Assembly: GCF_027579695.1 (NCBI RefSeq)
Contig: NC_083587.1
Span: 39,680,732 to 39,744,731, forward strand
Source of the DNA: Neoarius graeffei
Taxonomy: Eukaryota > Chordata > Actinopteri > Siluriformes > Ariidae
Reading direction: 5' to 3'
DNA: 64,000 nt
Shown in pieces: positions 1-64,000 of the stretch. The notes under the pieces were generated by a model, which saw only the letters and a program-made list of their open reading frames with translations, searched no databases and had not been told where the DNA came from. Numbering within the stretch: the stretch's first letter is position 1; each line of letters opens with the position of its first letter. The position numbers and the translations under genes are program-made.

Positions 1-261
1 TTAGGCCTATAAGTAGTAGGCAGTTTAATGAAATATTGCAATTGCAAGCTTAAAAGGATTTCGGACGCCTGATTGGTTAAAATGCAGGAAATTGCATCTA
101 AGAAATACAAAATTTTCTGGGGGAGGACCCCCAGACCCCCCTTCAAAAAAATGTCCCAGGTCACGTCACAGCACCCCCTGCCGACAATGTCTTCCTGCGC
201 CGCTGCGTGTTATGCTCTGCAATAAAAAAACAAACAAACAAACAAACATTGGTACAAACAG
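1..261. other. Intergenic, likely repeat-derived
   Basis: No gene is visible. The stretch has a G/C-run segment around 115-145 of a kind common in dispersed fish DNA repeats, and a short AAAC-type microsatellite at about 227-247. The last 11 bases (251-261) are the left target duplication of the SINE that follows. Confidence 0.4.
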
Positions 262-635
262 GGGCGGCACGGTGGTGTAGTGATTAGCGCTGTCGCCTCA
301 CAGCAAGAAGGTCCTGGGTTCGAGCCCCGTGGCCGGCGAGGGCCTTTCTGTGTGGAGTTTGCATGTTCTCCCCGTGTCCGCGTGGGTTTCCTCCGGGTGC
401 TCCAGGTTCCCCCACAGTCCAAAGACATGCAGGTTAGGTTAACTGGTGACTCTAAATTGACCGTAGGTGTGAATGTGAGTGTGAATGGTTGTCTGTGTCT
501 ATGTGTCAGCCCTGTGATGACCTGGCGACTTGTCCAGGGTGTACCCCGCCTTTCGCCCGTAGTCAGCTGGGATAGGCTCCAGCTTGCCTGCGACCCTGTA
601 GAAGGATAAAGCGGCTAGAGATAATGAGATGAGAT
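262..635 (+). mobile_element. V-SINE (Mermaid/DANA-like), full length
   Basis: A tRNA-derived head is visible with an A-box-like TGGTGTAGTG and a B-box GGTTCGAGCCC. It is followed by the conserved SINE body (CCCACAGTCCAAAGACATGC) and a GATAATGAGATGAGAT tail. The copy is flanked by an 11-bp direct repeat GGTACAAACAG at 251-261 and 636-646, so it is a complete retrotransposed copy. Apparent reading frames inside it are incidental. At least seven relatives occur in this window. Confidence 0.9.
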
Positions 636-651
636 GGTACAAACAGTGTTC

Positions 652-1073
652 GGAATATGCCGATATTTTCAGGGGGTCCCTTTTTTTTCCCTTGGGGGGG
701 TGCTTGCGCTTGTCTCAGAGCGCGGATCTCCATCGCACACTCACTTCGGATATGCAGATGCTTCCCGTTACACACGATTGCTATGTCAATAAACATCATT
801 TTGCCAATATTTTAGAGACTCCCCAACATTTCCCAAATCATGTTTTCAAGGGATCTCATGTCTGTTTCAGGGGATCTCGGATCCCCGAGTACCCCCGTAG
901 TTCGAACGGTGAGCAAGCCCATTCACTTTTTTATGCTGATAAGAGAATTACAATGGTTTTTCATGTGACAAAAATGTGCGATTAAATTGCAATTAATCGC
1001 GAGTTAACTATGACAGTCGCGACATTAATCGCGATTAAATATTTTAATCGCTTGACAGCACTAATATATATAT
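652..1073. other. Unclassified sequence, no gene
   Basis: No convincing coding sequence. Around 978-1055 there is a cluster of short inverted motifs of the AATCGCGATTAA type, which look like the end of a dispersed DNA element, but I cannot define both termini. Confidence 0.3.
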
Positions 1074-1169
1074 CCATCCATTATCTCCAGCCGCTTTATC
1101 CTGTTCTACAGGGTCGCAGGCAAGCTGGAGCCTATCCCAGCTGACTACGGGCGAAAGGCGGGGTACACC
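1074..1169 (-). mobile_element. V-SINE 3' fragment
   Basis: This is the reverse complement of the last ~95 bp of the V-SINE body (TATCCCAGCTGACTACGGGC region and the tail). The tRNA head is missing, so it is a 5'-truncated copy. Confidence 0.85.
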
Positions 1170-2121
1170 ATAGACATATAAACATAGAAGCCGCATTGAG
1201 CTGGTGGCCCGTTGCTGGGATACGTCAGAGTGTCCGCCATATTGGATGTGGCAAATCTTCCCCGTAAACCAATGCAAGTAAATGGACTGAACGTCATAAA
1301 GCCCCTTTCTACAATAATATTTAACTCGATGCCTTTTATTCACCCATTAAGACACACCCATATATATTTGGGAAACAAACAGGCATCAAAACAACATGTA
1401 TAACTTTTAATGTGATGGTGTGCGAAACACCCGTCACGTTTGAGCAAACAGACCGGTCGCTCATATGTTCATACATGCAGCATCAGCATGCATTAAAACC
1501 CTAAATGCCAGCGATATTTTTTTGGGGGAAAGAGATGGTCTCTTCCTCTCGTTGACCTGTTCGTCCAGTAACCTCATTCACAGAAGAGTCCACATTGCAA
1601 TAATTAATATTGGCTAACGGTATCCAGACATCTATAGAATAAATGCCCAATACTCGTCATAGTAGCCTATATTTATTTTCTATACATAGCTCGGAGCGAG
1701 GCAACAGTCATGCCAGTTTACGTTTATTACAGTCTTATGTATTTATTAATACAGTCTTCTGACACCATGTATGTCCTTGGCTTAATGGGTACTTTTGTAG
1801 CCTTTGGTGGCATTTTAAAGTTGCTTTCTAATTCAGACTGACAAACACACCAGCGGCATTACTGTCAGCTGAAGCCCTGTCAGCTGAAATGCCATTGGGG
1901 GCTTCGCCCAGCCCCTGTACACTGCAAACTAGCGACAGATACACGATAGATAGCTCAGGTAAGCTAATCAGTCAGCATACCGTAGCAAGCTACCAAAACC
2001 TGAGGCCACAATAACCAACCTACAAGACTGAATATGATAAATGATGGAAATGGTGGAAAAACTGGAAATAGTGAATGAAAATAAAAATTTACTGTTTTAT
2101 TTATTTATTGAGTCACCACAC
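1170..2121. other. No gene seen
   Basis: AT-rich sequence with only short, unconvincing reading frames. No terminal repeats, splice-flanked exons or known motifs could be recognised. Confidence 0.3.
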
Positions 2122-2490
2122 GGCGGCACGGTGGTGTAGTGGTTAGCACTGTCGCCTCACAGCAAGAAGGTCCGGGTTCGAGCCCCGTGGCCGGCAAGGG
2201 CCTTTCTGTGCGGAGTTTGCATGTTCTCCCCGTGTCCGCGTGGGTTTCCTCCGGGTGCTCCGGTTTCCCCCACAGTCCAAAGACATGCAGGTTAGGTTAA
2301 CTGGTGACTCTAAATTGACCGTAGGTGTGAATGTGAGTGTGAATGGTTGTCTGTGTCTATGTGTCGGCCCTGTGATGACCTGGCGACTTGTCCAGGGTGT
2401 ACCCTACCTTTCACCCGTAGTCAGCTGGGATAGGCTCCAGCTTGCCTGCGACCCTGTAGAACAGGATAAAGCGGCTAGAGATAATGAGAT
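2122..2490 (+). mobile_element. V-SINE, full length
   Basis: Complete V-SINE with tRNA head, body and GATAATGAGAT tail. Its 3' end runs straight into an AAT-rich composite microsatellite, which may have grown out of the SINE tail. No clear target duplication remains because of that expansion. Confidence 0.88.
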
Positions 2491-3195
2491 AATAATAATA
2501 AATGAGAACACTGTTTATTATCCCAGCAATAATAATAATAATAATAATAATAAGAAGAAGAGGCAAAATAAGAAGAGAAGGAGAACAACAACAATAATAA
2601 TAACAATAGCAATAATAAGAATAATAACAACAATAATAAATGAGAACACTGTTTATTATCCCAGCAATAATAATAAGAAGAAGAAGCAGAGGAAGAAGAA
2701 TAAGAGGCAAAATAAGAAGAGAAGGAGAACAACAACAAGAATAAGAACAACAATAACTAAAAAAGCACTTGGAGAGCGCAGACCTCCGCCAAGAATCCTT
2801 CAAAAAAATCCAGGATCCAGAAGGTGATCCGGATCACCGCCAAAATTTAATGAATTGTTACTTGTGCCCAGTCACATCTCTGGAAAAAAAATTTCAGAGC
2901 AATCCGTTCATAACTTTTTCCGTAATGTTGCTAACAGTCAAACCAACCAACAAACAAACAAACCAACACTACTGACAACATAACCTCCTTGGCGGAAGTA
3001 ATAACAATAAGAATAACAACAACAATAATAAATGAGAACACTGTTTATTATCCCAGCAATAATAATAATAAGAAGAAGAAGAAGAAGAAGAGGGAAAATA
3101 AGAAGAGAAGCAGAACAACAATAATAATAATAACAACAATAGCAATAATAATAATAATAACAATAATAAATGAGAACACTGTTTATTATTCCAGC

Positions 3196-3228
<33 letters not shown>

Positions 3229-3478
3229 CAGAGGAAGAAGAAGAAGAGGCAAAATAAGAAGAGAAGCAGAACAATAATAATAATAACAATAGCAATATAA
3301 TAATAATAATAATAACAATAATAAATGAGAACACTGTTTATTATTCCAGCAATAATAATAATAATAATAAGAAGAAGAAAAGGCAAAATAAGAAGAGAAG
3401 CAGAACAACAACAATAATAATAATAACAATAGCAATAAGAATAACAACAATAATAAATGAGAACACTATTATTCCAGC

Positions 3479-3513
<35 letters not shown>

Positions 3514-3735
3514 GCAGCAGAGGATGAAGAAGAATAAGAGGCAAAATAAGAAGAGAACAACAACAATAATAATAACAACAATAACAATAATAAATGAGAA
3601 CACTTTATTATTCTAGCAAGAAGAAGAAGAAGAGGAGAAGCAGAGGAAGAATAAGAGGGAAAATAAGGAGAAGCAGAACAACAATAATAATAATAACAAA
3701 AATAGCAATAATAATAATAATAATAAAACCTTTGC
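2478..3735. repeat. Composite AAT/AAG microsatellite-minisatellite
   Basis: Runs of AAT, AAC and AAG trinucleotides alternate with a fixed core, AAATGAGAACACTGTTTATT followed by a CCCAGC-like or TCCAGC-like end. The core recurs about seven times, near 2500, 2640, 3030, 3170, 3325, 3455 and 3590. Long low-complexity reading frames here (poly-Leu/Tyr, poly-Asn/Lys) are artefacts of the repeat. An unrelated block at about 2758-3000 interrupts it. It lies a few hundred bases upstream of the lztfl1 start codon. Confidence 0.85.
2758..3000. mobile_element. Short DNA element with CCTCCGCCAAG ends
   Basis: This non-repetitive block splits the composite microsatellite. It begins near ACCTCCGCCAAG (2786) and ends near CCTTGGCGGAAG (about 2987-2998), so its ends are inverted copies of each other. 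A related CCTCCGCC/GGCGGAGG pair bounds another repeat at 43505-43901. This suggests a small dispersed family; the superfamily is not recognised. Confidence 0.45.
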
Positions 3736-3740
3736 CCTCT

Positions 3741-4037
3741 ACAACTTCTTCGCGGATGTGTTCAGCGCTCTGTGCTGCCTGCCCTGATGCAGCGCCCCCT
3801 ACTGTCTCTGTGGTAGCGGTGCAGTGACGCCGTTCCGTTGCCAGGAGCCGTTTAAACAGCCTGAGGGGAAACACAGTGAGATAACGGAGTTAATTCACAT
3901 TCACTAAAATCGGCTCTGGAACGAAATAATCAGCTAGAATCCACGGTGCAGTGCCTGATTGTCCCCCGTGCTGTAACACTAGTTTACACTCTGACGTCGA
4001 TTTTTTCTGCATAAAGTCGCCTTTTCATATTGCTCCC
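3741..4037 (+). promoter_or_regulatory. lztfl1: lztfl1 promoter and 5' UTR region
   Basis: This is the only non-repetitive stretch directly upstream of the lztfl1 start codon. It has higher GC and CpG content than its surroundings, as expected for a housekeeping promoter. The sequence GTTGCCAGGAGCC at about 3836 matches one half of an RFX X-box (GTTGCC), a motif common in cilia genes, but the second half is poor. The transcription start cannot be placed from sequence. Confidence 0.45.
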
Positions 4038-4040
4038 ATG
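4038..4040 (+). CDS. lztfl1: lztfl1 exon 1 (initiator Met only)
   Basis: The ATG at 4038-4040 is followed at once by the donor GTAAGTAGC. Joined to exon 2 it reads Met-Ala-Asp-Phe-Gly, as expected for the LZTFL1 N-terminus. The start codon is therefore separated from the rest of the coding sequence by about 11.2 kb. Confidence 0.85.
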
Positions 4041-7000
4041 GTAAGTAGCTAGCTTAGCTCCGGGAGGCTAGCGAGCTCACTGCATTACTGAGACTGGATG
4101 GTGATCTCAGAGTGAGGAGTGAGTTCACTGCATTACTGAACTGCTAGTTACTGAGACTGGATGGTGATCTCAGAGTGAGTTCACTGCATTACTGAACTGC
4201 TAGTTACTGAGACTGGATGGTGATCTCAGAGTGAGGAGTGAGTTCACTGCATTACTGAACCGCTAGTTACTGAGACTGGATGGTGATCTCAGAGTGAGGA
4301 GTGAGTTCACTGCATTACTGAACTGCTAGTTACTGAGACTGGATGGTGATCTCAGAGTGAGGAGCGAGCTCACTGCATTACTGAACTGCTAGTTACTGAG
4401 ACTGGATGGTGATCTCAGAGTGAGGAGTGAGTTCACTGCATTACTGAACTGCTAGTTACTGAGACTGGATGGTGATCTCAGAGTGAGGAGTGAGTTCACT
4501 GCATTACTGAACTGCTAGTTACTGAGACTGGATGGTGATCTCAGAGTGAGGAGTGAGTTCACTGCATTACTGAACCGCTAGTTACTGAGACTGGATGGTG
4601 ATCTCAGAGTGAGGAGTGAGTTCACTGCATTACTGAACTGCTAGTTACTGAGACTGGATGGTGATCTCAGAGTGAGTTCACTGCATTACTGAACTGCTAG
4701 TTACTGAGACTGGATGGTGATCTCAGAGTGAGGAGTGAGTTCACTGCATTACTGAACCGCTAGTTACTGAGACTGGATGGTGATCTCAGAGTGAGGAGTG
4801 AGTTCACTGCATTACTGAACTGCTAGTTACTGAGACTGGATGGTGATCTCAGAGTGAGGAGCGAGCTCACTGCATTACTGAACTGCTAGTTACTGAGACT
4901 GGATGGTGATCTCAGAGTGAGGAGTGAGTTCACTGCATTACTGAACTGCTAGTTACTGAGACTGGATGGTGATCTCAGAGTGAGGAGCGAGCTCACTGCA
5001 TTACTGAACCGCTAGTTACTGAGACTGGATGGTGATCTCAGAGTGAGGAGTGAGTTCACTGCATTACTGAACCGCTAGTTACTGAGACTGGATGGTGATC
5101 TCAGAGTGAGGAGTGAGTTCACTGCATTACTGAACCGCTAGTTACTGAGACTGGATGGTGATCTCAGAGTGAGGAGCGAGCTCACTGCATTACTGAACTG
5201 CTAGTTACTGAGACTGGATGGTGATCTCAGAGTGAGGAGTGAGCTCACTGCATTACTGAACCGCTAGTTACTGAGACTGGATGGTGATCTCAGAGTGAGG
5301 AGTGAGTTCACTGCATTACTGAACTGCTAGTTACTGAGACTGGATGGTGATCTCAGAGTGAGGAGTGAGTTCACTGCATTACTGAACCGCTAGTTACTGA
5401 GACTGGATGGTGATCTCAGAGTGAGGAGTGAGCTCACTGCATTACTGAACTGCTAGTTACTGAGACTGGATGGTGATCTCAGAGTGAGGAGTGAGTTCAC
5501 TGCATTACTGAACCGCTAGTTACTGAGACTGGATGGTGATCTCAGAGTGAGGAGTGAGCTCACTGCATTACTGAACCGCTAGTTACTGAGACTGGATGGT
5601 GATCTCAGAGTGAGGAGTGAGTTCACTGCATTACTGAACCGCTAGTTACTGAGACTGGATGGTGATCTCAGAGTGAGGAGCGAGCTCACTGCATTACTGA
5701 ACTGCTAGTTACTGAGACTGGATGGTGATCTCAGAGTGAGGAGTGAGTTCACTGCATTACTGAACTGCTAGTTACTGAGACTGGATGGTGATCTGAGAGT
5801 GAGGAGTGAGTTCACTGCATTACTGAACCGCTAGTTACTGAGACTGGATGGTGATCTCAGAGTGAGGAGCGAGTTCACTGCATTACTGAACTGCTAGTTA
5901 CTGAGACTGGATGGTGATCTGAGAGTGAGGAGTGAGTTCACTGCATTACTGAACCGCTAGTTACTGAGACTGGATGGTGATCTCAGAGTGAGGAGTGAGT
6001 TCACTGCATTACTGAACCGCTAGTTACTGAGACTGGATGGTGATCTCAGAGTGAGGAGCGAGCTCACTGCATTACTGAACTGCTAGTTACTGAGACTGGA
6101 TGGTGATCTCAGAGTGAGGAGTGAGTTCACTGCATTACTGAACTGCTAGTTACTGAGACTGGATGGTGATCTGAGAGTGAGGAGTGAGTTCACTGCATTA
6201 CTGAACCGCTAGTTACTGAGACTGGATGGTGATCTCAGAGTGAGGAGTGAGTTCACTGCATTACTGAACTGCTAGTTACTGAGACTGGATGGTGATCTCA
6301 GAGTGAGGAGTGAGTTCACTGCATTACTGAACTGCTAGTTACTGAGACTGGATGGTGATCTCAGAGTGAGGAGTGAGTTCACTGCATTACTGAACTGCTA
6401 GTTACTGAGACTGGATGGTGATCTCAGAGTGAGGAGTGAGTTCACTGCATTACTGAACCGCTAGTTACTGAGACTGGATGGTGATCTCAGAGTGAGGAGC
6501 GAGCTCACTGCATTACTGAACTGCTAGTTACTGAGACTGGATGGTGATCTCAGAGTGAGGAGTGAGTTCACTGCATTACTGAACTGCTAGTTACTGAGAC
6601 TGGATGGTGATCTGAGAGTGAGGAGTGAGTTCACTGCATTACTGAACCGCTAGTTACTGAGACTGGATGGTGATCTCAGAGTGAGGAGTGAGTTCACTGC
6701 ATTACTGAACTGCTAGTTACTGAGACTGGATGGTGATCTCAGAGTGAGGAGTGAGTTCACTGCATTACTGAACCGCTAGTTACTGAGACTGGATGGTGAT
6801 CTCAGAGTGAGGAGCGAGCTCACTGCATTACTGAACTGCTAGTTACTGAGACTGGATGGTGATCTCAGAGTGAGGAGTGAGTTCACTGCATTACTGAACT
6901 GCTAGTTACTGAGACTGGATGGTGATCTCAGAGTGAGGAGCGAGCTCACTGCATTACTGAACTGCTAGTTACTGAGACTGGATGGTGATCTCAGAGTGAG

Positions 7001-10000
7001 GAGTGAGTTCACTGCATTACTGAACTGCTAGTTACTGAGACTGGATGGTGATCTCAGAGTGAGGAGTGAGTTCACTGCATTACTGAACTGCTAGTTACTG
7101 AGACTGGATGGTGATCTCAGAGTGAGGAGTGAGTTCACTGCATTACTGAACTGCTAGTTACTGAGACTGGATGGTGATCTCAGAGTGAGGAGTGAGTTCA
7201 CTGCATTACTGAACTGCTAGTTACTGAGACTGGATGGTGATCTCAGAGTGAGGAGTGAGCTCACTGCATTACTGAACCGCTAGTTACTGAGACTGGATGG
7301 TGATCTCAGAGTGAGGAGTGAGCTCACTGCATTACTGAACCGCTAGTTACTGAGACTGGATGGTGATCTCAGAGTGAGGAGCGAGCTCACTGCATTACTG
7401 AACTGCTAGTTACTGAGACTGGATGGTGATCTCAGAGTGAGGAGCGAGCTCACTGCATTACTGAACCGCTAGTTACTGAGACTGGATGGTGATCTCAGAG
7501 TGAGGAGTGAGTTCACTGCATTACTGAACCGCTAGTTACTGAGACTGGATGGTGATCTCAGAGTGAGGAGCGAGCTCACTGCATTACTGAACTGCTAGTT
7601 ACTGAGACTGGATGGTGATCTCAGAGTGAGGAGTGAGTTCACTGCATTACTGAACTGCTAGTTACTGAGACTGGATGGTGATCTCAGAGTGAGGAGCGAG
7701 CTCACTGCATTACTGAACTGCTAGTTACTGAGACTGGATGGTGATCTCAGAGTGAGGAGCGAGTTCACTGCATTACTGAACTGCTAGTTACTGAGACTGG
7801 ATGGTGATCTCAGAGTGAGGAGTGAGCTCACTGCATTACTGAACTGCTAGTTACTGAGACTGGATGGTGATCTCAGAGTGAGGAGCGAGCTCACTGCATT
7901 ACTGAACTGCTAGTTACTGAGACTGGATGGTGATCTCAGAGTGAGGAGTGAGTTCACTGCATTACTGAACTGCTAGTTACTGAGACTGGATGGTGATCTC
8001 AGAGTGAGGAGTGAGTTCACTGCATTACTGAACTGCTAGTTACTGAGACTGGATGGTGATCTCAGAGTGAGGAGTGAGCTCACTGCATTACTGAACCGCT
8101 AGTTACTGAGACTGGATGGTGATCTCAGAGTGAGGAGTGAGCTCACTGCATTACTGAACTGCTAGTTACTGAGACTGGATGGTGATCTCAGAGTGAGGAG
8201 CGAGCTCACTGCATTACTGAACTGCTAGTTACTGAGACTGGATGGTGATCTCAGAGTGAGGAGCGAGCTCACTGCATTACTGAACCGCTAGTTACTGAGA
8301 CTGGATGGTGATCTCAGAGTGAGGAGTGAGTTCACTGCATTACTGAACCGCTAGTTACTGAGACTGGATGGTGATCTCAGAGTGAGGAGCGAGCTCACTG
8401 CATTACTGAACTGCTAGTTACTGAGACTGGATGGTGATCTCAGAGTGAGGAGCGAGCTCACTGCATTACTGAACTGCTAGTTACTGAGACTGGATGGTGA
8501 TCTCAGAGTGAGGAGCGAGCTCACTGCATTACTGAACCGCTAGTTACTGAGACTGGATGGTGATCTCAGAGTGAGGAGTGAGTTCACTGCATTACTGAAC
8601 CGCTAGTTACTGAGACTGGATGGTGATCTCAGAGTGAGGAGTGAGTTCACTGCATTACTGAACCGCTAGTTACTGAGACTGGATGGTGATCTCAGAGTGA
8701 GGAGCGAGCTCACTGCATTACTGAACTGCTAGTTACTGAGACTGGATGGTGATCTCAGAGTGAGGAGCGAGCTCACTGCATTACTGAACTGCTAGTTACT
8801 GAGACTGGATGGTGATCTCAGAGTGAGGAGCGAGCTCACTGCATTACTGAACTGCTAGTTACTGAGACTGGATGGTGATCTCAGAGTGAGGAGCGAGCTC
8901 ACTGCATTACTGAACTGCTAGTTACTGAGACTGGATGGTGATCTCAGAGTGAGGAGTGAGTTCACTGCATTACTGAACTGCTAGTTACTGAGACTGGATG
9001 GTGATCTGAGAGTGAGGAGTGAGTTCACTGCATTACTGAACCGCTAGTTACTGAGACTGGATGGTGATCTCAGAGTGAGGAGTGAGTTCACTGCATTACT
9101 GAACCGCTAGTTACTGAGACTGGATGGTGATCTCAGAGTGAGGAGTGAGTTCACTGCATTACTGAACTGCTAGTTACTGAGACTGGATGGTGATCTCAGA
9201 GTGAGGAGTGAGTTCACTGCATTACTGAACTGCTAGTTACTGAGACTGGATGGTGATCTCAGAGTGAGGAGTGAGTTCACTGCATTACTGAACTGCTAGT
9301 TACTGAGACTGGATGGTGATCTCAGAGTGAGGAGTGAGTTCACTGCATTACTGAACCGCTAGTTACTGAGACTGGATGGTGATCTCAGAGTGAGGAGCGA
9401 GCTCACTGCATTACTGAACTGCTAGTTACTGAGACTGGATGGTGATCTCAGAGTGAGGAGTGAGTTCACTGCATTACTGAACTGCTAGTTACTGAGACTG
9501 GATGGTGATCTGAGAGTGAGGAGTGAGTTCACTGCATTACTGAACCGCTAGTTACTGAGACTGGATGGTGATCTCAGAGTGAGGAGTGAGTTCACTGCAT
9601 TACTGAACTGCTAGTTACTGAGACTGGATGGTGATCTCAGAGTGAGGAGTGAGTTCACTGCATTACTGAACCGCTAGTTACTGAGACTGGATGGTGATCT
9701 CAGAGTGAGGAGCGAGCTCACTGCATTACTGAACTGCTAGTTACTGAGACTGGATGGTGATCTCAGAGTGAGGAGTGAGTTCACTGCATTACTGAACTGC
9801 TAGTTACTGAGACTGGATGGTGATCTCAGAGTGAGGAGCGAGCTCACTGCATTACTGAACTGCTAGTTACTGAGACTGGATGGTGATCTCAGAGTGAGGA
9901 GCGAGTTCACTGCATTACTGAACTGCTAGTTACTGAGACTGGATGGTGATCTCAGAGTGAGGAGTGAGCTCACTGCATTACTGAACTGCTAGTTACTGAG

Positions 10001-13000
10001 ACTGGATGGTGATCTCAGAGTGAGGAGCGAGCTCACTGCATTACTGAACTGCTAGTTACTGAGACTGGATGGTGATCTCAGAGTGAGGAGCGAGTTCACT
10101 GCATTACTGAACTGCTAGTTACTGAGACTGGATGGTGATCTCAGAGTGAGGAGTGAGTTCACTGCATTACTGAACTGCTAGTTACTGAGACTGGATGGTG
10201 ATCTCAGAGTGAGGAGTGAGCTCACTGCATTACTGAACCGCTAGTTACTGAGACTGGATGGTGATCTCAGAGTGAGGAGTGAGCTCACTGCATTACTGAA
10301 CTGCTAGTTACTGAGACTGGATGGTGATCTCAGAGTGAGGAGCGAGCTCACTGCATTACTGAACTGCTAGTTACTGAGACTGGATGGTGATCTCAGAGTG
10401 AGGAGCGAGCTCACTGCATTACTGAACCGCTAGTTACTGAGACTGGATGGTGATCTCAGAGTGAGGAGTGAGTTCACTGCATTACTGAACCGCTAGTTAC
10501 TGAGACTGGATGGTGATCTCAGAGTGAGGAGCGAGCTCACTGCATTACTGAACTGCTAGTTACTGAGACTGGATGGTGATCTCAGAGTGAGGAGCGAGTT
10601 CACTGCATTACTGAACTGCTAGTTACTGAGACTGGATGGTGATCTCAGAGTGAGGAGCGAGTTCACTGCATTACTGAACTGCTAGTTACTGAGACTGGAT
10701 GGTGATCTCAGAGTGAGGAGTGAGTTCACTGCATTACTGAACTGCTAGTTACTGAGACTGGATGGTGATCTCAGAGTGAGGAGCGAGCTCACTGCATTAC
10801 TGAACCGCTAGTTACTGAGACTGGATGGTGATCTCAGAGTGAGGAGTGAGTTCACTGCATTACTGAACCGCTAGTTACTGAGACTGGATGGTGATCTCAG
10901 AGTGAGGAGTGAGTTCACTGCATTACTGAACCGCTAGTTACTGAGACTGGATGGTGATCTCAGAGTGAGGAGCGAGCTCACTGCATTACTGAACTGCTAG
11001 TTACTGAGACTGGATGGTGATCTCAGAGTGAGGAGCGAGCTCACTGCATTACTGAACTGCTAGTTACTGAGACTGGATGGTGATCTCAGAGTGAGGAGCG
11101 AGCTCACTGCATTACTGAACTGCTAGTTACTGAGACTGGATGGTGATCTCAGAGTGAGGAGCGAGCTCACTGCATTACTGAACTGCTAGTTACTGAGACT
11201 GGATGGTGATCTCAGAGTGAGGAGTGAGTTCACTGACAGCATCGTTAAACATATGACGAGCTATAGTGTTAGCTGGCTGATAGTGTGCAGGATAATAACA
11301 GAGAAGAAACACGGAGATGTCCCTGGAGCTCCTCTAGTGAACTGTGTGCTAGTAGCTGTTCTCTGGTTAGCTCCGAAACACTGCATTCTGTGGGACGCCA
11401 TCCGTTAGCACTTGGACCTTGGACTGTTTATTGGCTACAAATGCCATAGTTTGTTTGTAAGTCGGCTGCTAATAGCATCTGTCCTCCTGAAGACGCCATG
11501 GTTTATCTTGTATTAACCTGCACAGTAGCCACGGGTGCATGGGATTATAATCCGACTCTGTAGAATATTTGGACATGGGACCAGAATATTTCATCCAGCT
11601 GGAAGCCCCAATGCTCTAAAGCCTGATTCATCGCACAAGTTAATTAGTATTAGATTTAATACCACAGGTTCTGAAAGACTTCAGACCACTTCAGCCTTTG
11701 CACACTTTGCTCTTTTGATTAAATTTGTTTTTTAAACCCCATTTTGTCCATCATTCTACACAGAATAATCCATAATGGCAAAGCGATGATTTCTAATGTT
11801 GCACATTAGAAATCAAAAACCGGAATCATAACAGTGCATGTAAACAGATTAGGAACTGGTTTGTGGTGCTTGAAAGTTTGTGAACCCTTTAGAATTTTCT
11901 ATATTTCTGCATAAATATGACCAAAAACATCATCAGATTTTCACACAAGTCCTAAAAGTAGATAAAGAGAACCCAGTTAAACAAATGAGACAAAAATATT
12001 ATACTTGGTCATTTATTTATTCAGGAAAATGATCCAATATTACGTATCTGTGAGTGGCAAAAGTATGTGAACCTTTGCTTTCCGTATCTGGTGTGACCCC
12101 CTTGTGCAGCAATAACTGCAACTAAACGTTTGCGGTAACTGTTGATCAGTCCTGCACACCGGCTTGGAGGAATTTTAGCCCATTCCTCCATGCAGAACAG
12201 CTTCAACTCTGGGATGTTGGTGGGTTTCCTCGCATGAACTGCTCGCTTCAGGTCTTTCCACAAGATTTCGATTAGATTAAGGTCAGGACTTTGACTTGGC
12301 CATTCCAAAACATTAACTTTATTCTTCTTTAACCATTCTTTGGTAGAACGACTTGTGTGCTTAGGGTCGTTGTCTTGCTGCATGACCCACCTTCTCTTGA
12401 GATTCAGTTCATGGACAGATGTCCTGACATTTTCCTTTAGAATTCACTGGTATAATTCAGAATTCATTGTTCCATCAATGATGGCAAGCCGTCCTGGCCC
12501 AGATGCAGCAAAACCGGCCCAAACCATGATACTACCACCACCATGTTTCACAGATGGGATAAGGTTCTTATGCTGGAATGCAGTGTTTTCCTTTCTCCAA
12601 ACATAGCGCTTCTCATTTAAACCAAAAAGGTCTATTTTGGTCTCATCCGTCCACAAAACATTTTTCCAATAGCCTTCTGTCTTGTCAACATGATCTTTAG
12701 CAAACTGCAGACGAGCAGCAATGTTCTTTTTGGAGAGCAGTGGCTTTCTCCTTGCAACCCTGCCATGCACACCATTGTTGTTCAGTGTTCTCCTGATGGT
12801 GGACTCATGAACATTAACATTAGCCAATGTGAGAGAAGCCTCCAGTTGCTTAGAAGTTACTCTGGGGTCCTTTGTGACCTCGCCGACTATTACATGCCTT
12901 GCTCTTGGAGTGATCTCTGTTGGTCGACCACTCCTGGGGAGGGTAAGATTGGTCTTGAATTTCCTCCATTTGTACACAGTCTGTCTGATTGTGGATTGGT

Positions 13001-15475
13001 GGAGTCCAAACTCTTTAGAGATGGTTTTGTAACCTTTTCCAGCACGATGAGCATCAACAACGCTTTTCCTGAGGTCCTCAGAAATCTCCTTTGTTCGTGC
13101 CCTGATACACTTCCACAAACACGTGTTGTGAAGATCAGACTTTGATAGATCCCTGTTCTTTAAATAAAACAGGGTGCCCACTCACACCTACTTGTCATCC
13201 CATTGATTGAAAACACCTGACTTTAGTTTCACCTTCAAATTAACTGCTAATCCTAGAGGTTCACATACTTTTGCCACTCACAGATATGTAATATTGGATC
13301 ATTTTCCTCAATAAATAAATAAATGACCAATTGTAATATTTTTGTCTCATTTGTTTAACTGGGTTCTCTTTATCTACAGTGCCTTGCAAAAGTATTCATA
13401 CCCCTTGAACTTTTTCATATTTTTCCACCTTACAACCACGAACTTAAAAGTTTTTTATTGAGATTTTATGTGATAGACCAACACAGAGTAGCACATAATT
13501 ATGAATTGAAACGAAAATGATAAATGGTCTTCAAAATTTTAAACAAATAAAAATCTGAAAAATGTGATGTGCATTAGTATTCAGCCCCCCTGCATCAATA
13601 CTTTGTAGAGCCAGCTTTTGCTGCAATTACAGCTGCAAGTCTTTTGTGGTATGTCTCTACCAGCTTTGCACATCTAGACACTGAAATTTTTGCCCATTCT
13701 TCTTTGCAAAATAGCTTAAGCTCAGCCAGATTGGATGGAGAGCGTCTGTGAACAGCAATTTTCAAGTCTTGCCACAGATGCTCAATGGGATTTAGGTCTG
13801 GACTTTGACTGGGCCATTCTACCACATGAATATTCTTTGATCTAAACCATTCCATTGTAGCTCTGGCTGTATGTTTAGGGTCATTGTCTTGCTGGAAGGT
13901 GAATCTCCTTCCCAGTCTCAAGTCTTTTGCAGCCTCCAACAGGTTTTCTTCCAGGATTGCCCTGTATTTAGCTCCATCCATCTTCCCATCAACTCTGACC
14001 AGCTTCCCTGTCCCTGCTGAAGAAAAGCATCCCCATAGCATGATGCTGCCACCACCATATTTCACAGTGGGGATGGTGTGTGCAGGGTGATGAGCAGTGT
14101 TAGTTTTCCGCCACACGTAGCGCTTTGCATTTAGGCCAAAAAGTTCAACTCTGGTCTCATCTGACCAAAGCACCTTCTTCCACATGTTTGCTGTGTCCCC
14201 TACATGGCTTCTGGCAAACTGCAAATGGGACTTCTTACGCCTGTCTTTCAACAATGGCTTTCTTCTTGCCACTCTTCCAAAAAGGCCAGATTTGTGGAGT
14301 GTACGACTTATAGTTGTCCTGTGCACAGATTCTTCCACCTGAGCTGTGGATTTCTGCAGCTCCTCCAGAGTGATCATGGGCCTCTTGGCTGCTTCTCTGA
14401 CCAGTGCTCTCCTTGCTCGCTCTGTCAGTTTAGGTGGACGGCCATGTCTTGGTTGGTTTGCAGTTGTGCCATACGTTTTCCATTTTTGAATGATGGATTG
14501 AACAGTGCTTCTTGAGATGTTCAGAGCTTGGGATATTGTTTTATAACCTAACCCTGCTTTAAACTTCTCCAGAACTTTATCCCTGACCTGTCTGGTGAGT
14601 TCTTTGGTCTTCATGATGCTGTTTGTTCTTCAGTGTTCTCTAACAAACCACTGAGGCCTTCACAGAACAAGTGCATTTATGCTGAGAGTAAATTACACAC
14701 AGTAGGACTCTATTAACTAATTAGATGACTTCTGAAGGCAATTGATTGCACTGGATTGTATTTAGAGGTATCAGAGTACAGGGGGCTGAATACTAATGCG
14801 CACCACATTTTTCAGATTTTTATTTGTTTAAAATTTTGAAGACCATTTATCATTTTCGTTTCACTTCACAATTATGTGCTACTCTGTGTTGGTCTATCAC
14901 ATAAAATCTCAATAAAAAACTTTTAAGTTCGTGGTTGTAAGGCGGAAAAATGTGAAAAAGTTCAAGGGGTATGAATACTTTTGCAAGGCACTGTACTTTT
15001 AGGACTTGTGTGAAAATCTGATGATGTTTTAGGTCATGTTTATGCAGAAATATAGAAAATTCTAAAGGGTTCACAAACTTTCAAGCACCACTGTATATAG
15101 AAGGGAGGAGTGCCTAATAAGCCGCCTGCTGAGTGTATGCATGTTGGATGTTTTTGTTTTTGTTGTTTTTTTTTTTTTTTTGAGTCATGATAAACAAGTG
15201 TTTCTGTTGTCCAAAATTGCAGGCGGATTTTGGGTTCAATGAACAACACCAGAATGAGGTCATAAACTACATGCGCTTTGCTCGCTCCAAGAGGCTCCTG
15301 CGACTGAAGACCATTGACTCGTGCTTTCAGGAACTCAAAGACAGCAGGTGAGAGGCCATATTTTCACTTCCTGGACCATGTTTATAACCTGTATTTTAGC
15401 CTACTACCTTTTATATTTCAATAATATTGGCTGTCTTTTTTCATGGTATATGAGATATTCCATTCAGCTAGCAAC

Positions 15476-15512
<37 letters not shown>

Positions 15513-18500
15513 CACACACTTTTTCAGTTTTTTAATGTCCATTGGTATGTTTTTCTCTTGTAAATATGCGTGAAGAATATCTAATGAGGGCAGCACGGTG
15601 GTGTAGTGGTTAGCACTGTCGCCTCACAGCAAGAAGGTCCGGGTTCGAGCCCCGTGGCCAGCGAGGGCCTTTCTGTGTGGAGTTTGCATGTTCTCCCCGT
15701 GTCCGCGTGGGTTTCCTCCGGGTGCTCCGGTTTCCCCCACAGTCCAAAGACATGCAGTTAGGCTAATTGGTGGCTCTAAATTGACCGTGAGTGTGAATGT
15801 GAGTGTGAATGGTTGTCTGTGTCTATGTGTCAGCCCTGTGATGACCTGGCGACTTGTCCAGGGTATACCCCGCCTTTCGCCCGTAGTCAGCTGGGATAGG
15901 CTCCAGCTTGCCTGCGACCCTGTAGAAGGATAAAGCGGCTAGAGATGATGAGAATGAATGAATATCTAATGAAGTTTTGGTAGCTTTTCGGGTGTGCAAT
16001 GCATCTTTCCTGGCGAACAAAGAAATGCATGATGTTATGTTGTCTTGACAACCATGCAATATCGTAAACCATATTCAGCGCTCATTCTCCATTGGGTAGA
16101 GTGACGTAATACACTTAGGATAAGCGATATGCTAACAATATTGCATGCTATCAAACCGAAGGGAATAGAATACATGTTCTTATTCCATCTCAAAAGTGTC
16201 CTGTACCGTATGTATAATAATATACCTTCTTACACTTATCTGCCTCACTCAATCTTTCTCTCACTTTATTTCTCTTTTTACCGAACTCACCCACTCCCTG
16301 CATTTTCCCCTTTCACACACAACCTCTTTCTCTCCCTCAGTGGAATTCGACAAATAAAATTGGCTCAAACAGCAACTCTGTCAATTACAAACTGTCATTC
16401 TCCCTCTAGACTGGTTGAGGAAACGTTTACGGTGGATGAGGTAACGGACATGCTGGATGGGCTGCAGGTTGTGGTGCGTGGAGAGGTGGAGATGGAGCTC
16501 ATCAACACGGCTCACACCAATGTCCTGCTTCTGCGCCAGCTCTTCTCCCAGGCTGAGAAATTCTACCTGAAATTGCAGACTGATATCTCTGAGCTGGAGA
16601 GCAGGTACATAACAGACCCATTTTGGGGGACTTTAGTAAGAAATAATGACTGTCACTCTGTAAGTGAACCTAAATATTGTGTGTCATGAAAATATCTTCA
16701 TATCTGAATACGCATAGAATCACTGTGGTGATAAAAAGACATGAACCTCGAGCAGTATTTTACTACCACTGGTTTCTGCAGAACAGGCTGCAATGCCTTT
16801 TTGTCCAAATCTGTCGTCTACAGTCATGCGAACTTAACCCCTCGTGTATAAAGCACTGAAGTGGCCCATAAACCAATGAAGGTGTGTTAATTGATGTGTC
16901 GTTCCCCCATTCCCATAAAATTGAATGTGCTTAAAATGTATTTGGGTCATTGACATCTTACGAATGATTAAACTTGGTTGTTAATACAAAGAGACACTGC
17001 ACCAAGCAGCTTTTCTTTTTCTTTCAAGTTGCAATATAGTACACTATATATGGCCAAAAGTACAGTCCCCTCTGAAAGTATTGGAATGGCCAGACTAATC
17101 ATTTTGTTTTTGCGATACAATGAAGACATTTGGGTTTGAGACCAAAAGATGAATGTGAGACAATTTTCATTTCCATACATTTACCTCTGGGGGAATGAGC
17201 AAGTAGGAATCGGATGTCCAACAAACTCTTACAAGTGTGATGATCAGGTGTCCACATACTTTTGGTCATACAGTGTAATTCCATCCATTTTCATCTGTAT
17301 CACTACAGTGACGTGGCCACTCTGACAGCTTCAGCCATCAAAGTCTCTAGGGAACATTACAGTAGTGGTTTTCTGTTGCCTTCTACTGGATTATTATAGA
17401 GGTTTTCTCCTCTCAATCATTCACACTCACATTCACACCTATGGTCAATTTAGAGCCACCAGTTAGCCTAACCTGCATGTCTTTGGACTGTGGGGGAAAC
17501 CGGAGCACCCAGAGGAAACCCATGTAGACACGGGGAGAACATGCAAACTCCACACAGAAAGGCCCCCGTCGACTGCTGAACTTGAACCCAGAACCTTCTT
17601 GCTGTGAGGCGACAGGGCTAACCACTACACCACCGTACCGCCTACAGTGTAACTAGTAATAGCAAATGTCAGCATGAAACATATTGTAGAGCAGTGTTTC
17701 TCAACCACTGGGCCGCGAACCACCATCTAGTGGGCCGCAAATTTTTTTCAAGTTTGAAGCTAAATACTAAATAGTTTCAGGATGTCGTCGTGTCCCAAAT
17801 CCAGTAGCTGGTTTGCTGAACACTTTTCAAGTGGAATAAATACATTTGTGGGTAAATTAAGAACAAGAAGCCTTTATTTTTGTCACATTCCTCCTCTGCA
17901 TTTAACCCGTGCAGGCTCGCGCACACATACATGGAGAGATAGAGACAGAGAGAGAGCATGCACGCGCACAGTGGGCAGAATAAATAAATACATTTGTGAG
18001 TAAGTTATTTGGATCTGTGATGCCTGCATGACGCCTGCTGGAAGAGAAAAGCAGGGAGGATTGAGAATCGAGTGGCTGTGGTTTGTTTACACCAGATACT
18101 AAAACTTGTAGTGTCCTAGCAACCATCACAAAGACGGATACAAAAAGCCTAAAAATGCCTCCTTACCCGGGCATAAACGATACAGGGCTTATCTTTGTGT
18201 CCTGATCCCCAGATCTTTAACCCAGCCACATATAAAAAGTTGTACGCCTCCATGCTCTTCCAGGTTTCATCTGTGTGTCCGTATAGAACGATGTCTGCAG
18301 CACCAGGCAGTCTGAAATGTCGGGGAACTCAACGGATGGATCATTTTCCAACTCCTAGGAAAAATCCTATTTTTGTTAACGTGTAAGGCTCTATCCCAGT
18401 GCGTGGTTTCTATATCCACTTCTTTTGAGTGTACTTGTTGGTTTTAATAACTTGTTCGTTTGCTGAACACAAACATGGCAATAAGTTCTTGTGTTAATGG

Positions 18501-21500
18501 ACCAGACTCCACTTTTGGATCATTAATCCCTTTTGACTGAGAACGCCCTGCATGTATGGTTTGGCTTCTGGCACATCCATAGAGTTTTAAATACAATACC
18601 TACAATTAAAAACAGTTTGCTTTTATTGCATTTATTTAATTCCTGGGCTCCCATCTGTAACAGGGAGTGATGTTGCATCCCATTAATCCACTTTACAATA
18701 GATTATTAGATTCTAATAGAATAGATGAGTCATAATAATTGGGGATCTTTTTTTAATGGGCCCCGACTCGTTATAAGTATGAATAAGTGGGCCTTAAAGC
18801 AGAAAAGGTTGAGAACCCCTGGGGTAGATCATTTCTTTCAGCATTCGGTTAAAATTGAGTGTGTTTAAACTATTTGAGCGGATTTTACTGCTTGCAAATG
18901 TTTTCACCAAACTGTTAAAAAGTGCAAAGCCGTCTTCATGCAACTGCCATGTGCCGAACACATTTATAGTTTTAAGGGTAAGAAGAACATGCTTCAGGTG
19001 AACTTTCCATGGCATGTTGTTTTCACAGTTTTGAGGTTTTGCTGTGATCGTTGAGATGAACACAGCGAAGTTCCTGTGCATGTAGTTAACGTAACCGCTG
19101 TGGTTTCCATGGCCATGTTGCAGAGAACAGAGGAAACACAAATCACGCCCATCGTGTGCATGCGCGTGTAGCCGGTGGCCTTCTATTTCCAGCAGCTTCG
19201 GACCAAACTTCTCATTACAGCTTATCTAAACACACAGGCAGAGAAAACGGTGTTCACTTTAGACTTTGTGTTGCTGTCATTTCAAAGCACAGCATAGCAT
19301 TGCTGTTTTGTAAGCTCATATATCTTAAGTGTGAAACTGATTTTGAAAGGTGGTTCATCATTTTATATGTTAAAAATTTGACCCATACGGTTGGGTCCAT
19401 AAGTATGTGGACAGTGCCAATTTTCACATTTTTGCCTCTGTCGACTAACACAATGGACTTGAAATGAAATGAAGCAATCAATATTTGATAATATAAAATT
19501 TCAGCTTTAATTCATGGGGTTGAACAAAAATATTGCATTAACCGTTTAGGAATGATAACCATTTATTACACAGTCTCTCAATTTTCACTGACTCAAAAGT
19601 AATTGAACAAACTCATGTAATTATAAGGATTATTTTTGATCTATGGATGGCTGCAAAGGATTTGCAATGACTGTATGAAAGCTGGAACCCTTGGACATCT
19701 CCAGATGCTGAGTTTCCTCCCTGAAGATGCTTTGCCAGGCGTTTACTGCAGCTGCCTTCAGTTGTTGCTTGTTTGTAGGCCTTTCTGCCTCCAGTAAGTG
19801 AAAAGAATGCTCAATTGGGTTGAGGTCAGGTGACTTACTCAGCTATTTAGGAACATTCCATTTCTTTGCATTACGTTGTTCTTGGGTTGATTTTACAATG
19901 TGTTTTTAGATCAGCGTTTCTCAACTACTGGGCCATGAAGTGCCATCTAGTGGGCCGCGAGTTTTGTTTTTTTCCCAAGTTGAAGCTAATTTTTACTGGT
20001 AGTGGGGTACAATTGCTGGGTTGCATCCGACATCGCATCTGCTTCATTAAGCTACGGTCACACTACAGCTCGCGATGCTTTGCGATGGGTTATCGAAGAA
20101 AATGAGGCATTTTGGCGGCGGTGCATGGCGATATACACGTGAGCTAAAAATTGTGGTCACACAGTAGGTGAACACTTGACTGTCATGCCTTTGCGCGCTT
20201 GAGTCTGGTGCAGCTTGAACAGCTGTGCTCGCTCACGGAGCGCATTGCGCGTGCTCTTGGGACCTGATACTGATTTAAGTGCAATCCGCACACGCAGACA
20301 TGGACGCTGTTTTCACAGAGGCTTTGCGAAGTATTATTGCCATCACATTTGTTTCTAGTCATGTTTTATAATGCTGTATAAATACTCCACTTTATGATTC
20401 TGCTTTGCTTTTGTAAATATCACACCTGCTCATAAACACTCTTCCCACACTTGGATCCGTCTACCGCCGTCTATCTTGTCATGTCCTGATCCCCAGATCT
20501 TTAACCCAGCCACATATAAAAAGTTGTACGTCTCCATGCTCTTCCAGATTTTCGTCTGTGTGTCCATGTAGAACGATGTCTGCAGCAGCAGGTATTATTG
20601 AGATGTTGGGGAACTCAGCGGATGGATAATTTTCCAACTCCTAGGAAAAATCCTTCTTTGTCAGCATTTAAGGCTCTATCCCATTGAGTGGTTTCTATAT
20701 CCACTTCTTTTGAGCGTACTTCTTGGTTTTAATCACTTGCTTGTTTGCTGAACACAAACATGGCAATAAGTTCTTGTGTTAATGGACCAGACTCCACTTT
20801 TGGATCATGAATCTCTTTTGACTGAGCATGCCCTGCATGCATGGTTTGGCTTCCGACACATCCATAGAGTTTTAAATACAATACCTACAATTAAAAACAG
20901 TTTGCTTTTATTGCATTTATTTAATTCCTGGGCTCCCATCTGTAACAGGGAGTGATGTTGCATCCCATTAATCCACTTTGCAGTAGATTATTAGATTCTA
21001 ATAGAATAGATGAGCCAAAATAATTGGGGATCTTTTTTTAATGGGCCCCAACTCGTTACAAGTATGAATAGGTGGGCCTTAAAGCAGACAAGTTTGAGAA
21101 CCCCTGATTTAGGTCATTATGAACACCAGTGACCCAGTTCAATTGGCAGCCATACATGCCCATGCTATAACACATTTGACAAATGATTTGATATACTCTG
21201 GGTCGTGAGCCCTTCCTTTCTTTCCCAGTGCTTTTCTCTTCCCATCGTAGTGGTACAAATTAAACTTGGTTTTATCTGTCCAAAGAATTTTGTTCCAGAA
21301 CTGGGCAGGATTTTTTTTTAAATGTTTTTTAAACAAAGTCTAATCTGACTTCTGTCCTTGAGTGTTACCAGCGATTTGCATCTTGAGGTAAACCTTCTGT
21401 ATTTACGGTACATTCATGAATTTTCAATCTTTTCTCAGCTTCAAAATGGACTTCTTTTCTCCCATAGACAGCTTTCTGGTCTTCATGCTGGTTTGTCCTT

Positions 21501-24500
21501 TTTAACAACAAATGCAGCATTTGCAGTCGGAACCCAGTGCTCTAACCGAGAGTAGATATTCAGAGCTATTAATTGTTTAAACAATCAATCTAACAGGGCA
21601 CATCTAGACAAAAAGAAGCATCTGACAGTCACATGTTTCTACATTTTTGATCACTTGAAAAATGATTGGGTTCAAATCAAAGGTGTTCTGAGTTGTTCCA
21701 TATTCTAAATTATTATACATCCAGGCCACTTTTTCCATGGAATAAAAGCAGGTATTCTGTTCCCTTCTAGTGGGTTTATTGATGTCATGCAATATTGTTA
21801 TCATATCACTTATCCTCCATGTATTATACCACTCTGCCCAATGGTGAATGAGTGTGCAATATTGCTACAATATTGCACATTGTCAAGACAACACATCACA
21901 CATTGGAGCTCATGTGAAGACCCAATGACAACTTTTCTGCTGTGCATATGCAGAATCATTTCTTTGTCAGCTGGTAAAGAGAGAAGACAAGGCTAATCCA
22001 GTGTGAGGTTTAAGCACTAAATAAATAAACTGAAACTAAAGACGTGCTGAACACTCAAATGGCTACCAGAACTTCATTATATATTCGTCACGCGTATTTA
22101 CAAGAGAAAAACATACCAACGGACATCGAAAAACTGGAAAAGAGACACGTCGGAGATGTAAAACTTCCATGCTAGGGAGTGACTGGGACAGTTTGTAAAC
22201 AAACATAGCTGCGAGGTTTGCTTCATTAAAAGCGGAAGAGTTTGAGAGAATTTTGGCTGTTGTGTGTAGTTGAATAATAATAATATTTGGCTTGACTGCA
22301 CTAGCATTGGCCTTCACTAATACTAGACCAGCTAGAAGGTAATTGGACTGCCGCGCTAACAGCACTGAGTCGCAGGTAAGTTCACGTTGGCCTTCGAGAA
22401 TGCTGATATGAAGAGTGTGTGTATGTATAATAATAATATTGGCTGGCTTTTTTTTTCGTGGTATATCGGATATATTCCATTCAGCTAGCATGATATGGAG
22501 CTCCTCTTCGACTCGTTCAATATCATGCTAGCTGAATGGAATATATCTGATATACCATGAAAAAAAAGCCAGTATTATTTAATTGTTTAACACTTCTAGA
22601 TGCAGCATCAGAAAATAAAAGTGGAAAATCAGATCAGTCTTCTTGTATTCGTCTTGTATTCATCTCAAACACAAATGACTTCAGTGTGTACCAAAAACAA
22701 CAGAATTGGCTTTGCCATTACAATACTTTCAGACGGAAATGTATATTGGGATTAACAGTTGAGGCTCATCCATGTTTCTTTCTACTCACCGATCACAACA
22801 ATTTCATGACAGTTATACCAGTGAAAAGTTCTTTTTCAGGGTTAACAGCAACAAAGAAAGCTATAGTTTGCTTAAGGTTCCCACCTAAAATCCTGTCAAA
22901 ACATGTGTTGAGTATCCTCTTTTAGAGACCCTGGCCATCTTGAAAGATCCAGTGCTTTAATTAGCAACGCTAAAATCGCAATTCAAACAGATTCAGACAT
23001 GTAAACCGTGTTTGATTTTAAAAATTAAGACGATGACTGACTGACTGCGTTTGTAGGCCATCGATTATGGATTTCAACTGCTTTTATTGCTCTGTAAGTG
23101 TATGAATGTACTTGATTTTTGCTTGATAAAGTCAAATAAAATGCCACAAAAATGTTTCGGTCCTACTGTTTGTTGCCCTGTATGGGACATGCAAGTAATA
23201 ATGTATGAAGTCAAATCTCATTTCCTCGCCTTGGCTCTTTTCTTCCTTTCTTGACTCACTTTCACCTGTGATTTTTCTCTTTCCTTTTACCTCCCACAGA
23301 GAATTACTGGAACAAGTAGCAGCATTTGAAAAGACTGATTTTCAAACCAACAGCAAGGTTTGTGCTTTTGAGTCTGCAATTTCAAATAGAGAGATTTGAG
23401 TATGCGCAGTGCACTTGGGCTTCATACCTTCATTAGGTTAAAGGAGATAAGCCAGTATCTCACTGGGCTGCGACAGCTTGCGAAAAATTGCGAACGTCAT
23501 TCGCGAGAGAGTTTCAAAAGTGTCTTGAAACATTCGCGGGGCTTCTCAATTCCCTCGCATGAGTCGCAAAGTGTCGCTCCTTCGTCGCTAAAATTTTGAA
23601 CATGTTCAAAAAATTCGCGTGACAAAATTTCTCTCAGAATAGCCACGAATGCATCGCTGGTGTCGCAAAGCCGTCGCGAACCCTTTTCAAGTCAGCTTCC
23701 GTGAGGATTCCTCTACTTCCCTGCCTGCCGAGGGAAAGCCGGGCTGCGACAGCCTGCGACTAGTTGGAGACACAACAATTGCGGTAAAATATGCGAATAT
23801 CAATTCAGTGTGATTCCAAGTGAAAATTGTGGCTAATTAGCATATTTTATTGCAATTGTTGTGTCTCCAACTAGTCGCGGGCTGTCGCAGCCCAGTGAGA
23901 TACTACCCATACGCAGAACCTTTATTTTTAAATACGTTTCTGAGTGGATAGTATCTCCATCCTTGACTCTTGTATGCTGCATAAATGGGAATAAAAAATA
24001 TATATTTTTGAGAGTTAAAATCGACCACAAAGTTGGCATTCGAGCCGCCCCGCTGAGCCAGCCAGCCCTGAGTGCGTGGCGTCACAGCAGGAACCGGTTT
24101 TAAGGCCGAGGCCTTTGACAGCTATAGACCAAAGTCATATAAATAAAAATTTATGGTGAATGTAAGAAATACCGTTACCGACTTGCTCAACTAAGACTGA
24201 TTTGACTTCATTGATTGTGGGTTGACTCTCATTAAAACAGGATAGGTGTTGTAACTTATGCAACATGCATGAATTTTCACTGATAAAACGTAAAAGGCTA
24301 ATTAAATAATCAGATGAACTGAGACAATCACATTCTGAAACAAATTAAATAATCTTATACCGGTAACTTAAACACACAATACAAGTTGCATGTATTAATC
24401 TAAATGCAGGTAAACAGCGTGCTGTTTTTGTTATCAAAATGGAGGATCGGCGTTGCAGTCAGCTCTGCGTTTTAGTATAGCGGAAATGGCGATGAGACCG

Positions 24501-27500
24501 ATAGCCTTCCTGCTGTGACGTTACGGACGTCAAGGTCATTCACTCAGACTGCTACCTATATGAATCACTTGAATCGTAAAAATTACTACATTAGATTTAT
24601 TAACGCTTAAAACTATTCCTGTGCCATTCTTGAGGTCTCAAGGCATTTATAAACGAAAGTGAGGCCATGGCTCTGCGTATCTCCTTTAACCTGTGACCTG
24701 TGACTTCTGGTATCTTCTCATGCAACATGCCGCGCAATTAGATGTTGAAAGCATGTCCACATTTTGTTCTTTGAAGGCACATTTTAGTGATGTTCAGTGA
24801 TGCTATAGCATTCACAGTACAACCAGGAATTAAGCATGTGGTGATGGAATGATCGGTTAGGTCATGCATTTTGTTATCAATGCTTACATAAATCACGAGC
24901 ACTTTAATTATTGTCATTATATAACCCTGGTCACACTATTGGTCCCGCTGCAAAACTTGGCATGTTTCGGTTCCTATTAGATCATGTTAGATATTTTTCA
25001 CCAAAAGCACAACATGTCCTAATAGTGTTCATATGATTTTTTTTTTTTTCCTGATCTATTTCCAGGTGACCACAGTCACCCAAAGCCTCCCATTTGGCCA
25101 TATGCGGTGTTGCATACAGATATAGGACCAGATAGGAACTGTTCATCGTTTTTGCCTGTTTGGCATAGCCTCGAAATTTCTTGTTGGTTGGACTACTTCT
25201 TCTTCTTCTTTTGGCTGCTCCCGATTAGGGGTCGCCACAGTGGCTCTTTCGTCTCCATTGCCCCCTGTCTTCTGCATCCTTCTCTACCACACCTGCCACT
25301 TTCATGTCCTCTCTCACCACATCCATGTATCTCCTCTTTGGCCTTCCTCGTTTTCGTGTGCCTGGCAGCTCCATCCTCAACATGCTCTGCATCTCTTCTC
25401 AGGATGTGCCCATACCATCCCAGTCTCATCTCTCTTAGCTTAATTCCCAAGCTCTCCACATGTGCTGTCCCTCTGATGTGCTCGTTCCTTATCCTGTCCA
25501 ACCTCATCACTCCCATCGCAAACCTTAACATCCTCAACTCCGCCACCTCCAACTTTGCCTCCTGTCTCTTCATTAAGGGTACGGTCTCCGATCCATACAT
25601 CACAGCTGGTCTCACTACTGTCTTATACATCTTACTTTTCACTTTTGCTGGGACTTTCCTATCACAAATGACTCCTGAAATCCTTCTCCAACTGCTCCAC
25701 CCTGCCTGCACTCTCCTTTCTCACCTCACTATCGCAGCCCCCATTTTCCTGCACAGTTGACCCCAGGTACTTGAATTCACCAGCTTGGTTGGTTGGACTA
25801 CTAAGAGGTGATAGTTTAAATGTGTAGTAATATTCAAGTTGCATATTGAATGTCAGTCTCACCAGATGCAATGCAAACCCATGGTTCTGTATGTGACGTT
25901 TTCCATAAATAACCAAGTTATTTCTAGTAGGCTGCTGTCTTCCAAGAGGTAAGAACTGGAGTCATTCAAAAATGCTCTCTGAGAAGGTGGAGTCTAACAT
26001 ATATAGGTGTAATGCACAAACTTCTGAAACGCTGAGAATTTTAAGATGTGCCATTTGGCCAAAGTTTATTCGACTATTTTCCATAAACATACAGAGTCTC
26101 AATCACCTCTGTAACTGGAGTTCCGATTCCGCTGAAGTTTTCAAGGTTTGCCACAAAGAAAGTGTGTTGACCTGGCTTGGATCATTGACAAGCCTCGGTA
26201 AAGTGAATTTTAGAAACACTGAGTTTACACCACCTTATTTGAAGCAGAAGAGCCTTCTTGTTGCTTCATTCAGATGCCTGGATAATGTGTACTCAGTCCC
26301 ATTAAGCTCTCACTCCCTGTGATTTTGTTAACTTTAGGGTGTTAGGAAATCAAAAAGTATAGTACTGGGTACATACAAGGATGTTTCAATTTTACCCCTT
26401 GTGCAGCATAATTGGGACCAATAGCATGACCAGGGCTATACTTTGATTTATCATAGAAACTGAAGGTGGATTGAGTGTACTAATGAGATACAGTGATGGT
26501 AATTGGGGCTCCCATTTGTTCTCAGAATATTTCATATTAACATTACTGCTACAGTGGTGCTTGGAAGTTTGTGAACCCTTTAGAATTTTCTATATTTCTG
26601 CATAAATATGACCTAAAACAACATCAGATTTTCACACAAGTCCTAAAAGTAGATAAAGAGAACCCAGTTAAACAAATGAGACAAAAATATTATACTTGGT
26701 CATTTGATCCAATATTACATATCTGTGAGTGGCAAAAGTATGTGAACCTTTGCTTTCAGTATCTGGTGTGACCCCTTTGTACAGCAATAACTGCAACTAA
26801 ATGTTTGCGGTAACTGTTGATCAGTCCTGCACACCGGCTTGGAGGAATTTTAGCCCATTCCTCCATACAGAACAGCTTCAACTCTGGGATGTTGGTGGGT
26901 TTCCTCACATGAACTGCTCGCTTCAGGTCTTTCCACAAGATTTCGATTGGATTAAGGTCAGGACTTTGACTTGGCCATTCCAAAATATTAACTTTATTCT
27001 TCTTTAACCATTCTTTGGTAGAATGACTTGTGCTTAGGGTCGTTGTCTTGCTGCATGACCCACCTTCTCTTGAGATTCAGTTCGTAGACAGATGTCCTGA
27101 CATTTTCCTTTAGAATTTGCTGGTATAATTCAGAATTCATTGTTCCATCAATGATGGCAAGCCGTCCTGGCCCAGATGCAGCAAAACCGGGCCAAACCAT
27201 GATACTACCACCACCATGTTTCACAGATGGGATAAGGTTCTTATGCTGGAATGCAGTGTTTTCCACATAATGCTTCTCATTTAAACCAAAAAGTTCTATT
27301 TTGGTCTCATCTGTCCACAAAACATTTTTACAATAGCCTTCTGGCTTATCCACGTGATCTTTAGCAAACTGCAGATGAGCAGCAATGTTCTTTTTGGAGA
27401 GCAGTGGCTTTCTCCTTACAACCCTGCCATGCACACCATTGTTGTTCAGTGTTCTCCTGATGGTGGACTCATTAACATTAGCCAATGTGAGAGAGGCCTT

Positions 27501-30500
27501 CAGTTGCTTAGAAGTTACTGTGGGGTCCTTTGTGACCTCGCTGACTATTACACACCTTGCTCTTGGAGTGATCTTTGTTGGTCGACCACTCCTGGGGAGG
27601 GTGACAATGGTCTTGAATTTCCTCCATTTGTACACAATCTGTCTGACTGTGGATTGGTGGAGTCCAAACTCTTTAGAGATGGTTTAGTAACCTTTTCCAG
27701 CCTGATGAGCATCAACAACGTTTTTTCTGAGGTCCTCAGAAATCTCCTTTGTTCGTGCCATGATACACTTCCACAAACATGTGTTGTGAAGATCAGACTT
27801 TGATAGATCCCTGTTCTTTAAATAAAACAGGGTGCCCACTCACACCTGATTGTCATCCCATTGATTGAAAACACCTGACTCTAATTTCACCTTCAAATTA
27901 ACTGCTAATCCTAGAGGTTCACATACTTTTGCCACTCACAGATATGTAATATTGGATCATTTTCCTCAATAAATAAATGACCAAGTATAATATTTTTGTC
28001 TTATTTGTTTAACTGGGTTCTCTTTATCTACTTTTAGGACTTGTGTGAAAATATGATGATGTTTTAGGTCATATTTATGCAGAAATATAGAAAATTCTAA
28101 AGGGTTCACAAACTTTCAAGCACCACTGTACCTTCCAAGATCTAAGCAAGGCAGTTGTTCGAATGTGCTTCAAGATACAGTAGGCCCATTATGTTAAACT
28201 ATGTACATACATTATTTCTTGTATACATGAAGCTTGTCTACAGGGTTGAACTCCGTGTATTTTTTTTTTTTCAGGTAAATCATGAATCCAGCAAACCCAA
28301 ATTAGCCCCACTGAATGAGGGAGGAGTGTCAGAACTGCTCAACAAGGTAAAGTGGTTTTCCTCGTCTTAATACACAAAAATCTTAGATTTAATTTACACA
28401 CGCATCCATTAAATTGCTTCTGTATGCTATTGAAAGTCAGATCAGTCTGTGTTGATTATGGGTCCTGTTTTTGTTTACCAGGAAATTTCCAGACTACAAG
28501 AAGAGAATGATAAACTGAGAGCTAGACTCAGAATACTGGAAAGTCAGGTAAAGAGGTTGAAGTGAGCATTTATGAGTTTGTACAGCACAGTGTGCAACCC
28601 AAGTCTCCTGCATGCAGTGCTGTGAAAAAAGTATTTGCCCTAATTTCTTGTATTGTTTTCATATTTGTCATCAGTCATTGTTTCATATCTTCCAACAAAG
28701 TTTTATATAAGGTAAAAGCTTGAGCAAGCAGAAAATACAGTTTTCAAATGAAAATTTCATTTATGGAAGCAAAAACATTTTACGTAACATATGTAAAGAA
28801 AAAAAGCAGTGGGCCTGAGACAGAACCTTGTAGAACACCAAACTTTACCTCAGTATGTATAGAAAAATCACAATTTACATCAAACTGACAGCAATCAGTT
28901 AAATAAGACCTGAGCCAGGAGAGGGCCGTTCCCTTAACTCCCACAGCATTTTCTAGTCTATCCAGGAGAATGGAATGATCAGTGGTGTCACAGGCTGCAC
29001 CAAGCAATACAAGCAGGGAGACAGCCCTGATCAGAAGCCAACAATAGGTCATTTACTACTTTAACCAGTGCTGTCTCTGTGCTATGATGAGGTCTAAATC
29101 CTGGCTGATACATTTCATTGATGTTATTCCTATGTAGATATGAGCGTAATCTTTTTCTAGGATCTTGGAGATAAAGGGGAGGTTTGATATTGGCCTATAA
29201 TTGGACAGCTGACAGGGGTCGAGGTCAGGTTTTTTAATCAGGGGTTTGATAACTGCTAGTTTAAAAGATTAGGGTACATAGCCAATTCTAATGGAAAAAT
29301 GGATTATTTTTAGAAGAGGTTCAATTGCTTCTGGGATTATCTATTTGAAGAGTCATGCAGGTAAGGGATCTAGTACACAAGTTGAAGATTTTGATGTGGA
29401 AGTTAATGAAGTTACAACCCCAATTTTTTGAACTGCACTGGAGTGCTGGGGCTAGAGATCTGTCATTCAAACCAAGTGCGTCATCCATTAAATATCTTGG
29501 AATTCACATATCTTCAAAACTTCTTCAAAATTCAGGTTAATTTCACATCTCAAAAGTTGATAAAAGATCTGTTTAAATGGAACAGATTACTTTTATTTCT
29601 AATAGGATGAATCTCCGCAATTAAAATGAAGATACTTCCAAAAATTAATCATCTTTCTTCAGTGACTCCCACCCTACTCTATAGTGTGTAGCGCAAGAAA
29701 AAAAAAAGAATTGGTCTTGCCATTCCAAATTGTTTTTTTTGCCTTTCTCTTAATTTGAGGGATCCTCCATTTTCTCCACTATTCTTTGTAAACTCTACAG
29801 ACTGTTATGTGTGAAAATCCCAGGAGATCAGCAGTTTATGAAATACTCAAACCCTTCCGGAATATCCATGCCACAATCAAAGTCATGGAGATCACACTTT
29901 TTTTTTTTTGCATTCTGATATTTGATGTGAACATTACCCGAAGCTCTTAAACTCCATGATTCCTTCTGCATCTGCAGGATTTCTTTGCATTATGCTGCTC
30001 TCACATGATTGGCCGATTCGGATAACTGCATGAATGTTGGAATCATTCCTATAGTAATGCTCTATGCCCTGTTTGCTGTTATAAAACATTCCTTCTGACC
30101 AGAAACTAATAGCCTCCAGCTGCTTCAGTTTCTCTGCCCTCTCATCCTCCAAGAATGGTTTGTTTCTTATGTCTCGTAATATTAAATTCCCTAATTACTC
30201 CAGCAGTCTCTTGGCATATGAGGCATATGTTTTTCTTCTAGCTCTTGATGAAAAAGTATTGCTGTTTCCAGCTCTTTTGAAATTGCCACTGATGTTTTGC
30301 GTCAAGCCCCTGATCTTTTTGTGATTTAGTCTTTGGGTTAATATTATCTGATCCATTACTTAAAATGTATTTCTTTCCATCAGCTTTTTTCAGGTTTCAG
30401 ACATAGTTAAAAGAGAGCGCTCGCACTGATCACGTGAACTTTTGTGGCATGCCCGTCCGTGCCATTACCAAAATGAAAATCATCTGCACTTAAGTGCCTG

Positions 30501-33500
30501 ATGGCTCTGGATCACACACGCTATGTTATAACCATTACAAAGAGCCTTAGAGTAGCTTTCAAATAACACCAGCCCTATGCTGCTGGGTTGATTTTAAGTT
30601 TGATTGCAGTCAGGCAAGACAGCAGCTTTTCACTGGTAGTCTACATTTAAAACCAAGTTATAGGTAAATCTAAGAAGGAAAGAACAAGAACAAATTTTCA
30701 GATATGTAGGCATTTGTACTGTTTCTGATTTATTCTCGAAAATAAATTGATTTAATGTATATTTACTGTAGTAACATCAGTCTGACAAACCAGCTCAAGG
30801 AGGGGAGAAACCCAGTGAATTCGCTGTTGTACTGAAACATCAGCTAATCCTGATTTTCACTCCTAAGCTTTTGCCATGATTAAACCAGGAAGTGTGAAAA
30901 AAAAAAATTTAGGGCATGAAAACCTCATACCGGAAAGCTCTGTAAATGTTCCTGCCATGCACATTACATTCTCGGAAATACATACACGCAGATAATTTTA
31001 GGGAAGAGGTCATATATTTGGGTATCTGGAAGAGTTTGAGCTTACTGCCTATAGAAGTAAATTTAGTCACTGTATATTAAGCTTTGTTTAACTGCTGCTG
31101 CTGTGTTGTAGGCCATGAGTGCCCTTGATGAGAAGTGTGAGGCTGAGAGGGCCCTAAATGACCTTCAGAAAATCCAGGGAGATCAGCAGGTATGTCTATA
31201 TCCCAGCTTACAATCTGTTTCCCCATGCTCTGGCCCAAGCAATCTTTATCTTGCTTCTTTGATTGAATGATTATAATTAGGGGAGATGATGAGGGCTTTA
31301 GTCCAACTGTTGAAGTTATGTGCAATGTGAACAGGGACAAATCCACAATTAGTGCATACAAGCTTTTTGGTTGCGGAACAGATTTTCTCATTACACCCCT
31401 GTCCTGAAGAAGGGGGTTATACTGGTTTACCTCTGTCCGTCTGTCCGAAACGCCCTTTTTCTCAGCAACCACATATCATAGCCACTTGGTACTTGGCACC
31501 AAACTTCAGCTTGGGGTTCTATATCGTGTGTACTGTGTTCAGGTCTGTCGCATATTAACTTCCTGTTTACCGACTGGATGTGTTTATGAACCATATAGCG
31601 TGGATTTACAAAATTTTCATGACGTTTTTCTCAGCAACTACAAATCACAGCTGCTTGATATTTGGTACAGAGCTTCAGCTTGGGGTTCTATACCATGTTT
31701 ACCGTTTTCAGGTCTGTCGCACATCGACTTCCTGTTTACCAACTGAATGTATTTAAGAACCATATAGCGTGGATTTACAAAATTTTCATGATGTTTTTCT
31801 CAGCAACTACAAATCACAGCTGCTTAATATTTGGTACGGAGCTTCAGCTTGGGGTTCTATACCGTGCATACCGTTTTCAGGTCTGTCGCACATCGACTTC
31901 CTGTTTACTGACTGTATGTATTTACGAAACATATGGCATTAGATTTACAGAATTTTCATAACATTTTTCTCAGCAACTACAAATCACAACTTCTTGATAT
32001 TTGGTATTGAGCTTCAGCTTGGGGTTCTATACCGTGTATGCCGTTTTCAGGTCTGTCTCACATCGACTTCCTGTTTACTGACAATGTATTTACGAAACAT
32101 ATGGCGTGGATTTACAGAATTTTCATAACATTTTTCTCAGCAACTACAAATCACAACTGCTAGATATTTGGTACGGTGCTTCAGCTTGGGGTTCTATACC
32201 ATGTATACCGTTTTCAGGTCTGTCGCACATCAACTTCCTGTTTACCAACTGAATGTATTTATGAACCATATAGCGTGGATTTACAAAATTTTCATGACGT
32301 TTTTCTCAGCAGCTACAAATCACAGCTGCTTGATATTTGGTACGGAGCTTCAGCTTGGGGTTCTATACCGTGTATACCATTTTCAGGTCTGTCACACATC
32401 GACTTCCTGTTTACTGACTGTATGTATTTACGAAACATATAGGGTGGTTTTCGACGCCATTTCAAGAAGCAAAATGTTATTTCAAAATGACAGTTTACCA
32501 GGATGCTGTTTGAAATCCCTGGGGAGAGACACTGCTCTTTACTTACTTGTTTCAGGGTTAATTATTTATTGAAGTCAACATTCATAATAAGTGTCTTATT
32601 CCTTCGATTGCTTGCATTCTGATATAAGCGAGAGCAGGGGGTATACGTAAGTGAGCAGTAGCTCACAGTTGAGCTTGTTATTTCTTTTATTGCCTTTTGT
32701 TTTCTCTCTGGATTTTGGTATGTACTGCTGGAGCTTTACACGCGTCATTAAATACAGAACTTTGGGTTAGGCAGACAAATTAGATTGCCAAACTGAATAA
32801 AACTCAACAAATTTTTACAGAGGCATATTTTGGTTGTCCTTCAGGATGCCATGCATGCTCAGAAGATCTCTGAACTGGAGGACACTATGGCAGCCATGCA
32901 GGTTGATTTTGAGAGGACACTGAGCACCAGTAGTGCATCACAGAAGGATCTACAGGACAGCCTGGTGTCAGCTAAACATGAGCTACTCCGTGTTCAAGAC
33001 CAGCTCGCTCTTGCTGAGAAGGTATTGATTCTGAATGCTGCTCAGTTTCAGTGCACAGCTTAAAGTGCATATTCTGGACCAATTTCGTTTTTTTTTTTTA
33101 TATGAAAGTATGTCCCTTTACACACTCATCCAGAAGGGTAATTTTGCACAAGGCCATCTGTCTACAGCAGAAAAAAATAAAATAACAAAACGCGTCTGGA
33201 AAAATCCCAAGGGAGTCTGGAGCCAGATTCGTGATGAGCTTTATACGGTTTAAATGCACAGCCTGTGTAAACCAAGCGCTCCCATTTCTCTCTCATTGTC
33301 CGGTCTTTTGGAAAACGATGAGTACTAATCCCATCAAGATTGGTGTTGCTACACCCTACTACAATACATCTGTTAACCATTTTAATAATTACGCGATAAC
33401 GAAGAAATTTGCAGAAAACCACCAGGTCGTTTTCTCAAACAAACCAGCGCTGATGTAGGATTCAGAGGGAGGCGTCCCGCACGGGACGTCAAGAAAATCA

Positions 33501-36500
33501 ATGTTTCCCGGGAAATCCAAATGCCAAGTTTTTTCAGAGGCGGACCAATTCGCCTCAAATGGCTTGATTTTCAACTGAATTTTTCTGGTATTGTGCAAGG
33601 TAAAAAAATTACAGAGAATGCAGAATGTGACAGATATTTGACAAGTTTAATATAAAATAGGAGAATTACATTGATCTTGCTCCTGAATTGACCCGTGATG
33701 TGCACTTTAATGATGCTGTGTTGCACATTCAACTTATCAATATTTCAAGGCATTGTTAGCATTTCTGTTATTGCCGAACACAGTTAATAATACTAAGCTT
33801 GGGCCTCATTTATCAGCCTTTTAGTAAAGTTGTATGAAAATGTTTGCATAAGCCAAACCCAAAATAAACTTTTCTGCTGGATTTACAAAAGTATCGGAAA
33901 AGCTGTCCTCCATTTATACGGTGTCATAATTGAATGATTAGTTTTATTTGTCTCAATTTATGGTTTTGTCTTGGCTTGCTTTCTTTATCATATACTCTGA
34001 TTAATGGCAATAATTATAAAATTACTGGTTTTCATAAAATTATCTTAGTGTATGTAATGCCTTATTGTAATGCTTTAAAATGAATATGTATCATTAGTAA
34101 CAACCAAAATGAATTAATAAAGCGGGGGGGATAATATTAATTAATTTATTATCAAGCACAAAACTATTGATAAATCACGGCGTCCAGAGCCCAGAAAAAG
34201 GCTGCCTTGCCTCAGGGCTAATCTCGCATGACGTCACACGTGGAACCCCGGTTATCTGGGTCATTTCTGTTCATCTGACTCCGTACTTGTTTACTCGCTG
34301 AAATTGGATATTGTTGTTGGAATCTTACAAAAATAACGATGGGAAAGCGCTGCATTGTGTTTAGATGTTCAAATCCATATACAACAGGACATTCAGTTCA
34401 CGAATTTCCGAGAAAAGACACTAATCTAAAGCGACAGTGAGGTGTGTGCAAACGAAGCGGGCAGATTTCATGTCACCTACACTGCAAAAAATGATCTCTT
34501 GTTGAGAGAAAATATCTTTAATATGGGTGAATTTATCTATTATTTCTTATTAGAAGTTTACTAGAACTCAAATATAAAATTATTTAGCTTACTTTGAGAT
34601 GCTTTTAGTAATTTCAAGCCTTAAATTTTCTTATTCTATTGGCAGATAATTTTGCTTCTTTCTAGAATTGAATGCTTAAAATGAGCAAATTTATCTGCCA
34701 ATAGAATAAGAAAATTTAAGGCTTGAAATTAGTAAAAGCATCTCAAGTAAGCTAAATAATCTTATATTTGAGTTCTAGTAAACTTCTAATAAGAAATAAT
34801 AGATGAATTCACCCATATTAAAGATATTTTCTCTCAACAAGAGATCATTTTTTGCAGTGTACTAATAATAAATCTGATTCATCAAGTGTTCATCACCACC
34901 AGAACGACCACATGGGAATTACTGGAGCAAAAAGAAACCCAATTATTTAATAAATTACATTTGATCTGGGCGGCACGGTGGTGTAGTGGTTAGCGCTGTC
35001 GCCTCACAGCAAGAAGGTCCTGGGTTCGAGCCCCGGGGCCGGCGAGGGCCTTTCTGTGCGGAGTTTGCATGTTCTCCCCATGTCCGCGTGGGTTTCCTCC
35101 GGGTGCTCCGGTTTCCCCCACAGTCCAAAGACATGCAGGTTAGGTTAACTGGTGACTCTAAATTGACCGTAGGTGTGAATGGTTGTCTGTGTCTATGTGT
35201 CAGCCCTGTGATGACCTGGCGACTTGTCCAGGGTGTACCCCGCCTTTCGCCCATAGTCAGCTGGGATAGGCTCCAGCTTGCCTGCGACCCTGTAGAAGGA
35301 TAAAGCGGCTACAGATAATGAGATGAGATGACATTTGATCTGATATTTGGACAGTTCGTCGATTCCCCTATTATCGCCCACTTCATATTTTCTTTCAGCA
35401 ATTACACTGAATAAGTGTGCGTTTTAAAGATTATCTTTCTGCATTTACTGAGGTACATGTGAATATTTTCCCTATATTTTACAGTGGCCAGCTTAGAATA
35501 AAAATCTGTAAACCAGTCTGTGTTTCCAGTTCTCTCTGGTTGGTGGTGCGCTATCGGCGGTGAGCAGGACTGTCGTGAACTGAGTGAACCGGCAGTTTTT
35601 CATCTTGGGTGCTCGAAAAGATAACCATTTACTCCAGAATATCCTTGATAATCATCTGCCCCTTCATCCGACATATAAGAATCCCAATCACTATCAGAAT
35701 TCTCGCCAAAACATGATTCCATATCAAGACTGGTCTAACCACTGCTGCGTACGGGAACGAAATTGATACCTGAATTGTTACACGTGTGACGTCACTCACC
35801 CCTTCAGGATCTTCTGGTTCAGTCTTGGCAAATTCCGTGAAAATCGGCTGATTTTATTAATTTTCCATTATGGGCTTTTGGATCAGCTATGGTTCGAAAG
35901 CACGTGGTCAATCAACATAATGATTGTTGCTTTGTACAAGGAAAAAAGTGGGGTTGAGAGGCGTTACATACACTTTAATGGTATTCTTAGTCCCTGACGA
36001 GGATGCGTTTTTGATCATTTCTGTCAATCACTCTGGACAAAGGTGTGTGCTAAATGCTGTAAGTGTAATTAAAAATACGCCATTTGAACTCGACAGTATA
36101 TTCCATATTTAAAAGTGCACTAATCCACGCAAATTACATGATTTGTGGTCTATCAAGTTGATGTGTCAGTCTTTTTTTTAAGATCAGTTTATACTTGCTG
36201 TTAACTGCACATCCTCAGAAATGAATCCAATATGTCTGCATGGTGCAAATACCAACTTGTATAGTGGAGGCAGTATGTGACACTGTTTTGTGTCTCAAAT
36301 CGCATATGTATTATTTGAGCACTAATGGTTTCCCTATTACAGTTGGTGTTTGAATAATAATAAAGACTTTTGTGTAATAGTCTTCTGGATTTTCTAGATT
36401 AGTAAATACTTTGAAATATACAGTGAGGGTTTTCAAGTTGAAATGTAGCCAAAGAACACCAATCACGCCTACTGTGGAAAGTCTGAAAGAGAAACGGAGA

Positions 36501-39500
36501 TCATCAATGTGTGTAACATTGCTGTGCATGAAAATCTAAACATTAGAGTGCAACTTGGAAACCAAGTGGACTGATGGGTTTTAATCCTCCAGTTGTACAT
36601 TAGATACGCAAGCGAATATGTGAACAATGCCGCTCGTATAGCAACTGCATGAATGAATGTACACGTGCTGAAAGTGAAGTATATTTGCACCTCTATGCGT
36701 CTGTGAATAAATTCATTCGTATGCAGCTTGATAAACGAGGCCCATTGTTAGTATTTCGATGAACCATTGTTCGCATTATTACTAATACCATCAGTACCCA
36801 AATTACTTCACATTTCTTAGAATATGTACCTTGTAATCCTAGTAACCAGTGTTTCAAATTCTCCATAAGAGAAATACACAGACCAGGCTTTACTCTTAAA
36901 CCGCGTTCGTAATTCATCCGAAACTAAAACACTAAGCATTTATAATGTGTAACAAACTTTAAAACGCAACTTAATTAATCAACTCCAGTAAATTTTTTAA
37001 TTTTAAGCTGTATTGCTCATGTTTTTGGACATAAAAATATGGTTGTCACAAAATATTTGTGTGTGTGTTAATTTAGGAACTAGATAAGAAGTTTCAACAA
37101 ACGGCTGCGTATCGGAACATGAAGGAGATTCTGAATAAGAAGAACGACCAGATTAAGGAGCTCAGGAAAAGATTACAAAGGTCAGACCCACTTTAATATT
37201 TAAAGTAATTTAATATTTATTTAATAATCGGGTTACCTCAGATAGTATTGGAATAATAAGGCCAATATTTTGTTTCTGCTCTACACTGAGGACATTTCAG
37301 TTTGAGATCAAAACATGAATGGCGGCACGGTGGTGTAGTGGTTAGCACTGTCGCCTCACAGCAAGAAGGTTCTGGGTTCGAACCCAGTGGCCAGGTTAGG
37401 TTAATTGGTGGCTCTAAATTAACCGTAGGTGTGAATGGTTGCTTGTCTCTATTGGCCCTTTTCCACTACCCTTTTTCAGCTCACTTCAGCCCAACATGGC
37501 TCGCGTTTTGACTACCTCAAGCGGCACGACTGGGCTCGCTTCAGCCCTACTCAGCACCCAAAACTCGCACGGTTTTGGAGTGGGGCTGAAGTGAGCCGAG
37601 CCAAGTGGGGCTAGGGGCGTGAGCAGACACTCCCCTGTGCACTGATTGGTGAGGAGGAGTGTCCTCACATGCCCACACACGCCCCGCGAGCACGCTGGGA
37701 TCTGTAAACACCGTAAACCCGGAAGAAGAAGAATTACGAATTACGAGAATTTCTGAAGCCTTATGCGCCTCGCCTCATCTATACGCTCTTGCCAGTATTT
37801 GTTGGCGTTGTCGGTGACAACAAGCCACAGCACCAAGACCAGCAACACTAACGACTCCATGTCCTCCATGTTTATTGTTTACTATCCAGGTCGTGAGACT
37901 ACCGCTTAAAAGGTCACTGATGTCACTGTTTGCGCCGCCTAACGGCATCACGTGACGTCCACCCACTTTCGCTAACTCCACCCAATGTGTCCACCCACTT
38001 CCAGCCAGCACGGTTCAGCGCGGTTGTAGTCGAAATGCAATTCCAACAGCCCCACTCAGCTCGACTCAGCCCAACTCAGCACCGCACGGCTCAGCCGCGT
38101 TGGTAGTGGAAAAGCGGTATATGTGTCAGCCCTGCGATGACTTGGTGACTTGTCCAGTGTGTACCCCGCCTCTCACCCATAGTCAGCTGGGATAGGCTCC
38201 AGCTTGCCTATCCCAGCTGCCTGTACAGGATAAGCGGTAATGGATAATCAGAGACTCAGATTGTTGGCGCGCCCGCGTGTAAGACGCACTATTTCGAATA
38301 ATGAACGCATTGTCGAGAGGGGCAGGGGCCAATATTATACCCTGCATTTTATACCCTGTTTGGAATGTTTCGTGGCGTATTACTTCATGGTCTCAATATC
38401 GAAAATCTTGCACAAATATGCAACTTCCAACATAATTATCTGGATATTCAACAGATTTCAGCATCGGATGAATTTGTTTTGACCGCCGCCATATTGAATA
38501 TACGTCGGACCCGTTCGTGTATTTACGCCGCCCCGTTTGTAGCGTCCCAAGCGAGTAAAACCTGATCCAAGTCTTTCGCTAGGTGGCGTCTTACGGTCTA
38601 TGTACGAATATTCGAAAGAGACTAGAAAACATGGATAAGAAAAAAAGAAAAATACATCTATTTTGTCATTCTTCGGCAGAAAGAGAATACATTCACCTGA
38701 AAAAACTGATACCTCTGATACCCAAGGTAATTAGTCATACTGGATTTACAACAACTACTACTACTGCAAACATTAAAGAAATGTTCAGAGATTGAGTTCA
38801 ATTATTTTATTTTCTATCATTACAAAATACTGAACAGCATGCAGAACAATCATAGACATACATACACACACATCCTGATTCTGATGATTTAATCAACTGT
38901 TGTATCATTAGTATCAGACATTATTAATTTTCAAATTTCATAGCCTGAATTTGAACCCAAGATTGAAGATTCAGCATCCCATCTGATTCTCTGAAATGAG
39001 AAGTAGAGATGATTAGAGACAAGCAGAATTAGACCGTCACAGCATGCAAAAAACAAACGCATTCTTGTGCTATAATTTACAAGGAGGACATAATATAGAT
39101 GTATAGTGGCCTGTGGTTGAATTCCAAAATATTGCCACTGATTAAACAATATCTCAATATATTTGGTTGAAGCATTGATTTTGGTCATCTACATTGCTTC
39201 ATATGGCTTCTAATACCAAAAAAAAAAACAGAATTGAGAAGAAAAAAACAGCCCCTGGGCTGCCCCAGCTGTTCATTGGGCTCGCTTCGCTCACTAGGTT
39301 CACTTCAACTGAAGGATAATCACTGGGCCCTCCATTGTAGAAATGGGCCCCTGTTTTTTCCCCAAGAGGGGCCCTGTGGGCCCCTTGACCTGCAAAACAA
39401 TCTGAGTCTCTGGGATAATGGATGGATCGATTCTAACGTGAATGAGATGATGGATCGGACTTTCAGCTCTCACTGACCGATATTTACTTCTAGATGTGTT

Positions 39501-41530
39501 AAACAACTTGGAGCGTGTATTTTGTTTGAACCCACCCATTTTTGAAATGATCAGAAATATTGTAACGTGACTGGCAGGTGTCCCTTGTTTGATTTGATCG
39601 TGAATTCTTTATTTAAAAAATCCCCCTCGGATTTGTTTTGCTGTATTAAGCCACCTTAAAAATCTTTAACTCAAGGGGTTGGTATAATTTTTTTTCCAGC
39701 ACAGATTATTTAAAAGTAGACAGGCTTTGGATTTCATAAAACCGGTGAAATTCAGTTCCCTCTGAAATTTGGTTATTGTGATATACGTTTATTTCTGTAA
39801 TATCTTAAAAAAAAAAAAACAGGCAATTCTGTGGCTGGGAAGTTATTTAATTTGAGGGGATTCCCGAGCAAATAATGTGCATGAAATCGCTTGCTTTGTG
39901 CAGTCAAGCAGACAGAGGAAGTCCGTGTGCGCATGCACAAGTTTACCACCTTCTTCTTCTTTTGGGTTTTACGGCAGCTGGCATCCACAGTGTTGCATTA
40001 CTGCCATCTACAGGTTTACCTTGACCGCGCACTGACCGTTACATCATTCTGTCGCTAAACGAACAGCTGATCACACCGAGGTGCTCGCTGACCGCCAATA
40101 TTTATTAGTTTGGTCCTGCGTTTCCTTTCCTTCGCAACATAACGTCTTTTCTTCTCGCTTTCCGTTACTGTAGTCGGTCTTTCACGTTTCATTCGCACAC
40201 TCGCGTCCTCCATTTTTCTCTCCTGTTTCAAATTTGTATCCCACAATGCCTTGCGCGAACGGGGAAAGCCCACCATGTGATGCGTGACGTAGTATCTTGA
40301 ATTGCGTCGTGGTGAAGCAGGAAAAAATAGTGGAGAATTTAGGGCCATGTGGCCCTAAATTCATTAATTGTTCTATTTAATAATAATAAATAAATTTGGA
40401 AGTCTGTGATTCGAATTCGGGAGCTTTTGTTCCACTAAACAAAAATAATTGGGTGTCAGGAAAATTCTTTTTATAACCTAAATCTGAAAGGCAGTCTACC
40501 TTTAAATACAAGATACTGGATTGATCATATTGCTTCTACAGCCCACAAATAAGAAAAGAAGTCGTCTATGAAAACAAAGTAAATAAAAATGTTTTAGTAA
40601 TTTTTTCCCCTTCACCATAAATGCAAAATATGAACTTTTTGAAAACTAAGAACTGTGTTGTTTCCCCCTCTTCCAACACAACTGATGGCCTTTTCAATGT
40701 GAATTAGGTGAACTGATGCTGCAAAAAACATTTACCTGTGCGACTTTGTCTCTCGTGCCTGCATTAGTGTTCTTATATTCTTTTTAAAGTGCCATTCCAC
40801 CATTGGATGTATTCTTTGGCATAAAATACAATATATTTTATGACAACATGACTAGACAGAGAAATCTTTTAGCTTCAAAATGATATATCAAACATAATTT
40901 TTTGACAACGACAAGTATATTAATTTTGCGACCAAAGTCACCTACCCTTTTAATTTCCGCGCGGTAGTGAAACGTGATGTCATCGGCAGGTTCCCCTTCT
41001 TGTGTACCACGTCACGTGTGACGTGGCACAGATTATCAGCAATGGCGGATAGAACGCGATTGTCAGCTTCGGAAAAGAAGCGAAGGAAAATAGCAAGTGA
41101 TGCCCAAAGGAGACAGTCAATGGTGAATATCGGCACAGCAATCGACAAGTGGAAATCGCGTTCTATCCGCCATTGCTGATAATCTGTGCCACGTCACAAG
41201 AAGGGGAACCTGCCGATGACATCACATTTCACTACCGCGCGGAAATTAAAAGGGTAGGTGACTTTGGTCGCAAAATGAATATACTTGTCGTTGTCAAAAA
41301 ATTATGTTTGATATATCATTTTGAAGCTAAAAGATTTCTCTGTCTAGTCATGTTGTCATAAAATATATTGTATTTTATGCCAAAGAATACATCCAATGGT
41401 GGAATGGCACTTTAATCACAGTTATTTGACGTAGAAAAATACTAATCTGTGAACTGAAATCCTAATTTTTAATCAGATATACCACATTCCTCTGTGCTTC
41501 TTTTTCCACAGATACGAGTCTGCTGAGTGA
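4038..41530 (+). CDS. lztfl1: Leucine zipper transcription factor-like protein 1 (10 exons)
   Basis: Joining ten exons (4038-4040, 15223-15347, 16410-16604, 23300-23357, 28275-28346, 28482-28547, 31112-31189, 32845-33021, 37077-37180, 41512-41530) gives 897 nt and a 298-residue protein, the usual LZTFL1 length. Every intron starts with GT and ends with AG, and all phases close. The N-terminal half carries the family signature ([14 protein letters not shown], then [13 protein letters not shown] and [11 protein letters not shown]). The C-terminal half (about 150-293) is a long heptad-rich coiled coil, including [21 protein letters not shown]1 (BBS17) is a cytoplasmic regulator of BBSome traffic into cilia and of Hedgehog signalling; human mutations cause Bardet-Biedl syndrome 17. 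No stop or frameshift is seen, so the gene looks functional although its introns are full of transposons. Confidence 0.95.
4069..11235. repeat. 63-bp minisatellite array, about 113 copies, in lztfl1 intron 1
   Basis: Head-to-tail 63-bp units with landmarks ACTGAGACTGGATGGTGATC, CAGAGTGAGGAG, TTCACTGCATTACTGAAC and GCTAGTT. Units differ at a few diagnostic sites (GTGAGTTC/GCGAGCTC/GTGAGCTC/GCGAGTTC; AACTGC/AACCGC; ATCTCAG/ATCTGAG). Two units near 4170 and 4660 lack 7 bp (56-bp form). The length divides by three, but every frame on both strands has stops, so it is not coding. The array begins about 30 bp after the exon 1 donor. Confidence 0.97.
11236..11860. other. Unique intron 1 sequence, no gene
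   Basis: Between the minisatellite and the first Tc1 element. Short reading frames only, with no recognisable motif. The first bases continue from a final partial 63-bp unit. Confidence 0.4.
12021..13103 (-). pseudogene. Tc1 transposase pseudogene (element A)
   Basis: The minus-strand reading shows the two N-terminal helix-turn-helix regions ([20 protein letters not shown]), the first catalytic motif [21 protein letters not shown] and [10 protein letters not shown], so the DD34E triad is recognisable. A CGA-to-TGA change at 12444-12446 puts an in-frame stop in the middle. The family start codon is lost (Met to Arg near 13103), and the natural stop is lost so the frame runs on to 12021. It cannot make a full transposase. 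Confidence 0.9.
13377..14993 (-). mobile_element. Tc1-like element B, complete, nested in element A
   Basis: This 1617-bp element has inverted repeats of about 215 bp (13377-13592 and 14779-14993) beginning CAGTGCCTTGCAAAAGTATT. It is bounded by the TA duplication at 13375-13376 and 14994-14995. It carries one uninterrupted transposase gene on the minus strand. Long inverted repeats and intact coding make it the best candidate for a recently mobile DNA transposon in the window. Confidence 0.95.
13595..14614 (-). CDS. Intact Tc1 family DD34E transposase
   Basis: A 339-residue protein, the usual length for fish Tc1 transposases. Residues 1-115 form a paired-like bipartite DNA-binding domain ([35 protein letters not shown]) with a basic stretch [15 protein letters not shown] near 114-128. 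The catalytic triad is D152 (WSDETRVEL), D243 (QQDNDPKHT) and E278 (NPIEHLW), with 34 residues between the last two. The GGGS motif near 187-190 is also present. It acts in the nucleus, binds the flanking inverted repeats and cuts and pastes into TA sites. The ATG chosen ([10 protein letters not shown]) matches the conserved start of the family. No defect is visible, though activity is not proven. Confidence 0.95.
   Translation of the reverse strand: MKTKELTRQVRDKVLEKFKAGLGYKTISQALNISRSTVQSIIQKWKTYGTTANQPRHGRPPKLTERARRALVREAAKRPMITLEELQKSTAQVEESVHRTTISRTLHKSGLFGRVARRKPLLKDRRKKSHLQFARSHVGDTANMWKKVLWSDETRVELFGLNAKRYVWRKTNTAHHPAHTIPTVKYGGGSIMLWGCFSSAGTGKLVRVDGKMDGAKYRAILEENLLEAAKDLRLGRRFTFQQDNDPKHTARATMEWFRSKNIHVVEWPSQSPDLNPIEHLWQDLKIAVHRRSPSNLAELKLFCKEEWAKISVSRCAKLVETYHKRLAAVIAAKAGSTKY
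15223..15347 (+). CDS. lztfl1: lztfl1 exon 2
   Basis: The acceptor is CAAAATTGCAG and the donor CAG/GTGAGA. It encodes residues 2-42 plus two bases of codon 43, including the family signature [14 protein letters not shown] and SCFQELKDS. Confidence 0.95.
15477..15511. repeat. (TTA)n microsatellite
   Basis: About eleven uninterrupted TTA units in lztfl1 intron 2. Confidence 0.95.
15588..15959 (+). mobile_element. V-SINE, full length, in lztfl1 intron 2
   Basis: Complete V-SINE head, body and tail. The 13-bp direct repeat GAATATCTAATGA at 15575-15587 and 15960-15972 is a clear target duplication and shows that the SINE entered the older repeat around it. Confidence 0.92.
16410..16604 (+). CDS. 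lztfl1: lztfl1 exon 3
   Basis: The acceptor is TCCCTCTAG and the donor GAGCAG/GTACAT. It completes codon 43 (AG+A) and encodes up to codon 108, containing [29 protein letters not shown] and [11 protein letters not shown]. At 195 nt it is the largest coding exon. Confidence 0.95.
16605..17035. other. Intron 3, no feature
   Basis: AT-rich intron sequence after the exon 3 donor. No gene or recognisable repeat end is seen. Confidence 0.3.
17036..17276. mobile_element. Tc1/mariner terminal-repeat remnants
   Basis: The left side reads CACTATATATGGCCAAAAGTA and the right side, reversed, ACACTGTATGACCAAAAGTA. These are imperfect inverted ends typical of small Tc1/mariner-derived elements. A second end (CAGTCCCCTCTGAAAGTATT) begins inside the first, so one remnant appears inserted in another. 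No transposase remains. Confidence 0.55.
17420..17642 (-). mobile_element. V-SINE 5' part, minus strand
   Basis: Reverse complement of the tRNA head and first half of the V-SINE body, ending at CACCGTACCGCC. The 3' half is missing. It is more diverged than the other copies. Confidence 0.85.
17692..18821 (+). mobile_element. hAT-like non-autonomous element, copy 1
   Basis: The ends are CAGTGTTTCTCAACC (left) and GGTTGAGAACCCCTG (right), short inverted repeats of hAT type. Its right 620 bp (from about 18205) are nearly identical to 20488-21106 of copy 2. The flanking octamers TTGTAGAG and GGGTAGAT match at five of eight positions, a possible decayed 8-bp duplication. No transposase is seen. 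Confidence 0.75.
18822..19387. other. Intron 3, no feature
   Basis: No coding, terminal repeat or tandem structure recognised between the first hAT-like element and the degenerate Tc1/mariner element. Confidence 0.3.
19912..21106 (+). mobile_element. hAT-like non-autonomous element, copy 2
   Basis: The ends are CAGCGTTTCTCAACT and GTTTGAGAACCCCTG. The flanking octamers TTTTAGAT and ATTTAGGT agree at six of eight positions, compatible with an aged hAT duplication. It interrupts the Tc1/mariner transposase remnant and shares its 3' half with copy 1; the 5' halves differ. Confidence 0.75.
21139..21336 (-). pseudogene. Tc1/mariner transposase fragment
   Basis: The minus strand encodes a piece around the first catalytic aspartate ([20 protein letters not shown]) and an Ala-Trp-Ala-Cys-Met motif typical of one Tc1 group, with E to K next to the catalytic D. 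The rest is decayed and displaced by the hAT-like insertion. Non-functional. Confidence 0.8.
21745..22575 (-). repeat. Unclassified interspersed repeat, copy 2
   Basis: The reverse complement of this block parallels 15415-16170. It contains TTGGTATGTTTTTCTCTTGT, a GAATATATAATGAAGTT block and a TGTTGTCTTGACAA block. One end carries the hairpin described at 22441-22572. Confidence 0.6.
22441..22572. repeat. Long inverted repeat (hairpin) at the end of copy 2
   Basis: The arms of about 57 bp contain ATATTCCATTCAGCTAGCAT and its complement ATGCTAGCTGAATGGAATAT. They are separated by about 20 bp centred near 22508. Confidence 0.85.
22576..23299. other. Intron 3, no feature
   Basis: No gene or repeat recognised. 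A pyrimidine-rich tract ahead of the exon 4 acceptor is normal splice-site context. Confidence 0.35.
23300..23357 (+). CDS. lztfl1: lztfl1 exon 4
   Basis: The acceptor is CCTCCCACAG and the donor AGCAAG/GTTTGT. Completes codon 108 and encodes up to residue 127 ([19 protein letters not shown]). It ends in phase 0. Confidence 0.93.
23442..24685. mobile_element. TTAA-flanked element (T2/Kolobok-like), with nested MITE
   Basis: The right end, reversed, reads AGGAGATACGCAGAGCCATG. The left end reads AGGAGATA and resumes with CGCAGAACC after a nested insertion. Both ends abut TTAA (23438-23441, 24686-24689). The TTAA + AGGRR pattern matches the Xenopus T2 family, related to Kolobok. No transposase is seen. 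Confidence 0.65.
23450..23908. mobile_element. Nested MITE with GTATCTCACTGGGCTG ends
   Basis: The inverted ends AGTATCTCACTGGGCTGCGA and GCAGCCCAGTGAGATACT enclose about 459 bp. A further inner inverted repeat (GTTGGAGACACAACAATTGC and its complement) lies near the right end. ATA is repeated on both sides (23447-23449, 23909-23911). It sits inside the left terminal repeat of the TTAA element. Confidence 0.75.
24690..25190. other. Intron 4, no feature
   Basis: No gene or defined repeat; a T-tract occurs near 25038-25050. Confidence 0.3.
25193..25790 (-). pseudogene. LINE reverse transcriptase 3' fragment
   Basis: The minus strand encodes the C-terminal part of a non-LTR reverse transcriptase [22 protein letters not shown], then in another frame [46 protein letters not shown] and [14 protein letters not shown] frameshift lies near 25690. 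The copy is 5'-truncated and ends in a short GAA/AAG repeat at its 3' end (25195-25208). The protein type is the RTE-like group common in fish; the clade name is from memory. Confidence 0.8.
25791..26549. other. Intron 4, no feature
   Basis: No convincing gene or repeat boundary found. Confidence 0.3.
26552..28128 (-). mobile_element. Tc1-like element C (same family as A)
   Basis: The inverted ends CAGTGGTGCTTGGAAGTTTG and CAAACTTTCAAGCACCACTG are flanked by TA at 26550-26551 and 28129-28130. It provides the uninterrupted reference for the right end of element A. Confidence 0.95.
26756..27761 (-). pseudogene. Tc1 transposase pseudogene (element C)
   Basis: Transposase motifs are present ([34 protein letters not shown]). 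However, a TAA stop lies early (near 27688), and a 2-bp loss near 27032 shifts the frame just after QQDNDPKH. A deletion near 27265 removes part of the RYVWRKEN region. The start codon at 27759-27761 and the stop near 26756 are recognisable. Inactive. Confidence 0.9.
28275..28346 (+). CDS. lztfl1: lztfl1 exon 5
   Basis: The acceptor is a T-tract followed by TCAG; the donor is AACAAG/GTAAAG. Encodes residues 128-151, with the conserved [11 protein letters not shown] and ELLNK. Confidence 0.94.
28482..28547 (+). CDS. lztfl1: lztfl1 exon 6
   Basis: The acceptor is GTTTACCAG and the donor AGTCAG/GTAAAG. Encodes residues 152-173 ([20 protein letters not shown]), the beginning of the coiled coil. 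Confidence 0.94.
28615..28785. mobile_element. Solo Tc1-like terminal repeat
   Basis: Begins CAGTGCTGTGAAAAAAGTAT, the usual start of another Tc1 terminal repeat family. No second end or transposase was found. Confidence 0.5.
28786..29290 (-). pseudogene. LINE reverse transcriptase fragment (L2/Rex-like)
   Basis: Reading the minus strand across frames gives [19 protein letters not shown], then [28 protein letters not shown] and [12 protein letters not shown]. These are fingers and palm motifs of a jockey/L2-type reverse transcriptase. Several frameshifts and stops. The usual proline in PQGS is changed to L-Q-G-S. Dead fragment. Confidence 0.8.
29330..29690 (+). pseudogene. L1/Tx1-like LINE fragment
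   Basis: The plus strand encodes [16 protein letters not shown], then [18 protein letters not shown] and [15 protein letters not shown]. This is the segment following the reverse transcriptase in L1-clade elements. Stops and frame changes are present. Confidence 0.7.
29700..31111. other. Intron 6, mostly unclassified
   Basis: No host coding sequence. The section 29735-30180 has the feel of an old DNA-transposon remnant but no ends could be matched. The rest is AT-rich intron. Confidence 0.3.
31112..31189 (+). CDS. lztfl1: lztfl1 exon 7
   Basis: The acceptor is GTGTTGTAG and the donor CAGCAG/GTATGT. Encodes residues 174-199, coiled-coil segment [19 protein letters not shown]. Confidence 0.94.
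31400..32445. repeat. 169-bp tandem repeat, about six copies, lztfl1 intron 7
   Basis: The block CTTCAGCTTGGGGTTCTATA recurs at 31504, 31673, 31842, 32012, 32179 and 32348 (spacing 167-170 bp). Other markers repeat at the same period: TTTTTCTCAGCAACTACAAA, CAGGTCTGTCGCACATC and ACTTCCTGTTTAC. Reading frames through it repeat but are broken in every copy, so coding is unlikely. Confidence 0.93.
32446..32844. other. Intron 7, no feature
   Basis: Unique-looking intron sequence before exon 8. Confidence 0.3.
32845..33021 (+). CDS. lztfl1: lztfl1 exon 8
   Basis: The acceptor is GTCCTTCAG and the donor GAGAAG/GTATTG. Encodes residues 200-258, a long coiled-coil stretch with [25 protein letters not shown] and LAEK. 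Confidence 0.95.
33064..33706 (-). mobile_element. TTAA-flanked element with THAP-type exon
   Basis: The ends are AGTGCATATTCTGGACCAAT and, reversed from the right, AGTGCACATCACGGGTCAAT, imperfect inverted repeats. Both are flanked by TTAA (33060-33063 and 33707-33710). It begins about 40 bp after lztfl1 exon 8. TTAA duplication plus a THAP domain is the combination known for Kolobok transposons. Confidence 0.7.
33162..33380 (-). pseudogene. THAP-type zinc finger N-terminal fragment
   Basis: From an ATG at 33378-33380 the minus strand reads [12 protein letters not shown], then [10 protein letters not shown] and REKWERLV. This is the start of a THAP (C2CH) DNA-binding domain: Cys-x4-Cys, then His-x-Phe-Pro and a conserved Trp. 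The second zinc-ligand pair (Cys-x2-His) and the rest of a transposase are absent. It is probably a remnant first exon left in a non-autonomous element. Confidence 0.7.
33711..34338. other. Intron 8, no defined feature
   Basis: AT-rich intron. GACGTCACACGTG near 34221 is mirrored by a CACGTGTGACGTC at about 35780, hinting at an outer inverted element around the features between, but its ends could not be placed. Confidence 0.3.
34339..34440 (+). pseudogene. Second THAP-like fragment
   Basis: The ATG at 34339 opens a 33-codon frame, [17 protein letters not shown] followed by [13 protein letters not shown] and a stop. Cys-x4-Cys, then His-x-Phe-Pro, is the start of a THAP finger, different in sequence from the one at 33162. 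A frameshift or stop ends it, and a foldback MITE sits 50 bp downstream. Non-functional fragment. Confidence 0.6.
34490..34859. mobile_element. Foldback MITE, 370 bp, TA-flanked
   Basis: An almost complete palindrome: CACTGCAAAAAATGATCTCT at the left and its complement at the right. Arms of about 165 bp surround a short centre near 34680. TA occurs on both sides (34488-34489, 34860-34861), consistent with a Tc1/mariner-mobilised MITE. Confidence 0.9.
34969..35330 (+). mobile_element. V-SINE, full length, lztfl1 intron 8
   Basis: Complete V-SINE with a 12-bp target duplication ACATTTGATCTG at 34957-34968 and 35331-35342. A 10-bp internal segment (ATGTGAGTGT) of the body is missing. Confidence 0.93.
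35343..37076. other. Intron 8, no defined feature
   Basis: No host exon other than exon 9 at the end. No tandem repeat or element boundary was recognised. Confidence 0.3.
37077..37180 (+). CDS. lztfl1: lztfl1 exon 9
   Basis: The acceptor is TTAATTTAG and the donor CAAAG/GTCAGA. Encodes residues 259-292 and two bases of codon 293, including [16 protein letters not shown] and [13 protein letters not shown], the strongly conserved C-terminal segment. Confidence 0.95.
37321..38262 (+). mobile_element. V-SINE interrupted by a DNA element
   Basis: The V-SINE head starts at 37321. The body stops at GTCTCTAT (37452) and resumes with ATGTGTCAGCCC (38121) after an inserted element. A deletion removes part of the body after GGCCAGG. 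The tail is degenerate. A Tc1-like remnant (about 37240-37318) lies just upstream. Confidence 0.85.
37453..38119. mobile_element. DNA element with CTTTTCCACTACC ends inside the V-SINE
   Basis: The ends TGGCCCTTTTCCACTACC and GGTAGTGGAAAAGCGGTA are imperfect inverted repeats. The interior near both ends is rich in AGCTCACTTCAGCCC/GCTGAGTC-type short repeats. TAT (or TA) is duplicated at the junctions. No transposase is present. Confidence 0.75.
38263..39713. other. Intron 9, no defined feature
   Basis: Contains short frames only. Around 38270-38600 CpG-rich sequence suggests another old element, but I could not match its ends. Confidence 0.3.
39714..40501 (-). mobile_element. TTAA-flanked element, copy 1 (SEKKRR family)
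   Basis: The reversed right end AGGTAGACTGCCTTTCAGAT matches the left end AAGTAGACAGGCTTTGGATT, each next to TTAA (39710-39713 and 40502-40505). The interior is closely related, in reverse orientation, to 49212-50003. It carries a small basic ORF on the minus strand. Confidence 0.8.
40055..40213 (-). CDS. Small basic ORF of a TTAA element (52 aa)
   Basis: From an ATG at 40211-40213 the minus strand encodes a 52-residue basic peptide beginning [16 protein letters not shown], then [19 protein letters not shown] and INIG. The pattern SEKKRR...RR...NIG is shared with the ORF at 41042 in a different element, and the second copy at 49509 has the same start. It may be the first exon of a lost element-encoded protein rather than a complete gene. 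No function is known to me. Confidence 0.5.
   Translation of the reverse strand: MEDASVRMKRERPTTVTESEKKRRYVAKERKRRTKLINIGGQRAPRCDQLFV
40788..41411. mobile_element. Long-palindrome TTAA-flanked element
   Basis: Arms of about 260 bp beginning AGTGCCATTCCACCATTGGA enclose a unique centre of about 90 bp (about 41060-41150). TTAA flanks both sides (40784-40787, 41412-41415). The element ends 100 bp before lztfl1 exon 10. The left arm contains an extra GTACC/ACGTGTG segment missing from the right arm. Confidence 0.85.
41042..41179 (+). CDS. Small basic ORF in the palindrome centre (45 aa)
   Basis: The ATG at 41042 opens a 45-codon frame: [20 protein letters not shown], then [11 protein letters not shown] and AIDKWKS. 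It resembles the 40055 peptide in SEKKRR and NIG. The start lies in the left arm, the middle in the unique centre and the stop in the right arm. It is probably a truncated first exon of an element protein. Function unknown. Confidence 0.45.
   Translation: MADRTRLSASEKKRRKIASDAQRRQSMVNIGTAIDKWKSRSIRHC
41512..41530 (+). CDS. lztfl1: lztfl1 exon 10 (last codons and stop)
   Basis: The acceptor is TTTTTCCACAG. Completes codon 293 (AG+A, Arg) and adds Tyr-Glu-Ser-Ala-Glu then TGA at 41528-41530. The short acidic end matches the family's usual C-terminus in position. Confidence 0.93.
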
Positions 41531-42496
41531 AGTCCTGGACCAAAGAAAATTGCTTATGTGAAGGGGTTTTATGGGCAAAAAGGCACTAAAGTCAATTTTG
41601 GCCTCAACTCTCTAAACATGGCAAGGGACCAAAGAACGAAACAAAAGAAGGGCAAAAAGGAAGTTTTTAAATAGGCATTGCTTTCCTTAAGTTTATCTTT
41701 AACAAGATCTACCCATCTGAGTAAAACTGTTGCTGTGCTTAGGGAGGTTTGCTGTATCTGGGTATCTTGTATTCCATTTTGCATGAGATTACTGAATGTG
41801 TGCAGTTTTTATGATTGAAAATGTTTGTGCTTTCTCCACTTAAAACTCTCACTTTGTTACTTGAGGTGTAATACTTTTCGTATTTCATTGTCCTCTTGTC
41901 TTATGTTCCCAGAACAGCACTTAAGGCCGATGAGTTATTTCCATGGCGTTGCGTCCGTCATCCGTCCATCGTCCACAATTCAGTTAAATCGTATCTCCTC
42001 CGTCAATTCTCCACGGATTTCCGTTCCAATTGTTTTGTTTGAAAGAACTAATCACTCCGCACAAAAGTTGGTCGTAGGTTTGTCAAATTTGTTGCTAACA
42101 AGTTAGGCCAAATCAACGAATTTTCCAGGCCTCTCACTAGAGTTTTCTCTCCTCTCTGATTTCTCATCTGATTCTACTTCTGATCGATGATTTGGATCGA
42201 TCTTTCCTTGAGGAGCAAAACTTGGTCATTTGTTTGTTGATTTTCCTGTCTGTTTTCAGTTAAATCATATCTCCTCCCTCAATTCTGAATGGATTTCACG
42301 TCTATTTTCATGTTTGTCGTTTTGTCATCGACACAACTGCAGGACCTCAATTTCAAAACCAACTTCCACTGGTTTAAACTACGTGTCCGTCTTGCACAGA
42401 ATATTTTGAACATTAATAATATAATTAAAAGCATGCATACTGACTTGCTCGCCATAATTTCATTAAAACTCTCGACTCCAAATGGAAATGCAAATT
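41531..42496 (+). other. lztfl1 3' UTR and following sequence
   Basis: The 3' UTR must start here, but no clear AATAAA signal near the stop lets me place its end. From about 41935 the sequence (GGCGTTGCGTCCGTCATCCG) looks like a dispersed repeat. Confidence 0.35.
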
Positions 42497-42657
42497 GCTG
42501 GGTTTGAGTCACGTGACTTCTCTTAGCGGTTTTACCGGAAGTGAAATAGCTGATGGTCTAAACGGCTGCTGTAGTGCAAACAATTAGCGATAACTTATCA
42601 GAGTACGCTCGTAATCTAGAAGCCATTGCTTGCTTTAGATATATTCAGTAGATTGCT

Positions 42658-43114
42658 ATGCGCAATGGAATCGACCCCTACAGTCTGGGAAAGAAGGATG
42701 TGTCATATGATCTCGAAAACTACCCTTCAGTCGAGTTCCCCGACATCTCCAACTATCTGGTGTTGCAGACGTCCTTCTACACCGCAAAACAGATGAAAGT
42801 GTGGAAGAGTATGGAGGCTTACAACTTTTTTGTATGTGGCTGGGTAAAGGACCTCGGTATCAAGTCGCTGCCCAATGAATCCTGTATTGCTTTTGCCCGC
42901 GTGTGTTTTTTTTAAGCTTTTCGTTCATGTCTTTACAACAAAGTGCTGCAAGTTGAAGTGCAAACAAACAACAGTTCACTTGATTCTCACTTGTGTTGGC
43001 TCTCATCTCTCAGGTAAATCATTCACAAAGGTCATCAGAAACCCCTTTAAAGACCTGGAGCTTAGTTCAACAAGATGGAGAAGTGATCACGGCGTATTGT
43101 AACTGTATGGCTGG
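42658..43114 (+). pseudogene. SWIM/YqaJ-type transposon protein fragment, two exons
   Basis: Exon 1 (about 42658-42900) reads MRNGIDPYSLGKKDV, then [36 protein letters not shown] and ends ...FAR before a GTGTGT donor. Exon 2 (43014-43114) follows ATCTCTCAG and reads [18 protein letters not shown], then [10 protein letters not shown] before GTAAGA. The order FPDI-NYLV, KS-EAYN-FV-GWV, HSQ, W, C-x-C-M-A-G is that of fish and invertebrate proteins that carry a SWIM zinc finger ahead of a YqaJ-like nuclease. The nuclease part and the remaining SWIM ligands (Cys-x-His) are missing here, so it is a fragment. Splice signals look intact. Confidence 0.7.
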
Positions 43115-43286
43115 GTAAGAATTTTGTCGCCACCTTCATGCATATGGACTTTGTGAGGAGGAAACAAAGAAACAGTTGGGGGCTTTAGCGCTTTGTGACT
43201 AAAAAAAAAGTACCATAAAATAACGACACATAGCAAGAAAAGTACTTGGAAAACACTAAGGACGTAGCTGAGAGGGAGATACAAAC

Positions 43287-43476
43287 CTTTCACCAAGTCA
43301 TCACTGCTAACTCGAGCATGCTTCGACTCGGCTCCCTTTGATTTCAGTGAGAGGTTCAAAAGCCACCTTTCTCGACGTCTTTTTGTAAAATCCTGTGTTC
43401 GTTCACCCTTTTTTATTAGTTTACGGGGAACCCTGAAGAAACTTATCAGTTTCATGGTTTGATTGATTCGAACAAC
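43287..43476 (-). pseudogene. THAP-domain exon fragment
   Basis: On the minus strand the exon starts after GTTGTTTTAG and ends before a GTTTGT donor. It reads FFRVPRKLIKKGERTQDFTK, then RRRERWLLNLSLKSKG and KHARVSSDDLVKG. This is the central THAP segment in which the family has R-V-C-S-D-H-F; here the Cys and His zinc ligands are Ser and Asp. The upstream Cys pair is also lost. It is degenerate and probably inactive, and lies opposite in orientation to the SWIM/YqaJ exons. Confidence 0.75.
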
Positions 43477-43504
43477 CTAAAACAACTCAAGCGTAAGGCA
43501 TTTT

Positions 43505-43901
43505 TATTATGCCTCCGCCACCGTAAGGTGCAGGAGGCATTATGTTTTCGGGTTGTCCATCTGTCCGTGCGTGCGTCCATCTGTCCGTCCCGAAACCTTG
43601 TGAACGCGATATCTCAAAGGCTAATGAAAGGAATTTCACCAAACTTTCATCATTTGTGCGCTTTGGGACAAACACGAACTGATTAGATTTTGAGATCAAA
43701 AGGTCTAAGGTCGCTGTGAGGTCAAGTGTCTGTCCGAAAACCTTGTGAACACAATATCTCCAAGGCTGATGCAAGTAATTTCACCAGGTCAGGATTACTG
43801 TGAGGTCAAATGTCCATCCCCAAATCACAACTTAATAAGGCGTGTAGTCTACTGGGCGGAGGCATCCCCATCAACGCCATTGGCGTCGAGTTCTATCTAG
43901 T
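43505..43901. repeat. Dispersed repeat with GCCTCCGCC/GGCGGAGGC ends
   Basis: Begins TTATGCCTCCGCCACCGTAA and has GGGCGGAGGCAT near 43855. Internally, two related segments repeat (CCTTGTGAACGCGATATCTC and CCTTGTGAACACAATATCTC). It is related by its ends to the block at 2758-3000. Confidence 0.6.
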
Positions 43902-44860
43902 TCATGCGAGCAATGCACCTTCTCTGTACAAACGCTTTGTCAGCTGAGTTTGGTAGACCACCAGCTAAAGTTTTGAATAACTAATGAGGCGGATGTGATG
44001 TCACGTCAAACCCAGCAGTACAGTGGTCCCTCTCTTATGTGACCACCCCAGCACCAAAGAAAAGTGGTCACATAAGAGGGGTGGTCTCTCATCAGAAGGA
44101 CATTTAACACAATAAGGTACATTCTTTCAATGGACTTACTGCCAAGCTCAGGTGCCTGGATAAGAGGGGGAGTTGCTCATCAGAGGGGTCACATAATAGA
44201 GGGACCACTGTATCGCACTAGAATTCTTTATCTAAATGGTTTGAAGTGGGGCTCAAACCCCTACTTAGACAAATCTGTTACCGAGGTCACCAAAAAGACC
44301 AGTACACAGAGCCTGCTCACTACAACTTCTGTACAGCAAGGGGAACTTCAAACTTGAAACTCTTGCTGGCGACTCGCACGGTGGGACCAGTTCTGTTATA
44401 AAACACTCCTTTCAGTCTGTAGACTGTCCCTGTGTTTGAAATCATTCACTACTCACTATATAGTGGACTATATAGCAAGTTCGCCATTTTGTAGTGCTGT
44501 CCAAATGTACAGAGAATTATTACACCCTATATAGTGGACTCATAGTATCCCACAATGCATCATGAAAAGTAGTGTACAACCGATGGTCACTAACCAAGCA
44601 ATATATACCATCATGCATTGCGGTCACGCTGAAAAAAAAAAAAAGTATGTTGGGGTGAACAGACGGAAGAAGAAACACATTATAAACGGACATTCAAGTA
44701 CACTTAAAAATAGTAAGAGAATAGAAAATAAGCTAGACTAGAATAAGACATAAAATACAAGAATAAAAGTTACAGTGCAGAGCAAGGAATGAATCAAAAG
44801 CCTCAAATTTGATTTAATAAAAGGCAGCGGCAAAGAAGAAAGTATTCAGCCTTGATTTAA

Positions 44861-45925
44861 AGGAGAACTGAAGGCAAATTTTTATTATCAAAATTATATT
44901 TATCTCAGGCGGCACGGTGGTGTAGTGGTTAGCGCTGTCGCCTCACAGCAAGAAGGTCCGGGTTCGAGCCCCGTGGCCGGCGAGGGCCTTTCTGTGCGGA
45001 GTTTGCATGTTCTCCCCGTGTCCGCGTGGGTTTCCTCCGGGTGCTCCGGTTTCCCCCACAGTCCAAAGACATGCAGGTTAGGTTAACTGGTGACTCTAAA
45101 TTGACCGTAGGTGTGAATGTGAGTGTGAATGGTTGTCTGTGTCTATGTGTCAGCCCTGTGATGACCTGGCGACTTGTCCAGGGTGTACCCCGCCTTTCGC
45201 CCGTAGTCAGCTGGGATAGGCTCCAGCTTGCCTGCGATCCTGTAGAACAGGATAAAGCGGCTAGAGATAATGAGATGAGATGAGATATTTATCTCATTTT
45301 ATTAAATATAGGAATGCATTTCTGACAGCTATTTTGTCACTGCTATAGCAAGTTATAAGTGTTTGAAATATGCTACGTAATATATCAGTCCATATGTCAA
45401 AGCAATCGCCGTAAACGAGATGCGCTGAGACCTGTGCGAGACATCGTAGGACGGAAGTAAAACGTACAGCGGAAATCAAAGTGACCAACATCTGCCAACG
45501 TTGTCAAAAGACGCGCGCGCTCTCCTTCGAATGCTGGTGTAATCAAGCCGGAAGTTTTGTTTGTTTTGATAGCAATCAGAAAAGTTTGAAAAAAGTAGGC
45601 AGTAATCGTCATTTAAACTCGTTTTTGTGCAATATTTTGTTTGGAAAACAGTTTTCAAAATGGCGGCACTGACAGCTGGCTGACACGTCACGTTTCGAAG
45701 TCTCGCACAAGTCTCGTGAAGATCGCGCGGATAAGCGACGCCTGGCGTGGACCGAACAAACTAAATTCAACATGGCTAAAAACCGAATAGGCCGATAAGT
45801 ATAATATTTAATTGCAGTTAGTTGCCAATCCGAGTCACGATATAAGGTTACTAAAACCGAAGACGTAATTGAATAACACGTTAATTAAGAAATAAAGCAA
45901 GTTTAAAAACGACTTCAGTTCTCCT
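44861..45925. mobile_element. TTAA-flanked T2/Kolobok-like element hosting a V-SINE
   Basis: The ends AGGAGAACTGAAGGCAAATT and, reversed, AGGAGAACTGAAGTCGTTTT are flanked by TTAA (44857-44860, 45926-45929). TTAA + AGGAG fits the T2 consensus TTAAAGGRR. No transposase. A V-SINE is inserted at 44908. Confidence 0.82.
44908..45284 (+). mobile_element. V-SINE, full length
   Basis: Complete V-SINE with 12-bp target duplication ATATTTATCTCA at 44896-44907 and 45285-45296; the innermost layer of a three-element nest. Confidence 0.94.
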
Positions 45926-46214
45926 TTAAAAGAACTGAAAGATGCAGCAGACACAAAGTACTTTGTATTTATTAATGTGGGAAATACGCTCAGTATAATA
46001 TGTATTTATTATTTTGGAAACCCATAAGCCGACTGATATGGCATGTTTTAATTGTGCGACAGCAGTGATGTAAATAATGGCGCAGCAGAGTAGTGTCTGA
46101 AAGTGTTGTGTTTTTTTCCCTCCATTTTACCAATGAGCTCACTAACTATATAGTCCTCCTATATAGAATTCCCTATGTAGGGAGTAGTGAATGAGTGAGT
46201 GATTTCGGACACAG

Positions 46215-46960
46215 CCTCTATGTAACATTACTGGCACAGTGGCATGTACACAATTATCTGCCAAATAGTAAATTCACATTCATGACAGTGTTTCTTGAAT
46301 GGGATTAGACTATTCGCCAATGTCATAGGCGAGTTTCACAGTTCTAGCGTTTTCATGCTTTTGGGTACAGTTTGGTGTGTCTGCAGTGCTGTAGGTCACA
46401 ATCAAGACAGATACTACACAAGATTACACATTCTCTACAGCATGCATGCTTGGTGTTACGTATAACTATGCAATGGAGCATCTGATTTCAGCTCTGATCG
46501 ATGTTTTGGATAGATCTTCCCTTGGGGAACATTTTAGTCCTTTGTTGTAAACAAATTGTCGTGGACGTTGGTCCTCTCTCACAGTGTCACATTTCTGTTC
46601 TGTTTGATATTTTGGTAGTCCTGGTTGTTTTGATGGCAGACTAGATGAGCTACTACGTCCTTGACGTTCTGGTATTTTCTTTCTTGTATTTTAAAGTTTC
46701 CTTGCTATTGCATTAGGAACAATAATGAAGGTTCTTTGATGATTGATAGACTCTGAACTAACATGATAGTTTTAGATAATAGCATCTGCGGCCACTTTCA
46801 GAGCAATTTTGTTCATGCTTCCTGTATGTATGATGGTTTGCGTAACTGTAGAATACTGCACTTCAGCGTGTCGTTTTGTTATAAATGTATTTATTTTCCT
46901 TCTTTGGCTTTAGGTTTCTTGTGGACTGTATTTACGGATCATTTTACATGCTTTTAATTG
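46215..46960. other. No gene seen
   Basis: No coding sequence or defined repeat ends. A GATCGATGTTTTGGATAGAT stretch near 46497 resembles one at 42183, hinting at a shared dispersed repeat. Confidence 0.3.
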
Positions 46961-46962
46961 TA

Positions 46963-48552
46963 CAGTGGTGCTTGAAAGTTTGCACCCTTTAGAATTTTCT
47001 ATATTTCTGCATAAATATGACCTAAAACATCAGATTTTCACACAAGTCCTAAAAGTAGATAAAGAGAACCCAGTTAAACAAATGAGACAAAAATATTATA
47101 CTTGGTCATTTATTTATTGAGGAAAATAACACATGATTACATATCTGTGAGTGGCAAAAGTATGTGAACCTTTACTTTCAGTATCTGGTGTGACCCCCTT
47201 GTGCAGCAATAACTGCAACTAAACGTTTCCGGTAACTGTTGATCAGTTCTGCACACCGGCTTGGAGGAATTTTAGCCCATTCCTCCGTACAGAACAGCTT
47301 CAACTCTGGGATGTGGGTGGGTTTCCTCACGTGAACTGCTCACTTCAGGTCCTTCCACAACATTTCAATTGGATTAAGGTCAGGACTTTGACTTGGCCAT
47401 TCCAAAACATTAACTTTATTCTTCTTTAACCATTCTTTGGTAGAATGACTTGTGTGCTTAGGGTCGTTGTCTTGCTGCATGACCCACCTTCTCTTGAGAT
47501 TCAGTTCATGGACAGATGTCCTGACATTTTCCTTTAGAATTCGCTGGTATAATTGAGAATTCATTGTTCCATCAACGATGGCAAGCTGTCCTGGCCCAGA
47601 TGCAGCAAAACCGGCCCAAACCATGATACTACCACCACCATGTTTCACAGATGGGATAAGGTTCTTATGCTGGAATGCAGTGTTCCTGTCCTCCAAACGT
47701 AACGCTTCTCATTTAAACCAAAAAGTTATATTTTGGTCTCATCTGTCCACAAAACATTTTTCCAATAGACTTCTGGCTTGTCCATGTGATCTTTAGCAAA
47801 CTGCAGATGAGCAGCAATGTTCTTTTTAGAGAGCAGTGGCTTTCTCCTTGCAACCCTGCCATGCACACCATTGTTGTTCAGTGGACTCATGAACATTAAC
47901 ATTAGCCAATGTGAGAGAGGCCTTCAGTTGCTTAGAAGTTACCCTGGGGTCCTTTGTGACCTTGCCAACTATTACACGCCTTGCTCTTGGAATTATCTTT
48001 GGTCGACCACTCCTGGGGAGGATAACAATGGTCCTGAATTTCCTCCATTTATACACAATCTGTCTGACTGTGGATTGGTGGAGTCCAAACTCTTTAGAGA
48101 TGGTTTTGTAACCTTTTCCAGCCTGATGAGCATCAACAACGCTTTTCCTGAAGTCCTCAGAAATCTCCTTTGTTCGTGCCATGATACACTTCTACGAACA
48201 TGTGTTGTGAAGATCAGACTTTGATAGATCCCTGTTCTTTAAATAAAACAGGGCGCCCACTCACACCTGATTGTCATCCCATTGATTGAAAACACCTGAC
48301 TCTAATTTCACCGTCAGATGAACTGCTAATCCTAGGGGTTCACATACAGTACTTTTGCCACTCACAGATATGTAATATTGGATCATTTTCCTCAATAAAT
48401 AAATGACCAAGTATAATATTTTTGTCTCGTTTGTTAAACTGGGTTCTCTTTATCTACTTTGAGGACTTGTGTGAAAATCTGATGGTTTTACGTCATATTT
48501 ATGCAGAAACATAGAAAATTCTGAAGGGTTCACAAACTTTCAAGCACCACTG
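46963..48552 (-). mobile_element. Tc1-like element D (same family as A and C)
   Basis: The ends CAGTGGTGCTTGAAAGTTTG and CAAACTTTCAAGCACCACTG lie between TA at 46961-46962 and 48553-48554. Complete in structure, coding region decayed. Confidence 0.95.
47178..48182 (-). pseudogene. Tc1 transposase pseudogene (element D)
   Basis: Start [20 protein letters not shown] at 48182 and stop near 47178 are both preserved. DNA-binding and DDE motifs ([35 protein letters not shown]) are readable. A deletion near 47884, a frame change near 47690 and a CGA-to-TGA stop at 47340 break it. It preserves the family start that copy A has lost. Confidence 0.9.
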
Positions 48553-48658
48553 TAGCTTAAGAGTAGTTTCTACACCACACTACCCACCTATAAGAAAGGA
48601 AGAAAATTACTTTAAATAGTTTCCGGCATCCACACTCCACTGGACACTAGCCAGAATA

Positions 48659-49192
48659 TGTGTTCGGGGAAATAAGTATTCAACATGTCAACTATTTTTT
48701 CTTTTAAATATATTTCCAGAGCAGCTATTCACATGAAATGTTGAGCAGATGTTCTTATGAATGCAATAAAATATGCAGAAAAAGAAATCATAATATTCCC
48801 ATCTATAAAAATGTGATATGGAATGACACAGGAAAAAGTATTGGGGGGAACTGAAATTTATTTAATACTTGGTGGAGAAGTTTTCATGACTTGCCATGAG
48901 ATTAATTCATATAATCAACTTCAAGACGCTTACTCAGCGAAGAAACTAATCTTTCACAGCATTCAGCTGGGATTTTGGTTCATTCTTCTACACAAACAGA
49001 TTATAATTAGCACAGGTAGGAGAACTAATTAGTGCAATCAGCTGGGTTTCTTACTGTGTTTAATACTTCCTTTTTCATGGATTGGAACATTATGATTTTT
49101 TTTTGTCTGCTCAGTATTTCATGTGAATAGCTGCATTGCAAATGTTTAATAGAAAAATAGCTGACGTTGTTGAATAAATATTTCCCCCACTG
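48659..49192. mobile_element. Deleted Tc1-like element (GGGGAAATAAGTATTC ends)
   Basis: The left end GGGGAAATAAGTATTCAACA matches the reversed right end CAGTGGGGGAAATATTTATT..., with TA on both sides (48657-48658 and 49193-49194). About 530 bp. Nearly all transposase sequence is gone. Confidence 0.75.
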
Positions 49193-49211
49193 TATTTTTG
49201 TAAAAAGTTAA

Positions 49212-50003
49212 AGATGGACTGCCTTTCAGATTTCTCAAGTATAGGTCATAAAAATAATTTTCCCCAACACCCAGTTATTTTTGTTTAGTGGACCAAAAGC
49301 TACTGAATTAGAATCACAGACTTCCAATTTTATTCGGTTTTTAAAATAGAACAATTAATGAATTTACGGCCACATGGCCCTAAATTCTCCGCTATTTTTT
49401 CCTGCTTCACCATGACCCAATTCAAGATACTATGTCATGCATCACGTGGTGGGCTTTCCCCATTCGCGCAAGGCATTGTGGGATACAAATTTGAAACAGG
49501 AGAGAAAAATGGAGGACGTGAGTGCACGAATGAAACGTGAAAGACTGACTACAGTAACGGAAAGCGAGAAGAAAAGACATTTATGTTGCGAAGGAAAGGA
49601 AACGCAGGACCAAACTAATAAATATTGGCGGTCAGCGAGCACCTCAGTGTGATCAGCTGTTCGCTTAGCGACAGAATGATGTAACAGTCAGTGTGCGGTC
49701 AAAATAAACCTGTAGATGGCAGTAATGCAACACTGTGGATGCCAGCTGCCGTAAAACCCAAAAGAAGAAGTTGTTAAACCTGCGCATCCGCACACGGACT
49801 TCCTCTGTCTGCCTGACTGTGCAAAGTGAGCGATTTCATGTGCAGTATTTGCTAAGGAATCCCCTCAAATTAAATAACTTCCCAGCCACAGAATGGCCTG
49901 ATATTTTGTGAGATATTACAGAAATAAACATGTATCACAATGACCACATTTCAGAGGGAACTAAATTTCACCGATTTTTATGAAATCGAAAGGCCGTCTA
50001 GCT
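49212..50003 (+). mobile_element. TTAA-flanked element, copy 2 (SEKKRR family)
   Basis: The ends AGATGGACTGCCTTTCAGAT and, reversed, AGCTAGACGGCCTTTCGATT are flanked by TTAA (49208-49211, 50004-50007). At 792 bp it is nearly the same length as copy 1 (788 bp) and lies in the opposite orientation. Confidence 0.82.
49509..49652 (+). pseudogene. Frameshifted copy of the small basic ORF
   Basis: Starts MEDVSARMKRERLTTV then ESEKKR, matching copy 1. One extra T near 49580 shifts the frame so that [11 protein letters not shown] is lost. It would encode a 47-residue chimeric peptide. Confidence 0.6.
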
Positions 50004-50007
50004 TTAA

Positions 50008-50972
50008 GTCCATTCGCAAGCTATGACAGACTGGACTTACTAAATAAGTACCTTGAGATTTGAGTTGTGTGTGTGTCTGTGCATGTGCATATAATAGTTG
50101 TGTAATACTATCTGTAATAGTTGTGATACGAAGTTGTGGCTGGGAGCTGATGAACGTTTTGCAATGTTGAAAGCAACATCAAGAAAAAAAAACACTTAAT
50201 CACTGTTCATGTATAGGTTCCTCATAGTATACACCATATAATGCAAAATTAATTTAAAAAAAAAAAGTACAAAGGGGTGATAAGTTTGCCTGCACTTGCG
50301 CTGATAGAAAAGAAGTTAAGGATAGTTTGTGGGGGGATTTTTCATGTTTTTCATGGCACAAATCACTTAAGTAATTCCTCACTGTAACTCACAAGTTCTC
50401 AAAATAAAATAAAAATCCCATGAAAATAAAATCCACAGAACGTTTCTTCCATTTGATCTTTGCTCTGTATTACTTTCAAAAGAGACAGATTCTGATTGCA
50501 TGTGGCTGTTTTTGTCTGACATATACTGTACATATCAAAGATAGTGTTTTCTTCTCCATTTTCCACCATGTTTTTTGCTACTCCTCAGACAAGCATTGTA
50601 CAATCTTCACTAAATTTGTCCCAAATGATCATCAGACTAAGCCTCACAGAACTTATCACATGTATTTTTGAATTATGGAAGCATTTGACCAGAACAGCCA
50701 CTCGAATTTGGTGGTGAAGCCAAACACCAAAGAGGAAACATGGCTGTAATGTCTTTATTTGTTTAAGTTTAAAATTTATTTGATTTGTCACATAGTTTGT
50801 GACAGGGTAGGAATACAGGGCGGAGCTCCTGTCATGTCTACACCAAACTTGGTGAAATGACTCAAGGTGGGAGTCCAGCAACATTTACCCCATTTGTCCA
50901 CTTGGGGGCATTATAAAAAACATGCTTGTGATTTAAAGTCATGCCTTTTTTGAATGTGAAGTCTGAACACCA
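50008..50972. other. No gene seen
   Basis: AT-rich. No element ends or exons recognised. Confidence 0.3.
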
Positions 50973-52684
50973 GTGTTGTAGTTGAGTCACTAAACCTCGA
51001 GTCCGAGACCAGTCTCGAGTCCCCAGTGTTCAAGTCCAAGTCATTATAGAAAATTTCGAGTCGAGTCCGAGAAGAAGATTCCAACCGCACTGTTTGACAG
51101 TGGCTGTTTTAGCGCCATTAACGTTTGTTCCTGAACATGACGTATGAACCGGTGAATGTGCATTCTCTTTGTCAGGGAGTGTGAAGTATTCGGTCAGAGA
51201 TGGTTGGGAGATGGATGTAAGTACAGAAGGTATGTTATATTAATATAAGTGAAGACAGGTAAACAATCCAGAACGGCAGGCAAAATCGTAAAACGGTGAA
51301 ATGGGCGATAGGTCGAGTGAGGCACAAACAGTCTATCGTGGACGAGGCAGAATCAGAGACGAGAATCAGGAAATCAGGAACCCAAACAAGGAAATAAGGC
51401 TCGGTAATGTGTCAGCAATGCAACTCAATACTTCACAAAGTAAGTGTGTTTTCACAGTTTTTATATCGGCATGCTGATTGCACCTTAATCCTGTCCAGGT
51501 GCGAGTTGTTTATGGCACGTGCGTGAGAGTCCACATGGCGCATGTGCGCTGTCCAGAGCGCACCCGAGAGTCTATCTGATGCACGCGCCAAGGCACGCAG
51601 ATGTGACACTCTTACACAAAATTAGCACATAAATTAATGTAGATATAAATATCTTATGCCAAATTATTATGGCATGTTACAAAAAATAAAGAAAAAAATC
51701 TTAGTCCCCGTCTCCAATGTATGAGTCCGAATGCTGTTAATGTACGAGTCTGAGGTGGTGTTTACATTAGACCGTATCGGCGGATCATCAGATTAACGTT
51801 TTTAAAACGATTCGCGTGCACACAGCAACGCCAATACACGATTCGTGTGCACACAGCAACGCCAATACACGGATACGCTAATCACATGACTAATTAGACG
51901 GCACGTAAGTTGAAATGTGTCAGTGCGGCTCAGCGCTTCCTCCTCAGCGGCTGCGCTCCAAATCACTCCGCCCTGAACAGCGAGTGCCCTCTGGAGGGTG
52001 CGCACTCCGGCCCTGCGCAGCTCACAGAGCGCGCGAGTGAAGCCCACGAGCAGTGATTCGGGACTGAGCCGCTGTGTGTGTGATCCCAGTGCATATCGGG
52101 CATGCGCAAGTCACTCACCACTTGCAAGTGGAAGGATGGCAAGCCTAAAGACAATCATAACTACACAATGGGCAGTATTTGCATCTTACCATGAACAACA
52201 TTGACAAAGCAAAGCATTATATTCATACTTTTATACTCTTTAATGAAAAACAAAAAGGTGATACAAGGCGGAAACAATAGCAGGAAGTGAAGTCCGCGCC
52301 ATTTTTCAGCAGTCGCGTCACATGACCAACGTGGCATGAACAACACCAGCGAATCAGGAAGGTGGATGTCACAGTGACGTTGTCCAATGACGACGTCAGC
52401 TAGAGCTCAGCACTGTGTTTCCTCGTATCTCAATGTTTACACAGCACCGGATCAGATACGAACTGGGTTGAATACGTGGGCCCTGGCGGATTCAAGTTGT
52501 TCCGCCTGTGGAGTCGTTTCCTGGCATTTTAATGTGAATGGACAGTGCATCCGCGACGAAAACGAGACGGATACGGTCTAATGTAAACACCATCTGAGTC
52601 ATCAGTGCTCAAGTCCAAGTCAAGTCACGAGTCCTTAAAATTAGGGCACGAGTTAAGTCCTGGACTCGAGTACTACAAGCCTGC
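50973..52684. mobile_element. Old repeat with CGAGTCC-rich ends, hosting a MITE
   Basis: The left end GTGTTGTAGTTGAGTCACTA with many GAGTCC/CAAGTCC motifs is mirrored at the right by AAGTCCTGGACTCGAGTACT ACAAG-type sequence. The interior holds other unclassified sequence and a clear MITE at 51755-52592. Confidence 0.55.
51755..52592. mobile_element. MITE with GTGTTTACATTAGACCGTAT ends
   Basis: The terminal inverted repeats GGTGTTTACATTAGACCGTA and TACGGTCTAATGTAAACACC enclose about 838 bp. TCTGAG is repeated on both sides (51749-51754, 52593-52598). No transposase. Confidence 0.85.
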
Positions 52685-52699
52685 TGGACACGTTGCCAA

Positions 52700-53120
52700 T
52701 AGGGGTTAATCAGAACATCATAGGACCTACTCATAATGGGGGTCACACTCTTGATCTAATACTAACATTCGGATTAAACATAGAAAATATAGTCACAGTT
52801 CCACAGTCTGAAGCTACCTCAGATCATTATCTCATCTTATTGGACACACTTATAGAAGCAACTTTTTAGAATCATGCCTTCTGTTATATCACAGATGAGG
52901 ATGGGTTCCCTTTTGAGTCTGGCTCCTCCCAAGGTTTCTTCTTCATGTCATTTGAGGGAGTTTTTCTTTGCCACCATCACCACAGGCTTGCTCATCAGGG
53001 ACAAATACATTTATTTGGGATAAAATTAGCTCATATGTTTAAAGTCTTTTAATTTTCTGTAAAGCTGCTTTGCGACAATGTCTGTTGTTAAAAGTGCAAT
53101 ACAAATAAACTGACTTGACG
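52700..53120 (+). pseudogene. LINE (L2-like) fragment: endonuclease piece joined to 3' tail
   Basis: Plus-strand GPTHNGGHTLDLILTFGL followed by TSDHYLILLD is the end of an L2-type endonuclease domain. Immediately after comes the common 3' tail (AAAGCTGCTTTGCGACAATG, ending ATACAAATAAACTGACTTGA). The reverse transcriptase between them is deleted. Confidence 0.7.
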
Positions 53121-53320
53121 AAGACTTAACAGTCCTAGCTTTAGACCAACAGTGATGGCTGTACATTTAGTATGATCCAATTTTGTTAATTAGTATAATG
53201 GTTCTTTTATGGTGGGGCAATGAGGAACTCGGAGACGGGCGTGACAGTTCGAGGTGGACTTTATTGTGGCTTTCACTTTTCAGTGAGTACTAAGACACGT
53301 ACACTCATGTTGGGGAACGT

Positions 53321-53322
<2 letters not shown>

Positions 53323-53357
<35 letters not shown>
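53323..53357. repeat. (CT)n microsatellite
   Basis: About 17 CT units without interruption. Confidence 0.95.
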
Positions 53358-53361
<4 letters not shown>

Positions 53362-53888
53362 CTGGCCATCTGAAAGAGATGCACATTCTTAGTCAGCCGG
53401 TAATTAGACACAGGTGTAACTCATCACGTTGCCTGCTGGTTCAACCTGACTCCTCGCTGTTCACAGCTGACACTTGACCATGCCCTCGCTGTCACAATTA
53501 GGCTACTAGAACAAACTTTCTGAACGTTTCTACACTTTTATATAGCTCAGGTAACAGACACAGTCTCAATATACTGGAACCTGAGTGACGACTCTGTGCA
53601 ACGAGCAGACAGTCGGTTTAGCCTGTTTGTCTGCTCCCCGGCCTTGGCTCTGGATTGTCACATATTAACTTGGCCTGTTTTGAGACTATGAGCTATACTG
53701 CAAGAAATGAGAGCAGCACCTTCCCGAGTGGGATGGATACCATCCTGCTTTAACAGGCCAGCCTTGCCTTCAAAACTACTCCAAAAGTCTATAAAGCCAA
53801 CATTACGTTACAGGCATTTTGCAGATGCTCTTATCCAGAGCAACACACAACATACCCAGAGCAACCTGAGGAGCAGTTGCTCGCTCTC

Positions 53889-53975
53889 GCACACACACAC
53901 GAGGGAGGGGCTGCTCCCTCTCACACACACACACACACACACACACATGAGGGAGGGGCTGCTCCCTCTCAGAGA
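53889..53975. repeat. (CA)n within a short duplicated GAGGGAGGGGCTGCTCCCTC unit
   Basis: Two copies of GAGGGAGGGGCTGCTCCCTC are separated by about 28 bp of CA repeat. Each unit is itself a near palindrome. Confidence 0.9.
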
Positions 53976-54613
53976 GACTCACACACACTTCAGTGCAGCT
54001 CCTGCTATAGCGACTGCTACACGCACTGCATCACTCTCACAATTTCCCACAGGGGAATTGTCTCTAGTTTAACCGATAACCAAAAAAAATTAACCGGTTG
54101 ACGTTGATTCGGTCAACAGTTGGTCAAACGGTCATCGGTTAACATCCCTAGCGCCTACATGAACAACTATCTTTGAAAACCTGTGCTTGTCTAAGATGCT
54201 AAGACTATCTGCTATGCCTGGCACCCTGGCTCTCAGTATATACCTCATTAAAGCTGCTGGTGCTTCTAAAGGCCTAGCTAAATTCACATCCCTTAAGATA
54301 GCATCTCCTATAACTTCCTATAATCCCCCCCGAAAGCCCCCCCCAATACAAGCACACATTTTAAGGTAAAACAGGAATGCAGGCACTAGGACCACGTGGA
54401 AAGAGCACCTGCTCAAAAACAGGAGAGAGTGGAGGCACTAGGACCATGCAGAAACATCCCCCGCTCAAGCTGCCGGTTCCCCGTCTGCTTCGCTCTTGTC
54501 TTGTGCGCCCAATAACTATTCAAATTATTCGATTCAAACAATAGTTAGCAATAGTTAGTTTTTTTTTTTTTTTCTTTTTTATCAGACATCTAATTTATTG
54601 GGTTTGTTTACCT

Positions 54614-54648
54614 GACATGTTTCGACGTACAACTTCCGTCTTCCTCAG
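54614..54648 (-). ncRNA. Hammerhead-like ribozyme motif, left copy
   Basis: Reverse complement of the motif described at 56506-56540, at the 3' side of the left Penelope-like copy. Confidence 0.5.
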
Positions 54649-54744
54649 AGTGTCACCGGATGTTAATTGGTGACGCATCTTTTATCAGCTGCTGTTTCTG
54701 AAGGCGTGGCCTTCCTGTCTGGTTTGACAGGTCGGTCACGCCTT

Positions 54745-55524
54745 CTACTGTCTGTTTGTCCCCTGCAAGATGGCACTCCAGGTGTGGGAGAGCATGTATG
54801 CTCCCTCATCCCGGTTGATGGTCCTCGGGCTTCGCTTACGGATCTCCATGGCCTCCCTGATCCAGCGCTGATGTTTGTTATCTTCTGTGCGGATGACTCT
54901 GGCATTCCCCCAGTCCATAATGTGATTTTCCCTTTTACAGTGATCTGTTATAGCTGACTTATAATTTTCCTGTTGTGCCTTTTCTTTTATTGTTCGGGTT
55001 TGTCTTGTAGCTGTCTCCTTTTCGCACTCTTTCTTATGTTCATGTTTTCTTGTGCTGAAACTCCTTCCTGTCTCCCCAATATAAGTTTTATTGCATAATT
55101 TACATGGAATCTCATATATGGTGTTGCATCTGTTGTCCGGATGTATTCTGTCTTTGGGATGCACCAGGATCTGACGGAGTGTTGTGTGTGGTTTGACAGG
55201 TGTGTTAACATTGTGTTTCCTCATTACTCTTTGAATGCGTTCAGTTATTCCCCTGATGTATGGTAATGTAACTACTCCCCTGTGTTCTTGTTTGTTAGTT
55301 TGTTTTTTCTCTTTCTTCTGTGTTTTGTTGTTTTTAACCTGTTCCGCCCCTTTGGATATTGCCCATTGTGGATATTGACATGCTTTCAGTGCGTGTTGTA
55401 TATGTTGTTCCTCCTGTTCTTTGTCCTGTGGATCTGTAATTATTGCTGTGCGTTCATGTAATGTTCTAACTACGGATATTTTGTGCATTATGGGGTGTTC
55501 GGAAGTCCAGTTTAAATATTGCAT
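54745..55524 (-). CDS. Penelope-like C-terminal ORF with GIY-YIG endonuclease, left copy
   Basis: 259 codons, 5'-truncated; the apparent Met at 55524 is only the junction. It encodes the end of the reverse transcriptase (QYLNWTSEHPIMHKISVVR) followed by a GIY-YIG domain (TIYEIPCKLCNKTYIGETGR, then STRKHEHKKECE). A His/Cys-containing segment follows (ITDHCKRENHIMDW), then RWIREAMEIRKR. GIY-YIG joined to reverse transcriptase is the hallmark of Penelope-like elements. The sequence over the shared part is identical to the right copy. Without the catalytic reverse-transcriptase core it is not autonomous. Confidence 0.88.
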   Translation of the reverse strand: MQYLNWTSEHPIMHKISVVRTLHERTAIITDPQDKEQEEQHIQHALKACQYPQWAISKGAEQVKNNKTQKKEKKQTNKQEHRGVVTLPYIRGITERIQRVMRKHNVNTPVKPHTTLRQILVHPKDRIHPDNRCNTIYEIPCKLCNKTYIGETGRSFSTRKHEHKKECEKETATRQTRTIKEKAQQENYKSAITDHCKRENHIMDWGNARVIRTEDNKHQRWIREAMEIRKRSPRTINRDEGAYMLSHTWSAILQGTNRQ

Positions 55525-56409
55525 TTAATTAATTATAAGGAGCAGTCAATAGCATTTTTGGATTTAAAAATACAACACACAGAAGATGGGGATATCAAAA
55601 TAAAAGTACACAGAAAACCCACACACACCGACCAATATTTAAACTGGACTTCCGAACACCCCATAATGCACAAAATATCCGTAGTTAGAACATTACATGA
55701 ACGCACAGCAATAATTACAGATCCACAGGACAAAGAACAGGAGGAACAACATATACAACACGCACTGAAAGCATGTCAATATCCACAATGGGCAATATCC
55801 AAAGGGGCGGAACAGGTTAAAAACAACAAAACACAGAAGAAAGAGAAAAAACAAACTAACAAACAAGAACACAGGGGAGTAGTTACATTACCATACATCA
55901 GGGGAATAACTGAACGCATTCAAAGAGTAATGAGGAAACACAATGTTAACACACCTGTCAAACCACACACAACACTCCGTCAGATCCTGGTGCATCCCAA
56001 AGACAGAATACATCCGGACAACAGATGCAACACCATATATGAGATTCCATGTAAATTATGCAATAAAACTTATATTGGGGAGACAGGAAGGAGTTTCAGC
56101 ACAAGAAAACATGAACATAAGAAAGAGTGCGAAAAGGAGACAGCTACAAGACAAACCCGAACAATAAAAGAAAAGGCACAACAGGAAAATTATAAGTCAG
56201 CTATAACAGATCACTGTAAAAGGGAAAATCACATTATGGACTGGGGGAATGCCAGAGTCATCCGCACAGAAGATAACAAACATCAGCGCTGGATCAGGGA
56301 GGCCATGGAGATCCGTAAGCGAAGCCCGAGGACCATCAACCGGGATGAGGGAGCATACATGCTCTCCCACACCTGGAGTGCCATCTTGCAGGGGACAAAC
56401 AGACAGTAG
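55519..56409 (+). CDS. Penelope-like C-terminal ORF with GIY-YIG endonuclease, right copy
   Basis: 296 codons, extending 38 residues further 5' than the left copy (YKEQSIAFLDLKIQHTEDG, then KVHRKPTHTDQYLNW). The added part is the region just after the reverse-transcriptase catalytic motif in this group. The GIY-YIG motif is Tyr-Ile-Gly-Glu-Thr-Gly-Arg near residues 195-201. The ORF ends TAG at 56407-56409. The first ATG overlaps the first codon of the left copy, so the real 5' end is truncated and this start is probably not native. Confidence 0.88.
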   Translation: MHLINYKEQSIAFLDLKIQHTEDGDIKIKVHRKPTHTDQYLNWTSEHPIMHKISVVRTLHERTAIITDPQDKEQEEQHIQHALKACQYPQWAISKGAEQVKNNKTQKKEKKQTNKQEHRGVVTLPYIRGITERIQRVMRKHNVNTPVKPHTTLRQILVHPKDRIHPDNRCNTIYEIPCKLCNKTYIGETGRSFSTRKHEHKKECEKETATRQTRTIKEKAQQENYKSAITDHCKRENHIMDWGNARVIRTEDNKHQRWIREAMEIRKRSPRTINRDEGAYMLSHTWSAILQGTNRQ

Positions 56410-56505
56410 AAGGCGTGACCGACCTGTCAAACCAGACAGGAAGGCCACGCCTTCAGAAACAGCAGCTGATAAAAGATGCGTCACCAATTAACATCCGGTG
56501 ACACT

Positions 56506-56540
56506 CTGAGGAAGACGGAAGTTGTACGTCGAAACATGTC
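56506..56540 (+). ncRNA. Hammerhead-like ribozyme motif, right copy
   Basis: The core CTGAGGA (56506-56512) is followed by a 4-bp stem GACG/CGTC (56514-56517 with 56527-56530), then GAAA (56531-56534) and ACATGTC, ending in the GTC expected before the cleavage site. Penelope-like elements are known to carry minimal hammerheads with a self-complementary stem III such as ACATGT. Stem I is not convincing here. Confidence 0.5.
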
Positions 56541-56653
56541 AGGTAAACAAACCCAATAAATTAGATGTCTGATAAAAAAGAAAAAAAAAAAAAAAAAACT
56601 AACTATATTTAATATAAGACATAATGAACGTAATCGAAAGAATAGTTAGCAAT

Positions 56654-57694
56654 GTCAGAACTCCCCAAGCGACAAAAGATGGTGTACATACAACTTTTTT
56701 TCCTTCAAAAAAAGTGTGTGAATGATGTCTTCAGACACACTCTATATTAAGTTAGCTAATGTTATGTTACGCTTATTCATAGTAAGATCATGTTGGAATA
56801 TGATATTGCTTTGTAAACATCAAGTTAGTTAGCTATAGAAAATGAATGACTGTTTTTTTACGTTATTTCAAACGAACAGTCAGTCTACTACTGTACTTCT
56901 TCACTCAACACATAGAGCAGTAGAGAGGGGAGTGAAAACAAATTACAGAAAGAAGAAATAAGCTATCCGATTTTGTAATTAGAATTATAAATCAATTAGA
57001 ATTACAAATGGTTCATATGCCATTTTAATCTCTTAATACTTACGAAACAAGATTTGTCAAAGAAATGTTCGATTGTGAAACAAATTGTTGTAAAATAATT
57101 GTTCTGTTGTAAAAAAAAAAAAGAGTTCTACTGTAAAAATTGTTCTAATTATTGTTCTAAAATAAATGTGAAGACTTTGAATATGACGCCTTTAACTGTT
57201 TGTTCAGGTCCAAGGTGGTCTGTAATAGGAGCCACAGGGAGGGGTCCTGCAGGTGGCCAGCCTCATCCAGCACCCCCCTCCCAAAACAACAACAACAAAA
57301 AAAAACAGTAAACTTAGGGGAAATACTTACCTGAGTACTATCATTCCACCGATTTCGAGAGAGTTGTAATCAGGGGTCTTCAATCTTATCCACTAATGGC
57401 TGGTGTAGTTTACTGCATATATTAAGGAAGTACTGACTCGCATCTAAATAGCAGGCGTTAGCAGTGGGGTTTTTTTTAAGCAAATCACATAGTGATTCTA
57501 ATATAAAATATGATTTTATGTACAACAGTATACAATCAAATAAAAATGACATAGCAAGTCGATGTCATTATCAGACTACTGGCTGCTGCTGTTCAGCTAA
57601 ATCAAATAAAGCGGCGGCTACAATTATCGACAGTCCATAATTATCGACACCTTTTCAGATTTACCAATAAAAAAAACAATTTTACAAAGGTGAG
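56654..57694. other. No gene seen
   Basis: AT-rich. From about 57612 a motif AATTATCGACA is repeated, and its complement recurs at 62968-63018. An older DNA element may therefore surround the LTR retrotransposon. Confidence 0.35.
57690..57694. repeat. Target site duplication GTGAG (left)
   Basis: GTGAG here and at 62639-62643 flanks the LTR element exactly. Confidence 0.95.
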
Positions 57695-58006
57695 TGTGGC
57701 AGCGGGGGCGTGGTCAAGCATCGGTCTGTGACAGGAGGGTGGAGCCGGGGAAGGTGAGTGGCAGATTCGCTACACCTGACGGTAATTAACCTGTGTTTTG
57801 TGTGTGTTTTCCCAGTAAACCGCTCCCTATTTTAGGAGGCTGAGAGAGAGCAGAGGGAGCGCGACCCGGGAGTGGAGGCTGAGAGTGTGTCTGTGTGCTG
57901 CGGGTTCTTTTTAGACTGAAAAGTTTATTAATAAAATACGCTGTTACTACCTCCAAACGTTGTCCTGCCGTCCTCTGTGCTCCACCCACGCATTGTCCGC
58001 GCTACA
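57695..58006 (+). repeat. 5' LTR
   Basis: TGTGGCAGCGG... to ...GCGCTACA; begins TG and ends CA. Contains an AATAAA signal at 57930-57935. The G at the GGGGAAGGTGAG site (near 57755) is A in the 3' LTR. Confidence 0.97.
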
Positions 58007-58007
58007 G

Positions 58008-58025
58008 TGGTGCCGAAACCCGGGA
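58008..58025 (+). promoter_or_regulatory. Primer binding site, tRNA-Phe
   Basis: TGGTGCCGAAACCCGGGA, one base after the LTR, is complementary to the 3' end of vertebrate tRNA-Phe (CCCGGGTTTCGGCA plus CCA), from memory of that tRNA. Confidence 0.85.
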
Positions 58026-58053
58026 AAAGGTGGAGCACCAGTGCTACAGCTCC

Positions 58054-61000
58054 ATGGAATCCTCCCCGTTCGCGGACTTGGTCCACGCCCTCGCCACGGC
58101 TCAGCAGAGCCAGCACCAGGCACTCGTCACGCTCCGAACGGAGCAGGAGCGCCGCTTCGAAGCCCTGGTGCTGGCTCAACAGGAAGATCGAGAGGCGTTC
58201 CGGCGGCTCCTCGCGTCGGCGGGGTCCACCAGCGCCCCGGCCGCGGGCCCGTCTCCCCTCACTGTGACCAAGATGGGCCCGCAGGACGACCCCGAGGCTT
58301 TCATCACCTTGTTCGAGCAGGTCGCCGAAGCCTCGGGGTGGCCGATGGAGCAGCGCGCGGCGCGCCTCCTCCCCCTCCTGACTGGAGAGGCGCAGCTGGC
58401 CGCATTACAGCTCCCCGCCGACCGCCGGCTGGCCTACGCTGACCTTCGCCGGGCCGTCCTCCAGCGCGTGGGGCGCACGCCGGAGCAGCAGCGCCAGCGC
58501 TTCCGCGCGCTGCGGATGGAGGAAGCCGGCAGCCCGTTCGCGTTTGGCCAGCAGCTCCGGGACGCCTGCTGGTGGTGGCTGAGGGCCGAAGATCGCGACG
58601 CCGAGGGAATCATCGACCAGGTGGCGCTGGAACAGTTCGTTGCCCGCTTACCAGCCGGAACCGCGGAGTGGGTCCAGTGCCACCGCCCGGCGTCGCTGGA
58701 TCAGGCCGTAGGACTGGCGGAGGATCATCTGGCGGCTGTACCGGCGGCAGGACAACGGATGACATCGTCTTCTGTCTCCTCTTCTCTCTCTCTGTCTTCC
58801 CCCCCTCCTCCCGTGTCCCGTCCTCGCCCCATTCCCCCACCACGGAGGCGGGGGCCGGCCCCACCCCAGCCGGCCTGCCACACCCGTGGTGCCCTCCCGT
58901 TTCTCCCTTCTGTGTCTGTCTCTCCCCCCCCTCAGGTGAGTGAGCCCCAGAACACAGTTGCAGAGGGGAGGCCCGGGCCGGTTTGCTGGCGCTGCGGGGA
59001 ACCGGGCCACCTGCAGCAACAATGTGCAGCGATGGAGGTGGGGGCGGTGGTGCGGATCCCCGACGCGCCAGAGGTTGCCCTCGATCGGGCCGGAGCGTAT
59101 CGCATACCGGTAAGTGTACAAGGGGCTACATATCAGGCGTTGGTGGATTCAGGCTGCAATCAGACCTCGATCCGCCAAAGCTTGGTGCAAGACGAGGCAT
59201 TGGGGGGAGCACAAGGGGTGAAGGTGTTGTGTGTGCACGGGGATATTCACAGCTACCCGTTGGTGTCGGTCCACATATATTTTAGAGGGGAAAAATCTAT
59301 AGTGAAGGCGGCGGTTAATCCTCGCCTTACCCACTCTTTGATCTTGGGGACCGATTGGCCGGGATTTCGGGGTTTAATGGCACGCCTAGTAAAGAGTGGG
59401 TCCTGCCGGTTGACGGGGGAGGGTCCCGGTGTCGCTTTGGCTGGAGCGGCGGTCGCAGAGCCGTCTACGTCACCTCCGCGACAGGGTGAGGAGCCGCCGG
59501 CCCCTCCTCTTTCTATTGGGGAATCCCTCGTGGATTTCCCACTGGAACAATCGCGAGACGAGACTCTGCGACACGCGTTTGACCAAGTGAGAGTAATCGA
59601 TGGTCAAACGCTCCAGCCGAACGCCACCCCGTCCTTCCCCTATTTTTCCATTTTGAAGGATAGATTATATCGAGTGACGCAGGACACTCAGACGAAAGAG
59701 CGAGTCACCCAGTTATTAATTCCAAAGAGCCGCCGGGAATTGGTATTCCAGGCGGCCCACTTTAATCCCATGGCTGGACACCTCGGGCAGGATAAGACAC
59801 TCGCCCGGATAATGGCCCGATTCTATTGGCCGGGGATTCGCGGCGACGTCCGTAAGTGGTGTACGGCGTGCCGCGAATGCCAGTTAGTAAATCCAGCGGC
59901 CATTCCAAAAGCGCCCTTGCGCCCCCTACCATTAATCGAGACCCCGTTCGAAAGAATTGGGATGGATCTCGTTGGGCCATTAGATCGGTCAACACGAGGG
60001 TACCGCTTTATATTAGTCCTGGTGGACTATGCAACGCGATACCCGGAAGCGGTGCCTCTTCGCAATATCTCAGCACGCAGTATTGCAGAGGCCCTCTTCC
60101 ACGTCATCTCCCGGGTTGGAATCCCGAAAGAGATTCTGACTGACCAAGGCACCTCGTTTATGTCACGAACACTGAGCGAACTGTATGGGCTACTAGGTAT
60201 TAAGCCGATCCGCACCAGCGTTTATCACCCACAGACGGACGGTTTAGTTGAACGGTTCAATCGCACCCTCAAGAATATTATTAAAAAATTCGTAAGTGAG
60301 GACGCACGTAACTGGGATAAGTGGCTCGAACCCTTGTTGTTTGCAGTGCGAGAGGTCCCCCAAGCCTCCACGGGGTTTTCCCCGTTTGAATTATTATACG
60401 GGCGTAAGCCGCGCGGCATCTTAGATGTACTGCGGGAAAATTGGGAGGAGGGACCTTCACAGAGCAAAAACGAAATTCAGTACGTTATGGATCTGCGCGC
60501 AAAACTCCACACGCTCACCCACCTAACTCAGGAGAATTTGCGGCAGGCCCAGGAACGGCAAGTCCGCCTGTACAACAAGGGCACGCGCCTTAGAGAGTTC
60601 ACTCCGGGAGATAAGGTACTCGTCCTGTTGCCCACGTCGAGCTCCAAATTAATCGCCAAGTGGCAAGGACCCTTTGAGGTCACACGGCGAGTCGGGGACG
60701 TCGACTACGAGGTTAGGCGAACGGACAGGGAGGGGGCGCTACAGATCTACCACCTCAATCTGCTGAAACTCTGGAATGAGGAGGTCCCCGTGGCGTTGGT
60801 GTCGGTAGTTCCAGAGAAGGCGGAGCTGGGGCCGGAGGTCCCCAAAGGGTCATTGGCATCACGTACCTCTCCGGTCCCCTGTGGAGACCACCTCTCCCCG
60901 ACCCAACTCGCGGAGGTCGCCCAGTTGCAGGCCGAGTTTTCGGATGTGTTCTCGCCCCTGCCCGGTCGCACGAACCTCATAGAACACCACATAGAGACGC

Positions 61001-62421
61001 CCCCGGGGGTGGTAGTGCGTAGCCGCCCATATAGACTACCCGAACACAAAAAAAAGGTGGTTCGGGAAGAACTTCAGGCCATGCTTGAAATGGGCATCGT
61101 CGAGGAGTCCCACAGTGACTGGAGCAGCCCAGTGGTCTTGGTTCCCAAGGCCGACGGGTCGGTCCGGTTCTGTGTGGACTATAGAAAAGTCAACGCGGTG
61201 TCTAAATTCGACGCATACCCAATGCCTCGTATTGATGAGCTGCTCGATCGACTAGGCACGGCTCGCTTTTACTCGACACTGGATTTGACGAAGGGATATT
61301 GGCAGATCCCCTTGACTCCATTATCCCGAGAGAAAACGGCCTTTTCCACACCGTTCGGCTTACACCAGTTCGTCACACTTCCGTTTGGGCTGTTTGGGGC
61401 GCCCGCTACGTTTCAGCGGCTGATGGACCGGGTCCTCCGGCCGCACGCCACCTATGCGGCCGCGTACCTAGACGACATCATCATTTATAGCAATGACTGG
61501 CAGCGGCACCTGCAACACCTGAGGGCCGTCCTTAGGTCGCTGAGGCGGGCGGGACTCACTGCCAACCCGAAGAAGTGTGCGATTGGGCGGGTGGAAGTAC
61601 GGTATCTGGGCTTCCACTTGGGCAACGGGCAGGTGCGTCCCCAAATTAATAAGACTGCAGCGATTGCGGCCTGCCCGAGGCCCAAGACCAAAAAGGGGGT
61701 GAGACAGTTCCTGGGGCTGGCTGGCTACTATCGTAGGTTTATACCTAATTATTCGGACGTCACCAGCCCGCTGACTGACCTCACTAAAAAGGGGGCACCA
61801 GATCCGGTCCAGTGGACGGAGCAGTGCCAGCGGGCTTTCTCTGAGGTAAAGGCTGCACTGTGTGGGGGGCCATTCTTACACTCCCCTGACTTCTCTCTCC
61901 CTTTTTTGTTGCAGACGGATGCGTCGGACAGAGGGCTGGGGGCCGTTTTGTCCCAGCAGGTGGAGGGGGAGGACCGCCCAGTCCTATACATCAGCCGCAA
62001 GCTGTCAGTGCGTGAGGGGCGCTACAGCACCATTGAGAAGGAGTGCCTGGCGATCAAGTGGGCGGTCCTCGCCCTCCGTTACTACCTGCTGGGGCGCTCT
62101 TTCACCCTCTGTTCGGACCACGCGCCCCTCCAGTGGCTCCACCGCATGAAGGATGCCAACGCGCGGATCACCCGTTGGTATCTGGCACTCCAACCCTTCA
62201 ACTTCAAGGTGGTCCACAGGCCGGGGGCGCAGATGGTCGTGGCGGACTTCCTCTCCCGTCAAGGGGGGGGGGGGGAGTCGGCTGCGGGCCGGACGGGCGC
62301 CCGGCCTGAGTCGGGCGGTGGGGGTATGTGGCAGCGGGGGCGTGGTCAAGCATCGGTCTGTGACAGGAGGGTGGAGCCGGGGAAAGTGAGTGGCAGATTC
62401 GCTACACCTGACGGTAATTAA
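58054..62421 (+). CDS. Gag-Pol polyprotein, Gmr1-like retrotransposon
   Basis: 1455 residues from the ATG at 58054, the first Met after the primer site; the frame is also open back to 57895 inside the LTR. Order: Gag with a SCAN-like capsid segment (about 147-226), zinc knuckle CWRCGEPGHLQQQC (311), protease Asp-Ser-Gly (365), integrase zinc-binding H-H-C-C (about 569-606). Then the integrase triad D638, D697, E733 (D-D-35-E), a GPF-type tail (KWQGPFEV), reverse transcriptase with YLDD at about 1138, and RNase H starting at D1289 (TDASDRGLGAV). All key residues are present and there is no internal stop. The last ~32 codons lie in the 3' LTR. It would assemble particles and copy its RNA into DNA for integration. 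GC content is far above the flanks. Confidence 0.95.
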   Translation: MESSPFADLVHALATAQQSQHQALVTLRTEQERRFEALVLAQQEDREAFRRLLASAGSTSAPAAGPSPLTVTKMGPQDDPEAFITLFEQVAEASGWPMEQRAARLLPLLTGEAQLAALQLPADRRLAYADLRRAVLQRVGRTPEQQRQRFRALRMEEAGSPFAFGQQLRDACWWWLRAEDRDAEGIIDQVALEQFVARLPAGTAEWVQCHRPASLDQAVGLAEDHLAAVPAAGQRMTSSSVSSSLSLSSPPPPVSRPRPIPPPRRRGPAPPQPACHTRGALPFLPSVSVSPPPQVSEPQNTVAEGRPGPVCWRCGEPGHLQQQCAAMEVGAVVRIPDAPEVALDRAGAYRIPVSVQGATYQALVDSGCNQTSIRQSLVQDEALGGAQGVKVLCVHGDIHSYPLVSVHIYFRGEKSIVKAAVNPRLTHSLILGTDWPGFRGLMARLVKSGSCRLTGEGPGVALAGAAVAEPSTSPPRQGEEPPAPPLSIGESLVDFPLEQSRDETLRHAFDQVRVIDGQTLQPNATPSFPYFSILKDRLYRVTQDTQTKERVTQLLIPKSRRELVFQAAHFNPMAGHLGQDKTLARIMARFYWPGIRGDVRKWCTACRECQLVNPAAIPKAPLRPLPLIETPFERIGMDLVGPLDRSTRGYRFILVLVDYATRYPEAVPLRNISARSIAEALFHVISRVGIPKEILTDQGTSFMSRTLSELYGLLGIKPIRTSVYHPQTDGLVERFNRTLKNIIKKFVSEDARNWDKWLEPLLFAVREVPQASTGFSPFELLYGRKPRGILDVLRENWEEGPSQSKNEIQYVMDLRAKLHTLTHLTQENLRQAQERQVRLYNKGTRLREFTPGDKVLVLLPTSSSKLIAKWQGPFEVTRRVGDVDYEVRRTDREGALQIYHLNLLKLWNEEVPVALVSVVPEKAELGPEVPKGSLASRTSPVPCGDHLSPTQLAEVAQLQAEFSDVFSPLPGRTNLIEHHIETPPGVVVRSRPYRLPEHKKKVVREELQAMLEMGIVEESHSDWSSPVVLVPKADGSVRFCVDYRKVNAVSKFDAYPMPRIDELLDRLGTARFYSTLDLTKGYWQIPLTPLSREKTAFSTPFGLHQFVTLPFGLFGAPATFQRLMDRVLRPHATYAAAYLDDIIIYSNDWQRHLQHLRAVLRSLRRAGLTANPKKCAIGRVEVRYLGFHLGNGQVRPQINKTAAIAACPRPKTKKGVRQFLGLAGYYRRFIPNYSDVTSPLTDLTKKGAPDPVQWTEQCQRAFSEVKAALCGGPFLHSPDFSLPFLLQTDASDRGLGAVLSQQVEGEDRPVLYISRKLSVREGRYSTIEKECLAIKWAVLALRYYLLGRSFTLCSDHAPLQWLHRMKDANARITRWYLALQPFNFKVVHRPGAQMVVADFLSRQGGGGESAAGRTGARPESGGGGMWQRGRGQASVCDRRVEPGKVSGRFATPDGN
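62314..62326 (+). promoter_or_regulatory. Polypurine tract
   Basis: GGCGGTGGGGGTA directly before the 3' LTR. It is purine-rich but not pure; a longer G-run lies at 62263-62275. Confidence 0.6.
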
Positions 62422-62638
62422 CCTGTGTTTTGTGTGTGTTTTCCCAGTAAACCGCTCCCTATTTTAGGAGGCTGAGAGAGAGCAGAGGGAGCGCGACCCG
62501 GGAGTGGAGGCTGAGAGTGTGTCTGTGTGCTGCGGGTTCTTTTTAGACTGAAAAGTTTATTAATAAAATACGCTGTTACTACCTCCAAACGTTGTCCTGC
62601 CGTCCTCTGTGCTCCACCCACGCATTGTCCGCGCTACA
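62327..62638 (+). repeat. 3' LTR
   Basis: Same 312-bp length and sequence as the 5' LTR apart from one A/G difference. The polyprotein stop (62419-62421) is inside it. Confidence 0.97.
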
Positions 62639-62643
62639 GTGAG

Positions 62644-63195
62644 TTTCAGTTACAACAGTTATTGTTGGTTAATTAATCAACTGGAAGACACCCCCCCCCC
62701 CCCCCCCCCCTCGCCCTTTGATTTCGTCATCTGATGACACAGCTCATTACCTGAGATGGAATTTTTTTTTAGCACAATCAGCAATTTGAGGAAAACCCGG
62801 ACATGATCATCGCAGGTAAGCATGATGGAAAGATCATGGACACGTTTTTACTTATCAGATTCACAGATATTTCATGATCTCCTTGTTGAAACCTACTTTA
62901 TTTCTTACTCTTTCATTTGACAGTCGCCATTTTGTATCCAAACACACGTTTGAGAAGTCACATGAGGTGTCGATAATAGTGATCACTTTCACCGGTGTCC
63001 ACCATTATCGACACCCTGTGGAATTAAGGGATATTTACAACGGTTATGGATCGATCTTTGTGTAACATTGTTGAAGTAGATGAGGTACTTTAAACAAATA
63101 AAAGTGCTGTGATTTGTACTTTTTTTTTCTGATTCATAACAGAATGGAATGTTTATGTATTTCCTATTGCAATAAATAGAATTAGACCAGAATTA
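62644..63195. other. No gene; poly-C tract
   Basis: A run of 20 C at 62691-62710. TATCGACACC motifs near 62968-63018 complement those at about 57612-57655, as expected if an older element was split by the LTR insertion. Confidence 0.4.
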
Positions 63196-64000
63196 CAGTG
63201 GGGCAAAAAAGTATTTAGTCAGTCACCAATTGTGCAAGTTCTCCCACTTAAAAAGATGAGAGAGGCCTGTAATTTTCATCATAGGTACACTTCAACTATG
63301 AGAGACATTAATGAGAAAAAAAAATCCAGAAAATCACATTGTCTGATTTTTAAAGAATTTATTTGCAAATTATGGTGGAAAATAAGTATTTGGTCAATAA
63401 CAAAAGTTCATCTCAATACTTTGTTATACGTTATATCCTTTGTTGTCAGTGACAGAGGTCAAACGTTTTCTGTAAGTCTTCACAAGGTTTTCACACACTG
63501 TTGCTGGTATTTTGGCCCATTCCTCCATGCAGATCTCCTCTAGAGCAGTGATGTTTTGGGGCTGTCGCTGGGCAACACGGACTTTCAATTCCCTCCAAAG
63601 ATTTTCTATGGGGTTGAGGTCTGGAGACTGGCTAGGCCACTCCAGGACCTTGAAATGCTTCTTACGAAGCCACTCCTTCGTTGCCCGGGCGATGTGTTTG
63701 GGATCATTGTCATGCTGAAAGACCCAGCCATGTTTCATCTTCAATGCCCTTGCTGATGGAAGGAGGTTTTCACTCAAAATCTCACGATACATAGCCCCAT
63801 TCATTCTTTCCTTTACACGGATCAGTCGTCCTGGTCCCTTTGCAGAAAAACAGCCCCAAAGCATGATGTTTCCACCCCCATGCTTCACAGTAGGTATGGT
63901 GTTCTTTGGACGCAACTCAGCATTCTTTCTCCTCCAAACACGACAAGTTGAGTTTTTACCAAAAAGTTCTATTTTGGTTTCATCTGACCATATGACATTC
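63196..64000 (-). mobile_element. Tc1-like element E, cut by window end
   Basis: Starts TA then CAGTGGGGCAAAAAAGTATT (TA at 63194-63195), the usual end of a widespread fish Tc1 family different from A-D and B. The right end is outside the window. Confidence 0.9.
63424..63999 (-). CDS. Tc1 transposase, C-terminal part (element E)
   Basis: The minus-strand frame is open from the window edge to the stop at 63424. It includes the first catalytic Asp ([11 protein letters not shown]) and [17 protein letters not shown]. It then has the second Asp ([17 protein letters not shown]) and the Glu ([10 protein letters not shown]), so the DD34E triad is complete. The C-terminal [14 protein letters not shown] end is typical in length. 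The N-terminal DNA-binding half lies beyond the window, so I cannot say whether the gene is intact. Within the visible 192 codons there is no stop. Confidence 0.9.

Follow-up and report, generated by a model that had tools for sequence, protein, structure and literature searches.

A structurally complete Ty3/gypsy retrotransposon of probable Gmr1-like type in Neoarius graeffei

Termini of the element

The stretch of DNA analysed here (64 kb from Neoarius graeffei, hereafter the window) carries a structurally complete LTR retrotransposon of ~4.9 kb at positions 57695-62638. It is bounded on the plus strand by a 5' LTR (57695-58006), which runs from TGTGG to CTACA with an AATAAA at LTR position 236, and by a 3' LTR (62327-62638). 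Both are 312 nt long, have these same ends and are 99.7% identical, their sole mismatch lying at LTR position 59, and this pair was the only direct repeat of at least 20 nt returned by the repeat finder between 56500 and 64000. Copies of the target-site duplication GTGAG adjoin the 5' LTR on the left (57690-57694) and the 3' LTR on the right (62639-62643). The two LTRs and the duplication of 5 nt on each side had been proposed in a first-pass annotation of this DNA and were borne out.

An 18-nt primer-binding site (58008-58025, plus strand) starts one base past the 5' LTR, and we take it to be complementary to the 3' terminus of tRNA-Phe of animals; no exact match to this site was found in IMG/VR viral contigs. 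The purine tract claimed earlier is indeed present directly before the 3' LTR (62313-62326, plus strand), but it is imperfect, a G-rich tract interrupted by C, T and TA for which the term is approximate. The LTR was also searched for a TATA box; none was found. Long runs of G or C occur at 62263-62275, inside the element, and at 62691-62710, just outside it, and errors of assembled length are likely at both.

A single frame with integrase ahead of reverse transcriptase

The element encodes a single gag-pro-pol frame on the plus strand (58054-62421) of 1455 aa, counted from the ATG at 58054; the frame is open further upstream to a GTG at 57895 (1508 codons from the GTG), and its TAA ends at 62421, 95 nt within the 3' LTR. 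Pfam matches followed the order SCAN, zf-CCHC, aspartyl protease, Integrase_H2C2, rve, Integrase_p58_C, RVT_1 and RNase H, and neither a chromodomain nor RVT_2 was among the 13 Pfam families listed for the frame.

The capsid (Gag) end at 58480-58731 is SCAN-homologous (Pfam SCAN, 7e-20), and this piece matched five SCAN domains among solved structures, with ZNF24 as the best (8e-14). A CCHC zinc knuckle at 58984-59025 was recognized by its motif, the zf-CCHC match (7e-4, 19.9 bits) falling just under the cut-off of 20.8, and the aspartyl protease at 59104-59358, with the active-site DSG motif, was likewise accompanied by a Pfam match (1e-4, 23.0 bits) just under the cut-off of 24.3. The integrase (59719-60768) comprises an H2C2 zinc domain, a DD35E core and a C-terminal domain (Integrase_H2C2, 1e-20; rve, 9e-10; Integrase_p58_C, 1e-8), the last of which holds a motif that we consider GPY/F-like. 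Reverse transcriptase (RT) with a YLDD motif (61141-61620; RVT_1, 5e-34) and RNase H (61813-62199; RT_RNaseH, 9e-36; RT_RNaseH_2, 4e-33) follow, all of these domains being on the plus strand.

The integrase, at Pfam positions 609-958, thus lies upstream of the RT, at 1083-1242, and the first-pass reading of protease, integrase, RT and RNase H in one frame agrees with the Pfam order across 58054-62421. The catalytic residues given there, D638, D697 and E733 (35 residues between the last two) and YLDD at about 1138, also hold in numbering from the ATG, our motif search having been numbered from the GTG with values 53 higher. Ty3 was the nearest named solved polyprotein (RT, 1.4e-85; integrase, 1.4e-33). 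Unlike the window, yeast Ty3 has RT before integrase, the matched positions in 7q5b being 598-995 for RT and 1088-1441 for integrase.

Age, frame tail and mobility

With one mismatch in 312 LTR positions (0.3%), the insertion is recent. The internal part has a GC content of 0.60 and a CpG observed/expected ratio of 0.90, against a CpG ratio of 0.60 at 20-50 kb of the window; this high value fits a copy that has had little time for CpG loss, and the element's own composition may contribute. No other copies of the RT, integrase or gag pieces were found in the 64-kb window by blastn and tblastn, and elsewhere in the window the LTR matched only over 37 nt (53461-53496, minus strand, 81%). The region at about 53180-53496 (minus strand), which is matched by the beginning of the LTR and has an AATAAA further on, may be an old solo LTR belonging to a related family. 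IMG/VR viral contigs yielded six pattern matches, none of which (0/6) was a relative by tblastn.

Beyond RNase H there is a run of 13 G (62263-62275, plus strand), through which the frame passes before it stops inside the 3' LTR; the phase read after this run differs among relatives. We surveyed the tails of 126 integrase-first proteins (the set described in the next section), 70 of which lacked the search motif for the RNase H end. Among the remaining 56, 10 (window included) continue over the LTR junction (GGGMW), 8 stop shortly past the G run with a PxGxPA-like end, 7 have other short tails and 31 other long tails, a mix that may include gene-model and homopolymer errors. Since the phase after the G run differs between close relatives, the tail is probably unconstrained, and the end of the frame within the 3' LTR is probably not a conserved part of the protein. 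It could be imagined that the G run acts as a phase switch, drift in its length leading either to an early stop or to the joining of the 3' LTR start to the polyprotein; if the longer tail did have a role, this would be a group with a variable C-terminus set by a homopolymer. We regard such a switch as quite unlikely, as neutral drift or homopolymer sequencing error fits the mixed tails of close relatives better.

From the sequence, we infer that the element may still be mobile. Alternatively, it may be a complete copy that is already immobile, either silenced or carrying a damaging substitution of a kind that motif checks miss, and this is possible, if somewhat doubtful. LTR elements of any kind are inactive in most of their genomic copies, which counts towards an immobile copy, as does a tail past the G run unlike those of several relatives; the open frame, the intact motifs and the single mismatch between the LTRs argue for a mobile one.

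The shared domain order and the nearest kin

A search with the RT-RNase H region scored 7961 candidates, 4418 of them at E ≤0.001. Integrase preceded RT in 109 of the best 120 of these 4418 matches, the rest being 7 proteins with multiple RTs and an RT-first start, 3 without a detected integrase and 1 mixed. For contrast, we used the best 120 matches of a search from the RT-first protein P0049, and integrase kin were taken from the best 120 matches of a search with the window's integrase. Pooling gave 304 proteins with the window, 95 of which were left out for having more or fewer than one long match to RT or to integrase, and the 209 proteins kept were divided into 126 integrase-first (window included) and 83 RT-first. 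Both domains scored higher against the window pieces than against those of P0049 in 126/126 integrase-first proteins, and higher against P0049 than against the window in 83/83 RT-first proteins, in a set drawn from two seeds, a sampling that by itself favours two groups. BLAST with the SCAN piece of the window picked out this domain in at least 46 of 126 integrase-first proteins and in 0 of 83 RT-first ones; the former count is a lower bound, since distant SCANs escape a single query.

After clustering at 80% identity, in which seven rows were retained in any case, 73 representatives remained (49 integrase-first, 24 RT-first). Trees of 60 rows were built from 42 integrase-first and 15 RT-first representatives plus 3 RT-first sequences excised from larger proteins. 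In the RT tree, one branch (SH-aLRT 100) split the 42 integrase-first from the 18 RT-first rows, and the integrase tree gave the same split, again on one branch (SH-aLRT 100); both were quick trees of the two-seed sample, run without bootstrap, and the program flagged their long outgroup branches as meeting.

A more careful RT-RNase H tree of 28 rows joined the window to a 13-row set from carps, minnows and loaches (93/86), with the window falling just outside the carp/minnow/loach clade proper; such a position would suggest that the host is probably a teleost close to Cypriniformes but not within them. The careful integrase tree left an open fork of the window, the carp/minnow/loach set and an 8-row spiny-rayed set. 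These sets were grouped by similarity, with species named for 8 of the 13 carp-type rows and 2 of the 8 spiny-rayed rows, and the six outgroup rows were all from turtles. Mean identity of the window's RT was 0.89 to the carp/loach set and 0.76 to the spiny-rayed set, and that of the integrase core was 0.81 to each. A mosaic origin of RT and integrase was considered and dropped, as the integrase tree lacks resolution at this point and is not in conflict with the RT-RNase H tree. Carps, minnows and loaches provide the nearest named kin, and their integrase-first elements (for example P0002, P0003 and P0018) have the same domain order as the window. Among rows P0002-P0022 with good coverage, RT was 88-91% and integrase 76-81% identical to the window, whereas the SCAN piece of these elements was just ~60-68% identical.

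These data bear on whether the order arose by an assembly join or because an ordinary gypsy element was rearranged locally. Gypsy elements do usually have the reverse order, but we found no support for such an event. The frame is uninterrupted, the order recurs in 109 of the best 120 RT matches and in the 125 integrase-first proteins other than the window in the pooled set, and RT and integrase give the same grouping in separate trees, so that an artefact of this sort is extremely improbable. Neither domain fell outside the integrase-first group in the 60-row trees; this placement and the join were the two points on which the first-pass annotation had seen its interpretation as vulnerable, and the interpretation withstood both as far as these data reach.

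Identity and predicted life cycle

Gmr1 of Atlantic cod is described as a gypsy element ordered PR-IN-RT-RH (PMC2582038; the definition is also given in PMC8220671), and in another account the integrase-first order marks a gypsy lineage whose arrangement resembles that of copia (PMC2774666). The order of protease, integrase, RT and RNase H and the SCAN-homologous Gag of the Gmr1-like group, as far as the available parts of these descriptions extend, are those of the window. The first-pass annotation had treated the integrase-first order as a hallmark of Gmr1-like elements of deuterostomes; the hallmark stands, but the restriction to deuterostomes is outdated, with Gmr1-like elements described in crustaceans, together with a sea-bream element sharing the structure (PMC3587641), and with annelid members of the Gmr1 clade (PMC8220671). 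About 200 Gmr1-like copies were reported in Silurana (PMC4131045). Pufferfish Gmr families, reported as mostly young insertions, have a combined gag-pol of 1506-1634 aa (PMC11117352), and they are longer than the window's element, with consensus lengths of 6.1-6.5 kb and LTRs of 337-518 nt (Table 2 of the same paper) against 4.9 kb and 312 nt here. The portion available of a review of ray-finned fish mobile elements contains no word starting with "Gmr" (PMC7599744).

On the strength of the domain order, the gypsy-type RT and integrase, the single gag-pol frame, the SCAN-homologous capsid and the RT and integrase trees, the locus very probably holds a Ty3/gypsy LTR retrotransposon of Gmr1-like type, structurally complete and recently inserted. 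The Gmr1-like interpretation of the first-pass annotation is supported by both features and trees, the placement being made through integrase-first kin and the tie to Gmr1 by description; no protein named Gmr1 or bearing a cod name was among the matches listed in the three protein searches.

The SCAN domain has been traced to the Gag of a Gmr1-like element (PMC4592553, PMC3424704), and host SCAN domains descending from a Gag of such kind (PMC4592553), along with the intact frame, could suggest a domesticated host gene in place of a mobile element. However, the element retains its mobility enzymes, its primer site, the target duplication and a pair of LTRs that are 99.7% identical, and a recent insertion accounts for the open frame without host selection, which makes domestication highly implausible. 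A Ty1/copia element, in which integrase-first is the normal order, is suggested by domain order only and is refuted by the family matches, given that RVT_1 and the gypsy-type families of RNase H and integrase match, that the 13 listed families do not include RVT_2, and that the nearest named solved polyprotein is Ty3.

For this Gmr1-like retrotransposon, established LTR retrotransposon biology would predict the following cycle. The 5' LTR would drive a transcript ending after the AATAAA of the 3' LTR, and a single polyprotein would be translated from it and cleaved by its own protease. Gag, with its SCAN-homologous capsid end, would package the RNA; reverse transcription would be primed by a host tRNA, probably tRNA-Phe; and integrase would insert the cDNA elsewhere in the genome through cuts staggered by 5 nt. 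As integrase sits between protease and RT, its release would presumably require cleavage at either end; otherwise the cycle would be the usual one.

The element cleanly exemplifies a kind that is already known, with nothing new in kind, and leaves general understanding unchanged. It would represent an intact young copy of the group from whose Gag the vertebrate SCAN domain came, illustrates that the enzymes of a gypsy polyprotein can be reordered without loss of the element, and offers a clean reference copy for repeat annotation.

Other features of the window

Rfam at gathering scores gave no match, and ARAGORN with the bacterial code found no tRNA. At 54559-56595, two arms of 963 nt separated by 111 nt form a perfect inverted repeat. 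Both arms contain a frame that weakly matches GIY-YIG (E 0.002-0.003, under the Pfam cut-off), and the repeat looks to us like a Penelope-like element in inverted copies, or an assembly artefact. Two tandem arrays were observed, one at 4085-11235 with a 63-nt unit (~114 copies, 97% matches, strong GC skew) and the other at 31456-32451 with a 169-nt unit (~6 copies, 89% matches). Tc1/mariner-type transposase frames occur on the minus strand at 12444-14629 and 26997-27683; HTH_Tnp_Tc3_2 was found in three of them, and DDE_3 was detected only in 13598-14629. On the plus strand, a frame at 16105-16686 strongly matched part of PF15294 Leu_zip (E 7e-37, profile positions 22-90 of 275), which we take to be the LZTFL1 family, and this frame may be a host exon.
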